DNA of 64,000 nucleotides from Dolomedes plantarius (taxonomy: Eukaryota > Arthropoda > Arachnida > Araneae > Dolomedidae), in the NCBI GenBank assembly GCA_907164885.2, contig OU015496.1, forward strand, positions 183,777,874 through 183,841,873, in the 5' to 3' direction. The position numbers were made by a program, and so were the translations under genes. Position 1 is the first letter of the stretch; every line of letters begins with the position of its first letter. Below are positions 1-64,000 of this stretch, in pieces. The notes beneath the pieces were generated by a model. It worked only from the letters and a program-made list of their open reading frames with translations, had not been told where the DNA came from and made no database searches.

Positions 1-354
1 AATAGGTGCAGTGGTTCTGGAGATTACCCTCCACTTACAAAATCGCCCTCTCTTTATATATAAGTATAGATTCGAAGTTTCTGTAATTTATCAACACCAC
101 ATAGACCCCAGTAGAATGAAAGTGGGTGTTACGATGTAAAGAAGGATTAGTAGGGGTGGCATAATCTTAGGAGTAGATAAGAAGGAGGGCTTAGAAAAAG
201 TGATGAAGGAGATAACATTAAGAGAAGAGTTAAACGAGGGTTATAAAGTAGAGTTACCAAGGAAAAGGGAGCCATAAATATAATTGTATGCAGTGTAAGT
301 AATGAATACGAGAAATGTGAAATAGTAAAGAAGTTAAGTGATCAAAACGCAGAA

Positions 355-1609
355 TTGGAAGAAACACAAATCAAAGTCGTCACAAAATACAAAACTAATA
401 GAGCGACGAATTGGGTTTTTAACATAAGTGAATATGCTACAAATGTTGCAAGTTCGTCCATCCGGCGAGATATTGCAGATCGAGTAATTTCGAGTCGTTG
501 CAGATTGAGTAAGTTCCCCATTGCATTAAGGCAACAGATCAAAACATGGAAAACTAGTCTACTAACTAAAGGTTTAGAAGAGTGTGTAGGAGAATTAAGT
601 GAGTATCTCGAGCGACTCTGTCACGAACATAGGAAGAATAGGGTAAAACTAACTGGAAACGCTTATTGGTGGAACCCCAAGTTAAACACCATCAAAAGTG
701 AAGTCAGGGCATCGAGAAGACGCTTCCAAGCAGGAAGAGAAGCTAATTTGAGAGTACAATACGAAATCATATTCAAGAAGGAGAGAGCGAATTATAGGAA
801 AGAAATACTATTAGCTAAATGATCAAAGTTCAAGGAGTTTTTAGAGAAAGTAACAGTTAAGGACATCTTTGGGGGAGTCTACACTATTATTAACCTTACT
901 ATTAAAGGGAAAAGTAACAAAAGAGTAATTGAAGAGGTTCTAAAAGACCTACAAGGTGAAATAAAACAGAGAGAGGAGGAAATGGATAGAATCCTAGTGG
1001 AACATCACTTTAGGAGAGACAACAGTGAGGAAACACCGAGAGGAATTGATAGTTATGAAGTACAACAGTTAAAAGATATAGAGATTAGTAAAGTACTGAA
1101 TGACACGGACAGCGCAAGGCAGCAGGATACGACGGAATAATGCTAAGTATTATAACAGGTGAAATATAGATAAACAGTACTTATTGGACTTGTACAATCG
1201 TTGTCTGAAGGAAAGGGTATTTTCGAAGTTATGGAAGAAGTCGGCGGTGATTTATTTTCCGAAAGAAGGAAAAGATCTGATTATTCTGTCTGCACACAGA
1301 CCTATATGTTTACTGCCGATGATTGGCAAAGTCTTAGATAGATTAATCACTAATAGATTAATAGAATATTTGGACGTAAAGGGAATCTTGGAAGGTGCAC
1401 AATATGGTTTTCGAAGAAATAGAGGAACAATAGATGCCTTAACATAGATAGTCAGAACGGTTAAGGATAACAAAAATAATAAATATCATACATGCCTTAT
1501 CCCGTTAGATATAAAACAATGCCTTTAACCCTGTAAGAATAAGTAGGATTAAAGACGAGATAGATATACTGGAAGTAGATAACTATCTTAAACTAGTGGT
1601 TAGCCCGTC
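355..1609 (+). pseudogene. R1/jockey-type LINE, 5' part (endonuclease tail and first half of reverse transcriptase)
   Basis: Two conceptual segments are visible. 355-822 has the linker that follows the LINE endonuclease, with the motif YWWNPKLNTIKSEVRASRRR (residues about 103-122), a pattern typical of R1/jockey-like elements. 1184-1447 is the start of the reverse transcriptase: a KSAVIYFPKEGKD stretch, then RPICLLPMIGKVLDRLI and EGAQYGFRRNRGTIDAL, the usual fingers/palm lead-in. Coding similarity can be followed with frame breaks to about 1600 (ISRIKDEIDILEVDNYL) and stops. The matching second half resumes near 9.85 kb in the same orientation, so this is one LINE split by later insertions. 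Stops and frameshifts make it inactive. The start of the element lies left of position 1 or is lost. Confidence 0.8.
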
Positions 1610-2099
1610 AAAAATGACGTGTTAATTTTAACTTTTATCAATTTACATCTGCAAAGTCAATAATATTTGTATACTTAAGAGCTTCTATAATTCCTTTTAT
1701 TTAAATTATACACATTTTAATTATTTAAAATTATGCAATATCAGCACTATTATTATCCATTTAAGATGCAATTTATTTTTAAATTTAAATAAAATCTGAA
1801 CTCCACATAATGGCATCACTTTACTTAATTCTATTACATGTATCGATTATGAAGCATTAAATTCTGTCTGCTAACATATACCAAACGTAACTATTGTAAA
1901 AATAGAAACATTATGAAATAAGAATTAAATATTGGATTAAAGTGTTTATAAAAATAAAATATTTTTTTAAAATTATTTTTTTTTCAGTATAATGATTTTT
2001 ATTTTTTTGAAAATACTTCGCGGTGAACCACATTTCTTGTGAAATATCTATTGTCATTAAAAATATTCCTTGTATTTCCGTTGGTTTTATGTAATTTTT
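1610..2099. other. AT-rich junction between LINE half and Helitron remnant
   Basis: About 490 bases of AT-rich DNA with no coding potential I can defend. It begins where LINE similarity stops and ends where the helicase C-terminus of the Helitron begins. The segment GTCAAAAATGACG near 1607 resembles the end region of the TTAA-flanked MITE at 10598-11160, but too little is conserved to call a second copy. Confidence 0.4.
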
Positions 2100-4559
2100 C
2101 CTTTTATCTGGATTTTTGGATATCGAAAATGCTACATATAGTTGCCCATGTGAGTAAACTGGCTCTTCCAAATTAATTCCAACTTGCTCGAATGTTTGTC
2201 CTGAGATTTGTTTATGGTCATGGCGTATGCTGGAATTATAGGAAATTGTCTTTTCTTCAGTACGAATGGTAGTTGAAAATCATTTGGAGATAAGTTAATT
2301 CTTGACAAGAAAACAGTATCACCACGATTGCAATCTGAAATTATTTTTGCAGATATAAAATTTTCTTTCAATTCAGTGATTGATAGTCGAGTGCCATTTC
2401 AAAGTCCTATTTTCGGGTTTAAATTTCTTAGCAACATGATAATTACAGCCTTCTTTATATAATTTATGTGGGGGCATTCCTGATGGAGTTAATTCATGCA
2501 GAAATTCAGGAGGATAATTAAGTGCATCGTTTGGATCTTCAGATTCGAATGAATCTGAGCTGTAATATATGTGACAATCTCCATTTAGTTTAGAAATTAT
2601 AAAATTATTCATTTCAAGAGTTTTCTTGTTGGTCGGAGCTAAAATGACTCTCCTTTCAAGTTCTTTTATTTGCAAGTTTTCAATGTTTTCGCTGTAAATT
2701 TCTTCAATCATTTTTTTTTCAGTTATCATTTCATGTGGGATTTCTATTGAATTCGACGATAATCCTTGTATCTGTGACAGACATCCTGATCCCATATTTA
2801 ACAGCCACATGTTGTGTTGAATTTGTCCTTCGCATCGCATATTTGTTGTGAGTGTTAGGTGAGTGAATATGTTCCAAATGGGGCTAGATTTTATACAGAT
2901 TTCAATAACATCTGTTGGAGTACCTCTTTGGACTACTAGAAGTGTTTGCCTGAAATCACCTCCGATCACAATAACTTTTCCTCCGAAAGTCCTGTTGATG
3001 TTCATAATTTCACGTAAATCTAAGTCAATACTGCGTATTCCATATTTTGTTAGCATTGTAATTTCATCAATGATGATGAGCTTTGCTTCACGCAGATTGT
3101 CAGCTTCTGGAGATGATGTTCTTATTGATTAAATAGATGTTTCGATAAGAGGAACTGGTAGCTGGAATCCACTATCAACAGTTCATCCACCTTTTAGATG
3201 TGTTGAGGCAATACCAGTTGTTGCGAATTGTAGTGCAATTTGTCCTCTTCCTCGAATGAAAGAGAGTAGAGTTAATTATAGATAAGTTTTCCTGAACCTC
3301 CTGGACCATCCAAATAAAAATATCTGTTTTCATCACTTGTGTTGTCAATACATAATGTAATTTTATTGAAAGCGTCAAGTTGTTCTGCATTATGTGATCT
3401 TAAGAGTGTTTCTGCTTCTTTTTTTTCCTCACATTGGTTGTAAAGTAAAACTTTAATTGCGTTTCCTGTTGGAATTGGAAGACTTAATGAAGCGCAAGAC
3501 AATCCGTGTTGTATAAGTGTAAAGTTGATATCATGTAGTGCTAAGTTTAATGCATCTGCTTCTATGTTGCTACTTAAATATTCGATAGACATGTCATTAG
3601 AGAATTTACTCCACAGCTGGAATGCATTTGTGGGATTACAGAAACAAAGGATAAATGCGGATTGTTTCGGCATTTGATATGCGGAAGTTTCTTGTAAGCA
3701 TTCTATACTATTACTCATCTGAGTCCAATAAATGTCTGTGGAAAGCTGCTTGCTTGAAAGTATCATAAACTATGTTGTCCACATTTCTGATAAATTCAAA
3801 GCTTGTAGCTCCAGGGACATGTAGCAGTAGCATTCTCAAGTAGAACCTTTCTTCTTCTTTAACATTAATAATAAACATTGTTACGACTATCTTGTTTCCT
3901 CCTCTTTGTCTTTTTTGCCAGCTATTACTAACGTAAACATAGTTGTAAGGAAAGTCAGTGTACAATATTTGATGTGCTTCTGGATATCTTTGGTTTAACC
4001 GGAACCATGATTCTAGTTTTTCCGGAATGTGCAGCTTCTAAGGCTTCCTCTTCGTGCCCTGCTTCAAAAATAATGCTTTGTTGATTATGAAGGTGAACTG
4101 GCAGTCTAATCACTGCATGAGAACGGTCATGCATTTTTGATTCAAGCAATCGCCACACTGCTTCCGGTGCACTGACATATCGAGCATCAATACAGTTTGC
4201 TATTTAATTCTTTAAGTTTTCTCCAGCAGTCAAAACCATGTTTGTACAGTCAAATCCTTTGTATATATATTTGCAAATATATTTTATGGCACGGAGAGAA
4301 GTGCAAACTTCCACATTTATATGTGCATTGTATTTCAACAACAGGTATGGATTGTAGGACACAGCGTATCTGTTGTCCATTATAGTTCCTCGTACCTCAG
4401 ATGTTATTCCTGAAGAGCGTCTGCGATATAAAGGATAGCCACTAACATTTTCTGTTGTTTCATTTTGAAATTATTTGGGAAACATTTTCTTGCACTTCAT
4501 GGCTTCCATGCAAGGAGCTAAATAATTGTTTATTCCTCATGGTCCATGCATCATGCATT

Positions 4560-5350
4560 TTTTAACAACTAGCCGCTGCGCGACCAGCATGGTCGCTTTT
4601 GCAAAACAACTCAACTGAAAGTAACATATGTAAGGAATGTTACCATTACCTTTCATCACAAATATACGTTGTTAAGGGGTATTCTCCATAAGGCTGATTC
4701 TCAAACATCGTGATTAAAAAATACGAATTTCCATTACTTCAGATCAGAGTTAAAGATAAGACTCAGAAGCCCAACACCAATGATTTTAAAAATTACACCC
4801 CTCTCTGTACGTATTATTTTTCAAAATTAATATATCTACACTTTATCATTACATCAAATAAGAAATTGTTGGGGAAAAAGTTTTTCACTTTAAAAATGGA
4901 GTAAGAATTCAGCAAGTACTAAAATATAGTGTGGATTACATCGCTCTCTGTGTGTACTATTGTTCACAATTCAGATATCTACACTTAATCATATCAAATA
5001 ATAAACAGTTGGGAAAATTTCTTCCACTAATCAACTTAAAAATGGAGTAAAAATTCAGCAAGTACAGAAAAAAGTTTAGAAAATTAACTATTACTGGCTG
5101 TAAGTTGCTATGCCAGAGACGGTTAAGCCTAACCTCGCGATCATTTATGCTCTCTTATTCACGCATCTTTCTTAATGAATTATTTCTTCTTCGCTTTCTT
5201 TTTTGCGACTGTTCCCAATTTTCACTTGATCGTGCAGCTTGCTTTCGAGAATTCCTAATTTCTGTGCGTAAATCCATGTTGACACGCGGTTGCAAATTGC
5301 GGACGGCCGCTAATGTTTACATCTGGTAGTTGCAGCCGTTGCCATTCGGA
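4560..5350. repeat. Insertion in the Helitron Rep region with a 140-bp tandem duplication
   Basis: The Rep similarity is interrupted between the HUH region (above about 5385) and the downstream DNRYAVSYNPYL-like region (below about 4560). Inside the gap, 4790-4925 and 4932-5067 are two diverged direct copies of about 135-140 bp; both end in a segment like AATGGAGTAA-AATTCAGCAAGTAC. The right part (5105-5330) encodes on the minus strand a short lysine/arginine-rich peptide beginning MDLRTEIRNSRKQAARSS, which resembles basic N-termini of some Helitron proteins, but this is weak. Origin unknown. Confidence 0.5.
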
Positions 5351-6069
5351 GTGTAGAAATATCGTCGATTTTTGTGCCGCATACCTACGCGTTTTATATA
5401 TATAGATTTCATGCAAACGTGGATTCAGAAAACAATCTGGAATTTCTGTACACTAAAAACGATCAATATGTTCATCCGATGAAAACTTGCCTTCGGCTCT
5501 TAAAACAATTAAAATATGTGCATGTGGAAGTCCCCGTTTTTGAAATTCTATCGTATAGACATGAGCTACTGATTTTCAAGTACACCAAGAACTGTTAGAT
5601 CTTCCATAAGTGATTTTAACTTCAATTTGAAAACTTGAGCCACCAAATCAGGGTGGTCATATGTCTGTTCTCCTGGTCCTTCGGAAATTTTCGATGATTT
5701 CCTGCCACTTAGGATTTGCTGTGAATGTAATGAATATATCTGGTGTACCGTGTTTGGCGAAGATGGACATAGCATCAGCGCACCACTCTCTCATATTTCT
5801 GGGTGATCCTTCAAAAGATGAAGGCAAAATAACCGGAATTCCAGCTTGCACAGAATCAATTTCAACAGCATTTTCAAGATGGTCTGAAAGTCATTGGTAG
5901 GGTTCAGTTCTTAATTGTTTCTGGTGTGTTCGGATGAAATTTAGATTATTTGCCTGAAGATAAGAATCAACAATCTACTGATGTGTTAGTTTACCCGCAC
6001 TGATAATAGGATTGAATTTATCTCTGACTGCTGTCAATGCAGCTTTGTATTGAAGCATAGCCACGTTTA

Positions 6070-6255
6070 GGGCCTGTTCACATAGGAGTCCGTTGCGTTG
6101 CGTTAATGAAAAGATGACGTTGGGACGCAAATAAACCAATCATAGGCCTCCAAGCGAATAGCAATGAAATTTTCTACGCCTATGATTGGTTTATTTTCGA
6201 CTCAACGTCATATTTTCCTTAACGCTACGCAACGGACTCCTATGTGAACAGGCCC
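6070..6255. mobile_element. Harbinger-like MITE in the Helitron Rep gene
   Basis: A 186-bp palindromic element. Its ends are GGGCCTGTTCACATAGGAGT and the reverse complement, with imperfect pairing for about 60 bp per arm. It is flanked by TTA on both sides (6067-6069 and 6256-6258). A 3-bp TTA/TAA duplication with GGGCC-type termini is the signature of PIF/Harbinger non-autonomous elements. Rep-like coding is found on both sides, so it inserted into the Helitron after that element arrived. Confidence 0.85.
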
Positions 6256-7107
6256 TTACTCTAGTTTGATTTCCTTGTGCTCCATCTTATGTCTCTCAAC
6301 TCCAGTTAGGTTGGCAACAACACTCTCCGTATGGAAATAAAATTGGGTAAAACACTGGTTCCAAGTTTGGGCTGAGGATGTTAATATTGATGAATGGTTG
6401 CTGAGGAATTTCAGGATTTAATGGATAAGCGCGTATGTCACGTTTGAAAGGCGGCTCTCCATCACTGTTGACAAAGACCATTGCAATTTTATTTGAAGTA
6501 GGAGCGTTATACCTGCGCGGTTCTGAACGACGGTCTTGTCTGAAGACCATATTTAAAACAGGAATAGATTCACCTGCCTCATAGGCTTTTTCCTTTGCTC
6601 TAGCTTGAACCTCACGAAGCATGCGGTATGTATGAGATAGGCGATTGTGCTCTCTGAAGAAGCGATCGATCTGATCAAGAACATGTGTTTTGCATTTCTC
6701 CTTGGCTGGATGAGTTACACGGATTTCTGTAGCCTGGGTACTATCTATAACATACAGTTGAGTATACTGCGGATCTTGGCCATTCAGTGGTTGAATGTGA
6801 CTTGTGCGGTGACAAATGTGACCGTGAACTTTAGAAACATACGGTCCTCTTGAGTTTAAATCAACTATTTGGGCACTCACAGATGCAAATGAAACAGCAC
6901 TCTTGAAATTTCGAATGTTTTGACGAAAATTTTTTTAGTCCTGATGGTCTGGATTATTCATTAATTCGCGAAGAAAATTTGGATAATTCAATACATTTCC
7001 ATCATCATCTATGGGTCTCTGTAATCTCAATCTTCCTTTACGGTAACAACTTGAAAATTTTCCGTAGAAGGACGTTCAGTAGAAAAATTTCTTGAATTGC
7101 AGAACTG

Positions 7108-7541
7108 TCAAATAACATTCATAGCTCCACAGTTGTGTGTTTCTACTTGAAACTCATTGAAATTCAGTGCTTCAAAACGAATAGATTGGCTTTGGTGCTC
7201 TTGGACTAAGCGATGAGCAGCAGCATCTGCATGCCGACGTGCTTCAGATTGTTCAGGAGTCTCTCTAACAATGCGAATGCGATGAGCTGTAGCGTCTACT
7301 CCATGGCGTAATTGAGATTGTTCCGGAGTCTCTCGTTCAATACGAAGACGATGAGCTGCAGCGTCTGCATCCCTCCGTGACCGAGAGTGTTCTGGAGACT
7401 CTTCAGAAATGCGAAGGAGATGAGCTGCAGCATCTGCTGCACGTATTCGGTTTAGCGATTCCTGACTTTGTCTTGAAAACCATCTAGATTTCCGTTCATT
7501 GGCTTTCGACGCTTTCTAGCAATGGGACTTTCAACATTCAT
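7108..7541 (-). pseudogene. Repeat-rich N-terminus of the Helitron protein
   Basis: Read on the minus strand from about 7490 to the stop at 7108-7110, one frame stays open and encodes tandem 23-24-residue repeats. The core is DAAAHRLRI followed by ETPEQS, seen three to four times (SEESPEHSRSRRDADAAAH, ERETPEQSQLRH, VRETPEQSEARRHADAAAH). Arthropod Helitrons commonly begin with charged repeats of this kind. A possible ATG at 7541 is in another frame, so one frame change separates start and repeats. Below 7108 the similarity continues in broken form (PIDDDGNVLNYPNFLREL) into the domain at 6296-6880. Confidence 0.6.
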
Positions 7542-8636
7542 TTTAAATGCAATACATTGCACTGTAAGTAAATTTTCCAGTCTCTAAATAATTAATACAT
7601 TAACTGCGGTGGAAAAATTTAACTTAGTTTGTTGGGTGACTCACACATATTCTGCTTAACAATCCATATTTATTTCAGTTTTTACAAACACCTTTTTAAC
7701 ATCTACTATCAATACCAGCATAATTTATAGAACAGTAGAAGATACCATCAGCTGTTTTTAAAATTAAAAATCGTTGCCATTCTGCAAGCAAAAAATAATC
7801 TAAATTGATGCGCGTTATAAAATAAAATTATAACGCAAATATAAATAACAAAAAATAGTTATTTAGTGTGCTACCAGCGAAGCCACTACAAGTTGTTTCA
7901 TAATTTCAATTTATAAATGAACATGCGCCGAATATAAACCATTGAGGTGTACGGTATTTTACATTTAAAGATGTTACAAGTTGAAAAATCTAATATATAA
8001 AAATGAAAATTTGTCTGTCTATAATTGTATAGAAATCCACAGTTTACGAGCAGCGATCGTGAAATTTTACATTCAGGCGTCTTTAAAAACAGCCGAGAGA
8101 CTTAAGAACTTCCAAAATCGAAATTAATTACCATCAATTTTTAATTAATAAAAAACCAACAAATTTTGAAACTAAATGTAAGCTGTTACTCTTTGTGGAA
8201 TCACCCCTCTGAATATGGCGTCCACGTTAGGGTTAGCTGGCAAACAGCGAGTGAAAAGATAAAAATAAATTAAATCAAAATGTTTCAAGTCATATTTAGA
8301 CTAGAATAATAAATGAAAATAATAATTTTTCAAGTCAGATTTTATACTCTAAAATAAATCGGATCCAACGGCATATTGACACTCTCACACGCGATAGAAA
8401 ATTCGAATCAACCACGCTAAGTGTCACGAGATCTTTTTTAATCGCTACTGCAATCCCCCTCGCTTATGTCTTTGTGTCTATTGAAGAGTTAAAGATTAAG
8501 CTTCTATTCTGCTAACTTATTTCTGACTTAAAACTCCTCTTACTCCATAAATACATGTATATTCACCAACCCATAGCAACTTTCCAGTAATCTTAGTAAG
8601 AATATTTTTCTATATCCTCAATAAAGTAGCATGTCA

Positions 8637-8701
8637 CCGTGGCGCATTCGGTAAAATCGTTCATTTACTAGGCTCCACGATCCGGGTTCCAATGCGGATC
8701 G
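8637..8701 (+). repeat. tRNA-like segment inside Helitron copy 1
   Basis: An A-box-like GTGGCGCATTCGG is followed about 40 bases later by a B-box-like GGGTTCCAATGC. The corresponding minus-strand segment of Helitron copy 2 (16540-16606) keeps a better B box, GGGTTCGAGTCT. No complete cloverleaf can be drawn, so this is a tRNA-derived relic, not a functional tRNA. Confidence 0.55.
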
Positions 8702-9360
8702 TACAAATTTTGCTAAACCTGTATTTTCAGCTTTTTTATGGAGGCTTTTTTATTTCATTTTTTAAATTATTATTATTATTATTTTTATTTATTATTTTTT
8801 TAATTAATTTAATTTAATATTATTATTTTTAAAAATTATTATTTTTATTTTATTTTATTTTTCATATTATTTATGTGTATAACATTTCGTATACATTTTT
8901 TCTATGTTATTTATACTGTGTTTAGTTTTTTAATGGATTTTGGTAGGTTTATTATAAATTTATATATTTTATGTTTTACTTTTCAGGATTTTTTGCTGCA
9001 ATGATAAAGGCTAAATATTTTCTATGTTATTTATACTGTGTTTAATTTTTAAATTGATTTTGGTTAACAAACATTCGACAATTTGACATTTTTACTTTTC
9101 AGCTTTACTTTTCAAAATTCTTTACTTTCCTAAAGACAATTTGATATTTTTCCTTTTCAGATTTTAATGGTTTATTATAAATGTATATATTTTATGTTTT
9201 ACTTTTCAGGTTTTTCTTTCCTCCAATGATGAAACGCTAAATCTAGCTGAATTCTGAAGAAATTATTGTAAATTTATGGTTTTTTATGTTGGGTTTTCTT
9301 TTTATTCATGCGAATAACATTTCATATGCTTTTTATTCTATGTTATTTATACTGTGTTTT

Positions 9361-9492
9361 CCGGAAAATAACAGAAATATTGGCACTTCGGAAATATTGG
9401 TGTTGAAAGATAAGAACTGCAGAAACCATGCATGTATTTTTACGGATAAACCACACCAGGTTGTAAGCTCGGCATACCTGCATAAAAATAAA
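9361..9492. repeat. MITE fragment inserted in the Helitron between 52-bp direct repeats
   Basis: This block matches the interior of the TTAA-flanked MITE at about 10870-10991; both contain AACTGCAGAAACCATGCATG and GATAAACCACACCAGGTTGT. The Helitron sequence immediately before it (9309-9360, starting TGCGAATAACATTTCATATG) is repeated immediately after it (9493-9544). The insert has no TIRs, so transposition of the MITE does not explain it. Confidence 0.75.
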
Positions 9493-9839
9493 TGCGAATA
9501 ACATTTCATATGCTTTTTATTCTATGTTATTTATACTGTGTTTAGTTTTTAAATTGATTTTGGTTAACAAACATTCTTAAAATCCCGGCATCGCCGGGTA
9601 CTTCAGCTAGTATTTTTATATATTTTGATCGAGAGGAAAGTATAATACAAAAATATTTCAACAATTAAAGCTTAATTTCCATTTATTTTATTTTTAAAAC
9701 GCGGTAATTAAAGTACATTTGAATATAGCAACAAAAAGGAAAAAGCGTTCCAAACAGAGAGATAGATCTGTGCTATTAATGTTTGTTTATTAATATTCAT
9801 AATTTTAAAATATCTGACCAATAGATCGGACTTGCTTCG

Positions 9840-12066
9840 GAGTAGCGGAGTAGCGGAGAATGGATTTACAACATTGGTGTCCCGGAGGCTTCGTCTTTGG
9901 ACCCGATATTGTGGCTGATAATTATAAATTAACTACTTAAAAATGATGATTTAGAAGGAGGAACTAACATACAGGCCTTTGCCGATGATATATTAATAAT
10001 CAGAAGCTCAGTTACACATAACTTTAGAGATTTAGCGAATAAACCTTTAGATAAATGCAAGGAATGGGCAGATAATAATAGATTAGAGTTCAGCTTAGAA
10101 AAGTCTCAATATATGATAATCTCATACAATGGTGAAATCACACGCAGACCCACAATTAAATTCTTGGGGGAAAATATACAATGCAATAAGGAAATCAAAT
10201 ACTTGGACTTAGATGAAAAACTGAATTTTAATAATCACATAGCTGAGAGAAAAAGCGTTCAAATTTATGTATAAATTTAACAGACTACAAAAGAAAACTT
10301 GGTCTTAAAACATAAAATGTGAAAGAAATATACAACAGAGTAATAGAGAAGATCCTACTGTATGGAATACAGGCATGGTATGAGGACAAGCGAGTAATTA
10401 ACATGAAGTTACGACAGCTACAGCGACTATTCTTATTAGTAATTATTAAGTGTTATAAAACAGTATCTACGGATGCCCTGGCGGTCCTTGCAAGTTGCGT
10501 ACCTCTAGGTCTGAAGACTAAAGCAGAGTGTGACCTATATAAAGTATACGTAGAATGAAGGGAAACACGCCTGGGAAACGCGGTATACAGTGCTTAATAC
10601 TAGAAAGACGGCTGCCGTCATTTTGGCGGTTTCGGACATACTATTGAACTCTATGTCTGTATTTATGTCCTCAAGCTTCTGAAATTTTATGACTTATTTT
10701 CTAACTTTACGTGAAATATGCACACACATTTACAAAATTATATTCGATAGTAAAGAGGGGGAGAAAATGTGTTGTATACCTACTAAGACTGAAATCCGTC
10801 AATTTGAGGGTAATATAGAAAACAGGCAGAAATCTTTAAAATAATTCCGGAAAAATGTTAGTCACTTTTCGTCTCTTCCTCCTTTTGAAAATAACAGAAA
10901 TATTGGTGTTGAAAAATAAGAACTGCAGAAACCATGCATGTATTTTTATGGATAAACCACACCAGGTTGTCAGCTCGGCATACCTGCATAAAAATATATC
11001 TAAATATAAACTAATTTATTATATATTGGTATGAAATAGATCAAAATTTAAAGTATATAACCATTTAAAAAACATTAAATATTTTAAATTCTTGATTTTA
11101 TTTTTAACAGTCAAAATGACGGCGTTGAGTCAGTAAGAAAAAAATTCCCGCTTTCTAGTGTTAAAATTGCGAAGTCAAGAATAACAAGATACGCATATTC
11201 AGGGACATGATCACCTATAAATGGACGTATAAAATAGAAAACATTACGGATACAGTATATTACACTGATGGGTCTAAAACAGAGTGGGCGCAGGTTGCAT
11301 TAGATAGGTCGGTAATGGGAGAGCTACAATATTGAAGGAGAGATTATCAAACCACGCCACATCCATCAGTGCAAGAATTAGAGCAATTAGGCTGCACATA
11401 GATGACGCTATACATAACATAAAAGAAATAGATATCGATAGTGATTCTAGGGACGCCTTACAGGCAGTGAGGGCAATAAGTTACAAGGGAGAATTAATAG
11501 AAAATCTAAAGGAATATATACAGGAAAATAATATAGAAATCAACCTACACTGGGTGAAAGCAGAATCGAGTAATGTACAAAAGGAGGAAATGGACATCGA
11601 GGCTAAATTAGCTACCGAATTGGACCAGACATGTGGAGACTATAAATTCACAAGAGAACAATTGGAATCAAAGATCAAAAAGTATTATATAGGAGTGTGG
11701 CAAGACCAATGACATAGTGATTTAGGGAGACAGGTACATGCAATGTATCTCGAAGTAACTGCGAACATAATAGCTGGGGACTTTCTCATCAATCAAGCCA
11801 TCACGCAGCATGGCTGCGCAGGGCAGTATCAAAATCACTTCTTCGGGAAGCCCAGTGCCTACGGGTGTGGGCACAATCAAACCATGGAACACTGCTTGTT
11901 TGAATGCAGCAACTGGAGGGAAATAAGAGCTAAACTCCCAAGTGACATATCAAGTTGGCCGATGAACCCCTTTTTCAGCGATTATTACAGTCGCAAGTTT
12001 ACTAAAGCTGTGGTTCAAGACCTTATGAACCAGGACTATCCGCTACTTGGTAGCCGAAACTGCTAA
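9840..12066 (+). pseudogene. R1/jockey-type LINE, 3' part (RT second half, RNase H, C-terminal zinc motif)
   Basis: Resumes the LINE broken off near 1609. 9875-9915 encodes GVPEASSLDPILW, then AFADDILIIRSS gives the RT catalytic box with the two aspartates. 10319-10558 is the thumb region (LQRLFLLVIIKCYKTVSTDAL). 11262 onward is the RNase H start (YTDGSKTEWAQ), and 11332-11712 continues it (DSRDALQAVRA, INLHWVKAESSNVQKEEMDI). 11743-12066 is the C-terminal domain with HGCAGQYQNHFF and CGHNQTMEHCLFECSNWREI. RT-RNase H-terminal zinc motif is the architecture of R1-like LINEs. It is broken by stops, frame changes and the MITE at 10598-11160. Confidence 0.85.
10598..11160. mobile_element. piggyBac-like MITE inside the LINE
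   Basis: A 563-bp element flanked by TTAA on both sides (10594-10597 and 11161-11164). Its inverted ends are TACTAGAAAG and CACTAGAAAG, close to the CCCTAGAAAG-type ends of piggyBac, followed on both sides by a CCGTCATTTTG-type subterminal motif. It contains no transposase. It interrupts the LINE between the thumb region and RNase H. Confidence 0.82.
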
Positions 12067-12407
12067 ATTTTCGAGTTCTATACCCAGTGCCGTAGCCCAT
12101 ATACGGATTCTACGAACACTTAAGATTTGTGTTGACCTATTATTCAGTGAAATTCGGCTATTATAGGACACTGGTCTTGCCTAACCATTGGCGTGGTTAG
12201 AGCGAGCGCAACTGAGTTGTAGTTCATGTTAATGATAAGTTATTGTTATATGTGAGTATGTTGTGTTAGTTATACAGTTAGTTAATTAAATTTCTTGTAT
12301 TTATTATTTGGAGGCAAAGGATAGCTCATTTTTTGTAAAGGCACGAGCGTTTGCCTGGCTCCGAGTAAGGAGCAACTTCTGTTATTTGTTCATCTATATC
12401 TATTAAA
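12067..12407 (+). other. LINE 3' tail, non-coding
   Basis: About 340 bases after the last LINE stop codon, probably the 3' untranslated part. I see no poly-A tail; the sequence runs directly into the Helitron end at 12408. Confidence 0.4.
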
Positions 12408-14042
12408 CTAGCTGAAGTATCCGGCATTGCCCGGGATTTTAACAATATTTGTTAACCAAAATCAACACAGTATAAATAACATAGAAAAAGTATATGTGAA
12501 ATGTTATAAACATCTCAGAATTCAGGAATTTCAGCCTTTCATCATTGAAGCACTAAAATCTGAAAAGTAAAAATGTCAAATTGTCTAATGTTTGCTAACC
12601 AAAATTAATTTAAAACTAAACACGTTATAAATAACATAGAAAAAACATGTGAAATCTTATACACATGAATAAAATGAAAACCCAATAAAAAAATATATAA
12701 AATTATAATAAACTCCTCAGAATTCAGCTAGATTTAGCCTTTTATCATTTGGGCAAAAAAAGAAGCTGAAATTACAGGTTTAGCTGAAATTTCCAATAGA
12801 ACCATGATATGACTCTATCGTTGCCTCTTAAAAAATGAAGTGTTTGATTGAGGGCTGCAAACCATTCAACTCCTCTCCCCATTAAACTCCTATAAATATC
12901 CTCTATATATTAAATTCCTTTTCTCTCCTTAATAAACTCCTCAGAATTTTGGTAGATTCAGCCTTTTATCATAGTACCACTAAAACCTGAAACATCCTCT
13001 CCAGAAATATAAATTTATTAATTACAATAATTAAACTCACGCAAATGTATGAATTACATAAGTTTTTTTACCAACATTTGAATAATTCGTAAATGAAAAA
13101 GCATATGAAAATAAAGATAATAAGAACTTCCGGAATCGAAATTAATTACCCTTAATTTTTAATTAATAAAAAACCAACATAATATGAATAAAAACGATAG
13201 TTGTTTAAAAGCATATGAAAATAAAGCTATTATAAAGATAATAATAAAAAAAGCATATGAAAATAATGCTCGCGTATGAAGTTAACTTTATGATATAAAG
13301 ATAGTAATAATAATATAAACCGCGTGCATAAAATATTTAGCTTTTCAAGCGAAATCAATTAATTTTTAGAAAAAAACTACTTTTAATCGAGAAATTAAAT
13401 ACATTGCACAAAATTTTGATTTTACCAACTTTCTACCCTACAATTTACACCCTACTTCTTTGAAGTTGGGTGTTGAAACATCCTCTTTGAAAAGTTTACA
13501 CCCTACTTCTTTTAAATAGGGTGTAAATATAAAGTTTTAACAGCGAATTGAATGCCAGTTAAAAATTATTGTTGTTTAAAATCATATGAAAATTACGCTA
13601 TTATAAAGACAAAAAAAAGCATAGAAAAATAATGCGTGCGCATGAAGTTAACGTTACGATATAAAAATAGTAACAATAATATGTATATATAAAACAGTTC
13701 CGTGACTGACTGACTGATTGACTGACTGACTGACATACAACGTACAGACCAAACCGCGGGAAATAAAAGGGCTGAAATTTTGCATGGCGATTCTTCTTAT
13801 AGTGTAGGAGTGCACTCAGAAAGATTTTTGAAAAATTCTTAGATTTTTTTAAAATTAAATTTTTGAGTTGTTTTAGTAACTTTTTTTTAAGTTTGCATTT
13901 AAAATAATAATAATTTGAGGGTTATAAAATTCATATGACGAAAAAGATCATAAAAATTCCTTTAATATGAAATCTTTTTCGAATCTTTACCTCTATTTTA
14001 TGATTTTTGGTGAATTTTTAAAGATTAATTTTTAGAATTTAA

Positions 14043-15503
14043 CCTTTTACATGCCACACTATGATCAAGGAAGAAAGTACCATATTTTGCTGCGTAACTT
14101 TGGTCGATAACTTCCAGGAAGTCGGTCCAACAGGTGTACTCCACTCATTCCTTTATTATATAATTTTATAATGTAAGGTTAAGGAAAATCGACTTTTATT
14201 TTAGCTCGGACATATCTTTTTGCTCTTCCTAATGGTTCGTGAGTGATAAAATTTGATGTAATAGTTACAACAAAAATATCGTTCCAATGGCACATATAAA
14301 CTTCTCCATCGCATCGGTAATCAAACTCTCCACGTTGAAATTTCGATATTTCTTTTGCTGTTTTAAGAGAACATTGTCCCGTTCTGGAATCTCGCACTGT
14401 GCCGATTGCCTTAAAGCCTTTGTTAGATAAATCTGTCAGCAGACTGTACGATGTAAAAAAAGTTATCGAAAAATATTTTGCGTTTCTCTGGATTGTCAAT
14501 AAAAGATAATAGTTCGGAGACAACTTTTGATCCAAGTGGCAAATTTTCATTTTTCGAACTTTTTCTACCGTAGATAGACATAGCATAAGGATAACCATTT
14601 GCTGAGCAGATCATCCAAACTTTGAAACCAGAGCGAATTGGCTTTCCACGTATGAACACCTTAGCCGAACGATGCCCATAACACGGAACCATGGATTTAT
14701 CGATACTCATATTTTCATGAAAAAATCCGAATTGACGAAAATTTTTTCCAACCTCTTTATAAAAGGGAGAAATTTTTCCTAATTTATCGCCTGGTTCCAA
14801 TTTACTATTTATTATCAACAATGTGGAAATACTTTTTTAACATCCGAAATTTATTTCTGGGCATTGTATTGTTAACAATTAGGATATGCAAATCTTCCTG
14901 AGAGCTCCAATATGTATTTTCATCAGGTACTGAGTGGTAGCCACTAAACAACAGTAATCCAAGAAACTGCCGAATGTCATTTGCGTCGACGTCTAAAGAG
15001 TCTCCTTTTTGTAGGGCGTACAGCTTTGTAAGTTCGGCTGAATTTTCTACGTAATCAGACGGCAGAATCACTGATTGACGGCAGAATCACTGTTCACGTG
15101 TGATATCACTGCTTTTGTATATCGTTACATGCCAATGTTCCTTTTTTGGAACATTGCATTTTTACGCAGTCTTGAGGAAATATTTCTTGTTATTATTTTA
15201 ATTTATTTTATTAACTCGTTAAACTTGTCCTTTGCAAGTACGATGGGGAAATTTTTGGGTGGATTTGAATTTTTAGGAATTTTATAGAATTTTTTTTCTT
15301 ACGTACTGTAAAAATTGTGAAAAAAGCTGATTTTTAGAAATTTTTCTACGCTAAAATATTCATATTTGAAAAAAAAAAGTCAAAAAAATCAATCATGCCT
15401 TCTATAATATACGGTAATTTTTTCAAACTGACAGATATCACAGTTTATTTTTAAAAAATATTAAAGATGGTGTTCCAAAAAAGGAACATTGGCATGTAAA
15501 AGG
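14043..15503 (-). mobile_element. piggyBac element with TTAA target duplication
   Basis: The ends are CCTTTTACATGCCA (14043-14056) and TGGCATGTAAAAGG (15490-15503), perfect 14-bp inverted repeats. Each is flanked by TTAA (14039-14042 and 15504-15507), the invariant piggyBac target. The 1461-bp interior carries a broken minus-strand transposase. A subterminal palindrome (TGTTCCTTTTTTGGAACA) lies next to the right end, and an inverted copy of that end with the same palindrome is at about 15128-15156. The related Helitron at 50.0 kb lacks the element. Confidence 0.92.
14179..15071 (-). pseudogene. piggyBac transposase (PGBD-like), frameshifted
   Basis: Three minus-strand pieces cover the catalytic region. 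14805-15071 gives the N-terminal part of the domain (ANDIRQFLGLLLFSGYHSVP, then MPRNKFRMLKKYFHIVDN). 14423-14821 gives the core: MSIDKSMVPCYGHRSAKVF with the first catalytic Asp, KPIRSGFKVWMICSANGYP, and FFDNFFYIVQ with the second Asp. 14179-14598 continues with LLTDLSNKGFKAIGTVRDSR and a C-terminal tail (RYVRAKIKVDFP) without an obvious Cys-rich domain. Frame changes near 14815 and in a T-run near 14460 break it. At about 300 residues it is much shorter than typical piggyBac transposases (near 600), so the N-terminus is missing as well. Confidence 0.9.
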
Positions 15504-15899
15504 TTAATTTATTAAACGCTGATCACGTGATTTCTTTTTCTGTTACTTTAAATAAATTTATCTTCACATAACAACGAAATAGGCAAAAAAATACTTTTTT
15601 TCTTGCTAATGCGGCAGACGATTGGACATTATTCAAAAAAATATTAAAATAATGTAAAAGATATGTTCCTCAAACTGTACTACATTAACTGTACTATATT
15701 CTTTAGTATGTCCTATGAGATTTAATTTGAATATTTTCTTCTACATTATTTTGTCTATAAAAATATCCCTTACGATTTTTTATTAATATATTTTTTTGTT
15801 TTTTTTACATCAATCGTATACATTGATCGTCGTATTTATTATATATATATATATTGGCATTAATTGCATACACTGACATTGTATTTAATTTGAATGTAC

Positions 15900-15930
15900 C
15901 GTTCGTTTAGGAACACCTCCTAAACGAACG
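15900..15930. repeat. 13-bp hairpin in Helitron copy 2
   Basis: CGTTCGTTTAGGA (15900-15912) and its exact reverse complement (15918-15930), 5-base loop. It occupies the same site in the composite Helitron as the different hairpin at 49560-49604 in copy 3. Confidence 0.8.
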
Positions 15931-16539
15931 TTTAGGAAGTGTTGGTTTATGGAATACTAAAAGTTTAAAATAGTGGCGCCATCTATTGAACATCTATGAA
16001 TCAAGAATCGCATCCGTCAAAAATTGTTCGTTATCCTAATTGTTAGCAATACAATGCCCAGAAATAAATTATTGATGAATGTTTGTTAACCAAAATCAAT
16101 TTTAAAACTAAACACAGTATAAATAACATATAAAAGATTTAGCCTTTATCATTGGAGCAAAAAATCCTGGAAAGTGAAACATAAAATATATAAATTTATA
16201 ATAAACCTACCAAAATCCATTAAAAACTAAACACAGTATAAATAACATAGAAAAAAAGGCATACGAAATGTTATACACATTAATAATATGAAAACCAATT
16301 AAAAATATATAAATGTATAATAAACCCCTCAGATTTCAGCTATATTCGGTCTTTCATCATAAAAAAGCTGAAAAAAATAAAATAAAAATAATTTTAAAAA
16401 ATAATAAAATAAAATAAAAATAATAATTTAAAAAATAATAAAATAAAATAAAGATAATAATAAAAAAAATAATAAAATAAAAGCTAAAATAAAAAAGCCT
16501 TCATAAAAAGCTGAAAATACAGGTTTAGCAAAATTTGCA

Positions 16540-16606
16540 CGATCCCAGACTCGAACCCGAGTCTTACGGTGTACCAAATGAACAGTTTTAACGAACGCGC
16601 CACGAT
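16540..16606 (-). repeat. tRNA-like segment inside Helitron copy 2
   Basis: On the minus strand: A-box-like GTGGCGCGTTCG, then GGGTTCGAGTCT, a good match to the Pol III B box. It is homologous to 8637-8701. No full acceptor or T-stem pairing, so a tRNA-derived relic. Confidence 0.6.
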
Positions 16607-17240
16607 TATACACAACACTGTTGAGTAAAGTAAAAAATATACGCAATGAGTTTTTTGGAAAGATGCTATGGGTTGGTGAATATACATACATTTATGGAGT
16701 AAGAGTAGTTTTAAATGAGAAATAAGTTAGCAGGATAGAAGCTTAGTCTTTAACTCTTCAATAGACACAAAGACATAAGCTAGGGGGGTTGCAGTAGCGA
16801 TTAAAAAAGATCGTGACACTTAGCGTGGTTGATTCGAATTTTCCATCGCGTGTGAGAGTGTCAATATGCCGTTGGATCCGATTTATTTTAGAGTGTAAAA
16901 TCTGACTTGAAAGATTATTATTTTCATTTATTATTCTGGTTTAATATATAACTTGAAACTTTTTGATTTTATTTATTTTTATCTTTTCGCTCGCTGTTTG
17001 CCAGCTAACCCTAACGTGGACGCCATATTCAGAGGGGTGATTCCACAAAGTGTAACAGCTTACAAATTGTTGGTTTTTTATTAATTAAAAATCAACGGTA
17101 ATTAATTTCGATTTTTGAAGTTCTTCAGACCCTCGGCTGTTTTTAAAGACGCTTGTATGTAAAATTTCACGATCGTTGCTCCTAAACTGTGGATTTCTAT
17201 ACAATTACAGAGATACAAACATTCATTTTTATATATTAGA

Positions 17241-17647
17241 TAGTCTAATTATGTAAATAGTAAAGTGTGATATGCATTCATTTTTTAAGTTTGGTGAATA
17301 AATTAAAGTAATTGCAGTATAGTTATACAAATAAAGATTTTTATATTATGTAAGTGAGATGATATTAATTGAACATGTATATTAATTCAAATATTGTAGA
17401 TTTTGTTCACTACACTTGGAAATAAACTTGATTTAATGTGAATTAACAATAAAGTTTAGACAGCGAAAAAGTTGATGTAGATTTCAGTGTGGTGGACTCC
17501 GGTTAAATTTGGTTTACGCTCTACAATTTTCACAAAGTTCGGGCACAGAAATTTAGTTTGTTGCCTTGTAGTGAGCGGAATTGCTGTCGCGGGATCGATC
17601 TTCAGTAAATTTTCCCCGCATACTTTCGGGCGAGCCGAGTTAACTTT

Positions 17648-17649
<2 letters not shown>
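17241..17649. other. Non-coding DNA between Helitron and microsatellite
   Basis: AT-rich with no exon-like segment. The part from about 17460 to 17640 has higher GC and an open minus-strand frame continuing through the TA/TG repeat; I could not connect it to any family. The channel gene on this strand would continue through here if it extends further. Confidence 0.35.

Positions 17650-17737
<88 letters not shown>
17650..17737. repeat. (TA)n(TG)n microsatellite
   Basis: About 24 TA units followed by about 20 TG units. Frames open across it encode only Ile/Tyr and Cys/Val or His/Thr runs and are not genes. Confidence 0.98.
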
Positions 17738-17739
<2 letters not shown>

Positions 17740-18160
17740 TATTCATAGCATACCTTATTTCTATATGACAGGCAAATCTTTTCCTTGCTACTTAACATTA
17801 ATCTGGGAAATTTAAAGCCTTACAAGTATTTGCAGACATGGCATATGCTTTCAGGTATCAAAATCCACTTTAGAACCATTTTATGCATAATAATAACGTT
17901 CATAGCGTAAACACAGCATTATATACGCTAATGTCCCTGCACATCCTGCGGCAAAACATAGCTTATCATATTCGAAACTCCTCTTTAGAATCTCTTTTCG
18001 ATTGACTCTCATTAAATCGCAGGATTTCATAGTGTAACTTTTACAGTGTCTCTCGATTTATGGTGTCACAGAAATTTGCAGCAACAATTGTTACACTGAA
18101 ACCTTTCAACAACAATAAAAGCTTTCATCGGTAAGAACAATATTTTGTACTAATACTTAC

Positions 18161-18218
18161 GATTTTCTCAAAAAACGTGATGGCTTTATCTTCTTTTTCA
18201 ACTTCATAAACCATTGAG
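18161..18218 (-). CDS. Channel gene exon G (58 bp)
   Basis: Acceptor ...GATAATTCTAG; donor ATC|GTAAGT. One base completes an Asp codon with exon F, then SMVYEVEKEDKAITFFEKI. PC-x3-YEV at the F/G join fits the family pattern PCxxxxYxV. Ends in phase 0. A following exon with TM2 is required; none with a convincing hydrophobic segment was seen between 18160 and 17740, so it is either further left among the elements or outside the window. Confidence 0.68.
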
Positions 18219-21200
18219 CTAGAATTATCGAAAATTATTTTTACCGAAGGAAAATAAATAATTTTAAATGATTTAAAAGGGGTTTAATCTCAAATGTTCA
18301 GATTTTGAAGCTAACTTTTAAAAGAGAATTCATCCCAAACTTGGAAGCAATATGTAAAGAAATATTTATGAAGTGTCTTTCATTCTGTTATCACTTAAAT
18401 GAAAACTAACTTGCGTTTCTCATATTGAAGAATCAAGTAAACTAACAGAATACTATGTTAGTGAATACTAATTGAATAGTAATAGTAACTGACATTTACA
18501 CAACTTACATTCGCAATTGAATTTAACAATTCTGTTAAAATCAAAATGAATGAATTTGTAAATGGTTACTTCAAGCAAATTTGTTTATTGAAAAATCTTT
18601 CATTATTGAATTTGACGGTAAGAAAAGTTTTCTTTTCTTATTAAACCACACCGATTAAATCATTACTGTTCGTGATTAAGAATGAATCCTATTGAACTGA
18701 AAATATTTACAACGATATATACGGTAGTGTAAATAACAAACATCAAAATGTGACATTAGATTTCATCGGTAAATGCAGAAGTTATTCAATATTTTCACAT
18801 AAAGCTTTTTAGAAACACAGAATGAACAGACACTAAATTGATCTATCTTCAGATGTTCATGGAGACAGATTTCATACTGTCCACCACTGTGTCCTTTATG
18901 GTATCAAAGATTAATTTGTTTTAAATTTTAATATCTTACTCAATGTTATTAATTTATTCATTTACTGTAAGGGTGGCTCAAATGAAAATGAGACTTTTCC
19001 TTTAACGGCAATTGTTAAATACCTAGAGATTTGCCTTTGCTCTTGTAGATAACGTTGTATGATTCGAAACAAAGTTGCTATCGTCGGAAAGTGCCAGTGT
19101 GGTGTTTGAACGTGTTTAAGCAAGGTGACTATGTACGGAAGTCACATGGATTCTTCCAAATATGCCCAGTGAGTGGTTATTCAATTTTTGACGGCAAGGG
19201 TATAAGTGAAGCCAAAATTTAAAGTCGTTTAAGTCATGAATATCTGTCACAGTATAAGTATACAGTGTTCAGATGGTTCAGGGAATTTCGTCAAGAACGT
19301 GTGAGCACGAGAAATGCCGAGATCTGCTCAATCTCATTTTCCCATCACCATAGAATCGATTGCTGACGTTGTCAAGATTTCTGAACACGAGAAATGACGA
19401 CATCTGCTCAGTCACATTTGTCCATCACCATGGTATCGATTGCTGTCGTGGACAAGATTTGGTGCGATGCTTCCGCTGGGGGGTTCTCGACCATCCCTCC
19501 TATAGCCCCAACCTGTCGGCTTGTGACTACCACATCTTAACTGAAAAAGGCTACCGATTTTCCAACGATGCAAAAGTCCGGGACGCCGTTCAAGAATGGT
19601 TCCGCAAGCAACCACGGATGTTCTTCGCTCAGGATGTCCAAAATCTAATAAATGCTGACGCATTTGCTTGTACCAACAGGGCGATATGTGTGGCGGATAT
19701 GTAGGACATGTATCACTGTTACTTTCTGCATGTTCCACTATTCCCACCAATAAACCATCACAGAAAAAAACAAAAAGTCTCACTTAGATTTGGACCACCC
19801 TTATATAATTCGGTCAGAGGATTCACATGGATATCAACTGAAGAACTTTATTTATCACACTTCTTAATGTAAACGGGGCTTTCCAGACACATATGTTATA
19901 TTTTAAATATTTTTTCAGACCCATTTGTCTGTGAAACAAAATACTTTATACTACTTTCACATCTGAATTTTACTCAAGAATTAGCAGTGTGTTTAAGAAT
20001 ACTTACTCGCACGGCTGATTGTAGCTATCTGCGAGCAAAGCGCATTTATTTGGAGGCTCTTTATCTGTAAAATTAAGATAAAAAAAATATGTAACATCAA
20101 GATGTGTATTTAAACAATAAAGTCTAAAAACAAATGCTTTTGCAGATATATTGCACCATGAAGAAATTTAATTCGTGCATATATCCTAAACAGAGGAATT
20201 TGTTGCTCTTGAAAGAACCTCTACTGTAGAAGAAACTTACCAATTAACAAAAAGGTATTGTAACAGGATAGACGTTGAAGAAATTATTCTATTAGAATAG
20301 GTGAGATCAACTTCCTAATTGCTATTATCGACAAGAAATGGAAGTTTTTCTTTTTCCATAAAACGGGGTGATTCACAGGTCCCGAATATTCTATAATAAC
20401 TATAGCTAGGATGAAACAATCTGAATATGAAAAAGTACGCTACATAGCTTGACGTATGTGTAATCGATTGCATTACATGCGTTGCTGGAAGTGATCTCTG
20501 TTCACCCATATATGGGCCGCAGAAAATCCCTTTGCCACTCACCAAACACCCATGATCAAAAAGTTGGTGAGTGATGAGCGATGTTTTAGTTGCGCATGAC
20601 AGGAACCATTTCCTTTGATACCACCGTGAACATCGATGTGTACCTGGAGATTTTTTTAGCAGTTCGTGTATCAAATGGATGATCGTGAGTTAACGGAAGG
20701 TTACTTCCATCAAGATGGAACACGTCGGTAAGGAGCATGGCTGAAATCGAATCCTTTTCCGGCAACAGGGTCATTTCAAAGGGGCTTTGGCCACCAAGGT
20801 TGCCTGATCTGAGACCACTAGACTTCATCCTTTGGGAGAAGTCTATCGAAACAAGCCCTGCACTGTGGAAGATTTGAGGGAAAACATCCAAAAGTGAAAT
20901 TGCTGGTATTCCCTCCGATATTCTTGCCGATGGGTTCAGGAAGTTGGAGTGCAGCGTCAAAATGTGTCTGGCAGAAAATAGAGATCCCTCCCAGCATCGC
21001 ATGTAATGCAATCGATTACACATACGTTAAGGTATGGACCGTAACTTTTTGGTTCAGATTGCCTCATCATAGTGAGAGTTATTATAGAACATTAGGGGCC
21101 TCTTTCGAGTGAATCACCCTTGTAGAGTATTGCATTTCAACCTCTCCGTTAACAAAAGAAATTCTTCTATCTCGGCCTGAGACCCATCAAAAGATTTCCG

Positions 21201-24200
21201 ACGACTTAGGTGGAAATATGCTGACGGCAATTTTCCTTTTGTTCATCCGATAGACTTGTTCGACAGAACCTTAGGGGACATAGGTCATATTTCTTGATTT
21301 AGTCATCGCCACCGGGTGACACCGCTGATGTTAGTTATAAATGACAGGAGACCCTAGGTGCTTTCTTTCATGAACTATCAATTGTTAAGCAGCATCCTGG
21401 AGGCGTCGCGTGCCTAATCAAAAGGACTCGTGCTGTAGCGTTGACGTTTTGTATTGGGGTGTATTTAAAAGCTTATTATTTTATATTTCTAATTAATAAA
21501 TTAATTAATGAAGGTAGGAATTACTCTTACTAATTAAGGTGGGTTTCAGCTAAATTTAAATACAACAATATTTGCCATTTGGCCGTTAGTGGTTAGACAT
21601 TTTAAGATGGATGGTAAAGTTGCGTTGTGTTTAGCAATAACCCATAAACATATAATAATTATAAATTACCCTAGGTTCATTACTGTCTGCATCACTGTGG
21701 TGATTAATGAGCCAAAAGAAAAATGAAATTAAATCTAATAAATTTACTTAACCTTGGAGAACACCTAGAAATAAAATTATCTCACCTAAAGGAAAAAGCT
21801 TCATATCTGCTGAAATAAAAATAAAACCTAAAGCTGAAAATCAGAAAATTTACTAAAAAGGCAAGGACCGACATGACACCACTTTACAAACTAACATAAC
21901 AATTTATTTAAGAATTTCCCTGACATTATAACAAACAAACTCATTAACTGCAGATCTTCTTAACATTATTCTGACAACCAAATTCAATTGAATAAATACA
22001 ATTTCGTTTAAATGAGTTCTACTCTCCATAATACAATTAATTATCAATAAAAACAATACAAATAAGTGAAGTGGCTGGCGAATCAAAAAAAAAACTTCTA
22101 AATGAAAAAGTGATGAGAAAAAAAAACAAAAGTAAAACTATAGAAAAATTCAGTAAACCAAAAAAAAAGGAAATTAAAACTATATTACCCAATTAAAATG
22201 CTGCAGCACAAATAAAAACTATTATTTTAAAAAATCATGAGGGGCACCCCAGGCCAGCGCCATTTCTATAGCGTGCCGGCCGCCACTAAAAATCCAGACA
22301 TCTCTCTCCATCGTGGGTTGCGAGTCCGCTCCCAGCCTCTTGGCCGGCCTCCCCCTCTCTGTCTCCAAATCTCCATTGTACGACCTTCTCACCCCTTTGT
22401 ATGGCTACTCGTGGGTGAAAATGAGTGCGTCTTCGCTCCTTGATTTTAACAGGGAAATTCGGACCAACAGAATTTGAGGGGCTTGAATTATAATTTGATA
22501 GGTAGTATAGTATTTTATTTTCAACTTTGATCTTGCATCAATTCAGGATTTATTTTCTTTTATTTTAAACTCTGGAACTAACTCGGCGTTTGGCGATCTC
22601 AGGCGTATCCATGCGCCTACCCCTCATCAAAACGGTGGTTTCGCTTATCTCTTGGCCAGCTGCAAAAAAGGGGTTGTTTCTTGAAATGGATACTTCTGTT
22701 AATCCCTTTATCCGGTGTAGTCCTGGGTATGTGCTGGGAAAATACTGTGAAAATGGAGGAGATCTCGTTACATTGCCTACCAGCCCAGCTTACACAAGGG
22801 TTTGGGCTCATAATACAAAATTTACTATTAATTGAAAAAACAAAAATAAAACACTCTAAAATTAATAATTAACTATGTTGAATGTATACCAGCTACCGAA
22901 AAAAACAATAAAAAAAAACAATATACCAGCGTACCAGTCACCTCACAATTATTTCAAAATAAGGCTTATTAATTTATCAATATTAACAATAAGGTATAAC
23001 CTGTGATGATCTATTTCAAACTTAATTCTTCTTAATGTCAAAACATTTAGAGAAACTTGCGCACCTTCTCCAAATGCGATGACATTAATCAAATCACTTA
23101 ATATCTGATCACCACAAGTATAACCCTTACATATATTTAGCAGAGGCTTAATAAATTTATTAAAACAAAGCACAATCGTTACTAAAATTTACTTACTTCT
23201 TACTTACTTTACCAATTTAATTATCTGAAAACCCGATATTAATATTAACTTTAATCACTTCCAAAACTATTAATTATCATCACAACAAATACCTCCTTTT
23301 CCGCGAGAAAAAAAAATTTGGCACAAATTTTTTTTTTAATAATAAAAAAAAACACAGATCACCGTGGAAAAATTTCACGAATTAAAAGAATTGACTAAAG
23401 TATAAAATTACATTACACAATGTGATATATTGTTCCCATTCGACCCGGGTCACATAACAAAACACATATACATGAGAGATTACTTATTAAACAAAAATAT
23501 AAACCATGGAATATCTAGCATAATACCCGAAAAAAATTTCATTACCACAATTGTATATAAAACAAGCAAAAATGAAACATTGAGCACCTAACATATATCT
23601 AAAACAATTCATTACCACAACTGTATGCTCAATTTACAATTAAACCATATACACTAAAAAAACTGCATAGTAAAATAATCATCCTCGGTTAAAACAATCA
23701 GTTCAAAAACATTACATCTTGTCCACAGTTTACTTCTATAATTTGAAATTGACAGTGCGACCATAGCATACAATCCGAAACAAATTTTAAAAAAAAAGTA
23801 TGCTTAACACAAATAAACAAAACCTCTTCGAACAAAACTCAATACAAAATTCTCTCTTACGAAATTCATTATCACTGTTCAAACAAAATTAACATGTTTA
23901 CTGTTCAACCTCAAAAAAATGTATATGAAACATGTGAGACAGGTGTAGAAAAATTACAACTTTAACCGTACATATAACATATAAAAATTTTAACCTCCCG
24001 TACACCCTAGTATACATTACAAAACCAGGTAATTGATAGAAATTTGAGACCTATCGTTAACTACACCACTATTTACTCCTACTAATCCAAATTCAATTCC
24101 AGCCTGCGAAGATAGACTCTTCGTCCCTCGCGGCAATGAAATTCTAATAAGCTTAGTAAAAATTAATGATTAAAATCTGAGGCCATGTCTAACGTTCATT

Positions 24201-27200
24201 AACCTCCTGTACACCTTAGTACACATTACAAAATTAAGTAAATGATAAAATTTTGAAACCAATATTTAACTACTCCACCATTTACTCCTACCAAACCAAA
24301 AGTAATTCCAGCCTGCGAAGAGAGACTCTTCGTCCCTCGCGGCAATGAAATTCTAATATGCTTAGTAAAATAATGCTTAACACAAGAAGCCCTGTCTAAC
24401 GTTTAATTGCATAAACCGAACTGAACAGACCAACGCAAGCATACCTACTAAAATAACATAACCAAACTTATTCAAAAAACCGTATGCCCTACTTAAATAA
24501 ACAAAAACCGGTCGAATCGAATCACAGTCGATCCCCAAAAGTCATGCTGATCCGTTCAAATCAGAATATGCACATGAAACATTGTAGACAAGAGCACCAA
24601 AAAAAATTTAACATAAACAAAATTTTCGGACGCTTTAGTATGCATTACAAAAGAAATTAAACAATATTAAATTAAGCTAAAACTCTGCAAAAAAACTAAA
24701 CTGGTATTAAATCCAACAAAACTCTGACATGAGAAACTGAACTTATTAGGTACTGAAAGACCACAACATTCAAAATTTCCCAGCCTGTGACATTGAAGTT
24801 GAATATTAACCCCCATTTTAATTAAACTTCTAAACAAACCTAACTGGTATTAAGTCCAAACACATACCCGACATAAGAAACTGAATTTATTAGGTACTGA
24901 AATGACCGCAGCATTCAAATTTCCCAGTCTGTGACATTGAAGTTTGAAACTTAAACCCAATTGTAACTAACTTTCGTGTGAAAAACAATATCATTAACTA
25001 TTATATGAAAAATATTTAATGTAATTTTCAATCTGTCCAAGAACCCAAACCAATTTTACTTCCTGTCTGACCATGACACCAGCTCTAAATGGCAAGAGGA
25101 AAGTAGAAAAACTTAGCACCTGGCAAGACAAAAAAAAAAACTCGTGATATGAAGCCCAAAATAACCCAAAAAATTATCTGACATGTAGAATTGCAATTAA
25201 AAATTTATCAATACTTAGTATGCAAATATACTATGGGAGACATTGTAAAACATGCACAATTTAGCACCTCAAATCAAATATTATACTTAAAACCACTAGC
25301 ATAGCAATAGAAAACGTTAGAACAACAAAATACCAATTAAAATAAACTCAAAATATCTATCAATGTTTAAAGATGTTAAAAAAAAATATTCAATATTCAA
25401 TATAAATGCAAAATATATAGGAATGTAAAAATACCTTTCAAATCAAAATGTATCCCTAAATGCACTAACAGAACAATACTCTTAAGTAAAACACCCCAAA
25501 AAAATTATATCGTTCAATAATTCAAAATGAAAAAAAAAATCAATATTCAAAATAAATGCACAAAATATAGGAATGTAAGAAAAATTTCAACTTAAAATCT
25601 ACATTGTTTAAAATATCAAAAATAATAATAACCATAACCACATAAAAATAATATGAACCAAAAAATCTGTGCCAAAATAAGATTAAGCCTCCACTATACC
25701 AAAATTTAATATGTCATGCCGTCTTACCGAAAGAAAGGATAATGGAAAAAAAAAATGGCTCATTTGCAAACAGTCTTCACGACTTGTACCATTTGAAGAA
25801 AAAAAAAATGGCACAGCGTGGGTAGGACACAGGCGCCATTTGTGGCGTTGACGTTTTGTATTGGGGTGTATTTAAAAGCTTATTATTTTATATTGCTAAT
25901 TAATAAATTAATTAATGAAGGTAGGAATTACTCTTACTAATTAAGATGGGTTTCAGCTAAATTTAAATACAACAATATTTGCCATTTGGCCGTTAGTGGT
26001 TAGACATTTTAAGATGGATGGTAAAGTTGCGTTGTGTTTAGCAATAACCCATAAACATATAATAATTATAAATTACCCTAGGTTCATTACTGTCTGCATC
26101 ACTGTGGTGATTAATGAGCCAAAAGAAAAATGAAATTAAATCTAATAAATTTACTTAACCTTGGAGAACACCTAGAAATAAAATTATCTCACCTAAAGGA
26201 AAAAGCTTCATATCTGCTGAAATAAAAATAAAACCTAAAGCTGAAAATCAGAAAATTTACTAAAAAGGCAAGGACCGACATGACACCACTTTACAAACTA
26301 ACATAACAATTTATTTAAGAATTTCCCTGACATTATAACAAACAAACTCATTAACTGCAGATCTTCTTAACATTATTCTGACAACCAAATTCAATTGAAT
26401 AAATACAATTTCGTTTAAATGAGTTCTACTCTCCATAATACAATTAATTATCAATAAAAACAATACAAATAAGTGAAGTGGCTGGCGAATCAAAAAAAAA
26501 ACTTCTAAATGAAAAAGTGATGAGAAAAAAAAAAACAAAAGTAAAACTATAGAAAAATTCAGTAAACCAAAAAAAAAGGAAATTAAAACTATATTACCCA
26601 ATTAAAATGCTGCAGCACAAATAAAAACTATTATTTTAAAAAATCATGAGGGGCACCCCAGGCCAGCGCCATTTCTATAGCGTGCCGGCCGCCACTAAAA
26701 ATCCAGACATCTCTCTCCATCGTGGGTTGCGAGTCCGCTCCCAGCCTCTTGGCCGGCCTCCCCCTCTCTGTCTCCAAATCTCTATTGTACGACCTTCTCA
26801 CCCCTTTGTATGGCTACTCGTGGGTGAAAATGAGTGCGTCTTCGCTCCTTGATTTTAACAGGGAAATTCGGACCAACAGAATTTGAGGGGCTTGAATTAT
26901 AATTTGATAGGTAGTATAGTATTTTATTTTCAACTTTGATCTTGCATCAATTCAGGATTTATTTTCTTTTATTTTAAACTCTGGAACTAACTCGGCGTTT
27001 GGCGATCTCAGGCGTATCCATGCGCCTACCCCTCATCAAAACGGTGGTTTCGCTTATCTCTTGGCCAGCTGCAAAAAAGGGGTTGTTTCTTGAAATGGAT
27101 ACTTCTGTTAATCCCTTTATCCGGTGTAGTCCTGGGTATGTGCTGGGAAAATACTGTGAAAATGGAGGAGATCTCGTTACATTGCCTACCAGCCCAGCTT

Positions 27201-30200
27201 ACACAAGGGTTTGGGTTCATAATACAAAATTTACTATTAATTGAAAAAACAAAAATAAAACACTCTAAAATTAATAATTAACTATGTTGAATGTATACCA
27301 GCTACCGAAAAAAACAATAAAAAAAAACAATATACCAGCGTACCAGTCACCTCACAATTATTTCAAAATAAGGCTTATTAATTTATCAATATTAACAATA
27401 AGGTATAACCTGTGATGATCTATTTCAAACTTAATTCTTCTTAATGTCAAAACATTTAGAGAAACTTGCGCACCTTCTCCAAATGCGATGACATTAATCA
27501 AATCAATTAATATCTGATCACCACAAGTATAACCCTTACATATATTTAGCAGAGGCTTAATAAATTTATTAAAACAAAGCACAATCGTTACTAAAATTTA
27601 CTTACTTCTTACCTACTTTACCAATTTAATTATCTGAAAACCCGATATTAATATTAACTTTAATCACTTCCAAAACTATTAATTATCATCACAACAGTGC
27701 CTTTCGCATTTTACCGAAGCGGCCCTTTGAGACTCTTTGAAGTGGCTTGGAGGACAAACTAAAAAGGCGGCCGTTTTAGACCCGGGGAAAATATTTCATT
27801 ATCGCCCCAGGAAACCCATTTCCGTTGCTCACTTGTTCTAGATCGTTCGACTTTCTGGAGAGTGATGCAATATCCGGTGGAGGTTCTTCTATAAAAAGAG
27901 AATGGACCCCTCAGTCGTGGCTTGCGTCTTTTAGTTCCTGACACGTAGCGGATCCAGTTTTAAGAGCAGCCGGGTTTGCCGCCCTTACCGGTTCAGAGTC
28001 CCTTGTGACTGTTTGCAGCGACGATCTAGTTCCTGCAGGAGTAAACATACTCCACTAATTTGTCGGAGACCAGTCTTCGTGGAAGGAGCCTTTGCTACCT
28101 TATTTTCCAGTGAGGAGTCCTTTCTCCTTAATTTAATATTTTCATCGCTACCGGGTGCGTGCAGTGATCACCGCCGTTGATATTATTGGGGAGCCCTTTC
28201 CCGTCAGGAGAAGTGCCGTTTCTTCATAATTGAAGCAGAGCCAGTTCTGCTAGCCTAGCGGACTTCTGTGTTCTTACTCCGCCCCACGCCGATTAAATCG
28301 AGTGTGATTACCTAAGTTACGAAGTTCATCTTACATCTGTGCAGTGTACATATCTCATCATCATCAATTTGATTAATAAATTGCATTTTTTTTGTTTATG
28401 AAATGAGTGATGTATACCTGGTGTGTTTAAATCATCTTCTGGTTGACACTACGAACCTCAGTTCGCTACAGAAGGTATATATTCATTCATAAATTTGGTG
28501 GCAGCGTTTTGACGAAAAAAAAGCGACAGTAAGAACATTTTGTTTTCCTTAGTGACGGTCGCGTGTGTTCAGAACTGTGACTGTGCGAAAGTGCTATTGC
28601 GGGTGTGTATCCTGTGAAGTAGTGTAGAGCGGCTGACGTTCTTGTGAAATCTGCTAAACTGCTGCAGTGTTAATTTCCTTAGTGACATTCGCGCGTGTTT
28701 CAGAACTGAGACTGTGTGAAAGTGCTATCGCGGGTGTGTGTATCCTGTGAATTAGAGTAGAACGTTTGACGTTCTTGTGCCATCTGATAAACTTGCTTCA
28801 GTGCCAACTAGATGCCAGTCTTCACATCAAATTGTGAGTACCATTCTGTTTCTCTTTTGTGCTGGTATCCAACAGTAGTTTAGTAAATAATATTTTGGTT
28901 GTTTTCTCAGAATTAGGAGAATTAAATTGTTGAATTTAATAACCGTAATTAATAGCTTGATCTGAACTTAAAAGGTGTTAAAAAGTTTTTTAATTTGAGG
29001 TAAAATAAGAACTAGTGTTATTGTGTAAAGTAGAATTGTTATTGAAATAGTAGTGTGTTAAATTAGTTCCCAGAAATTAAGGAATGTAACTGTGCTCAAA
29101 AAGAAATAGTGTAACTACATTGTGTTTAACTATTTTGCATTGTGTATTTTTGTGATATGTTAAAAGCAAAGTGATTTATCTTTTATGAACCTTAAAATAG
29201 TAACATCGCAAGCGGAATTTTAAAAGTAATTTAGTTCATTTTTGTTAATGCATTGCATGTGTACGTTAATTGATTGTGTTGTGTAGTTGCATTTTGTGTT
29301 CAGGTTTTAATGTAATTACTACCTCAGGGTTTATAATAGTGTGTATTATTCTGTGTAGTATTGTAATAGCTTTGTATTCTGTCAAACATGGGTTCTCTTG
29401 TTCGTGCAAAGAAAGAGGACTTAGTTAACCTCGCTATAGAAATGAGTTGTGAGGTACGTTTGGGAATGCTGAAGCTTGAGATGATCAAAAAAATTGAAAG
29501 TTCAGCAGATTACAATGTAAAATTGGCTGAAGGGTTGTTAGCTGAAATTATGGAGATCCGTATAGAAAACGAGCAACGAGAGCGGGAAGAACGGTTAGCC
29601 CGGCAAAAACGGGAAGATGAATTAGCTCAACAAGAACGGGAGGATAGGTTAGCTCAACAAGAGCGAGAGTTTGAGCTAGCCAAATTAAGACTGAGTAGGG
29701 AAGCCCCCCAAGAAAGCCCGTCTGTTAGTCCTCCGAGACCTGCGGGACACTCATTAAGGCACATAATGCTAAAATTCGACCCGGAAGAAACTGATATAAG
29801 CCTATGCCTTTGCCTTTTTGAACGGCAGGCACAGCATTTAGAAATACCGGAAGCTGAATGGTCAGGCAGTTTAATTAGCCTGTTACCATTATCAGTAGCG
29901 GTCATTGTGTTACGGGAAAAAGTCGAGGACACACAAAAATATTCCCACGTTAAGAGCGTGCTTCTCGAGCGATTCAGGCTCAGTCCTGAAGCTTTTCGTC
30001 AGAAGTTTGTTAGACACCAGCGTAAGCCAGGAACCCTATGGAAAGATTATCTTTTCGAAATAAAGACGTATTTCGAAGGTTGGATAGAGGGTCTCGGTGT
30101 TACAACTTTTGAGTCGTTAAAAGATCTCTTTCTGGTCGACCAATTAAAACGGAAAATGGGAAGTGAAATCCGGGAGCAAAATATAAGGGATTGGGAGAAT

Positions 30201-33200
30201 TACACGTCACCTGAAACCTTGGTCAAAGACGCGGATCAGTTTGAGCTTATCAGAAAAACAGGTAAGCCCCCCAACCAGCCGAAGAAATTCAAGGGACGCG
30301 CCCCCGACCAACGTAAAATGTTTGGGGCTGTAAAAACGGGAGAGAAAGTTGAAAACCCCCCCGAACAACACGAACCCGAACGGAATTTAGATAAGGTGAG
30401 CTCCCCTCGCCCAAAAGAAAACCGCCGTAAAGAATGGAACCATAAAGAGTTCGACAAAAGGCGCGTGACAGACATTAAGTGCTATTTCTGCCACGAGGTC
30501 GGCCATATTAAGCCCCAGTGTCCGTTATTAACAAAAAAAGAAGAGGTTAACTCCATAGGTGCCGATTTGGAAATCACAGATCCCTTAAAACCATATGTGA
30601 GTATAGGGACTGTGAACGGCCAGGTATGTGAGATACTTAGAGATACGGGTAGTACGATTGATTTGGTTTGTAAAAGATTTATTTCGCCCGACGACTATCT
30701 CGGCGAAACAGTCTGGCTCACTCAGCCGTTAGACACTCGTGCCATTAACGTGCCCCTAGCGCGCGTAATTCTGAACTCCCAGTATGGAGATATAACAACA
30801 AAGGCCTGTGTCATTAGCGACAGGTCAAATCAACAAAGATACATACTGGGAAATCAAACGGCAGCTCTTCTGAGACAGGGTCAACAAAACTCTAAGAGCA
30901 TGCAAATCAATGCAATAACGCGCTCGCGTTCCAAATGTCAAGAGAGCTGTACACAGACGCTTGAGTCAAACGATTCTCTTCGGGAGCGTTCGAACAATAG
31001 TCCCTCAGACGGGGAGTCAATCGTTTTGACACAACTGGAAAGGGAGGAACATGCGAATTTGTTAGTTTTACCCCCCCCCCCCTCGACCGCTAAGACCCAG
31101 CGTTGAGTCTATTAAATGTTTCCCCAGAGAAATTCGCAGACGCACAGCGGGAATGTGCAGAAGTGGCCGCATTGTTAAAAAGGGTCGAAGGCTCAGGTCA
31201 AACCGGCGAGAAGGGTTATGTGGGGATAAACGGGTTGCTGTGTAAACAACAGAGGGACCACTTTGGGGATACACGAAGTCTTTTAGTTATCCCACAGGTA
31301 TTCAGGGAAAAACTGTTGGCAGTATGCCATGAGTCAACAAATGCTCATTTAGGTGCGACGAAATTGAAACAGAGGCTAGCCAAATCGTTTTTCTGGCCCC
31401 GATGTTACCAAGAAATGGATTAATACGTGAGGTCGTGCGACGCATGTCAGAGCATAGGAAATGCTCAAGATACTAAGAGATTCCCCATGCGATTAACGCC
31501 TATATTTAGCGAGCCATTTGTCAAAATAAACATCGATGCTTGCGGACCTCTGCCCGAATATGAGAATGGAAATAAGTACCTAATCACCGCTATATGTTTA
31601 GCTTCAAAGTTCCCGGAAGCAATTCCCGTGAAAAACCTAAGGTCATTATCTGTCACGGATGCCTTATTGCAGGTATTCAGTAGAACCGGGTTCCCGAAAG
31701 AGGTGCAATGCGACAATGGCACGTCGTTTACGAGCGAGTTAACGTGCGAATTTTTTGAGAAATTCGGCATCAAGGTGACGCATAGTTCAGTGGGGCATCC
31801 ACAAAGCAACCCTGTAGAGAGATTCCACCGAACACTTAAGAGACTGTTAAAAGTCCTGTGTTTGGAAAACGGGGAGAGTTGGGAACGTCATTTACCAGCC
31901 TCGCTCCTCGCGATTCGGACTATAACGCATAATAGTACGGATTCTCACCGGCCGAACTGTTGTATGGAAAAAACCTACGAACACCCGAAGTTTTATTGTA
32001 CGAAGGTTGGATGGGAGGTTGTGAGGAAGAGAGACCCGTGACAGAGCACGTCCTTACCCTAGTGAATAGATTAAAAAGAGCGCGACAGTTAGCTGCTCAG
32101 AAAATGGGTGAAGAACAATCTAAGCGTAAGGAAGCGTATGATAAGAGCGCAGTGGGGGATATACATAAATTTGAATACATGAATTCAAATTTATGTATAT
32201 CCCCCACAGATAATAAAAGGCATTAAAGGCCATTACCGCAGTTAAAAGGCATTTCGAGGTTGGAGATTTAGTTCTGATTTTCTCTTTATCTCGACCTAGC
32301 AAAATGGCGCCGAAGTGGATAAGCCCAGGGAAAATTGAAGCTCGCATATCCGAGACGAATTATCGAGTGCAAACTCCCGGACCTAGACAGAAATCCAGCA
32401 TTTACCATATTAATATGCTGAAGCCCTATATCAGGCGTCCCGAAACTATAAATTGGGTTTATGAAGGTAAAGTCGAAATTGGTACTGAGGATGATTTCGC
32501 AATCCACGTTTTTGAAACCGGTGCTACCGATTTCGATTACGAGGAGATTGTGCGCGAGAGCGAACTTGACGCTCGTCTAAATCTCACTCAAAAAAGGGAA
32601 CTAAAGAAATTATTGTGTAGCCATGTAAATATTTTTTCTAATAACCCAGGAAAAACCGAGAAAGTTACGCATGACATAGAGCTGATCTCGGATAAGGTCG
32701 TTAGGTCTAGACCATACAAAACGTCACACCGACAGAACGAAATCTTGAAGTTGGAGATTGACAAAATGTTAAAATTAGGAGTGATAGAAGTAGGTGAGTC
32801 TGATTATACCTCGCCTATCATTTTGGTAGAAACCGATGGTCGTGAGCCGAGACCCTGTATTGATTATCGTAGGTTGAACGAAATAATTCGCACCGAATAT
32901 TACCCCCTCCCCAACATAGAGGAAAGGGTTGAACAGGTTGCAGGATCTGATTTCATAACAATACTCAATCTTGCAAAGGGGTATTGGCAAATCCCCTTGA
33001 CAGAAAGGGCCCAACGCATTGCGGCTTTTGTCACCTCATTCGGGACATTCAGGCCTTTGCGGATGCCTTTCGGGCTTAAAAACGCACCTTTCTTTTTCAG
33101 TAAGCTCATGGCTGACGTCCTAAATGGGTGTGAGGAGTATGCCGTTCCATATATCGACGACATCGCGATATTTTCTAAGACCTGGGACGAGCATCTGAAG

Positions 33201-36200
33201 CATTTAGATATCGTGTTAAGTCGTGTAGCGCAAGCGCAGCTCACAATCAAATCATCGAAATGTCGGTTCGCCCAAAACCATGTAAAATACTTGGGGCACA
33301 TGGTCGGCGGAGGTTATCGAAATCCCGCCGAATTAAAGGTAAAATGCATTAGGGAATTTCCCCGGACAAAGACGAGTAACCAGAGACAAAGACGAGTATC
33401 CGGGCATTTCTGTGTCTCACTGGGTATTACGCGCACTATATTCCAAATTATTCTATGATAGCGGCCCCCTTAACCGATGCGTTAAAAGGACGGGAGAAAC
33501 GCGCGGCGGTTGTGTGGGACGAAGCTTGCAAAGGAGCGTTCACCACTTTGAAAGACGCTCTTATAAAAACACCTGTGCTACGAGCTCCTGATTTTTCTGT
33601 TCCATTTATTGTCCAAACGGACGCATCCGATCTGGGAGCCGGGGTAGTGTTGGCCCAACAAATAGGTGATAAGGAACATCCTATCCTGTACCTGAAAAGG
33701 AAGTTCTCTGAGCCCGAAAGGAAATACAGCACCACAGAAAAAGAGTGCTTGGCGATCATATTCGCGTTAAAAATCTTCACTACTATCTGGACGGAAGCGA
33801 ATTCAAAATCGTGACCGACCATAATCCATTGGTATGGCTCAAGAAGAATGCCAGTTCAAATGGCCGTCTTTTTCGGTGGCTACTTATGTTGCAGCAATTT
33901 TGTTTTCGGGTAGAACACAAGCCGGGAAGACAGAATACAAACGCTGACGCTTTAAGCAGATACATTCCTTAAACGTCCGCGAATTACCTAGATTTGTAAA
34001 TGTAGTAACCTAGAGAATTAATTGTTAGTACCATGAATTTATTTGTGTTTGTTTTTAGTAATCCAGTTAGTGCATGTGTACGTACTTGTTAGAATTGTGT
34101 ATTTTTTTCTTGTGTAGTAGAAAAAAAAACTGTAGGAACTGGTACATTAGATAGCAGAATTGGGAACCACCCACACGAAACGTTGGTTTTCAATATGCAA
34201 CCACATTGAAAACTTTAACGGCAGGGGGGTTAAAAATTTATGAATGAATATATACCTTCTGTAGCGAACTGAGGTTCGTAGTGTCAACCAGAAGATGATT
34301 TAAACACACCAGGTATACATCACTCATTTCATAAACAAAACAAATGCAATTTATTAATCAAATTGATGATGATGAGATATGTACACTGCACAGATGTAAG
34401 ATGAACTTCGTAACTTAGGTAATCACACTCGATTTAATCGGCGTGGGGCGGAGTAAGAACACAGAAGTCCGCTAGGCTAGCAGAACTGGCTCTGCTTCAA
34501 TGATGAAGAAACGGCACTTCTCCTGACGGGAAAGGGCTCCCAATAATATCAACGGCGGTGATCACTGCACGCACCCGGTAGCGATGAAAATATTAAATTA
34601 AGGAGAAAGGACTCCTCACTGGAAAATAAGGTAGCAAAGGCTCCTTCCACGAAGACTGGTCTCCGACAAATTAGTGGAGTATGTTTACTCCTGCAAGAAC
34701 TATATCGTCGCTGCAAACAGTCACAAGGGACTCTGAACCGGTAAGGGCGGCAAACCCGGCTGCTCTTAAAACTGGATCCGCAACGTGTCAGGAACTAAAA
34801 GACGCAAGCCACGACTGAGGGGTCCATTCTCTTTTTATAGAAGAACCTCCACCGGATATTGCAACACTCTCCAGAAAGTCGAACGATCTAGAACAAGTGA
34901 GCAACGGAAATGGGTTTCCTGGGGCGATAATGAAATATTTTCCCCGGGTCTAAAACGGCCGCCTTTTTAGTTTGTCCTCCAAGCCACTTCAAAGAGTCTC
35001 AAAGGGCCGCTTCGGTAAAATGCGAAAGGCACGAGTCCTTTTGTTTAGGCACGCGACGCCTCCAGGATGCTGCTTAACAATTGATAGTTCATGAAAGAAA
35101 GCACCTGGGGTCTCCTGTCATTTATAACTAACATCAGCGGTGTCACCCGGTGGCGATGACTAAATCAAGAAATATGACCTATGTCCCCTAAGGTTCTGTG
35201 GAACAAGTCTATCGGATGAACAAAAGGAAAATTGCCGTCAGCATATTGCCACCTAAGTCGTCGGAAATCTTTTGATGGGTCTCAGGCCGAGATAGAAGAA
35301 TTTCTTTTGTTAACGGAGAGGTTGAAATGCAATACTCTACACCCTATTATACACCCCTGGAATGGTAGGTTGAAATACGTAAGTAATGCTAATAAAATAC
35401 ATTCTACACATATTTTTCGCTAATCCTCTGCACTCCCCTTCACACCTCCTGGGGGGGGGGGCGATACCCTCAGGATGAGCACCACTAATCTACAGTCATT
35501 CGTCAGTCCGCCGAACGACTGTATTGTTTGTCTTTCGGATATATTGCAATATGGAGCCCTCATTAATATGGAAGCATTTCAAACGAGGAACAAGAACTGC
35601 CGTATATTTTAAGGTAACTTTGGATAAATATTTGTGAAAGCCAAAATTAAGAGAAACTATTTTGTTTGATGGCTATTTTAAAGCAGGCAACAAAAGCCTT
35701 GTAAATTGTTACGTGTTCGGATAACTATCAAATCGTTTGTTTTATGAATAGTTTTTTTTATGAATTGGATCCGCAATGCAGGCTTTAAGAGATTCTGGCT
35801 AAGCAGGTTTTAAAAGGTAATGACATTATTATTTGGAGATTCACATAAGTCCATGACCACAGTTTTAAAAGAACTTCTTCAGAAACATCTTATGGCTTCT
35901 TTTATACATATTTTTGGCTTATTTAAATTTGTAATTGAAGTGTGTGTGTCCAGTTAACAATTTGAAATTTCTTTTAAGTACAAGTAATTTCAGTGCCGCC
36001 CATTGGCAAAGTGGTTAGGGCATCAGCCTACTACCCAAGCGGGTTCGAATTCTTCATATGGCATGGATGTAATATTGGGTTAAAAGTCAACCTTCCGTCT
36101 GCAAGGAAGGAGCCCCATCTTGAAAGAGACAATGATGAAAAAAACCTGCTGTCTCTCGTCTGTAAATAAGTATTTATTGTGTATGTGTATTCTCTTCTGT

Positions 36201-39200
36201 TTATTGTATTACCTTGTCATCAACACCGGACCGGGGGTTTCATTACTGTCTTATAGGGTTCATTTTATGCTTGTTTATATCATCTCCATTCGACAAATTT
36301 ATTCACATTTTTGAATAATAGTGTATAAAATTAAAACAGTTAAATTCTTTATACTTTACAAACATTTTAATATTTCGGACAGACTTTTGCAACGGTTATT
36401 ATCGTGAGCGTAGTGAAGAGCTATTGGAATATTTTCAATAGCCTTGTGTAATTTGTTAATATTAACATTCCAATGATATCTGTTGCAAAACCTACAGAAC
36501 CAATCTCGTGAATGAGAATATTCATGAAATGAGACATCTTTTCCGTAAGTTTATAAATTAAGAAAAGTGTAATAAATAATGACGTGCAGAGAGAGTGGAA
36601 ATAGCTAAATTTCTTACAGTCACAAGTATCTGATATTTTTGAACAAGTTTTACAAATGTTATGTTCGTGAGGGTAATCTAAAGTTATGGGAATGCATCCA
36701 ACTTCTTCAAACGTCTTGTTGATGCGACATTCTTGAATCAAACTCTGCAAAAAAGAAGAAATTATTTACACATAAAATTGTCATAAAAATGAGTTCAAAT
36801 TTGTTAGGCATTAAATAATTGTTGTTTTGGTATCTAACGCCTCTATTGGTGCAGTTTCAATTGCTTTTATATTTTCAGTCTGCTTTCACAACTTTACATG
36901 ATTTCATGTAGTAATCTGAATCCTGAACATAATCACGGAGCCCTCTTCATCAGATTTAATCCAGGAGCATTAAACTCTCCACTTAACCCAGGGACTCCAA
37001 ACTACGGCCCGTGAGCACCACCAATCCGGCCCGACATAGTTTGTTTTGATTACATTGTAAAATTTACAGTGGGGCGTTGTATACTTCGACTAACCAAGCA
37101 TAATTGACGTTTTTACGTAATTCCGCTGCTCTCCCCACAAGATGGCGCTGTACTAGAATAGCTTTGCCACGGCCTGCACTTAACTTCTCCACTCTCTGCC
37201 TTGCGCCATAGATATCTCATTCGCCGGTTAGTCCCGAGACGAAAATTTAAGCGCAATTCAAAACTACACTATGTTGGTATGATGAGCTAGCTAGCTAGGT
37301 CTTGACCCATGGAACTTAGTGGAGGAGTCAGTGTGGTCCTCCGGCTAAAAAATTTGAAGACCCCTGTCTTAACCAAAACTACGTATCTCGAGCGGCAATG
37401 CTCCCGAGTTTACCCTCATTAAGGGCTCGTAAGGGTGGACTGGCCGAAGAATACGCTGAAGACGACAATAGCAGAAGAGTAATTTTTGCAAATTTTTGTC
37501 GTGTCATGCTGTTATAATTTTGTAGCGTGAAAGTTTTTTTTTCATCCCAATCAATATCTTTTCTCGGGTTTAGAGACTGGGATAGGGAGAGCGTCGATTT
37601 GCCGTCACAGTATCAGGAAATGACAGTTTGAATTAGAAAGAAACACACAGCTGCTTATAACACACGGTGCATTCAGAGAATAAATGGCATATACTCATAG
37701 AAACATACAAAATTATCTACCCAGCACAAACCTTCAAATGTAACCTAATGCAGGCAGAGTGAACCTACGGCAAAATAAATTGTTTCAGGTTGTACTTGTT
37801 TACATTGTGCAAAGAGAGATCTAATATTTAAGGGGACAATGGACTTTCAAAATTGTGAAACTACAGACGAGTAGGAATGTGTTGCAAAAAGAATTTTTAA
37901 TTTCTGAGATTACTTTCCTAGTTATAGGCATTTGTATTTAGTTTAGATATTATGTGGTTACTAATAGCAATAACTTTAAATGTGTTTTTCTCAAAATGAA
38001 AATTTTCATGTCATACAAATATTCAAACTGCTCGACGAGCATTTCAAATTATCGTATTACTTTGAAATTTAAGTTTATATACTTAACTGTATATCAAATA
38101 AATGTTATTCAAAAGAATTATGCTTCGTAGCTCAGAATTTCTAAATTTTTTACTTGAAAAGATGATTTATAGGTATTTTGCGTAGTAAAAAGGGTGTTTT
38201 CACTATTATTATTTTTTTCTCTTTAAATTTTTAATGAATTCTTAAAATAGCAATAAGTTTCATTGTTAGTTCTATAAGGTATCCTGTAAATAAATGTGAC
38301 CATATTATATGCAAAAGAAATGCGCATGGAACATTTTTAATTAGGCCAATTTATGATATAATTAATAATTCATAATTCATAAATTAATAATATTTCATCT
38401 TCAAATTTTAACCACTTTTACATATCTGTAGTACTAATCGCATATTCAAATTTCAAGCAAATCCATTCAAAATAAAAAAAGTTAGGTTTGAAGGTCCACT
38501 TTCCCCTTAATGTAAGTGAACTATTAAATATTTAAATACATCACTTACGAGTTGATCGATTGATTTTTTACCTTCCCTCTGATTTTTTGACCTTTTAATC
38601 GGTGATATTTATTTTGTACGGCAAAAGAAATGGCTTCAGGTTTCACTTGTATGCAATCTTCTAAGAAAAATCTATCCTTAAATGTAAGTGACTTGCTGCA
38701 TTTTAAGAAGTGTTATTTTCCCGCTTATTAATTTCTACTATACCCCTTCCCCTTTTCTTGTCGTCATGACACCTTATAATCATAGCCATTAGTTTGGTAA
38801 AGCAAAAGAAATTATTTCAGGTTGCACTTACTCGCAGTGTACTAAGAAATATTTCATATTAAATGTAAGGGTCTTATTGAATTTTTAAAAGCATTACTTA
38901 CTAGCTGGTTTATCGGTGCTTTACCTCCCCTTTGCTTCCATGTCGTCATGTAATCAGTACAATTAGTTTGATACGGCAAAGGGAGTAGATGACTCTCACT
39001 CTGTAAAAAAGCCAGTTTTGGTATCAAGAATATTTGTAATTATGATATAAATGTTTTTGAAAGTCATTTTAGTGCTGCTCTCCAACACTGTCGTTCATTC
39101 CATATTCATAAGAAATTAAAGCAAATAAAATCTTAAGACTAGTAGGGATCTTAAATATTCATTTAAGCTTAGGATTTTACATTAATATGAAACCATGCTG

Positions 39201-42200
39201 GGAAAGTCAACAAAAACTTAAGTTTTTTTTAATGTAATTCATAGGTAGCTCTGGTTACTTGAAGAGGAAGTTACTTGTAGAGCTATAAAGAATAATCTTC
39301 TTTCTTAATTGTAATATGAAGATTATATCTTTTGCTTTAAATCTGAAAATTTTCAAAGAAATGTTTTTAATTATTCATTAAATCTAATTTATTTATTATA
39401 AACTGTTAAATTAAATTTTACTTTTGTTTAAAAAATTTTGCTTTTCCTCTTTTTTTATAGTACTGAATATAAAGTTATGTACTGAAGTTAAGAACTGTCA
39501 TACAAATTATGGTATCTGGGAAAAACCACATACTTTATAAAATGTCGCCGTTTAAATGCAGTGAAGTCGCATAAACAAATTAGCATTAAATTCCATTTCT
39601 ATTGACTAGTAAAACTTAACTTAATCTCGAAAATCTGATTTAAATGATTTCTATATAAAATCTGAATGTATTAATTTTTGTTACTGACTTTTTTCTACTT
39701 TACTCCATTCTGTATGTGTTTTTCTTGAGACATTTCTTCGCTCAGTAATAAACATATCAATAATGTCGACGAACGCGTTCTGTTTATCGGACATTCTTAA
39801 AATACCACTTATTTCCGTATTACATACCAGAAATTCTTTCTTCATTGTGTAAGGACAGTCCTTTCAAATGGGTCTCTTGAAAAAAAGTTACTCAAAAATC
39901 CTCGTGTTAGAGTCTTACGAAAAGTAAATTATTTTCTCAGTTTAGTATCAAAACAATTGGGACTCCTCGTTGTTCAGGTAAATTGGTTAAAATCCGCAAA
40001 TTGGACGAGGTGCGAAAAATCGCTCTAATCAACTAATCACAACATTATAATTCAAGGTAGAGAGAAATGCCTATGGAGTTAACGATGGCAAATCGAAACT
40101 AAAGCAACTATTTCAAATGTTCTCATATTTATGTTTAATTCCGTCATTTCTGCATATCTGAATTTTTAAGTAGATATATTGACTGATTATTACTAGAGTA
40201 ATTATTTGTTTTTCTTGGGTTACACAATTATTTGGATTTTCTTCTCATATCATCTCTCCTTAGTAATAACGTAAAGCATGTTGACATTTTATGAAATCCT
40301 GTATAAATAACTGAATCTTGAAGTTATTTTAATTTTAGGATGGTGCTGATGGACCATTTGTAGAGTAAAACATTTTTTAAGGTTTCGTTACACTTCGCCC
40401 GCCTCATTTACCAGATTAGTTGTCTTTAAACTAGTGTTTTACCACGTCTAATTTGTTTACATTTTGAATGAATTCAGGAATTAAAGTTTCTAACATTTGA
40501 CCGCTAGTTCTAATTACAAGTAAAACTTACACGTCTGTATTCGTATGCCCATCTTTAAGCGCAAAAAAAATTTACTTTTTTTTTCTTCTTCATAGAATGT
40601 AGCAAACACTTTTAATCACCAACTAATGAGATCATCCGCAACAATGTTTAGCGGTTTTGAGAGGTGACACGAACTTCCATGACTGAACAGTTACCCTACT
40701 CCCATGAGGATTGCTTTGCAATGCAGCATACGAAAGTGCGTGTGCTTTAGGATTAGTAAAACAAGAAACCTGCGATGCGGGTTTTTTCAAGCGAAGATTT
40801 TAGTCTTCTGCGCTACACCCGTTGTTTGTAGATTGTTTTGGGAAAAATTCTTTAAAGTCATACTGGAAGTGAGAGTCCACGTTAATAAAAAATCCGCCCG
40901 CTGTGAGCAGCAACTATTGGAGGCCATGTGATACGGGTTCCATGCATTTAACGTTCAGCTGCTATAACAGATAGGACTAACGTGATGAAACTGTAACCAG
41001 AAATCAAAAATTTTACCAGCTTTATACGGATCTCGTAAGCTCTTCCACCCATAAAAGTTGAACCTTCTATAAATGGAGAAGGTAGGGAATACGGGGAATG
41101 TACCGCCATCTGTACGGAGACGTCACATGGAGGGTTGTACCGTGGTCCCCTGTATCCATTGGCATCCACTGATCCTTCGGGTCGGCCGGTATAGTTAGCG
41201 AAAATATGAAATTTCATGGCTGGAGAGAAAAGAACGCGTAATTGCAATTCAATTTACAAACACTAAAACATATCTAACTCTTCAAAACATAAGCGAACCG
41301 TTGAAGAAGACTTCTTAACTTTTCAAGATTGTAGTTAAAATGAGGTCTAATTTTGAGAAGTTCTGTTCACCTTTGGAAAGTACAGCATTTGATTCAAATA
41401 TCTCGAGAGTTAATTCAGAAATGCAGATGGATTTGTAATGAATTGAAACGAATCATCTTTATTGAAAATGAAAATTGGAACGTTCTGAGATTTTTGAATA
41501 GTGTAATGAATTTGTCAAGAAACGAAAGAGAAGACCATAATATTGTCACGTAGACAGATCGAGTGAGTAACACAGAAAGCACAATTTAGATAAACGAAAA
41601 CTTTTATTCACAGCAAGCGAGCTAACATGCACAAAGCTGGAACCTAACTGACTTCCCATCAGCTTGAGGGAAGCCTTTTTATACACTAAAGAACTTTTTA
41701 GAATTATTTAAATTAAGATGATTAACATCTTTGGTATTTTCCCGAAGCTTCGAGAAAGCGAACAGAAATTAACTTAAAAAGAATGTGGAGGTGCCGGTAT
41801 ATAATGATTTAACTTAGAAATATTTACAGCTAGATATTTACAGAAGGTTATTGTTTTCCCGAAACACCTACCACATATCCCCACTCTCGTGGGCTGTTTA
41901 CAATGTATCTGTAAATACAGTAGACTTGTTAAATAATGCAATACAGTTTATTGATGAACCCTGTTCACAATCACTGGAATATAATAAAACCATTGAAAAC
42001 TAGCAATATTGCAATAACTACTATTGCGCTTACAATTAAAAACATCAATAAATAATATAACTACCGATACTAATAACACAATAAAATTAATATTACGACT
42101 GGCAGCACAAGAGTCCTGTGAGGCGATCTTAGGGTACAGCTTATCAATGGTGAGACACACACTGGTACACGGGAACCCTCTTTAGTCGGTGAAGTTGAAG

Positions 42201-45200
42201 AATCCGGTGCTACAGCAATTGACGATAACTACCAGAAATATTCTGCAGCTTGAGCACACGAAGAGCTCGACGGGAACACTATGTTGTGAGCGTGCGGCCA
42301 GGCGGATCACTGCTCTCTCTCCCTTGAGTCGAGTGGAGCCTGCTTATATGTCGCTCTGGGGAAGCTCGCACATGCGCAGGCGATCACGCTAGGAATTTGC
42401 ATGAAAATCTACATGATGATTTCATCTTCTTCGCGTGACCGCCACAAGAAGATGAAATACTTTCGACAGTCCGTCTCGGGGCTCGAACCGACGACCTTCT
42501 GAATTGGAGCCCAGTTCTTTATCCGTTCGGCCACGCCGTCACTCGAGAACGGTTGTAAATATGACATTATCCCACCTTTAAAAGAACAACGCCTCGCTGT
42601 TAGATGACTTCTTATTTTTTTTTCTGGTACGCGTGACTGGACCCGAATATTCCTGGTTCTGATCAGCATCACCAAGCTTATTATCAGCATTAACTGGTTC
42701 CTCCTAAAGAGCAGTTGGATCTTCCTGTAAGGCTATTTCTTGCACATCCGGATCATAGTAGGGTTTCATGCGTAACACATGCACAACATCTCGTGTTTTT
42801 CGTCTTTTTGACTTAGGTTCAAAATCTTGAACTTCATAGGTAACGTCGGATAGCTAACTTAATATTTGATATGGACCGAAACACCTTTTGAGGAGCTTTT
42901 TTGATAGGCCTACTTTACGAACGGGGGCAAAAATCCATACGAGGGTTCCAGACAAATATTTTACTATTCTGTGCTTTGCATCATAGATCCGAAAATCTTT
43001 TTCTTGAGCTTCCAGTGTCCGTACTTGCGCTAGCTGCCTTGATTCTTCTGCTTGGGTGATTACTCGATCGAGGCTACCCGACACTGTTCCATCAGGGCTA
43101 TAGGGTAATATAGTATCCAGTGCTGTTTCGGCTTCTCTACCATACACTAAGCAGAAAGGTGCGAATCCAGTGGTATTTTGTCGAGCGGTATTGTAAGCAA
43201 ACGTGACAAATGGTAGTATTGTGTCCCAGTTTTTCTGTTCTATGTCCACATACATAGACAACATATCGGCTAAAGTTATGTTAAGTCGCTCAGTCAGACA
43301 ATTTTCTTGAGGATGGTATGAGGTCGTCAGTCGGTGGACAACATTGCACGTTCTGTTAAGTTCGGAAATTAGCTTCGACTGGAAGCCTTGTCCTCTATCG
43401 GTGATGATAGTCCGTGGCGCCCCATGCTTCAAAAGGATTTCTTCGACAGTGAATTTTGCAACTTCGGGTGCTTCAGCAGTTGGCAGAGCTTTTGTTATGG
43501 CGCAACGAGTCAAATAATCGGTATATACGATGATTCATTTGTTACCAGTCTTAGATTTTGGGAATCTTCCTAATAAATCCATACCCACCCGCGGGAAAGG
43601 TACTTCTGCGGGAGGTATAGGAATTAGACGACCAGGCGGTTTTTCAGGAACGGATTTTCTTCTTTGACATTCTTTACAATGCATTACATAGCGGCGTACG
43701 CTTCAATAAAGCCTAGGCCAATAAGATCTCTTACGTATTATATCATAGGTCTTCACAAATCCCAAGTGGTCGGCAGTTGATTCGTCATGCAAATGTCGAA
43801 GAATATCCAGATCGCAAATGCTTAGGAATAACTGGTAGCTATATCTTCCCCGGAGGATCAAAATTTTTCTTGCACAGGATTCCCTCGATTATCTCGAGGT
43901 CTACTTTGCCAGACTTGTGGGGCTTCGTGGAAGACTCGGACTCAGAAGTATTCAGAAGTATTCAGAAAGCACAGACTCCTTACGTTGCTCAAGTGCAAAA
44001 TCAATGCCGGGGCCAATAGCACTGATATCTACTGAAGTGGCATGGTCATCAATGGGGTTTCTGGAAAGGCTATCGGCATCATTGTGTCTTTTTCCACTTT
44101 TGTATACCATAAAAATATCGTATTCTTGGAGTCTTAGAGCCCATCCTGCAGATTTCCCGAAAGGATCTTTTAAATTAGCTAACCAACACAACGCGTGATG
44201 GTCTGTCACAATTGTGAATGATTTTCCAAACAAATAAGGGCGGAACTTCATGATGGCCCATACGACTGCAAGGCACTCTCTTTCGGTTGTTGAATAATTT
44301 CGTTCGGCTTTTGACAGTGTTCTAGATACATAGGCTATGACTTTTTCCTCGCTCTGCTGCTGTTGGACCAACACAGCACCAATGCCATATCCACTAGCGT
44401 CAGTGTGTAATTCAGTGGGTGCTGTTTCATCAAATAAACCTAGTATTGGTTCAGAAATTAGTGCTGACTTTAAGTCATTGAAAGCTTCTTCCTGTGTAGA
44501 GGTCCACATAAATTTGGAATCACCTTTTAGTAAAATCTGGAGAGGCTGGGCTCGATAGCAGAAGCCTTTGATAAAGCGTCTGTAGTAGGAGCACAGTCCG
44601 GGAAAGCTTCTGACGTCATGGACGCTCTTTGGGGCAGGAAAATCTTGAACTGCTCTTATTTTATCTGGATCGGGTTTTAAGCCTTCACGGGATACTAGAT
44701 GGTCTAGGATCTTGATTTCCCTTGCATCAAACAGACATTTCTTAGGATTAAGAATTAGGCCAGCTTCCTGAATCCATTTAAGGACACAGGTGAGCCTTTT
44801 AAGGTGGTCCGAAAAAGTTTGAGAGAATACAACAATATCGTCTAAATAACACAAGCACATTTGCCACTTAAGGTGACGCAGTAAATTGTCCATTTTTCTA
44901 GCAAAAGTTGCTGGAGCATTACAAAGTCCAAACGGCATGACCTTGAACTCATATAAGCCTTCACTGGTGACAAATGCCGTTTTTTTTCGATCTGCTTCGT
45001 CTACCTCTATCTGCCAATATACCGAATAGAGATCCATGGAAGAGAAAAACTTCGCTCCTTTCAAGAAATCCAACGTGTCGTCGATTCGCGGTAAGGGATA
45101 AACGTCTATCTTTGTGACCTTGTTTAAACGTCGATAGTCTACACAAAAGCGCCAGCGACCATCTTTCTTACGCACGAGAACGACAGGAGAGGACCACGGG

Positions 45201-48200
45201 CTGTCAGATGGCTGAATCACACTCTTTCGTAGCATCTTTTCGATTTCGTCATGGATTATACGGCGTTCGGCAGGTGATATTCTGTAGGGTCTCTGGCTAA
45301 TAGGAGGGTGATCTGCGGTATTAATTTTGTGTTTGACATGAATTTGGCGTCGATCAACTTCAGAGTTTTCACTGAAAGTAACTGAAAACATCCTTAAAAG
45401 TTCTAATAGACTACTCTGCTCATCACCAAGATTCGGCGCTATCATCTTGCTGTAATCCACTAACCTTGTACTTTCTTTCGCGATATCTTCGGAGGCTATC
45501 TGAGATAGGGCACTGATGCAGGTAGGATTAATCGACTCGGCATTGCCTATACACATACCTTTCAGAATGCGTCGGTCTTTATTTAGTGAATTAGCGATCC
45601 ATAATTCACCCTCTTTATTTGAGATGTTGATGATAGAAGATGGCATGACAACTTCCTGACTCATGAACATACACTTATTACCTTCTACGATAACATCAAA
45701 ATCCTGATCGGTTACGGAGGGAGTGGATACTTGTATCTTTGCCGTAGAGTGTGCAGGGATCAAACAATCTTCTACAGCGTATACGCCCCATTTCTTTTGA
45801 GGCTGTTCTTCAGGGAGTATCTTATCAAATATGAACTTTCTCTGTCCACAGTCTATAATCAGGTCAGGACACAGGTCCCTACCGGGCTTACATAATTACC
45901 ATCGGCTACCTTGAGAACCAAGTTCTGTAACGTCCTAAACATAGTTTATTTCAGGTGACGCCGATATCTCTCCGAGATTACCGAAAAAGAAGCTCCAGAA
46001 TCCACGAGTGCTCGTATAGGTTGATCGTGAATGATAACGTCAAGAAAATTTTTCTTGATAGTAGCGACGGGAGGATTTTGAGGGCGAGCGACCTCACCTC
46101 CAAGGAAGGTCGCATGGCCTAGTTTTGATTATCTCGGCTGCCGGGCGACTGACTGGATCTTCGATATGGAGATGGCGATCTATAACGACGGGTCGGCGAT
46201 CGTCCTCACATGGGACTTGGTGATGGGGTTCTTCCTGCTGCTCGGCGGGTTTCTTCGGCGTCATGGTTGTAGCTGGAATAGGAGGGAGCATCAGGTCTAT
46301 AGTATCTGCGAGTAGCGTCGAGTAGGGATTTTCGGTCACCGCAGTAGCGCACGAAATGTCCTGGACGACCACAATGGAAGCAGACCGGACGATTATCGGT
46401 GGTACGCCACAGGTCTGTTTTCCTGTAAGATTGTTCTGGTACAGCTTTTGGTTTTGTATACGTTGACTGGATGCGGCGGTTATGGTCCTGGTGGCTGGGA
46501 TGGTATGGTATGGCAGCTGGGGTGGTCCTTTCAAAGCTTTCACCAGATAGGGGAGCTAAATTTTTTTCTACCTCCCCTCTCACAATGGCTTCAATAGCTT
46601 GCGGACCGGCCTGTGGCTCTTCTATTTGAGGTGCAATGTATCGTTGAATTTCTTCACGGAAGATTTTATGAATTAAGGATATCAAACTTTTTTTCTTCGA
46701 CGACGGTTGCGATTGGGACGACATTAGGCAGACGAGCGAACCTCTGACGCCCAATTCTCTTTTGCTGCATTTCCTCGATGTACTGACACCATTTAATGAA
46801 ATCAGCTGTTGTTTTTATTTCCTTTGTTAGTAATGACTGGTACATATCTTCAGCTATTCCTTTCAGCAGATGGGACGGTTTGTCTTCCTCCGTCATGTTC
46901 GGGTCTACTTGATTACGGAGTCCCAACACATCTTGAATATAAAATTGTGTTTTTTCGCCAGCCCTCTGAGCTCTACATTTTAACTGGTCCTTTGATCGTC
47001 GTATGTACAGCTGAGTATCACCAAAAGTTTTTTTCAGTTCTGCCTCAAAGACATTCCACGAGATAAAAATGTCCTCATTATTTTCAAACCATATCTTGGC
47101 AGTCCCATCTAGGAAAAAGTAGATGTTGGCAAGAGATAGAGTATCATCCCATTGTTTAAACTTTGACAGTCTCAGATATTCTTTTAACCATTTAGTTGGA
47201 TCTTGTCCGGGATCGCCTTTAAAGATTGTTGGCTTTCTAGGCTCCTTTATTAGTGCTGAGGTAAGCAGGACAGTTGGTGGCTTGGATTCTGTGTCTTCGG
47301 GCATTTTTCTTGGCCGTTTCCCTGAATCTTTTACGTAAAGTCCATATTCAGGAAGGAGATTAAAAGTCTACGACTTTGTCGAATTTCTTTCGTTTCCAGG
47401 TTGAATAGATTACCCGGCACCTCCACCAGTATGTCACGTAGACAGATCGAGTGATTAACACAGAAAGCACAATTTAGATAAACGAGACAGTAAGCGAGCT
47501 AACATGCACCCAGCTGGAACCAAACTGACTTCCTATCAGCTTGAGGGAAGCCTTTTTATACACTAAAGAACTTTCTAGAATTATTGAAATTAAGATGATT
47601 GACATATTTGGTACATTCCCGAAGCTTCGAGAAAGCGAACATAAATTAACTTAAAAAGAGCATGAAATACTTTCGACAGTCCGTCTCGGGGCTAGAATCG
47701 ACAACCTTCTGAATTGGAGCCCAGTTCATTAGCCGTTCCCCCACGCCGTTACTCGAGAAAGGTTGCAAATATGACAATATTCACATGCCAGGATATTTTA
47801 GTGAATCATCTCCCAAATGTAGGGATGGCAGATCAACTCACCCGAATCTAATGAAATGCACGGAAATTTTCCCACAATTCTTTGCATTTCAATTGTTGCA
47901 ATAGGAAGATAAAAGCAAATAAATCATGTTAATAAAAACATAAAGAAGGATAAGAGGTAAATGGAGACGAAAGTGTAAGAGCTAAGGGTTACTTACTTAT
48001 GAAAAAATAAAGGAAAAACCAATAAATGAATAAACAAACACTATAAATTAAAGCGTTTAAAAAAATAAGTTAAAAAGTGATAAGAAGCACAAGTAAAAAA
48101 TTGCGTAAAGGAGTTCTTCTTGTTGTTTATTATGCCCCCTGCCCTGAACACATTCCAAAATGGGTGGAGCTTAAAGCAAAAATATACATGTCCAGCGTAC

Positions 48201-49681
48201 AGGTAACCTTTGAAGTAGGTTTCATCCTCGTTGCCTCATATGAAAGAAAGAAAATCGAACTGTTTGGCGTAAACACCGTTTACACGAGCAAAATACGTGG
48301 ATGTTCCGCGCAAAGTAGAAAACTGGATCAGCTTTACTCTCTTCAAAAATGAGCTGGCCTTTTGTATTGATGTGCGACTAGGTTGAGAGCGTGACGGCCA
48401 TCTACAGCACTACGAGGGCTAAACTGATTGGAACCTACAGTTCAAAGCCTATTCTCAACGGTTAAACACCCTTGCCTAACGTAGGAGTCGAATCGGCAGA
48501 TAATCCGTTGTACTCCGTTGTTGGTGGCTCCCACTTGAGAGATTGAATAGTTATCCTGCACCCAGCGGAATCGCTTGAAAATTTAACGTGAAAATGTTAT
48601 CTGTTATCTAATATATAAAAATGAAAATTTGTCTGTCTATAATTGTATAGAAATCCACAGTTTTTTAAGGAGGCTGTTTTATTTCATTTTTTAAATTATT
48701 ATTATTATTTTTATTTTTATTTATTATTTTTTAAATTTTTTTATTTTTATTTATTATTTTTTTAATTACTTTTATTTTATTTTATTATTTTTAAAAATTA
48801 TTTTTATTTTATTTTATTTTTCATATTATTAATGTGTATAACATTTCGTATACTTTTTTTTCTATGTTATTTATACTGTGTTTAGATTTTTAATGGATTT
48901 TGGTACGTTTATTATAAATTTATATATTTTATATTTTACTTTTCAGGATTTTTTGCTCCAATGATAAAGGCTAAATCTTTTCTTTGTTATTTATACTGTG
49001 TTTAGTTTTTAAATTGATTTGGTTAACAAATATTCGACAATTTGACATTTTTACTTTTCAGCTTTACTTTTCAAAATTCTTTACTTTCCTGCAGACAATT
49101 TGACATTTTTCCTTTTCAGCTTTTAGTGGTTTATTATAAATGTATATATTTTATGTTTTACTTTTCAGGGTTTTTTTGCTCCAATGATGAAACGCTAAAT
49201 CTAGTTGAATTCTGAAGAAATTATTGTAAATTTATGGTTTATTATGTTGGGTTTTCTTTTTATTCATGCGTATAACATTTCACATGCTTTTTATTCTATG
49301 TTATTTATACTGTGTTTAGTTTTTAAATTGATTTTGGTTAACAAACATTCTTAAAATCCCGGGCAACGCCGGATAAAATATCACCTGTGTAGGTTCATAA
49401 TTTATAAATTTTTAAACTGTTACCACATGTATATTTGCAGATCCACAAGAACTTTCCAATATTTTTAATTAATAAATAACCAACAACTTTTGAAGGACGC
49501 GACTCTCGATTCACAGACGTTCAGTAGATGGCGCCACTATTTTAAACTTTTAGTATTCCAATCGTGAAGCTACAGATACTTCATGATTCTGTAGCTTCAC
49601 GATTCCAACCCATCTGAAAACCCACACTTCGATACGGAATACATTCAAATTAAATACAACGTCAATGTATGCAATTAATGG

Positions 49682-49721
<40 letters not shown>

Positions 49722-52700
49722 AATACGACGATCAATGTGTACAAATGATGTAAGAAAACAAAAAAAAATATTTTTTTAAAAATCGTAAGGGATATCTTTA
49801 TAGACAAACTAATGTAGAAGAAAATATTCAAATTAAATCTAATAGGACATACTAAAGAATATAGTACAGTTTGAGGAACATATCTTTTACTGTATTTTAA
49901 TATTATTTTGAATAATGTCCAATCGTCTGCCGCATTAGCAAGAAAAAAAATTTTTTTTTGTCTATTTCGTTGTTATGTGACGATAAATTTATTTAAAGTA
50001 CCAGAAAAAGAAATCACATGATCAGCGTTTAATAAATAGCGTTGTAAAAATTAATCTTTAAAAATTTACCAAAAATCAGAAAATGGAGGTAAAGATTCGA
50101 AAAAAATTTCATTTTAAAGGAATTTTTATGATCTTTTTCGTGATATAAATTTTACAACCCTCAAATTATTATTTTAAATGCAAACTTGAAAAAAGTTACA
50201 AAAACAGCTTAAAAATTTAATTTAAAAAAATCTAAGAAGAATTTTTCAAAAATCTTTCTTAGTGCACCCCTACATTATAAGAAGAATCGCCATGCAAAAT
50301 TTCAGTCCTTAGGTTCAGCGGTTTGGTCTGTACTTTGTATGTCAGTCAATCAATCATTTTGTCAGTCAGTTACGGAACTGTTTTATATATAGAGATTTTT
50401 ATTACTATCTTTATATCGCAACGTTAACTTCATGCGCACGCATTATTTTCCTATGCTTTTTTTATTATCTTTATAATAGCGTAATTTTCATATGATTTTA
50501 AACAACAATCGTTTTTAACTGGCATTCAATTGGCTGTTAAAACTTTATATTTACACCCTATTTAAAAGAAGTAGGGTGTAAATTGTAGGGTAGAAAGTTG
50601 GTAAAATCAAAATTTTGTGCAATGTATTTAATTTCTCGATTAAAAGTAGTTTTTTTCTAAAAATTAATTAATTTCGCTTGGAAAGCTAAATATTTTATGC
50701 ACGCGGTTTATATTATTATTACTACCTTTATATCGTAACGTTAACTTCGTGCGCGAGCATTATTTTCTTATGCTTTTTTATTATTATCTTTATAATAGCT
50801 TTATTTTCATATGGTTTTAAACAACTATCGTTTTTATTCATATTATGTTGGTTTTTTATTAATTAAAAATTAAGGTTAATTAATTTCGATTCCGGAAGTT
50901 CTTATTATCTTTATTTTCATATGCTTTTTCATTTACGAATTATTCAAATGTTGGTTAAAAAACTTTTGCGAAATTTATACATTTGTGTCTGTTTAATTAT
51001 TGAAATTAATAAATTTATATTTCTGGAGAGGATGTTTCAGTTTTTAGTGGTACTATGATGAAAGGCTGAATGTACCAAAATTCTGAGGAGTTTATTATGG
51101 AGAGAAAGGGAATTTAATATGTAGAGGATGTTTATAGGCGTTAAATGTGGAGAGGAGTTGAATGGTCAATCAAACACTTCATTTTTTAAGAGGCAACGCT
51201 GCAGTCATATCACGGTTCTATTGGAAATTTCTGCTGAACCTGTAATTGCAGCTTCTTATTTTTTGCCCCAATGATGAAAGGCTAATTCTAGCTGAATTCT
51301 GAGGAGTTTATTATAAATTTATATATTTATAGATTTCACGAGGTATTTTTTCTATGTTATTTACACTATGTTTAGTTTAAAATTAATTTTGGTTAACAAA
51401 CATTAGAGAATTTGACATTTTTACATTTCAGATTTTAGTACTACAATGATGAAAGGCTGGAATTCTGAGACGTGTATAACATTTCACATATATTTTTTCT
51501 ATGTTATTTAAACTGTGTTAATTTTTAAATTGATTTTGGTTAACAAACACTCTTAAAATCCCAGGAATCACCGGGTACTTCAGCTAGTTTTAAATACAAA
51601 TCGTGACAAATGTGTTGTTTTTAGCGTAAAACTTTTTATTTTGGTTTTTGCTACACTTCGTCCGCCCAGCTTAGTAAGTTAGTTGTCACCAACTTACTGT
51701 TTCACTTCATCTGATTTGCTTACATTCTGAATTATTTCAGGAATTACAGTTTGATACTATTGAACTTTTGTTCAAGGTACGGGAAAATTTTATGTTTGCA
51801 TTAGTATGTCTACTATCTTAAATGCTAAAGTTTGTTTTCCCATTTTTTTTTTATCTTTGAATGTTTGGTGACCAGAGTACCTAGTAAGCATCACACCTTG
51901 CGATTAGCGATTTCTGTTTTGCAGCATTATTCAAAAATGCACTTTGCCCGTGCTGTGCTTGTCTGGATTATATTACGAGATAACCAAGCCAGACCACTCA
52001 GGATTTTTCACAGTGGATTTGCTTTTCCAATTTTATATCGGAATTGCATTTTTGTAACCGTAGCTCGATTTAGCTCTTTGAATGTTGTGTTATTTTTTTG
52101 TTTAAGGTACCGGTGGTCTATTTTATTTCGACACTTCACGGTATACCACTACCAGCAACACGTCGCCAAAAATGTAACAAACTCTTCCGTGAGATTCTCC
52201 AACAGTAATAGGCTGGCAGTTGGGAGAAGGGACCCTAACTTCAAGAATAATCTTACTCCTGGCATTACTGCATGAAAATGCAACGTAAATATGTTGTCTG
52301 CGCTTAACGAATGGGGTAACGAGAGGTGTGTGGTATAGACTAAAGAGCGACGAAGCGTAGTTATTATACACAGTAGACATCATAAATATAGAGTTCATGG
52401 TAGGCGACCAATATTCTATTCCAATAGTTTTACTTTATATGAGCAGAGACAAATCGGTTTATTTGAAGAGCAGAATGAAGGGGGAACTCAAAGGAGAATA
52501 TTCTGTCCTAACGAACAAGTTCAGATTATCTTTTTTTAATGTGGCAGAACGTCGAGTTGATCTTTTAAGGGTTTATGTCTCATTCATGTGCTTGCGAACA
52601 TATGCAAACTATCACTGCTGCAAGAGTTGAACTGCCGATAAGTTATCCTGCATGAGCTTAGGACAGAATTATAAGAGTACATTTATTAAACGTACGTTAG

Positions 52701-54734
52701 CAAATCTTAATGAGGACCAATCTGCATATGTAGGTTTTTTTTCTTGTAATAAAGCCTTTCAAAGAAAACTTCTTGTTTTAAAATACTTATTTTTTCTGTG
52801 TTTAAAAAAGGAAATGTATAATTACTTGCACCCTTAGGAATGAGATCTCGTTTCTTGTTCGGTTTGCCCCACAGAGAATAGATGGTGAAACAGAACTGGG
52901 GAAGATCATCTACACTATAGAAGGATCCCAATACATTTTCCATGCTGCAAGAAGAGTGAACAACAAGATTTTATTCATTTAAGTTCAATAGAGATGTATA
53001 GCTCTTTATTGAATAAAATTGAAATATCCTCCATGACTTTGAATGTGAGTAAAGTATCACCATGCCTTTGAATAAAGTATCACCATGCCATAAAGTATCA
53101 CCATGCCTTTGAATGTGATATAGCCACGCTATAGATGTTCAGATTTTTGTTGTTGTTGTTGTTGTTGTTTATCTTCACCATACGAATTGACTTCAAATTA
53201 GAAATCACAGGTATATGATGTCATAGCTAGGTTTCAACGAGTGAGCTCGCTGAACATAACAAATATCGTCTACCTGGCGGTTGCGGTTAATGGTTAACTA
53301 TTTCGTAATTAATTAATGCATAGCAAGTATCAAAAATCAATTTCTGTTATTTTTATACTTTGAAAGACTGAAAAATTCAATATAAATGAAAGTTAATTCT
53401 GGGATGATTTAATGAAATTCTTTAGTTACTCACCTTGTTATTTATAAGTGAATATTATTCCTAGATGTAAAGGATTCCTCCCTATAATCCTTATTTCGTC
53501 AGTATTAGGGGACAATTGCCATCTTTCAATGTACTCTTACACTAGCCTGTATTTTACACTGGCTTATGAACATGTGCTTCATCATCCTGTTAGTGCAATT
53601 TTTTAAAAATAATTTTGTCATAAAAGAAACATTACTCTTTCCGGCAGATGTCAGCAACGACAGCTTCTCCAGATGGCAACAACGACATTTCAATTTCGCC
53701 ACCTATCGTGAAACAGCAATTATTTGCAGCGAAATAAGCCATTTCAAGGCCACCACAGTCTTACCAATTTGGCACAATTGTGCGCCATTTTTGTATATTA
53801 AATTTCTAACAAAGAAATCTGAGTTTAGATTTTTATATAGACCATGAATGGGAGAACATCTTTTTTTCTGAGAATGGTTAGAGTTTGAAGCCTTCATCCC
53901 TATTTTCTCTTTCAATAGAGAGAACAAAAAAAGTCATTGCTTCTTTATTTTAGCTAATGACATAAATTTCCTCGTAAATATGAAAAACAATATTCCGGAG
54001 AAATATTGAAATTCATCGCAGCATAAATTAGCTGAATAATTACAAATTATTTTCTAACTTTTCTTGAAAGACCGCAGTATTTTTTTCAGTTTTAAATTTT
54101 TTTCTATTTTTTTTGGTGTTAAGGTTAAGCATGTTAAAATCGGAGACTTTCATTCCCGTGTTTAGGTATGGGAATTTTTACAATCACAGAATAGCAAAAG
54201 CATATTCTTAAATTGTTTTTCTCGCCTATGAAAGGGGATATTTAAAGAAAACGGCGCATAGTTTTTGAAATTTAAACTTTTTACAGCGACTGATTTGTAT
54301 ATAAGGTATAAAATTATAGATGTCTATCACTGCAAAATTAAAATTGTTTTGTTTTGAAAAAATATATATACAGTTCAAATAAAATGAATTTTAAAAAAAC
54401 GAGCATTGTATTTAAAATTAAATTTTCAAATGAAGAACATAGATTTAAAAAAAATGCTTTTTCTAAGCTGTGATAAAAAAATTACCGAGAGAAAAATTCA
54501 CAATAGCTTAATATGGGGATCTCAAATCAACTGATGTGAGACCATTTGCGCATAAGGGAGGTATCACACCCACAGTCTTTTTCCCGCAGTCCAAGCATTT
54601 GCGAGGCTAGACTATCGTCAGACGGGCGAATGCTCTGCTGGAACATATAGTCTAGTTCAGTGGTCCGTAACCACTGGCAAGGGCGGCTCCAGTCCAGAGA
54701 TTTGGGGGGGGGGGGACAACGTCGGCTCATAGGG

Positions 54735-54832
<98 letters not shown>

Positions 54833-57800
54833 AACGTTATCTCATTTTAAATTTAAACTCATTTAGGATTAGGTCTATGATTATATAATTTTAAGCTAGG
54901 GATAAAAAGGCTGGACTTTTTTTTTTGGGGGGGGAGCAATTGCCCCTACTGCAACCCCCCTTGGAGCCGCCATTGACCGGCAGTCCGAGAGAATCCAAGA
55001 AGTGGTCTGCGAGGTCACGAGTGATAAAAAAAATGGTTTCCTCGTTTAAAACGACCATAAATTTAGACACTTTTTTAACACTGGGAGGAAAGAAATTTTT
55101 AGTCCGGTTTTTTGGGGGGTTCAAATTCTAAAAAAATTTTGCATTTTTTATGCTTTGTGACGTTTTGAGTACGACAAAATCCTTGCTCTGCTTAAAAATT
55201 TGTAATAAATTTTCTGTGACGCGGACTCGCAGCGTCACAGCCATTTCGCAGCATTGCAGCCATATTACTGCTAGTAAAGGAAATGCGAGCTAAAATATCT
55301 CGTTCGTTTTTAAGTTTTTGTAAAATTTTAAGTTTGCTATTAAGTTTTCTTTTACGTTAAATTTGATTGGTATTAATTTTATTTGTAGCTTTTTATTGAA
55401 GTTGTTTATAAGAAACAATTTGTTTATTCAGAAAATGAAACCCACTTTTGCTTGTAAAAGTATTGGTTGGGGGAGGGTCTTCGACGGATGCATTTTTTTT
55501 CTATTTTCTGACAAGGGTTCCCTGATCGGCAGAAAGTTAGGAACCACTGGTCTAGCTTAAGAGCGATCTTTTCGTACATGACAGGCAAAATCCAGCACGT
55601 CTCTTTTCAGAGAGTAGCATACGAGCATTGATGACGTCACACAACGTTCGTCTTACCATGGTAAGACTCACAATATAATGCAAACCACATAGTTCAAGGA
55701 AATACCAATCCCACAATCAAGTGGCTGATGATTCCTTGTCCACTGAAAAAGTATGTGAGTGCGATATCCCTATAAGACAAAACTGAACTGGCTAGTCAAA
55801 TACACAAGTAATAATATGCACAAGAAGCTTAAATATCTGCATTGGATTTATGAGATGGCTAAAGGGGTCCCGGGTTGCCCAAATTGGTCGGCAGATCTGT
55901 ACTGTCCGTCCGGTGCCCAAGCCCATACTAATTAGAACCGAACAGGGGAAATAAACCCTGGGCTCAGTTTGCAGGTATTGCTACGGAAATTATGAACCTC
56001 AGGGTCTTCATGTGTATGCACTAACCGTCCGGGATGCTTATTAATGTCGAATTCTGAGAAGGCTAAGCTAGTACGTACTTGCACTTCTCGACTTTGCCAG
56101 CGAATTCGATGGTACAGTTAAGATAATCTTCCAGTGGAACTGCCAGGTCGGGAATGTCCTCTGGTCTGATTTCATACCTTTCCATGAACTTTCCATAAAA
56201 TATTGCCTATAAAATAGAATAAAAAATAAAGAGCATGTATTTGAAGTCTATTAAAAAGCGGTTAAAGGTATGTGGGACGCAAAAGTATCGAAAAGCCTAT
56301 TTTTACTATCATGGCTTAATATATATACCATACAGCTTTTCAAATCAAAATACAAAAATTTAATGATTCTCCATTGATATGTATTACTAGATGCATCTTT
56401 ATGCAGTACTGTCTATACGTACCACCTCTTTACGTCTGTACTTTAAGACTATTTGTATGGGAAGGAAATTTTTGATGATTTGCTATCTTTAATAGACTAC
56501 TATTTCTAAAATTCCTTTCATACAAATTCAATGCAATTTTGTACAGCGTTCGTTCCTTTTTTTATTTATCTTAAGATACTTCCACTTTTTTTTAATTACA
56601 GTAAAAATTCCGAAAACGTTTCCTCTGAAGGAAATATTGCTCAAAAAGTGATATTTTTGTCTTTCAGAGGTATTATAAAGTTTATAAAAGTGTTTCCATG
56701 GATACTGAAAACAAACCTAATTTATGTGAAACTGAAAAGAAAATGATAGCAGAGAAAAAACAGTAATAGATAAAATAGAAATAAGAAAAGTAGACATGCG
56801 TTAAATTTTGAGTTCAAAAATTTATAAACAAAATTTTAGCTTACTATGGCCGAACGATTAGGCCGCTGGCTTTCGGTACCAAAGTCTGTGGATTCAAGTC
56901 CCACTATTGGCATGGATGCTTGTAGCCGATCGGAATTGGCTTCAAGCTGTAGGTCCCGGTCTAATTGGCCCTCATGTAGTAAAAAATGACCGAAGCGCTC
57001 TCATCCAAACCATTAGGCATTTTTATATTTATAATTGCTTTCATATTGAAACATAGTTGAGAAAAAGGAATCATTAATACGAGTAACAAGCGTATTATAA
57101 TAAAAATATGAACAAGCGGTGAACAAGTGTATGATTTAAAAAAAACTAACAAACATTCAATAAGTTTATGATTAAAAATTTCAGGTAGTCTTTTCTAACA
57201 AAACTACCGCGGATTACTTAACGTTGCTAACCTCTTTTGTATGAATAATGTATGTATGTGTTATGTATATATGCATCTATGTATATGTACGTATGTATAT
57301 ATATACATATATGTATATCAACATTTTGACGCATTTTGGTACTTTTCTGTTTAAGTGTTTATTGCTTGTCCAAGCGATACAGACTGGGTTTGGCACACTG
57401 CCAAAATTATAACTCGCGAGGTACGGACAAAAGGATTTAGAGTCTGAAATTTTCCTTTCCGGAGGACGTTATGAAGAAACGTAATCCGACGTTAAAAAGC
57501 TAAATTTTGTGTCCCCGAACCTATCATTTTCATTCAAAACACTTTTGTGGTCAATTTACAGGCTTAGTGAATCCTGCGTACGATTTTACAATCCCGCAGG
57601 AAACATTTTGGTTTGGTGTGTAGCGCTACAGTCATTATTTGCTAGACGAGGGCTCATTAGACCGGAACCCGAACGGCTACAAACGTCCATGCCAAGAATG
57701 GAACTCGAACTACAGACTCTGGTACTGAACGCTAGTGGACTAGCCTTTCGACCATCGTCCGGCAGGAAACTTTTTAATTTGCATCCAGTCACTTGAACTT

Positions 57801-60800
57801 TAACTGAATTTCAAAGACAGTTATCTTAAAATAAATGATCATCAAATCTGTTATCTTAAAATTTGAAAGGGTACGCTTAAGCTATTAAGGCCGCACCTGT
57901 CTTACGTATACAAGAAAATTTTTCTAACGCTGAAATTTAAAGAAAGAAAAATTAATTATTATTAGAAATACTAAGAAATACGATCTCAGCATGACATCAA
58001 GAGGTGTTTTATATTCTCATCATTATTTATTTCTCATAATGTCTTTCTGTATACATCAGCTGACATCGCAAATCTTCAATTCTAACGTTATGCCGGGAGA
58101 ATTTTCCTCTCAGTATTTGTCTGGTTACGGATTCGCAGATGTATATTTTTGTATTCTGAATAGGAAAATAGATCTTTAAATGCAATGCATATGTTTATTA
58201 AATGTCTTTTTATTTTATATTATTATTTTTTAAATAATTTTAACTAACCGGTGATAGACATCAGTAATTTAAAACTTTTGAAGCCTTGGAAAAAATCAAC
58301 TTCGGAAACATTTAAAATTAGGATTGCTTTAATTAAAAATCTGCCTTCATAATGAAAAACCAGAATTCATAAACAGGCATTCTCTAATCTATGATTAGAA
58401 AAACACAGGGAGAAAAATTTCCCATAGCGTAAATTTGGAATTGAAGATCTGCAATGTTTACTGATTAATGAACTATTTAAATTTTTCTTGATAGCAACTC
58501 CGTCAAAATTTTGGTCAAACTGACGAAGTGAAACGTAGTGATATATATAGAGCAGCACAAAGCAAACAAAATTAGAAATAATGAAGAAGTTAAGCAAGTT
58601 TATTCCCAACCGTAGCATTCTATTGGTTTCATCGGACACTACTTTTGTTTTGTTTCCATTAAAATAACAGACAATTTTTTATACAAAGAAATAACTTAAA
58701 TCAACAACGAATTCACCATTTTGATCAATAATCCTTTGCCATTTTCCAGACAATTTCATGAATCCTCTTTCAAAGAACTTTTGATCTTTTTCTGCAAAAA
58801 AGTTTCTTAAGCGGGATTTGATACTGTTATCTGAAATAAAGGTAGTAGTTTTGCAGAGCACTGAACAAAAAGTAGTCTAAGGCCATCCGCACACAGGTCG
58901 TCTCGTATTCGGCTCGAACTCGAAGTGAGATGTGCGTCTTGTATCAACTACGCGAAGTCTACCCGCACACGGGTCGAATCGTACTCGAAGTGCTTTCGTC
59001 TCGAATTCGAAGCGGAATGACGAATCCATATTTTTCTCAGTCGGTTCAATGTCTTCAACGTGCCAAGTACAAAACTTCTTGTTTTTATTTGTTTAAAAGG
59101 AGATAAAAATGGAGGAATTTTCACCATCGGCTGTTTGTTGCGTCACATTAATTACAAGAAAGTGATACAAAATTTTTAGCATTCTATAGAATGTCAAAAG
59201 AATGTCAACAAAATTTCAGTTCGATATATTTTAATGTTATAAAAATATAAATTTTTTTGTTAATTATAAAATTATTTGAAATTTCGTTTTCAATCAGAGT
59301 TATAAATGCATATAATTTTTAAGATACAAAAGTTTGTACTATGCTCTTGTGTTTGTGTGGGTGAGACGGTGGGACTCAGGTAGCAATCACCACGACAATG
59401 TCCAGGCTTGACACTTTTTCATCAAAACTAAAAACATAATTTTTATGTTTACTGATTTGAAAAATTAAATATATTGAATTTCGCTCTGTGTTTTGTATTC
59501 GATTATTATGATTTTCTATGTATTTAAATAGAATAGATTTCGTGAAATTGTAATAAGATTTTTTAATGAATGATTGCAATAAGTTTTTGTAATTAATAAA
59601 GAAATACTATAATGTAATAAACTTTTTTAACTAAACTATGTAACATAATAAAGTTTGTAATTAAATGCATTACCTTTCAAGTTGACTTCTCGTGCAACTT
59701 CATTTTACGTTTTATCTGTACAATCTTTTCTAGAATATTCACGGAGCGTGTGTTTATAAAGTTCCGGGTGTTTTTCCTCTTCTCCAACAAATTTAATGTT
59801 GAACACTTCCATTGATAGTCATAAATTTCGTGAGTCACGCTGGATTTTTCCCGTTCCAAACAATTCGAGAGTAACGAGACGAGTACGAATCAAGACCGCT
59901 TCCACTTCGAGCCGATTGCCAATTGCCCCGTTAGTGGAATCTCATTCAATTACGTGGGAAGTTGAATAGTGGTAAAAATCGCTTCGAGTTCGAGCCGAGT
60001 ACGAGACGACCCGTGTGCGGATGGCCTAATGGTGTAATGTCAGAATTAAGTGGTGTTTGTGGTAACACATCCCAGGCAATCTCCAATACTTTATGATTTC
60101 GTGTCTAAAGATGTATGTGGTTGGAGATTTTCATGATAGAACACAATACCTTTGCAATTCACCTATTATGGACGTTTCTATTGCAAAAAATATTTCTGTT
60201 TTGTTAATTATTGCAACTGATCATTTCGTACTTTGGTAAAAGCTCAAAATAATCAACTCCTTTATAATCCCACCAAAATGATATAATGACCTTCTTTTGA
60301 TGAATATCAGCTTTTAATGTTGTTTGAGCTGGCTCCCTTAGGCTTAGACCATGATCTTTCGTGTTCAGTGTGCTATAAACAATCCATTTTGCATCGCCGG
60401 TTATCAATCGTTGAAAAAAACGGATCATTATGATTTCAAAAGGAAGTCACATATGTTGATACTTTGTGTTAAATGAATTTCTTTAAGCGCATGTGGGATC
60501 CAACATCATGCTTTGTTTCGTAACCAAGCTTTTTTCAAATGGTCATCAATGGTTATTTTGGATGGATTTAGACTCTCAACAAGCTGCCGTACAGTTATGT
60601 GCCGATCAGCTTCAATCAGTGCTTTCAATCTGTCGTCATCAATCTCAATTCATCTGCCATAGCGTGGTGCATCCTGAACAGAAAAATTACCTGAATGAAG
60701 TTTTGCAAACCAATTCTGGAATGTGCGTTCTGTTAGGGCATCACCACCGCAAACAGCCCAAATCTTATCGTTTGCATCTGCAGCTCTGTTACCTTTGCGG

Positions 60801-61894
60801 AAATAAAAAGTAAAATATGATGAAAATGTTGATTTTTAGCTTTTTTCCTTCAACATAAAATTTCCACTTAAATATTCCACGATTTTAATAACTTTTATGT
60901 AAAACGCACTCTGATATATCAGTTTCTACAATGCATTCTCAAAAAATTGTTTCAAATGACATTAAAATCGTCTACACGCTACTATAGTTATCTTACGGAA
61001 AAATCGAAATTAGTTTAAACCCAATAATTGCATGTTACCTCTAATGTATATATTCTAATGTATATTCTCTAATGTATAGAATTTCTCATACAAAAAAAGA
61101 AATTTCAAGAATTCATCTTTAATCTACCTCTCTGAGAATCAAAACGGTTAAAGCTGTTATCTACTGACCCTATTGGATTCGCTCACCTCAATATTAAACT
61201 ATGGAGAAAATATGTGTACTATTTGCAACTACATAAATGTTTATAATACAATGATAGTGGTATTTTCAGATAGCCTGAACTTTTCTTCATCTTGCCACAA
61301 GCAAGATTCATTTTATAAATTGTGTCCAACGAGGATTTTACAAGCGTTTAAAACACACCAGACCAGATTCCCCCCCCCCAAATAATTTAAATTTTAAAAT
61401 ATTACTTCCACTTAAAAAAAACACCCGAGAGTGTACAATTTGTTTCTCTATAAGGGACCACAATTAAATGAAATCTTTCAATACAAGTCGGCAATCCTTG
61501 GACGCATTTTCTTCATGGGTAAACACTGAGGTGAGCGAATTGAATAGGGTTGGTACACAGCAGTCTGATGGATCTTCCATTTTGTTTCTTGTGCATACAA
61601 ACACTCGCATTTAACATTCTGCGGCCTTAAGGACTTGGCCAGATTGCTCGTGTCTGGCTGCTATTATTTCGATGTGCTGAGGGTTTTGAAAAGTTGTCAT
61701 TTCAACTTTGCCATTCCCATCGCGAAAGTACTGAACTCAACTGAAGGCCACTTACCTGGAAATTATCCGGAACAGTATTGTTAACGCATATGAAGGGATA
61801 CCGTCGACAAATAACCTTAGAGGCGAGTATGTTGAAAAAAGTACTGGCGCAGGGGTTGACCTCAAATTTTTCACAAATGTTGTCGTACAGATAC
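18161..61894 (-). CDS. DEG/ENaC (pickpocket/ASIC-like) sodium channel gene, seven exons recognised, partial
   Basis: The only host gene I can support. The family forms trimeric amiloride-sensitive cation channels in the plasma membrane, with two membrane segments and a large cysteine-rich extracellular domain. The seven exons below encode about 275 residues of that domain in the right order: LEDYLNC; FCFTIYSLWGKP, the counterpart of GNCYTFNS; VHSPYSLPSPFIEG; QECRINKTFEEVGCIPI, the counterpart of the conserved EC...C.CIP region; and QPC followed by VYEV. Phases at all six joins are compatible (0, 2, 1, 0, 1, 2). Introns are about 5.5, 3.1, 11.6, 4.3, 16.6 and 1.8 kb and contain most transposons of the window. 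Not found: TM1, TM2, the GXS selectivity motif, and the segment normally between the exons at 41.0 and 36.7 kb. Closest subfamily not determined. Confidence 0.82.
18970..19801 (+). mobile_element. Mariner-like element, decayed
   Basis: Ends AGGGTGGCTCAAATGAAAAT and the diverged reverse complement at 19770-19801 (CCAAATCTAAGTGAGAC on the reverse strand), each next to a TA dinucleotide (18968-18969, 19802-19803). The plus-strand frame 19360-19704 retains the mariner block VLDHPSYSPNLSACDYHI and the helical tail VQEWFRKQPRMFFAQDVQNL. The family motif is HPPYSPDLAPxDYHLF; here the third catalytic Asp of PDLAPxD is kept in SACDYHI. An 80-bp segment is duplicated in tandem at about 19302-19461. The N-terminal HTH region is missing and the element is inactive. 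Confidence 0.82.
20007..20064 (-). CDS. Channel gene exon F (58 bp)
   Basis: Acceptor ...ATCTTAATTTTACAG; donor GA|GTAAGT. Two bases complete a Tyr codon with exon E; then KEPPNKCALLADSYNQPC, then two bases of the next codon. The closing PC dipeptide corresponds to the LPC motif late in the cysteine-rich domain. Very short, so it rests mainly on splice sites and phase agreement on both sides. Confidence 0.68.
20364..21120 (+). mobile_element. IS630/mariner-type element with long terminal inverted repeats, decayed
   Basis: Terminal repeats of about 140 bp: GGGGTGATTCAC at the left and its counterpart GTGAATCACCCT at the right, with matching interiors (TTCTATAATAACT; GTAATCGATTGCATTACATG). Plus-strand transposase relics include WAAENPFATHQTP near 20513, RELTEGYFHQDG with a catalytic Asp near 20685, and WPPRLPDLRPLDFILWE near 20788, the D-P-x-D block of this transposase type. 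The left repeat is an inverted copy of the coding 3' end, a fold-back derivative. The gypsy element at 21121 inserted exactly at its right end. Confidence 0.78.
21434..23287 (-). repeat. LARD 3' LTR
   Basis: 1854 bp, near identical to 25841-27696. Ends CATCACAACA at 23287 on the plus strand, followed by the complement of a purine-rich tract. Confidence 0.9.
23288..25840 (-). repeat. LARD interior: AT-rich, internally repeated, non-coding
   Basis: Built from diverged direct repeats. One pair is 23991-24160 / 24199-24370, sharing GCCTGCGAAGA, then GACTCTTCGTCCCTCGCGGC. Another is about 24680-24800 / 24826-24945, sharing TATTAGGTACTGAAA and CTGTGACATTGAAGTT. A third is around 25365-25440 / 25520-25590 (ATTCAATATAAATGCA-like). 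The first pair contains a conserved 17-nt hairpin (24107-24123 and 24316-24332). No open frame of interest. Confidence 0.8.
25841..27696 (-). repeat. LARD 5' LTR
   Basis: 1856 bp. Contains a GC-rich block at about 26645-26860 (starting GAGGGGCACCCCAGGCCAGC) and a second at about 26990-27220; these are the only non-AT-rich parts and probably hold the regulatory region. Short frames in them recur in both LTRs and are not genes. Confidence 0.9.
27890..27898 (+). promoter_or_regulatory. TATA box of the gypsy left repeat
   Basis: TATAAAAAG in a GC-richer context, reading into the element about 600 bp ahead of the inner end of the repeat. The identical box on the minus strand in the right repeat is at 34831-34839. 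Confidence 0.6.
28496..28514 (+). promoter_or_regulatory. Primer-binding-like site of the gypsy element
   Basis: TGGTGGCAGCGTTTTGACG begins at the inner border of the left repeat. TGG plus the complement of a tRNA 3' end is the expected form; I cannot name the tRNA. Confidence 0.5.
28515..29387 (+). other. Gypsy untranslated leader with a 130-bp tandem duplication
   Basis: Non-coding. 28546-28676 and 28677-28805 are diverged direct copies (CCTTAGTGAC...; shared TGCGGGTGTGT- and GACGTTCTTGTG-type blocks). The rest is T/G-rich and unremarkable. The first in-frame ATG of gag is at 29388. Confidence 0.6.
29388..31106 (+). CDS. Gypsy Gag-protease polyprotein
   Basis: 572 residues from ATG 29388. 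Residues about 1-50 are a SAP-like N-terminus; about 55-105 is a charged Glu/Arg/Gln-rich coiled coil (repeats like LAQQERE). Residues 125-300 form the capsid-like region (SVAVIVLREKVEDTQKYSHV; GTLWKDYLFEIKTYF). A CCHC zinc knuckle, CYFCHEVGHIKPQC, is at about 365-378. The retropepsin active site DTGS is at about 419-422, with ILGNQTAALL about 65 residues later as the flap-end/second conserved block. The frame is intact through protease and ends after a run of 12 C (31071-31082), where a length change puts the following integrase in another frame. In live elements Gag forms particles and protease matures the polyprotein. Confidence 0.9.
   Translation: MGSLVRAKKEDLVNLAIEMSCEVRLGMLKLEMIKKIESSADYNVKLAEGLLAEIMEIRIENEQREREERLARQKREDELAQQEREDRLAQQEREFELAKLRLSREAPQESPSVSPPRPAGHSLRHIMLKFDPEETDISLCLCLFERQAQHLEIPEAEWSGSLISLLPLSVAVIVLREKVEDTQKYSHVKSVLLERFRLSPEAFRQKFVRHQRKPGTLWKDYLFEIKTYFEGWIEGLGVTTFESLKDLFLVDQLKRKMGSEIREQNIRDWENYTSPETLVKDADQFELIRKTGKPPNQPKKFKGRAPDQRKMFGAVKTGEKVENPPEQHEPERNLDKVSSPRPKENRRKEWNHKEFDKRRVTDIKCYFCHEVGHIKPQCPLLTKKEEVNSIGADLEITDPLKPYVSIGTVNGQVCEILRDTGSTIDLVCKRFISPDDYLGETVWLTQPLDTRAINVPLARVILNSQYGDITTKACVISDRSNQQRYILGNQTAALLRQGQQNSKSMQINAITRSRSKCQESCTQTLESNDSLRERSNNSPSDGESIVLTQLEREEHANLLVLPPPPSTAKTQR
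31103..32226 (+). pseudogene. Gypsy integrase, located upstream of RT
   Basis: Similarity begins just after the C-run (VSPEKFADAQRECAEVAALL). HHCC zinc domain: CHESTNAHLG and, after a stop at 31421-31423, YVRSCDACQ. Catalytic core: Asp in NIDACGPLPEY (about 31534), Asp in VQCDNGTSF (31712), Glu in SNPVERFHRTLKR (31817), spacing DD35E. A one-base loss near 31937 shifts the frame; the tail (LVNRLKRARQLAAQKMG) continues in 31960-32150 and is then hit by the hairpin insertion at 32152. The GPY/F-like C-terminal module is read at the start of the next frame. Coordinates ahead of RT establish the PR-INT-RT order directly. Confidence 0.9.
32152..32207. repeat. Perfect 25-bp hairpin inserted in the integrase
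   Basis: GTGGGGGATATACATAAATT and five more bases (32152-32176) are exactly reverse-complemented at 32183-32207, with a 6-base loop. The integrase reads ...YDKSA before it and continues VKRHFEVGDLV after about 32240, so the hairpin and about 30 following bases, which partly duplicate AAAAGGCATT, are an insertion. Confidence 0.85.
32304..33458 (+). CDS. Gypsy integrase tail and reverse transcriptase
   Basis: The first about 45 residues are the integrase GPY/F-like module (KWISPGKIEARISETNYRVQ, then IYHINMLKPY); the ATG at 32304 is therefore not a natural start. From about residue 105: LKLGVIEVGESDYTSPIILV, PCIDYRRLNEI, LPNIEERVEQ, FGTFRPLRMPFGLKNAPFFF and the catalytic YIDDIAIFS box (near 33150), all RT motifs in order. 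Near 33365 a tandem duplication (GAGACAAAGACGAGTA repeated) breaks the link to RNase H. The enzyme copies RNA into cDNA. Confidence 0.9.
   Translation: MAPKWISPGKIEARISETNYRVQTPGPRQKSSIYHINMLKPYIRRPETINWVYEGKVEIGTEDDFAIHVFETGATDFDYEEIVRESELDARLNLTQKRELKKLLCSHVNIFSNNPGKTEKVTHDIELISDKVVRSRPYKTSHRQNEILKLEIDKMLKLGVIEVGESDYTSPIILVETDGREPRPCIDYRRLNEIIRTEYYPLPNIEERVEQVAGSDFITILNLAKGYWQIPLTERAQRIAAFVTSFGTFRPLRMPFGLKNAPFFFSKLMADVLNGCEEYAVPYIDDIAIFSKTWDEHLKHLDIVLSRVAQAQLTIKSSKCRFAQNHVKYLGHMVGGGYRNPAELKVKCIREFPRTKTSNQRQRRVSGHFCVSLGITRTIFQIIL
33455..33972 (+). pseudogene. Gypsy RNase H
   Basis: 33455-33814 encodes the RT-to-RNase H linker (DEACKGAFTTLKDALIKTPV) and RNase H core: FIVQTDASDLGAGVVLAQ with the first catalytic Asp, then YSTTEKECLAIIFAL with the Glu. 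A frame change near 33770 moves the end into 33745-33972 (YLDGSEFKIVTDHNPLVWL, with another active-site Asp, then RQNTNADALSRY). Nothing coding follows, so pol ends with RNase H rather than integrase. Confidence 0.9.
33973..34233 (+). promoter_or_regulatory. Gypsy 3' untranslated stretch with polypurine run
   Basis: Non-coding; ends with CGGCAGGGGGGTTAA directly before the right terminal repeat at 34234. A purine run at this position would prime plus-strand synthesis. Confidence 0.55.
34234..35341 (-). repeat. Right terminal repeat of the gypsy element, inverted
   Basis: 1108 bp, the reverse complement of the left repeat from inner end (AAATTTATGAATG) to outer end (ACTCTACA). It contains the uninterrupted site (near 35033) where the LARD entered the left repeat. 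TATAAAAAG on the minus strand (34831-34839) points into the element. Confidence 0.92.
35346..35993. other. Intron DNA, no feature recognised
   Basis: Contains a G-run (about 35452-35461). No coding, TIRs or tRNA-like structure seen. Confidence 0.4.
35994..36120 (+). repeat. tRNA-derived SINE, copy 1
   Basis: A-box-like TTGGCAAAGTGGTTAGG (36003 on) and B box GGGTTCGAATTC (36041 on) with tRNA-like spacing, then TGGCATGGATG and a short unique body. The same head-plus-TGGCATGGA layout is at 56843-56991 and, reversed, at 57628-57763. Divergence between copies is high, so family membership is inferred from layout and the shared motif. Confidence 0.6.
36121..36617. other. Intron DNA downstream of channel exon E
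   Basis: AT-rich. A frame open on the minus strand past the exon E donor has a hydrophobic stretch, but it lacks a splice acceptor and channel motifs; treated as chance. Confidence 0.4.
36618..36744 (-). CDS. Channel gene exon E (127 bp)
   Basis: Acceptor ...TTTCTTCTTTTTTGCAG; donor GACT|GTAAGA. Encodes SLIQECRINKTFEEVGCIPI followed by TLDYPHEHNICKTCSKISDT and CD, with five cysteines in the pattern of the DEG/ENaC cysteine-rich domain (..ECR...C.CIP.....C). Starts in phase 0, compatible with exon D, but family alignment expects one further exon (the PPYxxxC segment) between D and E. Ends in phase 1. The frame stays open past the donor by chance. Confidence 0.82.
36989..37366. mobile_element. 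hAT MITE
   Basis: 378 bp. Ends CAGGGACTCCAAACTACGGC and, on the reverse strand, CAGGGGTCTTCAAATTTTTT. Flanked by 8-bp near-duplicates ACTTAACC (36981-36988) and TCTTAACC (37367-37374). The CAGGG...CAAACTACGGCC terminus plus 8-bp duplication is typical of hAT non-autonomous elements. Confidence 0.85.
37766..38990 (+). repeat. ~175-bp satellite, about three units, interrupted by a MITE
   Basis: The phrase ACGGCAAAAGAAAT-TTCAGGTT-CACTT recurs at 37766, 38618, 38798 (as TAAAGCAAAAG) and 38972, i.e. units of about 173 (after removing the MITE), 180 and 174 bp. Other shared landmarks are CTTAAATGTAAGTGAC- and GTCGTCATG-like blocks. Units are well diverged, so the array is old. Confidence 0.75.
37832..38506. 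mobile_element. TTAA-flanked MITE in the satellite
   Basis: 675 bp. Ends GGGGACAATGGACTTTCAAA and reverse complement of TTTGAAGGTCCACTTTCCCC; TTAA on both sides (37828-37831, 38507-38510). Removing it with one TTAA restores a satellite unit of normal length. TTAA duplication suggests piggyBac-type mobilisation; no coding. Confidence 0.85.
38991..40350. other. Intron DNA between channel exons D and E
   Basis: AT-rich. I searched the minus strand for the expected PPYxxxC exon here and in 36.8-41.0 kb without success. Confidence 0.4.
40351..40930 (+). repeat. Dispersed repeat, copy A
   Basis: Shares ACACTTCG(C/T)CCGCC, then a TTAGTTGTC block, TTTGTTTACATT- and TTCAGGAATTA-type segments in the same order with 51622-52190. 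No TIRs, LTRs or coding seen; probably an old repeat of unknown class. The second half of the match is weak. Confidence 0.5.
41017..41219 (-). CDS. Channel gene exon D (203 bp)
   Basis: Acceptor ...TTCTTTTCTCTCCAG; donor CTG|GTAAAA. After two bases completing the previous codon come 67 residues, with MKFHIFANYTGRPEG and VQMAVHSPYSLPSPFIEG followed by GGRAYEIRIKL. This is the mid extracellular beta-strand region (family pattern V.IHDP..LPxPxxxG). It is clearly more GC-rich than its surroundings. Ends in phase 0. A frame open upstream of the acceptor (MQLRVLFSPA...) is read-through of intron and is not part of the exon. Confidence 0.82.
41544..42566 (-). repeat. Gypsy element 3' LTR (full length)
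   Basis: 1023 bp. The part absent from the 5' LTR (about 41795-42440) includes the only TATA-like sequence (CATATAAGC on the minus strand near 42342-42350) and an inverted repeat around CATCTTCTTCGCG/CAAGAAGATG (42423-42457). Confidence 0.88.
42455..42538 (-). repeat. tRNA-like segment at the start of the 3' LTR
   Basis: Minus strand: GACGGCGTGGCCGAACGGAT (A box TGGCCGAACGG), ACTGGGCTCCAATTCAG (anticodon-arm-like, CCA in the loop) and GTCGGTTCGAGCCCCGAGAC (B box GGTTCGAGCCC). The acceptor stem does not pair and the T stem is imperfect, so not a tRNA gene. The 5' LTR has the same segment at 47668-47751 with mutated boxes. Confidence 0.65.
42854..43955 (-). pseudogene. Gypsy integrase
   Basis: At the C-terminal end of pol, the usual gypsy position. 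42854-43513 holds the core: IITDRGQGF with the second Asp, HPQENCLTERLNITL with the Glu (DD35E spacing, NGLTER changed to NCLTER), AYNTARQNTTGFAPF, and a GPY-like end SKKLLKRCFGPYQIL. Upstream, in broken frames to about 43955, come the HHCC region (CKECQRRKSVPEKPPGRL), VGMDLLGRFPKS with the first Asp, and YTDYLTRCAITKALPTAE across a stop. Frame changes near 43540 and 43700 inactivate it. Confidence 0.88.
43952..45763 (-). CDS. Gypsy reverse transcriptase-RNase H
   Basis: 603 residues, intact frame. Early part: spacer following protease (LLELLRMFSVTFSENSEVD). RT: WSSPVVLVRKKDGRWRFCVD, YRRLNKVTKIDVYPLPRIDD, LYEFKVMPFGLCNAPATFAR, and CYLDDIVVFSQ with the YLDD box near 44845. RNase H: TELHTDASGYGIGAVLVQQQ, AERNYSTTERECLAVVWAI, FTIVTDHHALCWL, and HNDADSLSRNP. 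This is the best preserved frame of the element. The ATG at 45763 lies inside the polyprotein and is not a natural start. Confidence 0.92.
   Translation of the reverse strand: MIPAHSTAKIQVSTPSVTDQDFDVIVEGNKCMFMSQEVVMPSSIINISNKEGELWIANSLNKDRRILKGMCIGNAESINPTCISALSQIASEDIAKESTRLVDYSKMIAPNLGDEQSSLLELLRMFSVTFSENSEVDRRQIHVKHKINTADHPPISQRPYRISPAERRIIHDEIEKMLRKSVIQPSDSPWSSPVVLVRKKDGRWRFCVDYRRLNKVTKIDVYPLPRIDDTLDFLKGAKFFSSMDLYSVYWQIEVDEADRKKTAFVTSEGLYEFKVMPFGLCNAPATFARKMDNLLRHLKWQMCLCYLDDIVVFSQTFSDHLKRLTCVLKWIQEAGLILNPKKCLFDAREIKILDHLVSREGLKPDPDKIRAVQDFPAPKSVHDVRSFPGLCSYYRRFIKGFCYRAQPLQILLKGDSKFMWTSTQEEAFNDLKSALISEPILGLFDETAPTELHTDASGYGIGAVLVQQQQSEEKVIAYVSRTLSKAERNYSTTERECLAVVWAIMKFRPYLFGKSFTIVTDHHALCWLANLKDPFGKSAGWALRLQEYDIFMVYKSGKRHNDADSLSRNPIDDHATSVDISAIGPGIDFALEQRKESVLSEYF
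45764..46093 (-). pseudogene. Gypsy protease, broken
   Basis: Minus-strand frames contain QPIRALVDSGAS near 45990-46015, the D-S-G-A active site of retropepsins, followed by SVISERYRRHLK and, past stops, VLKVADGNYV. Several stops. Lies between the zinc knuckle and RT as expected. Confidence 0.75.
46206..46754 (-). CDS. Gypsy Gag C-terminal part with zinc knuckle
   Basis: Continues the preceding Gag frame after a frame change near 46690 (SKKKSLISLIHKIFREEIQR onward). Pro/Gln-rich middle, then CFHCGRPGHFVRYC, a classic CCHC knuckle that binds RNA, then an Arg/Ser/Tyr-rich tail (RRYYRPDAPSYSSYN). The first about 20 residues of this frame overlap the upstream Gag frame and are not real coding. 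Confidence 0.8.
   Translation of the reverse strand: MGVRGSLVCLMSSQSQPSSKKKSLISLIHKIFREEIQRYIAPQIEEPQAGPQAIEAIVRGEVEKNLAPLSGESFERTTPAAIPYHPSHQDHNRRIQSTYTKPKAVPEQSYRKTDLWRTTDNRPVCFHCGRPGHFVRYCGDRKSLLDATRRYYRPDAPSYSSYNHDAEETRRAAGRTPSPSPM
46666..47304 (-). CDS. Gypsy Gag, capsid part
   Basis: 212 residues from ATG at 47304, about 130 bases inside the 5' LTR. Retrotransposon Gag domain: FKGDPGQDPTKWLKEYLRLS, ANIYFFLDGTAKIWFENNED, FEAELKKTFGDTQLYIRRSK and KTQFYIQDVLGLRNQVDPNM. The end of this frame (about residue 200 on) departs from Gag where the next frame takes over, pointing to a frameshift. Confidence 0.85.
   Translation of the reverse strand: MPEDTESKPPTVLLTSALIKEPRKPTIFKGDPGQDPTKWLKEYLRLSKFKQWDDTLSLANIYFFLDGTAKIWFENNEDIFISWNVFEAELKKTFGDTQLYIRRSKDQLKCRAQRAGEKTQFYIQDVLGLRNQVDPNMTEEDKPSHLLKGIAEDMYQSLLTKEIKTTADFIKWCQYIEEMQQKRIGRQRFARLPNVVPIATVVEEKKFDILNS
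47432..47776 (-). repeat. Gypsy element 5' LTR with internal deletion
   Basis: 345 bp. Matches both outer parts of the 3' LTR but joins ...CTTAAAAAGAG directly to CATGAAATACTTTCGAC, a deletion of roughly 650 bp that includes the TATA region. The two LTRs were made identical at insertion, so the deletion is later, and the element has lost its promoter. Confidence 0.88.
47781..48606. other. Intron DNA between gypsy element and Helitron
   Basis: A plus-strand frame (48077-48352, 91 residues) has no recognisable motif. 48361-48600 has higher GC and could be a degraded repeat. Nothing firm. Confidence 0.35.
48607..51587 (+). mobile_element. Composite non-autonomous Helitron, copy 3
   Basis: Starts TCTAATATATAAAAATGAAA (48607) and ends with a hairpin-like CCAGGAATCACCGGG, then TACTTCAG and CTAG (51584-51587); flanks A and T. 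A first terminator hairpin (CCCGGGCAACGCCGG, about 49357-49371) occurs internally without its CTAG, after which the sequence continues. An inner Helitron-type start lies on the minus strand at 50395 (TCTCTATATATAAAACAG, then GACTGAC repeats). The same arrangement in reverse makes copy 2. A (TA)n run is at about 49687-49718. Confidence 0.82.
49560..49604. repeat. 17-bp hairpin in Helitron copy 3
   Basis: AATCGTGAAGCTACAGA (49560-49576) and its exact reverse complement (49588-49604), 11-base loop. Neighbouring sequence matches copy 2, where an unrelated hairpin (15900-15930) occupies the site. Confidence 0.85.
51622..52190 (+). repeat. Dispersed repeat, copy B
   Basis: Counterpart of 40351-40930. 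The plus-strand frame 51832-52275 (147 residues) overlaps it, has no known motif, and is not conserved in copy A, so I do not call it a gene. Confidence 0.5.
52826..52944 (-). CDS. Channel gene exon C (119 bp; 113 bp if the inner donor is used)
   Basis: Acceptor ...TTCACTCTTCTTGCAG. The first base completes an Asn codon with exon B; then 37 residues, including YSVDDLPQFCFTIYSLWGKP, matching the conserved GNCYTFNS region of DEG/ENaC channels. Two donors six bases apart keep the same phase: GTAATT (exon end 52826) and GTGCAA (exon end 52832). The first looks stronger. Ends in phase 1 for exon D. Confidence 0.8.
52945..54649. repeat. Intron DNA with short tandem repeats
   Basis: At 53050-53120 the phrase AAAGTATCACCATGCC is repeated three times; (TTG)n follows at about 53147-53169. 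The rest is AT-rich without coding or exon-like signals. Confidence 0.7.
54658..55549. mobile_element. hAT-type element with a nested element
   Basis: Ends CAGTGGTCCGTAACCACTGG and, on the reverse strand, CAGTGGTTCCTAACTTTCTG. Flanked by GTCTAGTT (54650-54657) and GTCTAGCT (55550-55557), an 8-bp duplication with one mismatch. No transposase. Inside, 54678-54971 carries its own inverted ends (AAGGGCGGCTCCA / TTGGAGCCGCC) around G-runs and a TA microsatellite, so a second small element is nested. Confidence 0.78.
54735..54826. repeat. (TA)n microsatellite
   Basis: About 45 uninterrupted TA units in the inner nested element. Length is likely variable or misassembled. Confidence 0.98.
56079..56206 (-). 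CDS. Channel gene exon B (128 bp)
   Basis: Acceptor ...TTCTATTTTATAG; donor AA|GTACGT. Encodes 42 residues plus two bases: AIFYGKFMERYEIRPEDIPD then LAVPLEDYLNCTIEFAGKVE and KC. The pattern of an acidic helix, then (D/E)(D/Y)xLxC and a short GxxxxC loop is characteristic of DEG/ENaC channels (compare the FLxSCxFxGxPC region). Starts in phase 0 and ends in phase 2. Confidence 0.82.
56843..56991 (+). repeat. tRNA-derived SINE, copy 2
   Basis: A box TATGGCCGAACGATTAGG, B box GGATTCAAGTCCC 35 bases later, then TTGGCATGGATGCTTGTAGC and a body ending near CTCATGTAGTAAAAAATGAC. The best preserved head of the three copies; clearly homologous over its whole length to the reversed copy at 57628-57763. 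Confidence 0.75.
57235..57320. repeat. (TATG)n/(TA)n simple repeat
   Basis: Imperfect ATGTATGTATAT-type repeat. Confidence 0.9.
57628..57763 (-). repeat. tRNA-derived SINE, copy 3
   Basis: Minus strand: GATGGTCGAAAGGCTAG (A-box region), AGTCTGTAGTTCGAGTTCC (B-box region), then TTGGCATGGACGTTTGTAGC, then CCGGTCTAATGAGCCCTCG, matching copy 2 block by block. Confidence 0.72.
57764..58678. other. Intron DNA, no feature recognised
   Basis: AT-rich; no exon-like or element structure found. Confidence 0.4.
58679..60830 (-). pseudogene. Mariner transposase, split by a Harbinger-like element
   Basis: Minus strand. Near 60600-60830, in broken frames, is the HTH region (ERTFQNWFAKLHSG-like; VRQLVESLNPSK-like). 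60204-60428 has the catalytic start ITGDAKWIVYSTLNTKDHG and TLKADIHQKKVIISFWWDYK. 60030-60160 has the region FYHENLQPHTSL, where the family has HQDNARPH, so the catalytic Asp is replaced. Similarity runs to DVLPQTPLNSDITP at 60030, is cut by the insertion, and resumes at 58877 with LDYFLFSALQN, ending 58679-58861 with FFAEKDQKFFERGFMKLSGK. Element ends were not identified. Confidence 0.85.
58881..60026. mobile_element. Harbinger-like non-autonomous element inside mariner
   Basis: 1146 bp. Inverted ends GGCCATCCGCACACAGGTCG (58881) and its near-exact reverse complement (to 60026), extending about 45 bp through CGTCTCGTATTCGGCTCGAA. TAA on both sides (58878-58880, 60027-60029). Subterminal repeats of a CGCACACGGGTCG / TCGAACTCGAAG type follow the left end. 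Two short minus-strand frames inside have no known domain. Removing it with one TAA restores the mariner reading frame across the join, which proves the insertion. Confidence 0.9.
60831..61755. other. Intron DNA between mariner remnant and channel exon A
   Basis: AT-rich; a C-run at about 61371-61379. No feature recognised. Confidence 0.4.
61756..61894 (-). CDS. Channel gene exon A (139 bp)
   Basis: Acceptor: pyrimidine-rich tract ending CCCTTAG. Donor: CAG|GTAAGT, ideal consensus. The frame encodes 46 residues from YLYDNICEKFEVNPC to ICVNNTVPDNFQ with four cysteines, fitting the start of the extracellular domain just after TM1. It begins with one base completing a split codon, so an upstream exon is needed, probably with TM1. 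It ends in phase 0, matching exon B. Identity comes mainly from being in phase with the clearer exons downstream. Confidence 0.75.
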
Positions 61895-64000
61895 CTAAGG
61901 GTAAAAAAAGGGAAATTTAAATAGGAATATTTGTAAACTATTGCTGGAATTAATATATTCAAATTCCGAATGCTTATTTTACCCTCCTCTCAGCCAGCGA
62001 CGTAGATGCCAAGGCAGAGCTGAAGTGCGGGACTGTAAAGAAGTAATGTCGAAAACTATGTCGTAAGAGGTACGGGGCTGAGTTTTGTTCCACGCGGTTG
62101 ATGATTTTGCTGTACTTTACTTTATTAAACTGTTTTGTTTTGTTTTTGCCTGAAATTCGTTTTCTCTCCGTTTTTCATCTTTTTCTCACTTTATTCCTCC
62201 TTTTTCTTGGACTCTGATTCACGCTGTTCATTGGTCGTCATCTCGCTTTTTGATTCTTTCCTCCAACTGTTCCAGGATCCGATGAGTTTCACTTCCCCAA
62301 CTCCCCTTTTTATTGCTAGTCATTTCCCTTTGGTACACGTGACCACGCTCTTGCTTGGAGCTTCGCTCCGTCTTAATTCCCCCCCTCCTCCTATATGTTT
62401 TACTTTTACTAGAACTATCGAAGCTTTTTCTTGTTTCTCCCATTTTCTATTTTCCTTCCTACTTTCATTTTTTACTGATCACTGAAGCTTTATGCTTTGC
62501 TATATCATCCTACAGTGGAGGGCCCGGCCCATGTATTGTAGTTCCCACTACTCTTCCTGAAAGTCCTAAAGGATTTTGCTGTAAGTGTTGATGATATGTA
62601 TAAAGTAGGTTGCAACTGTGACGCTGATCGCCGGTTATGCAACACTGATATATTTTACTTGGGTGTATATTCAAGAAGCAAATTGCTTTGTAAAACTTCG
62701 TTTTTTTATTAAAATTTGAAGCCAGAATTTTCTTCTCAGATAGTAAGAACTTCATAAACCTGAAAACTTTGCTAATTGGGGATTATTGATGTACCAACAA
62801 CTATTTTTACCCTTAGATAAGGAACAAAACATGCGTATCAAAAGTACCAGTCTTGAGGGATTCCCGTTTGAATGCTTATTTTAACTAAATATTTCAGTCT
62901 GTATACAAGTGTGTTGTTCATTCTTTGAAGTTCCAAGTAGAAACTGTCTGTAATATCGAAAAACACATAGGCACGAATCCATATTAAATTAAGTTGCATA
63001 TTTCTGGCTGAAAATTGGTGTTTTGAGAAATAATTAAACAAAAGAAAGCTCTCTAAATCGCCGCTTAGACGTCCGTTGAAGCTGGATCGAAATTTCTGAA
63101 GATGGGCGCTTCGCGTTCTTCCAATAACAAGCATACACTCTATTAGAAAAGCCCAAAATGTGCAGATGTGTGCGATTATAAATTTTAGAACTCTCTTTCG
63201 TTGTACATATGTGAGGTCGTTGTTCATATGAATAGTGCAGTCAATCGCAAAAGTTTTTTAAAAATTTTGTCTGCTGAGGGGACGGGGGAGCCAAAAGCCG
63301 GTAGTATGTACTACTTGACACGGCTCCCAATTCCTAAATTATTAAAGCGAACAGGCGGACCCTCGGCTGCGTATTCAGATCATTGCGTAGCGACTGGTAG
63401 GCAGGTTTATCCACGCCGCATACCTAACGGTTGGGTCGGTATATTGATTAGTGATTATTTTGTCAGCTATCAATTTTTATTTGTACACTGCATCTGATTG
63501 AGCATGGCGGGCTACAATGTTTTCTTACTGTAGAGCCGCTAACTCGAAGACTTGTGAGTTCTTAGAATGGTTACGAACACTATTTCAACAATAGTAACAT
63601 TTATATACAACATTAATTTTTCTAATACATTAATTTGAAGTAGATTTAACAGAATGTAACAGAATATTTAGATTTAACAGTGCTAACAGAATGGAACGCT
63701 TCTCGTATCCCAACACTCTGTCTCCTTTTAAAGTGAGTTCTTCTTTACAGCACCGCCGTCCTTTAGGCGTTGCCACATGCGCGTAATGTCTTCATAAGTC
63801 TTAAATCATGGGGTTCCGTCGGTGGCCGTCAGGATCCACCATACCCCCCCCCCCCCGGTTGGACGAATGTCCAAAGTTAGTTCAGAATAGGTAGGGGACT
63901 AATATTAGTGATGGGTCTCTTAAGTGATCCCCAGGTGGTCTTCACCTCGACAACTCTGACGACTCCATTATCACCAGGAAGCGTTTTTATGACTCATCCC
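61895..64000. other. Region upstream of channel exon A
   Basis: No TM1 exon found. 62130-62480 is strongly pyrimidine-biased on the plus strand and may be part of an old repeat. 62513-62569 has a plus-strand acceptor-like (ATCATCCTACAG) and a donor-like GTAAGT with an open frame (GGPGPCIVVPTTLPESPKGF) but no partner exons. 63280-63470 is GC-richer with an open plus frame of unknown identity. A run of 14 C lies at 63846-63859. Confidence 0.35.

Follow-up and report, generated by a model that had tools for sequence, protein, structure and literature searches.

A Gypsy retrotransposon copy with inverted long terminal repeats in the genome of Dolomedes plantarius

Described elements with inverted ends and their likeness to the present copy

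DIRS elements have inverted outer ends, encode a tyrosine recombinase and are not known to produce a target duplication. A paper on triticale reportedly mentions 'LTRs in opposite orientation' (PMC2151762). The Ginger1 and Ginger2 DNA transposons are described as having TGTNR ends, inverted terminal repeats (TIRs), a 4-bp duplication and a Gypsy-like integrase, and their authors suggested that the TIRs could have been derived from two oppositely oriented LTRs (PMC2836005). According to a paper on the locust element Gypsy-25, the LTRs of its classic form are an inverted pair, a statement that no sequence evidence accompanies in the passages on it (PMC8786324). Gmr1-like Gypsy elements, described as carrying integrase ahead of reverse transcriptase, are on record for cod, Ciona, crustaceans and an annelid, and no mention of an inverted right LTR was found in the passages that deal with them (PMC3587641, PMC8220671). 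A passage in a review describes dead-end (+)strong-stop DNA as building up in Ty3 particles. We make no claim that a copy with inverted LTRs is absent from earlier literature.

The window analysed here, a 64,000-nucleotide stretch of Dolomedes plantarius DNA, contains such a copy at 21121..35341, and the locus is best explained as a private aberrant copy of a high-copy Gypsy family with integrase before reverse transcriptase (RT), the Gmr1 order. Like the Ginger elements, it has a Gypsy-like integrase, a 4-bp duplication and TIRs with TGTNR ends (TGTAGAG/CTCTACA). Unlike them, it keeps gag, RT and RNase H, its repeats are 1.1 kb long, its duplication is CCCT and not the CCGG or CCGT of Ginger1, and it is found once; in contrast to the Ginger proposal, it is best read as one insertion, not as two adjacent LTRs. 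It also differs from DIRS elements in that it encodes a DDE integrase and has a 4-bp repeat on its flanks: an rve integrase was found in the place of a tyrosine recombinase, and no recombinase was detected among the Pfam matches of the three element ORFs scanned.

Structure of the inverted-end copy

The left LTR (21121-28470) is a normally oriented 5' LTR with TATA and AATAAA motifs, and it is split into two parts on the plus strand, 21121..21433, which starts with the U3 sequence TGTAGAG, and 27701..28470, which ends with CGCTACA, the mature LTR end in native copies. The two parts are separated by a nested LTR element (21434..27696, plus strand), whose own LTRs are direct (21434-23287 and 25841-27696, with 7 substitutions in 1854) and whose own 4-bp duplication, GTGC, lies at 21430-21433 and 27697-27700. 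The earlier note had recognised the 5' LTR with its TATA box and primer site but had placed its end at 28496; this end belongs to a 26-nt leader, GAAGG..AAATTT (28471..28496, plus strand), which connects the LTR to GGTGGCAG with the same spacing in 16/16 native LTRs that are followed by the primer site. The T at 28496 is both the final leader base and the first base of the primer-binding site, TGGTGGCAGCG (28496..28506, plus strand). The CCA of tRNAs is added post-transcriptionally, and TGGTGGCAGCG is complementary to the 3' end of the genome's own tRNA-Leu genes plus CCA, which supports what had been called a primer-binding-like site.

The right arm (34234-35341) is the reverse complement of the left LTR and its leader. 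Arm blocks of 505, 313 and 308 nt show 98-99% complementarity, and the full arm alignment of 1109 columns contains 10 substitutions and one 1-nt gap, bearing out the 1.1-kb inverted repeats that the earlier note had reported. Chance cannot account for an inverted match of 1.1 kb at 99%. The outer ends of the element read TGTAGAG...CTCTACA and, as had also been noted, CCCT flanks both sides, at 21117-21120 and 35342-35345; the duplications of the family are 4 bp long, and the chance of two random 4-mers from the window agreeing is 0.006.

The polypurine tract (PPT) region, GGCAGGGGGGTTA (34220..34232, plus strand), ends at the native PPT/U3 border, which is identical in 7/7 native loci showing it. 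The tract is followed by an extra A (34233), by the inverted leader reaching up to the primer-site border (34234..34259, minus strand) and by the inverted LTR with its U3 end CTCTACA outward (34260..35341, minus strand). The aberrant join thus reads GGGGGGTTA, A, AAATTTATG, whereas the native 3' junction reads GGGGGGTTA followed directly by TGTAGAG in all seven loci showing it. The internal region therefore stops at the PPT/U3 border and is connected through one or two extra A, the number depending on the stop point of (+)strong-stop synthesis, to an inverted block that begins at the tRNA-Leu primer-site border. Comparison with native copies shows that this right arm is a 5'-type LTR plus the 26 nt of the 5' leader. 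Since the inner borders lie at PPT/U3 and at the tRNA-Leu primer site, both fall where reverse transcription starts or stops, and the block matches the (+)strong-stop DNA unit in inverted orientation, not a flipped 3' LTR.

The internal region has the coding content of a Ty3/Gypsy element on the plus strand. A gag-protease open frame of 578 aa (29370..31106) is assigned by its homology to gag-protease-integrase proteins and by a zinc knuckle and a DTG motif picked out by eye; no Pfam family was found at E 0.001 in its 572-aa ATG form. Pfam detects the rve integrase (31094..32226), whose reading frame is interrupted by a single stop and a frameshift, and the integrase C-terminal domain and RVT_1 with YIDD (32217..33458), and RNase H (33380..33972), split over two frames, was detected by tblastn with P0163. 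The DDE integrase of the earlier note is thus present, but 34 residues, not 35, separate the second D from the E, and the position of integrase upstream of RT had gone unmentioned. The copy has the tRNA primer site and PPT of Ty3/Gypsy elements and lacks their direct LTRs. Since other copies have direct LTRs, the family belongs to Gypsy and the inverted-end copy is an aberrant member.

In common with Gmr1-like elements, the family has RT, RNase H and integrase of Gypsy type, the integrase lying upstream of the RT, a likeness of domain order and not a tree placement. The ten best listed matches to the integrase-C/RT frame are 56-60% identical and come from Gypsy proteins of Trichonephila, Araneus, Argiope and Oedothorax and from unnamed sources; these relatives were compared as proteins. 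Integrase precedes RT in 51/51 proteins holding both domains, of 231 fetched, a count that does not sample Gypsy at large because the queries were of the family's own lineage. In a genome contig collection, eight loci were found, six with both domains in the order RT then integrase (L001-L006) and two with integrase only (L007, L008). No relatives were found in a viral contig collection, where the patterns matched 3, 2 and 27 stretches; the sole viral LTR-end match, L009, was rejected, having a 19-base exact stretch with the LTR and otherwise only shorter matches at chance level.

Native copies of the family

Pattern searches of the source genome (2.78 Gb) find 334 direct PPT/3'-LTR junctions and one inverted junction, that of the locus 21121..35341. 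Direct junctions were searched with up to 1 mismatch (control 0) and inverted junctions with up to 3 mismatches and also with a gapped exact pattern, so that the uniqueness of the inverted junction holds at the sensitivity of these patterns, which need near-exact ends. In C1-C4, 79/83 five-prime junctions have a direct 3' junction in the same sense 4.0-7.3 kb downstream, 3/83 lack any listed 3' junction within 15 kb, and the remaining one has a 3' junction only 1.1 kb upstream, as the middle LTR of a tandem would. Direct orientation and 4-bp duplications are seen in 6/6 native pairs with both outer flanks read, four of which are informative.

Among 29 other LTRs read, 16 continue into the 26-nt spacer and the primer site, including the shared middle LTR of a tandem (L023), and 13 run straight into host DNA (6 with a PPT upstream and 7 solo). 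The leader is missing from 6/6 native 3' LTRs bordered by host DNA. Across the genome, the leader is followed by G in 264 matches and by another base in three, two primer-site variants (L043, L044) and the inverted-end locus. No tail-to-tail strong-stop dimers were found at short spacing, the reversed control pattern giving 3 per strand; the single match, L041, is a palindrome with no LTR match.

Origin of the inverted arm

These features make it probable that the locus arose by one aberrant insertion, in which an error of reverse transcription or cDNA joining before integration gave a cDNA with two U3 ends. A (+)strong-stop DNA unit consisting of U3-R-U5 and the 26-nt leader, and thus spanning the PPT/U3 and tRNA-Leu primer borders, would have been attached in reverse, by its primer-side end, where the internal region stops at its PPT/U3 border, one or two additional A:T pairs lying at the join. 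The join may have occurred during or just after reverse transcription, by an end-to-end template jump of the RT or by end-joining of accumulated strong-stop DNA. The product would be a linear cDNA with two U3 ends (TGTAGAG), both of which the integrase would have taken for insertion with the 4-bp CCCT duplication. The earlier note had already offered a rearrangement of the cDNA before integration, and it is supported by the base-level junction, by the presence of the leader in the inverted arm, by the 4-bp duplication and by the mutations of the arms.

The divergence of the arms bears on the time of the join. Ten of the 11 arm differences are private to one arm, six to the left and four to the right (three substitutions and the gap), and no allele common to both arms is absent from the 29 other LTRs, suggesting that the arms were near-identical at birth and arose close to insertion. 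At sites polymorphic among other LTRs, the arms differ at only 1/14 (position 640); since 50/399 unrelated LTR pairs differ at 0 or 1 of these sites, descent of the arms from one cDNA is favoured, not proven. For each arm, some other copies are as near as the partner arm or nearer: in total differences, the left arm is 10 from each of L011, L031 and the right arm, and the right arm is 8 from L031, 9 from L011, L024 and L025, and 10 from the left arm.

A less likely origin is that a normal insertion, from which the CCCT duplication would be inherited, was changed later in the chromosome, an inverted copy of the 5' LTR and leader replacing the 3' LTR through host template switching or gene conversion. 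The CTACA/CTCTACA common to the LTR ends could help at the outer border, but the inner borders would have to land by chance on the PPT/U3 and primer borders, and the absence of private alleles shared by the arms, against ten private to one arm, confines such an event, in a simple Poisson model and at 95%, to the first 38% of the time since insertion. The earlier note rightly remarked that a plain in-place flip of the 3' LTR requires a breakpoint at each LTR border; the lack of the leader in the six native 3' LTRs that run into host DNA further disfavours such a flip. An assembly or read artefact is improbable, although the region is rich in repeats and the structure is known from the assembly alone: CCCT lies at both outer flanks, each arm has different private mutations, and the base-level junction occurs nowhere else in the assembly, so that it did not come from overlapping two sequences present there. 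Clustered independent insertions of elements are common in principle, but it is very improbable here that a truncated element came by chance to lie next to a reversed LTR or element, because a reversed solo LTR would need its own duplication and the 4 bp on its inner side, AAAA (or CTTC if the mature LTR end is taken), differ from CCCT, and because this would not explain why the leader is present up to the primer border. That inverted terminal repeats, with a replication cycle of another kind, are the rule in this lineage agrees with the precise ends and flanking CCCT of this locus but is already contradicted for the Dolomedes plantarius genome, at the sensitivity of near-exact-end patterns, by the 334 direct junctions against one, the direct pairing in C1-C4 and the six native pairs, and the lack of any reversed 5' LTR within 30 nt of exact GGTGGCAG in the source-genome pattern search.

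If one aberrant insertion is the correct reading, the copy preserves a replication intermediate that is normally traceless, the untrimmed primer-side cDNA end, and implies that the family integrase is able to bring two U3 ends together and that a normal U5 end must lose about 25 nt before integration. It would also be a concrete example, made by one insertion, of oppositely oriented LTRs as in the scheme of Bao and colleagues for how Ginger transposons arose. It is conceivable, though rather unlikely, that one slip of reverse transcription turns an LTR retrotransposon into an integrase-competent long-TIR element, that concerted integration in vivo needs no more than two U3 ends, and that the family integrase could in principle excise and move the copy as a DNA transposon, providing a one-step route to Ginger-like elements. 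On the favoured reading, the copy shows how an element of this kind could take on the look of another transposon class in a single step.

Inverted arms and content of the Gypsy copy

The two 1.1-kb arms of the Gypsy copy at 21121..35341, each made of an LTR and a 26-nt leader, are oppositely oriented: the right arm (34234-35341) is the reverse complement of the left arm (21121-21433 and 27701-28496), and the alignment shows 10 substitutions and one 1-nt gap between them. TGTAGAG terminates each outer end and CCCT adjoins each on the outside, and so the inverted repeats, outer ends and flanks described in an earlier note on this DNA are borne out. Coincidental identity of two 4-mers from the window has a probability of 0.006. 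A 0.7-kb element (20377-21101) with inverted ends of ~125 bp (83%) finishes beside the insertion site, and so the left CCC may be the terminus of that element. A nested LTR element (21434-27696; 6,263 bp) with direct LTRs of 1.85 kb and a GTGC duplication interrupts the left arm; this element has no ORF of at least 150 aa among those listed and is probably non-autonomous.

The gag-protease region (29370-31106), assigned by homology as Pfam gave no match, is followed by integrase and then by RT and RNase H. Integrase also precedes RT in all 51 proteins with both domains among 231 fetched with queries from this lineage, and in 6/6 long proteins scanned against Pfam. Parts of two papers (PMC3587641, PMC8220671) name Gypsy elements with this order Gmr1-like. 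A second Gypsy element, on the minus strand at 41544-47780, has RT before integrase, and its ends carry direct repeats. The second D and the E of the integrase triad are separated by 34 residues, not the 35 implied by the earlier designation DD35E; relatives with a readable motif have a spacing of 34 in 45/46 and of 33 in one. The pol region contains one stop and several frameshifts, and a near-perfect 56-bp palindrome (32152-32207) lies between the integrase parts. Named matches among those listed are all from spiders except one archaeal genome bin; P0182, a protein of this lineage recorded as coming from the genome bin of a Nitrososphaeraceae archaeon, is probably eukaryotic contamination.

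Native copies and occurrence of the inverted arrangement

An LTR search of the source genome (2.78 Gb, 390 contigs) gave 1,265 candidates, of which 40 were scored and 29 other LTR loci (L011-L039) were read. In sixteen of these LTRs, including L023, a 26-nt spacer and then the primer site come next, and 13 run straight into host DNA, six with the polypurine tract (PPT) upstream and seven solo. The distance from LTR end to GGTGGCAG is 26 nt in 16/16 native LTRs with a primer site (among L011-L029; 28471-28496 in the inverted copy). LTRs bordering host DNA lack this spacer and terminate at their own end. Before the cDNA integrates, its U5 end must lose ~25 nt, seemingly a long stretch for integrase to trim. 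The internal 3' border is GGGGGGTTA followed by TGTAGAG in 7/7 native loci showing it. The primer-binding-like site noticed earlier after the left LTR indeed matches tRNA-Leu genes of the source genome (70 pattern matches), and ARAGORN found tRNA-Leu at the match in 5/6 loci examined. The primer site is GCGGTGGGAT, with an 18-nt tRNA-Leu match, in 2/16 copies (L011, L016) and GCGTTTTGAC, with an 11-nt match, in 13/16; that of L012 differs from both.

The orientation of repeats and the duplications at other copies, proposed earlier as a check, speak for a normal family. Eight LTR pairs lie on the same contig within 36 kb among the 40 scored places (seven with both LTRs among the loci read), on the same strand in 8/8, and all six pairs with both outer flanks visible have 4-bp duplications (GTGT, GAAT, AACT and ACAT are informative; the remaining two pairs sit in AT runs). 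L023, with the primer site after it and the PPT before it, is the middle LTR common to both units of the L022/L023 tandem (C10:109.03 Mb), whose two LTRs read are identical; C2:54.19 Mb resembles this tandem, judged by junction positions.

Pattern searches of the source genome found the inverted junction once with up to 3 mismatches and the normal junction 334 times with up to 1 mismatch (control 0), and so the suggestion that this lineage uses inverted repeats does not hold at the sensitivity of these patterns. An exact gapped pattern for a reversed LTR end no more than 30 nt from the PPT matched once, and another exact gapped pattern found no reversed 5' LTR. The leader is followed by G of the primer site in 264 occurrences and by another base in three, two of them primer-site variants. 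Among the 83 5' junctions listed on contigs C1-C4, 79 are accompanied by a 3' junction of the same sense lying 4.0-7.3 kb downstream, three have no listed 3' junction within 15 kb, and one has a 3' junction 1.1 kb upstream, as expected of the middle LTR of a tandem. The patterns require exact or near-exact ends, and so older or more diverged copies, including inverted ones, would escape them.

Aberrant junction and origin of the inverted arm

The junction of the inverted copy reads GGGGGGTTA, one extra A and then AAATTTATG..., which is the reversed leader reaching the primer-site border; the reversed LTR comes next, with its U3 end outermost. Together with the native borders, this indicates that the internal region ends at the start of (+)strand synthesis and that the inverted block spans (+)strong-stop DNA from start to stop. 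The extra A's would number two if synthesis stopped at 28495, just short of the primer site, and one if it copied one tRNA base. A simply flipped 3' LTR is disfavoured because none of the six native 3' LTRs that end in host DNA has the leader.

Private alleles number six in the left arm and four in the right (three substitutions and the gap), and the last arm difference, at position 640, is polymorphic among other copies. None of the alleles missing from the other 29 LTRs is common to both arms. This disfavours late copying, in which the new arm would have taken over mutations of its source arm; under a simple Poisson reading, the arm was duplicated before 38% of the insertion's life had passed (95%). 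Of 14 sites that are polymorphic among other LTRs, one differs between the arms, as against 0-1 in native pairs and an average of 5.3 in unrelated pairs. Since 50/399 unrelated pairs likewise differ at 0-1, and a few other copies are, in total differences, as near or nearer to each arm than its partner, the arm sequences alone favour, but do not prove, a common origin.

In Ty3, according to part of a review, (+)strong-stop DNA is synthesised repeatedly and builds up as a dead-end product. An end-to-end jump of RT, or end joining, may have attached the primer-side end of such a unit to the PPT/U3 border; either route is compatible with the 1-2 extra A:T pairs. The product would carry U3 at both ends, and integration would then make the CCCT duplication under the 4-bp rule of the family. 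We infer that the join preceded integration and that integrase used U3/U3 ends.

The copy resembles Ginger transposons, described in part of one paper (PMC2836005), in its TGTNR ends, TIRs, 4-bp duplications and Gypsy-type integrase. It is not a Ginger element, however, as it retains RT and gag and its CCCT is unlike the duplication of Ginger1. The Ginger authors suggest there that oppositely oriented LTRs, arising through a second LTR inserted nearby, could have become TIRs (PMC2836005); the geometry is the same, but the present copy is best read as one event. Inverted LTRs are also attributed to locust Gypsy-25 in a statement of one paper (PMC8786324). We conclude that the copy is a private, aberrant member of a normal family, not a new kind of element, and that it informs on reverse transcription and integration.
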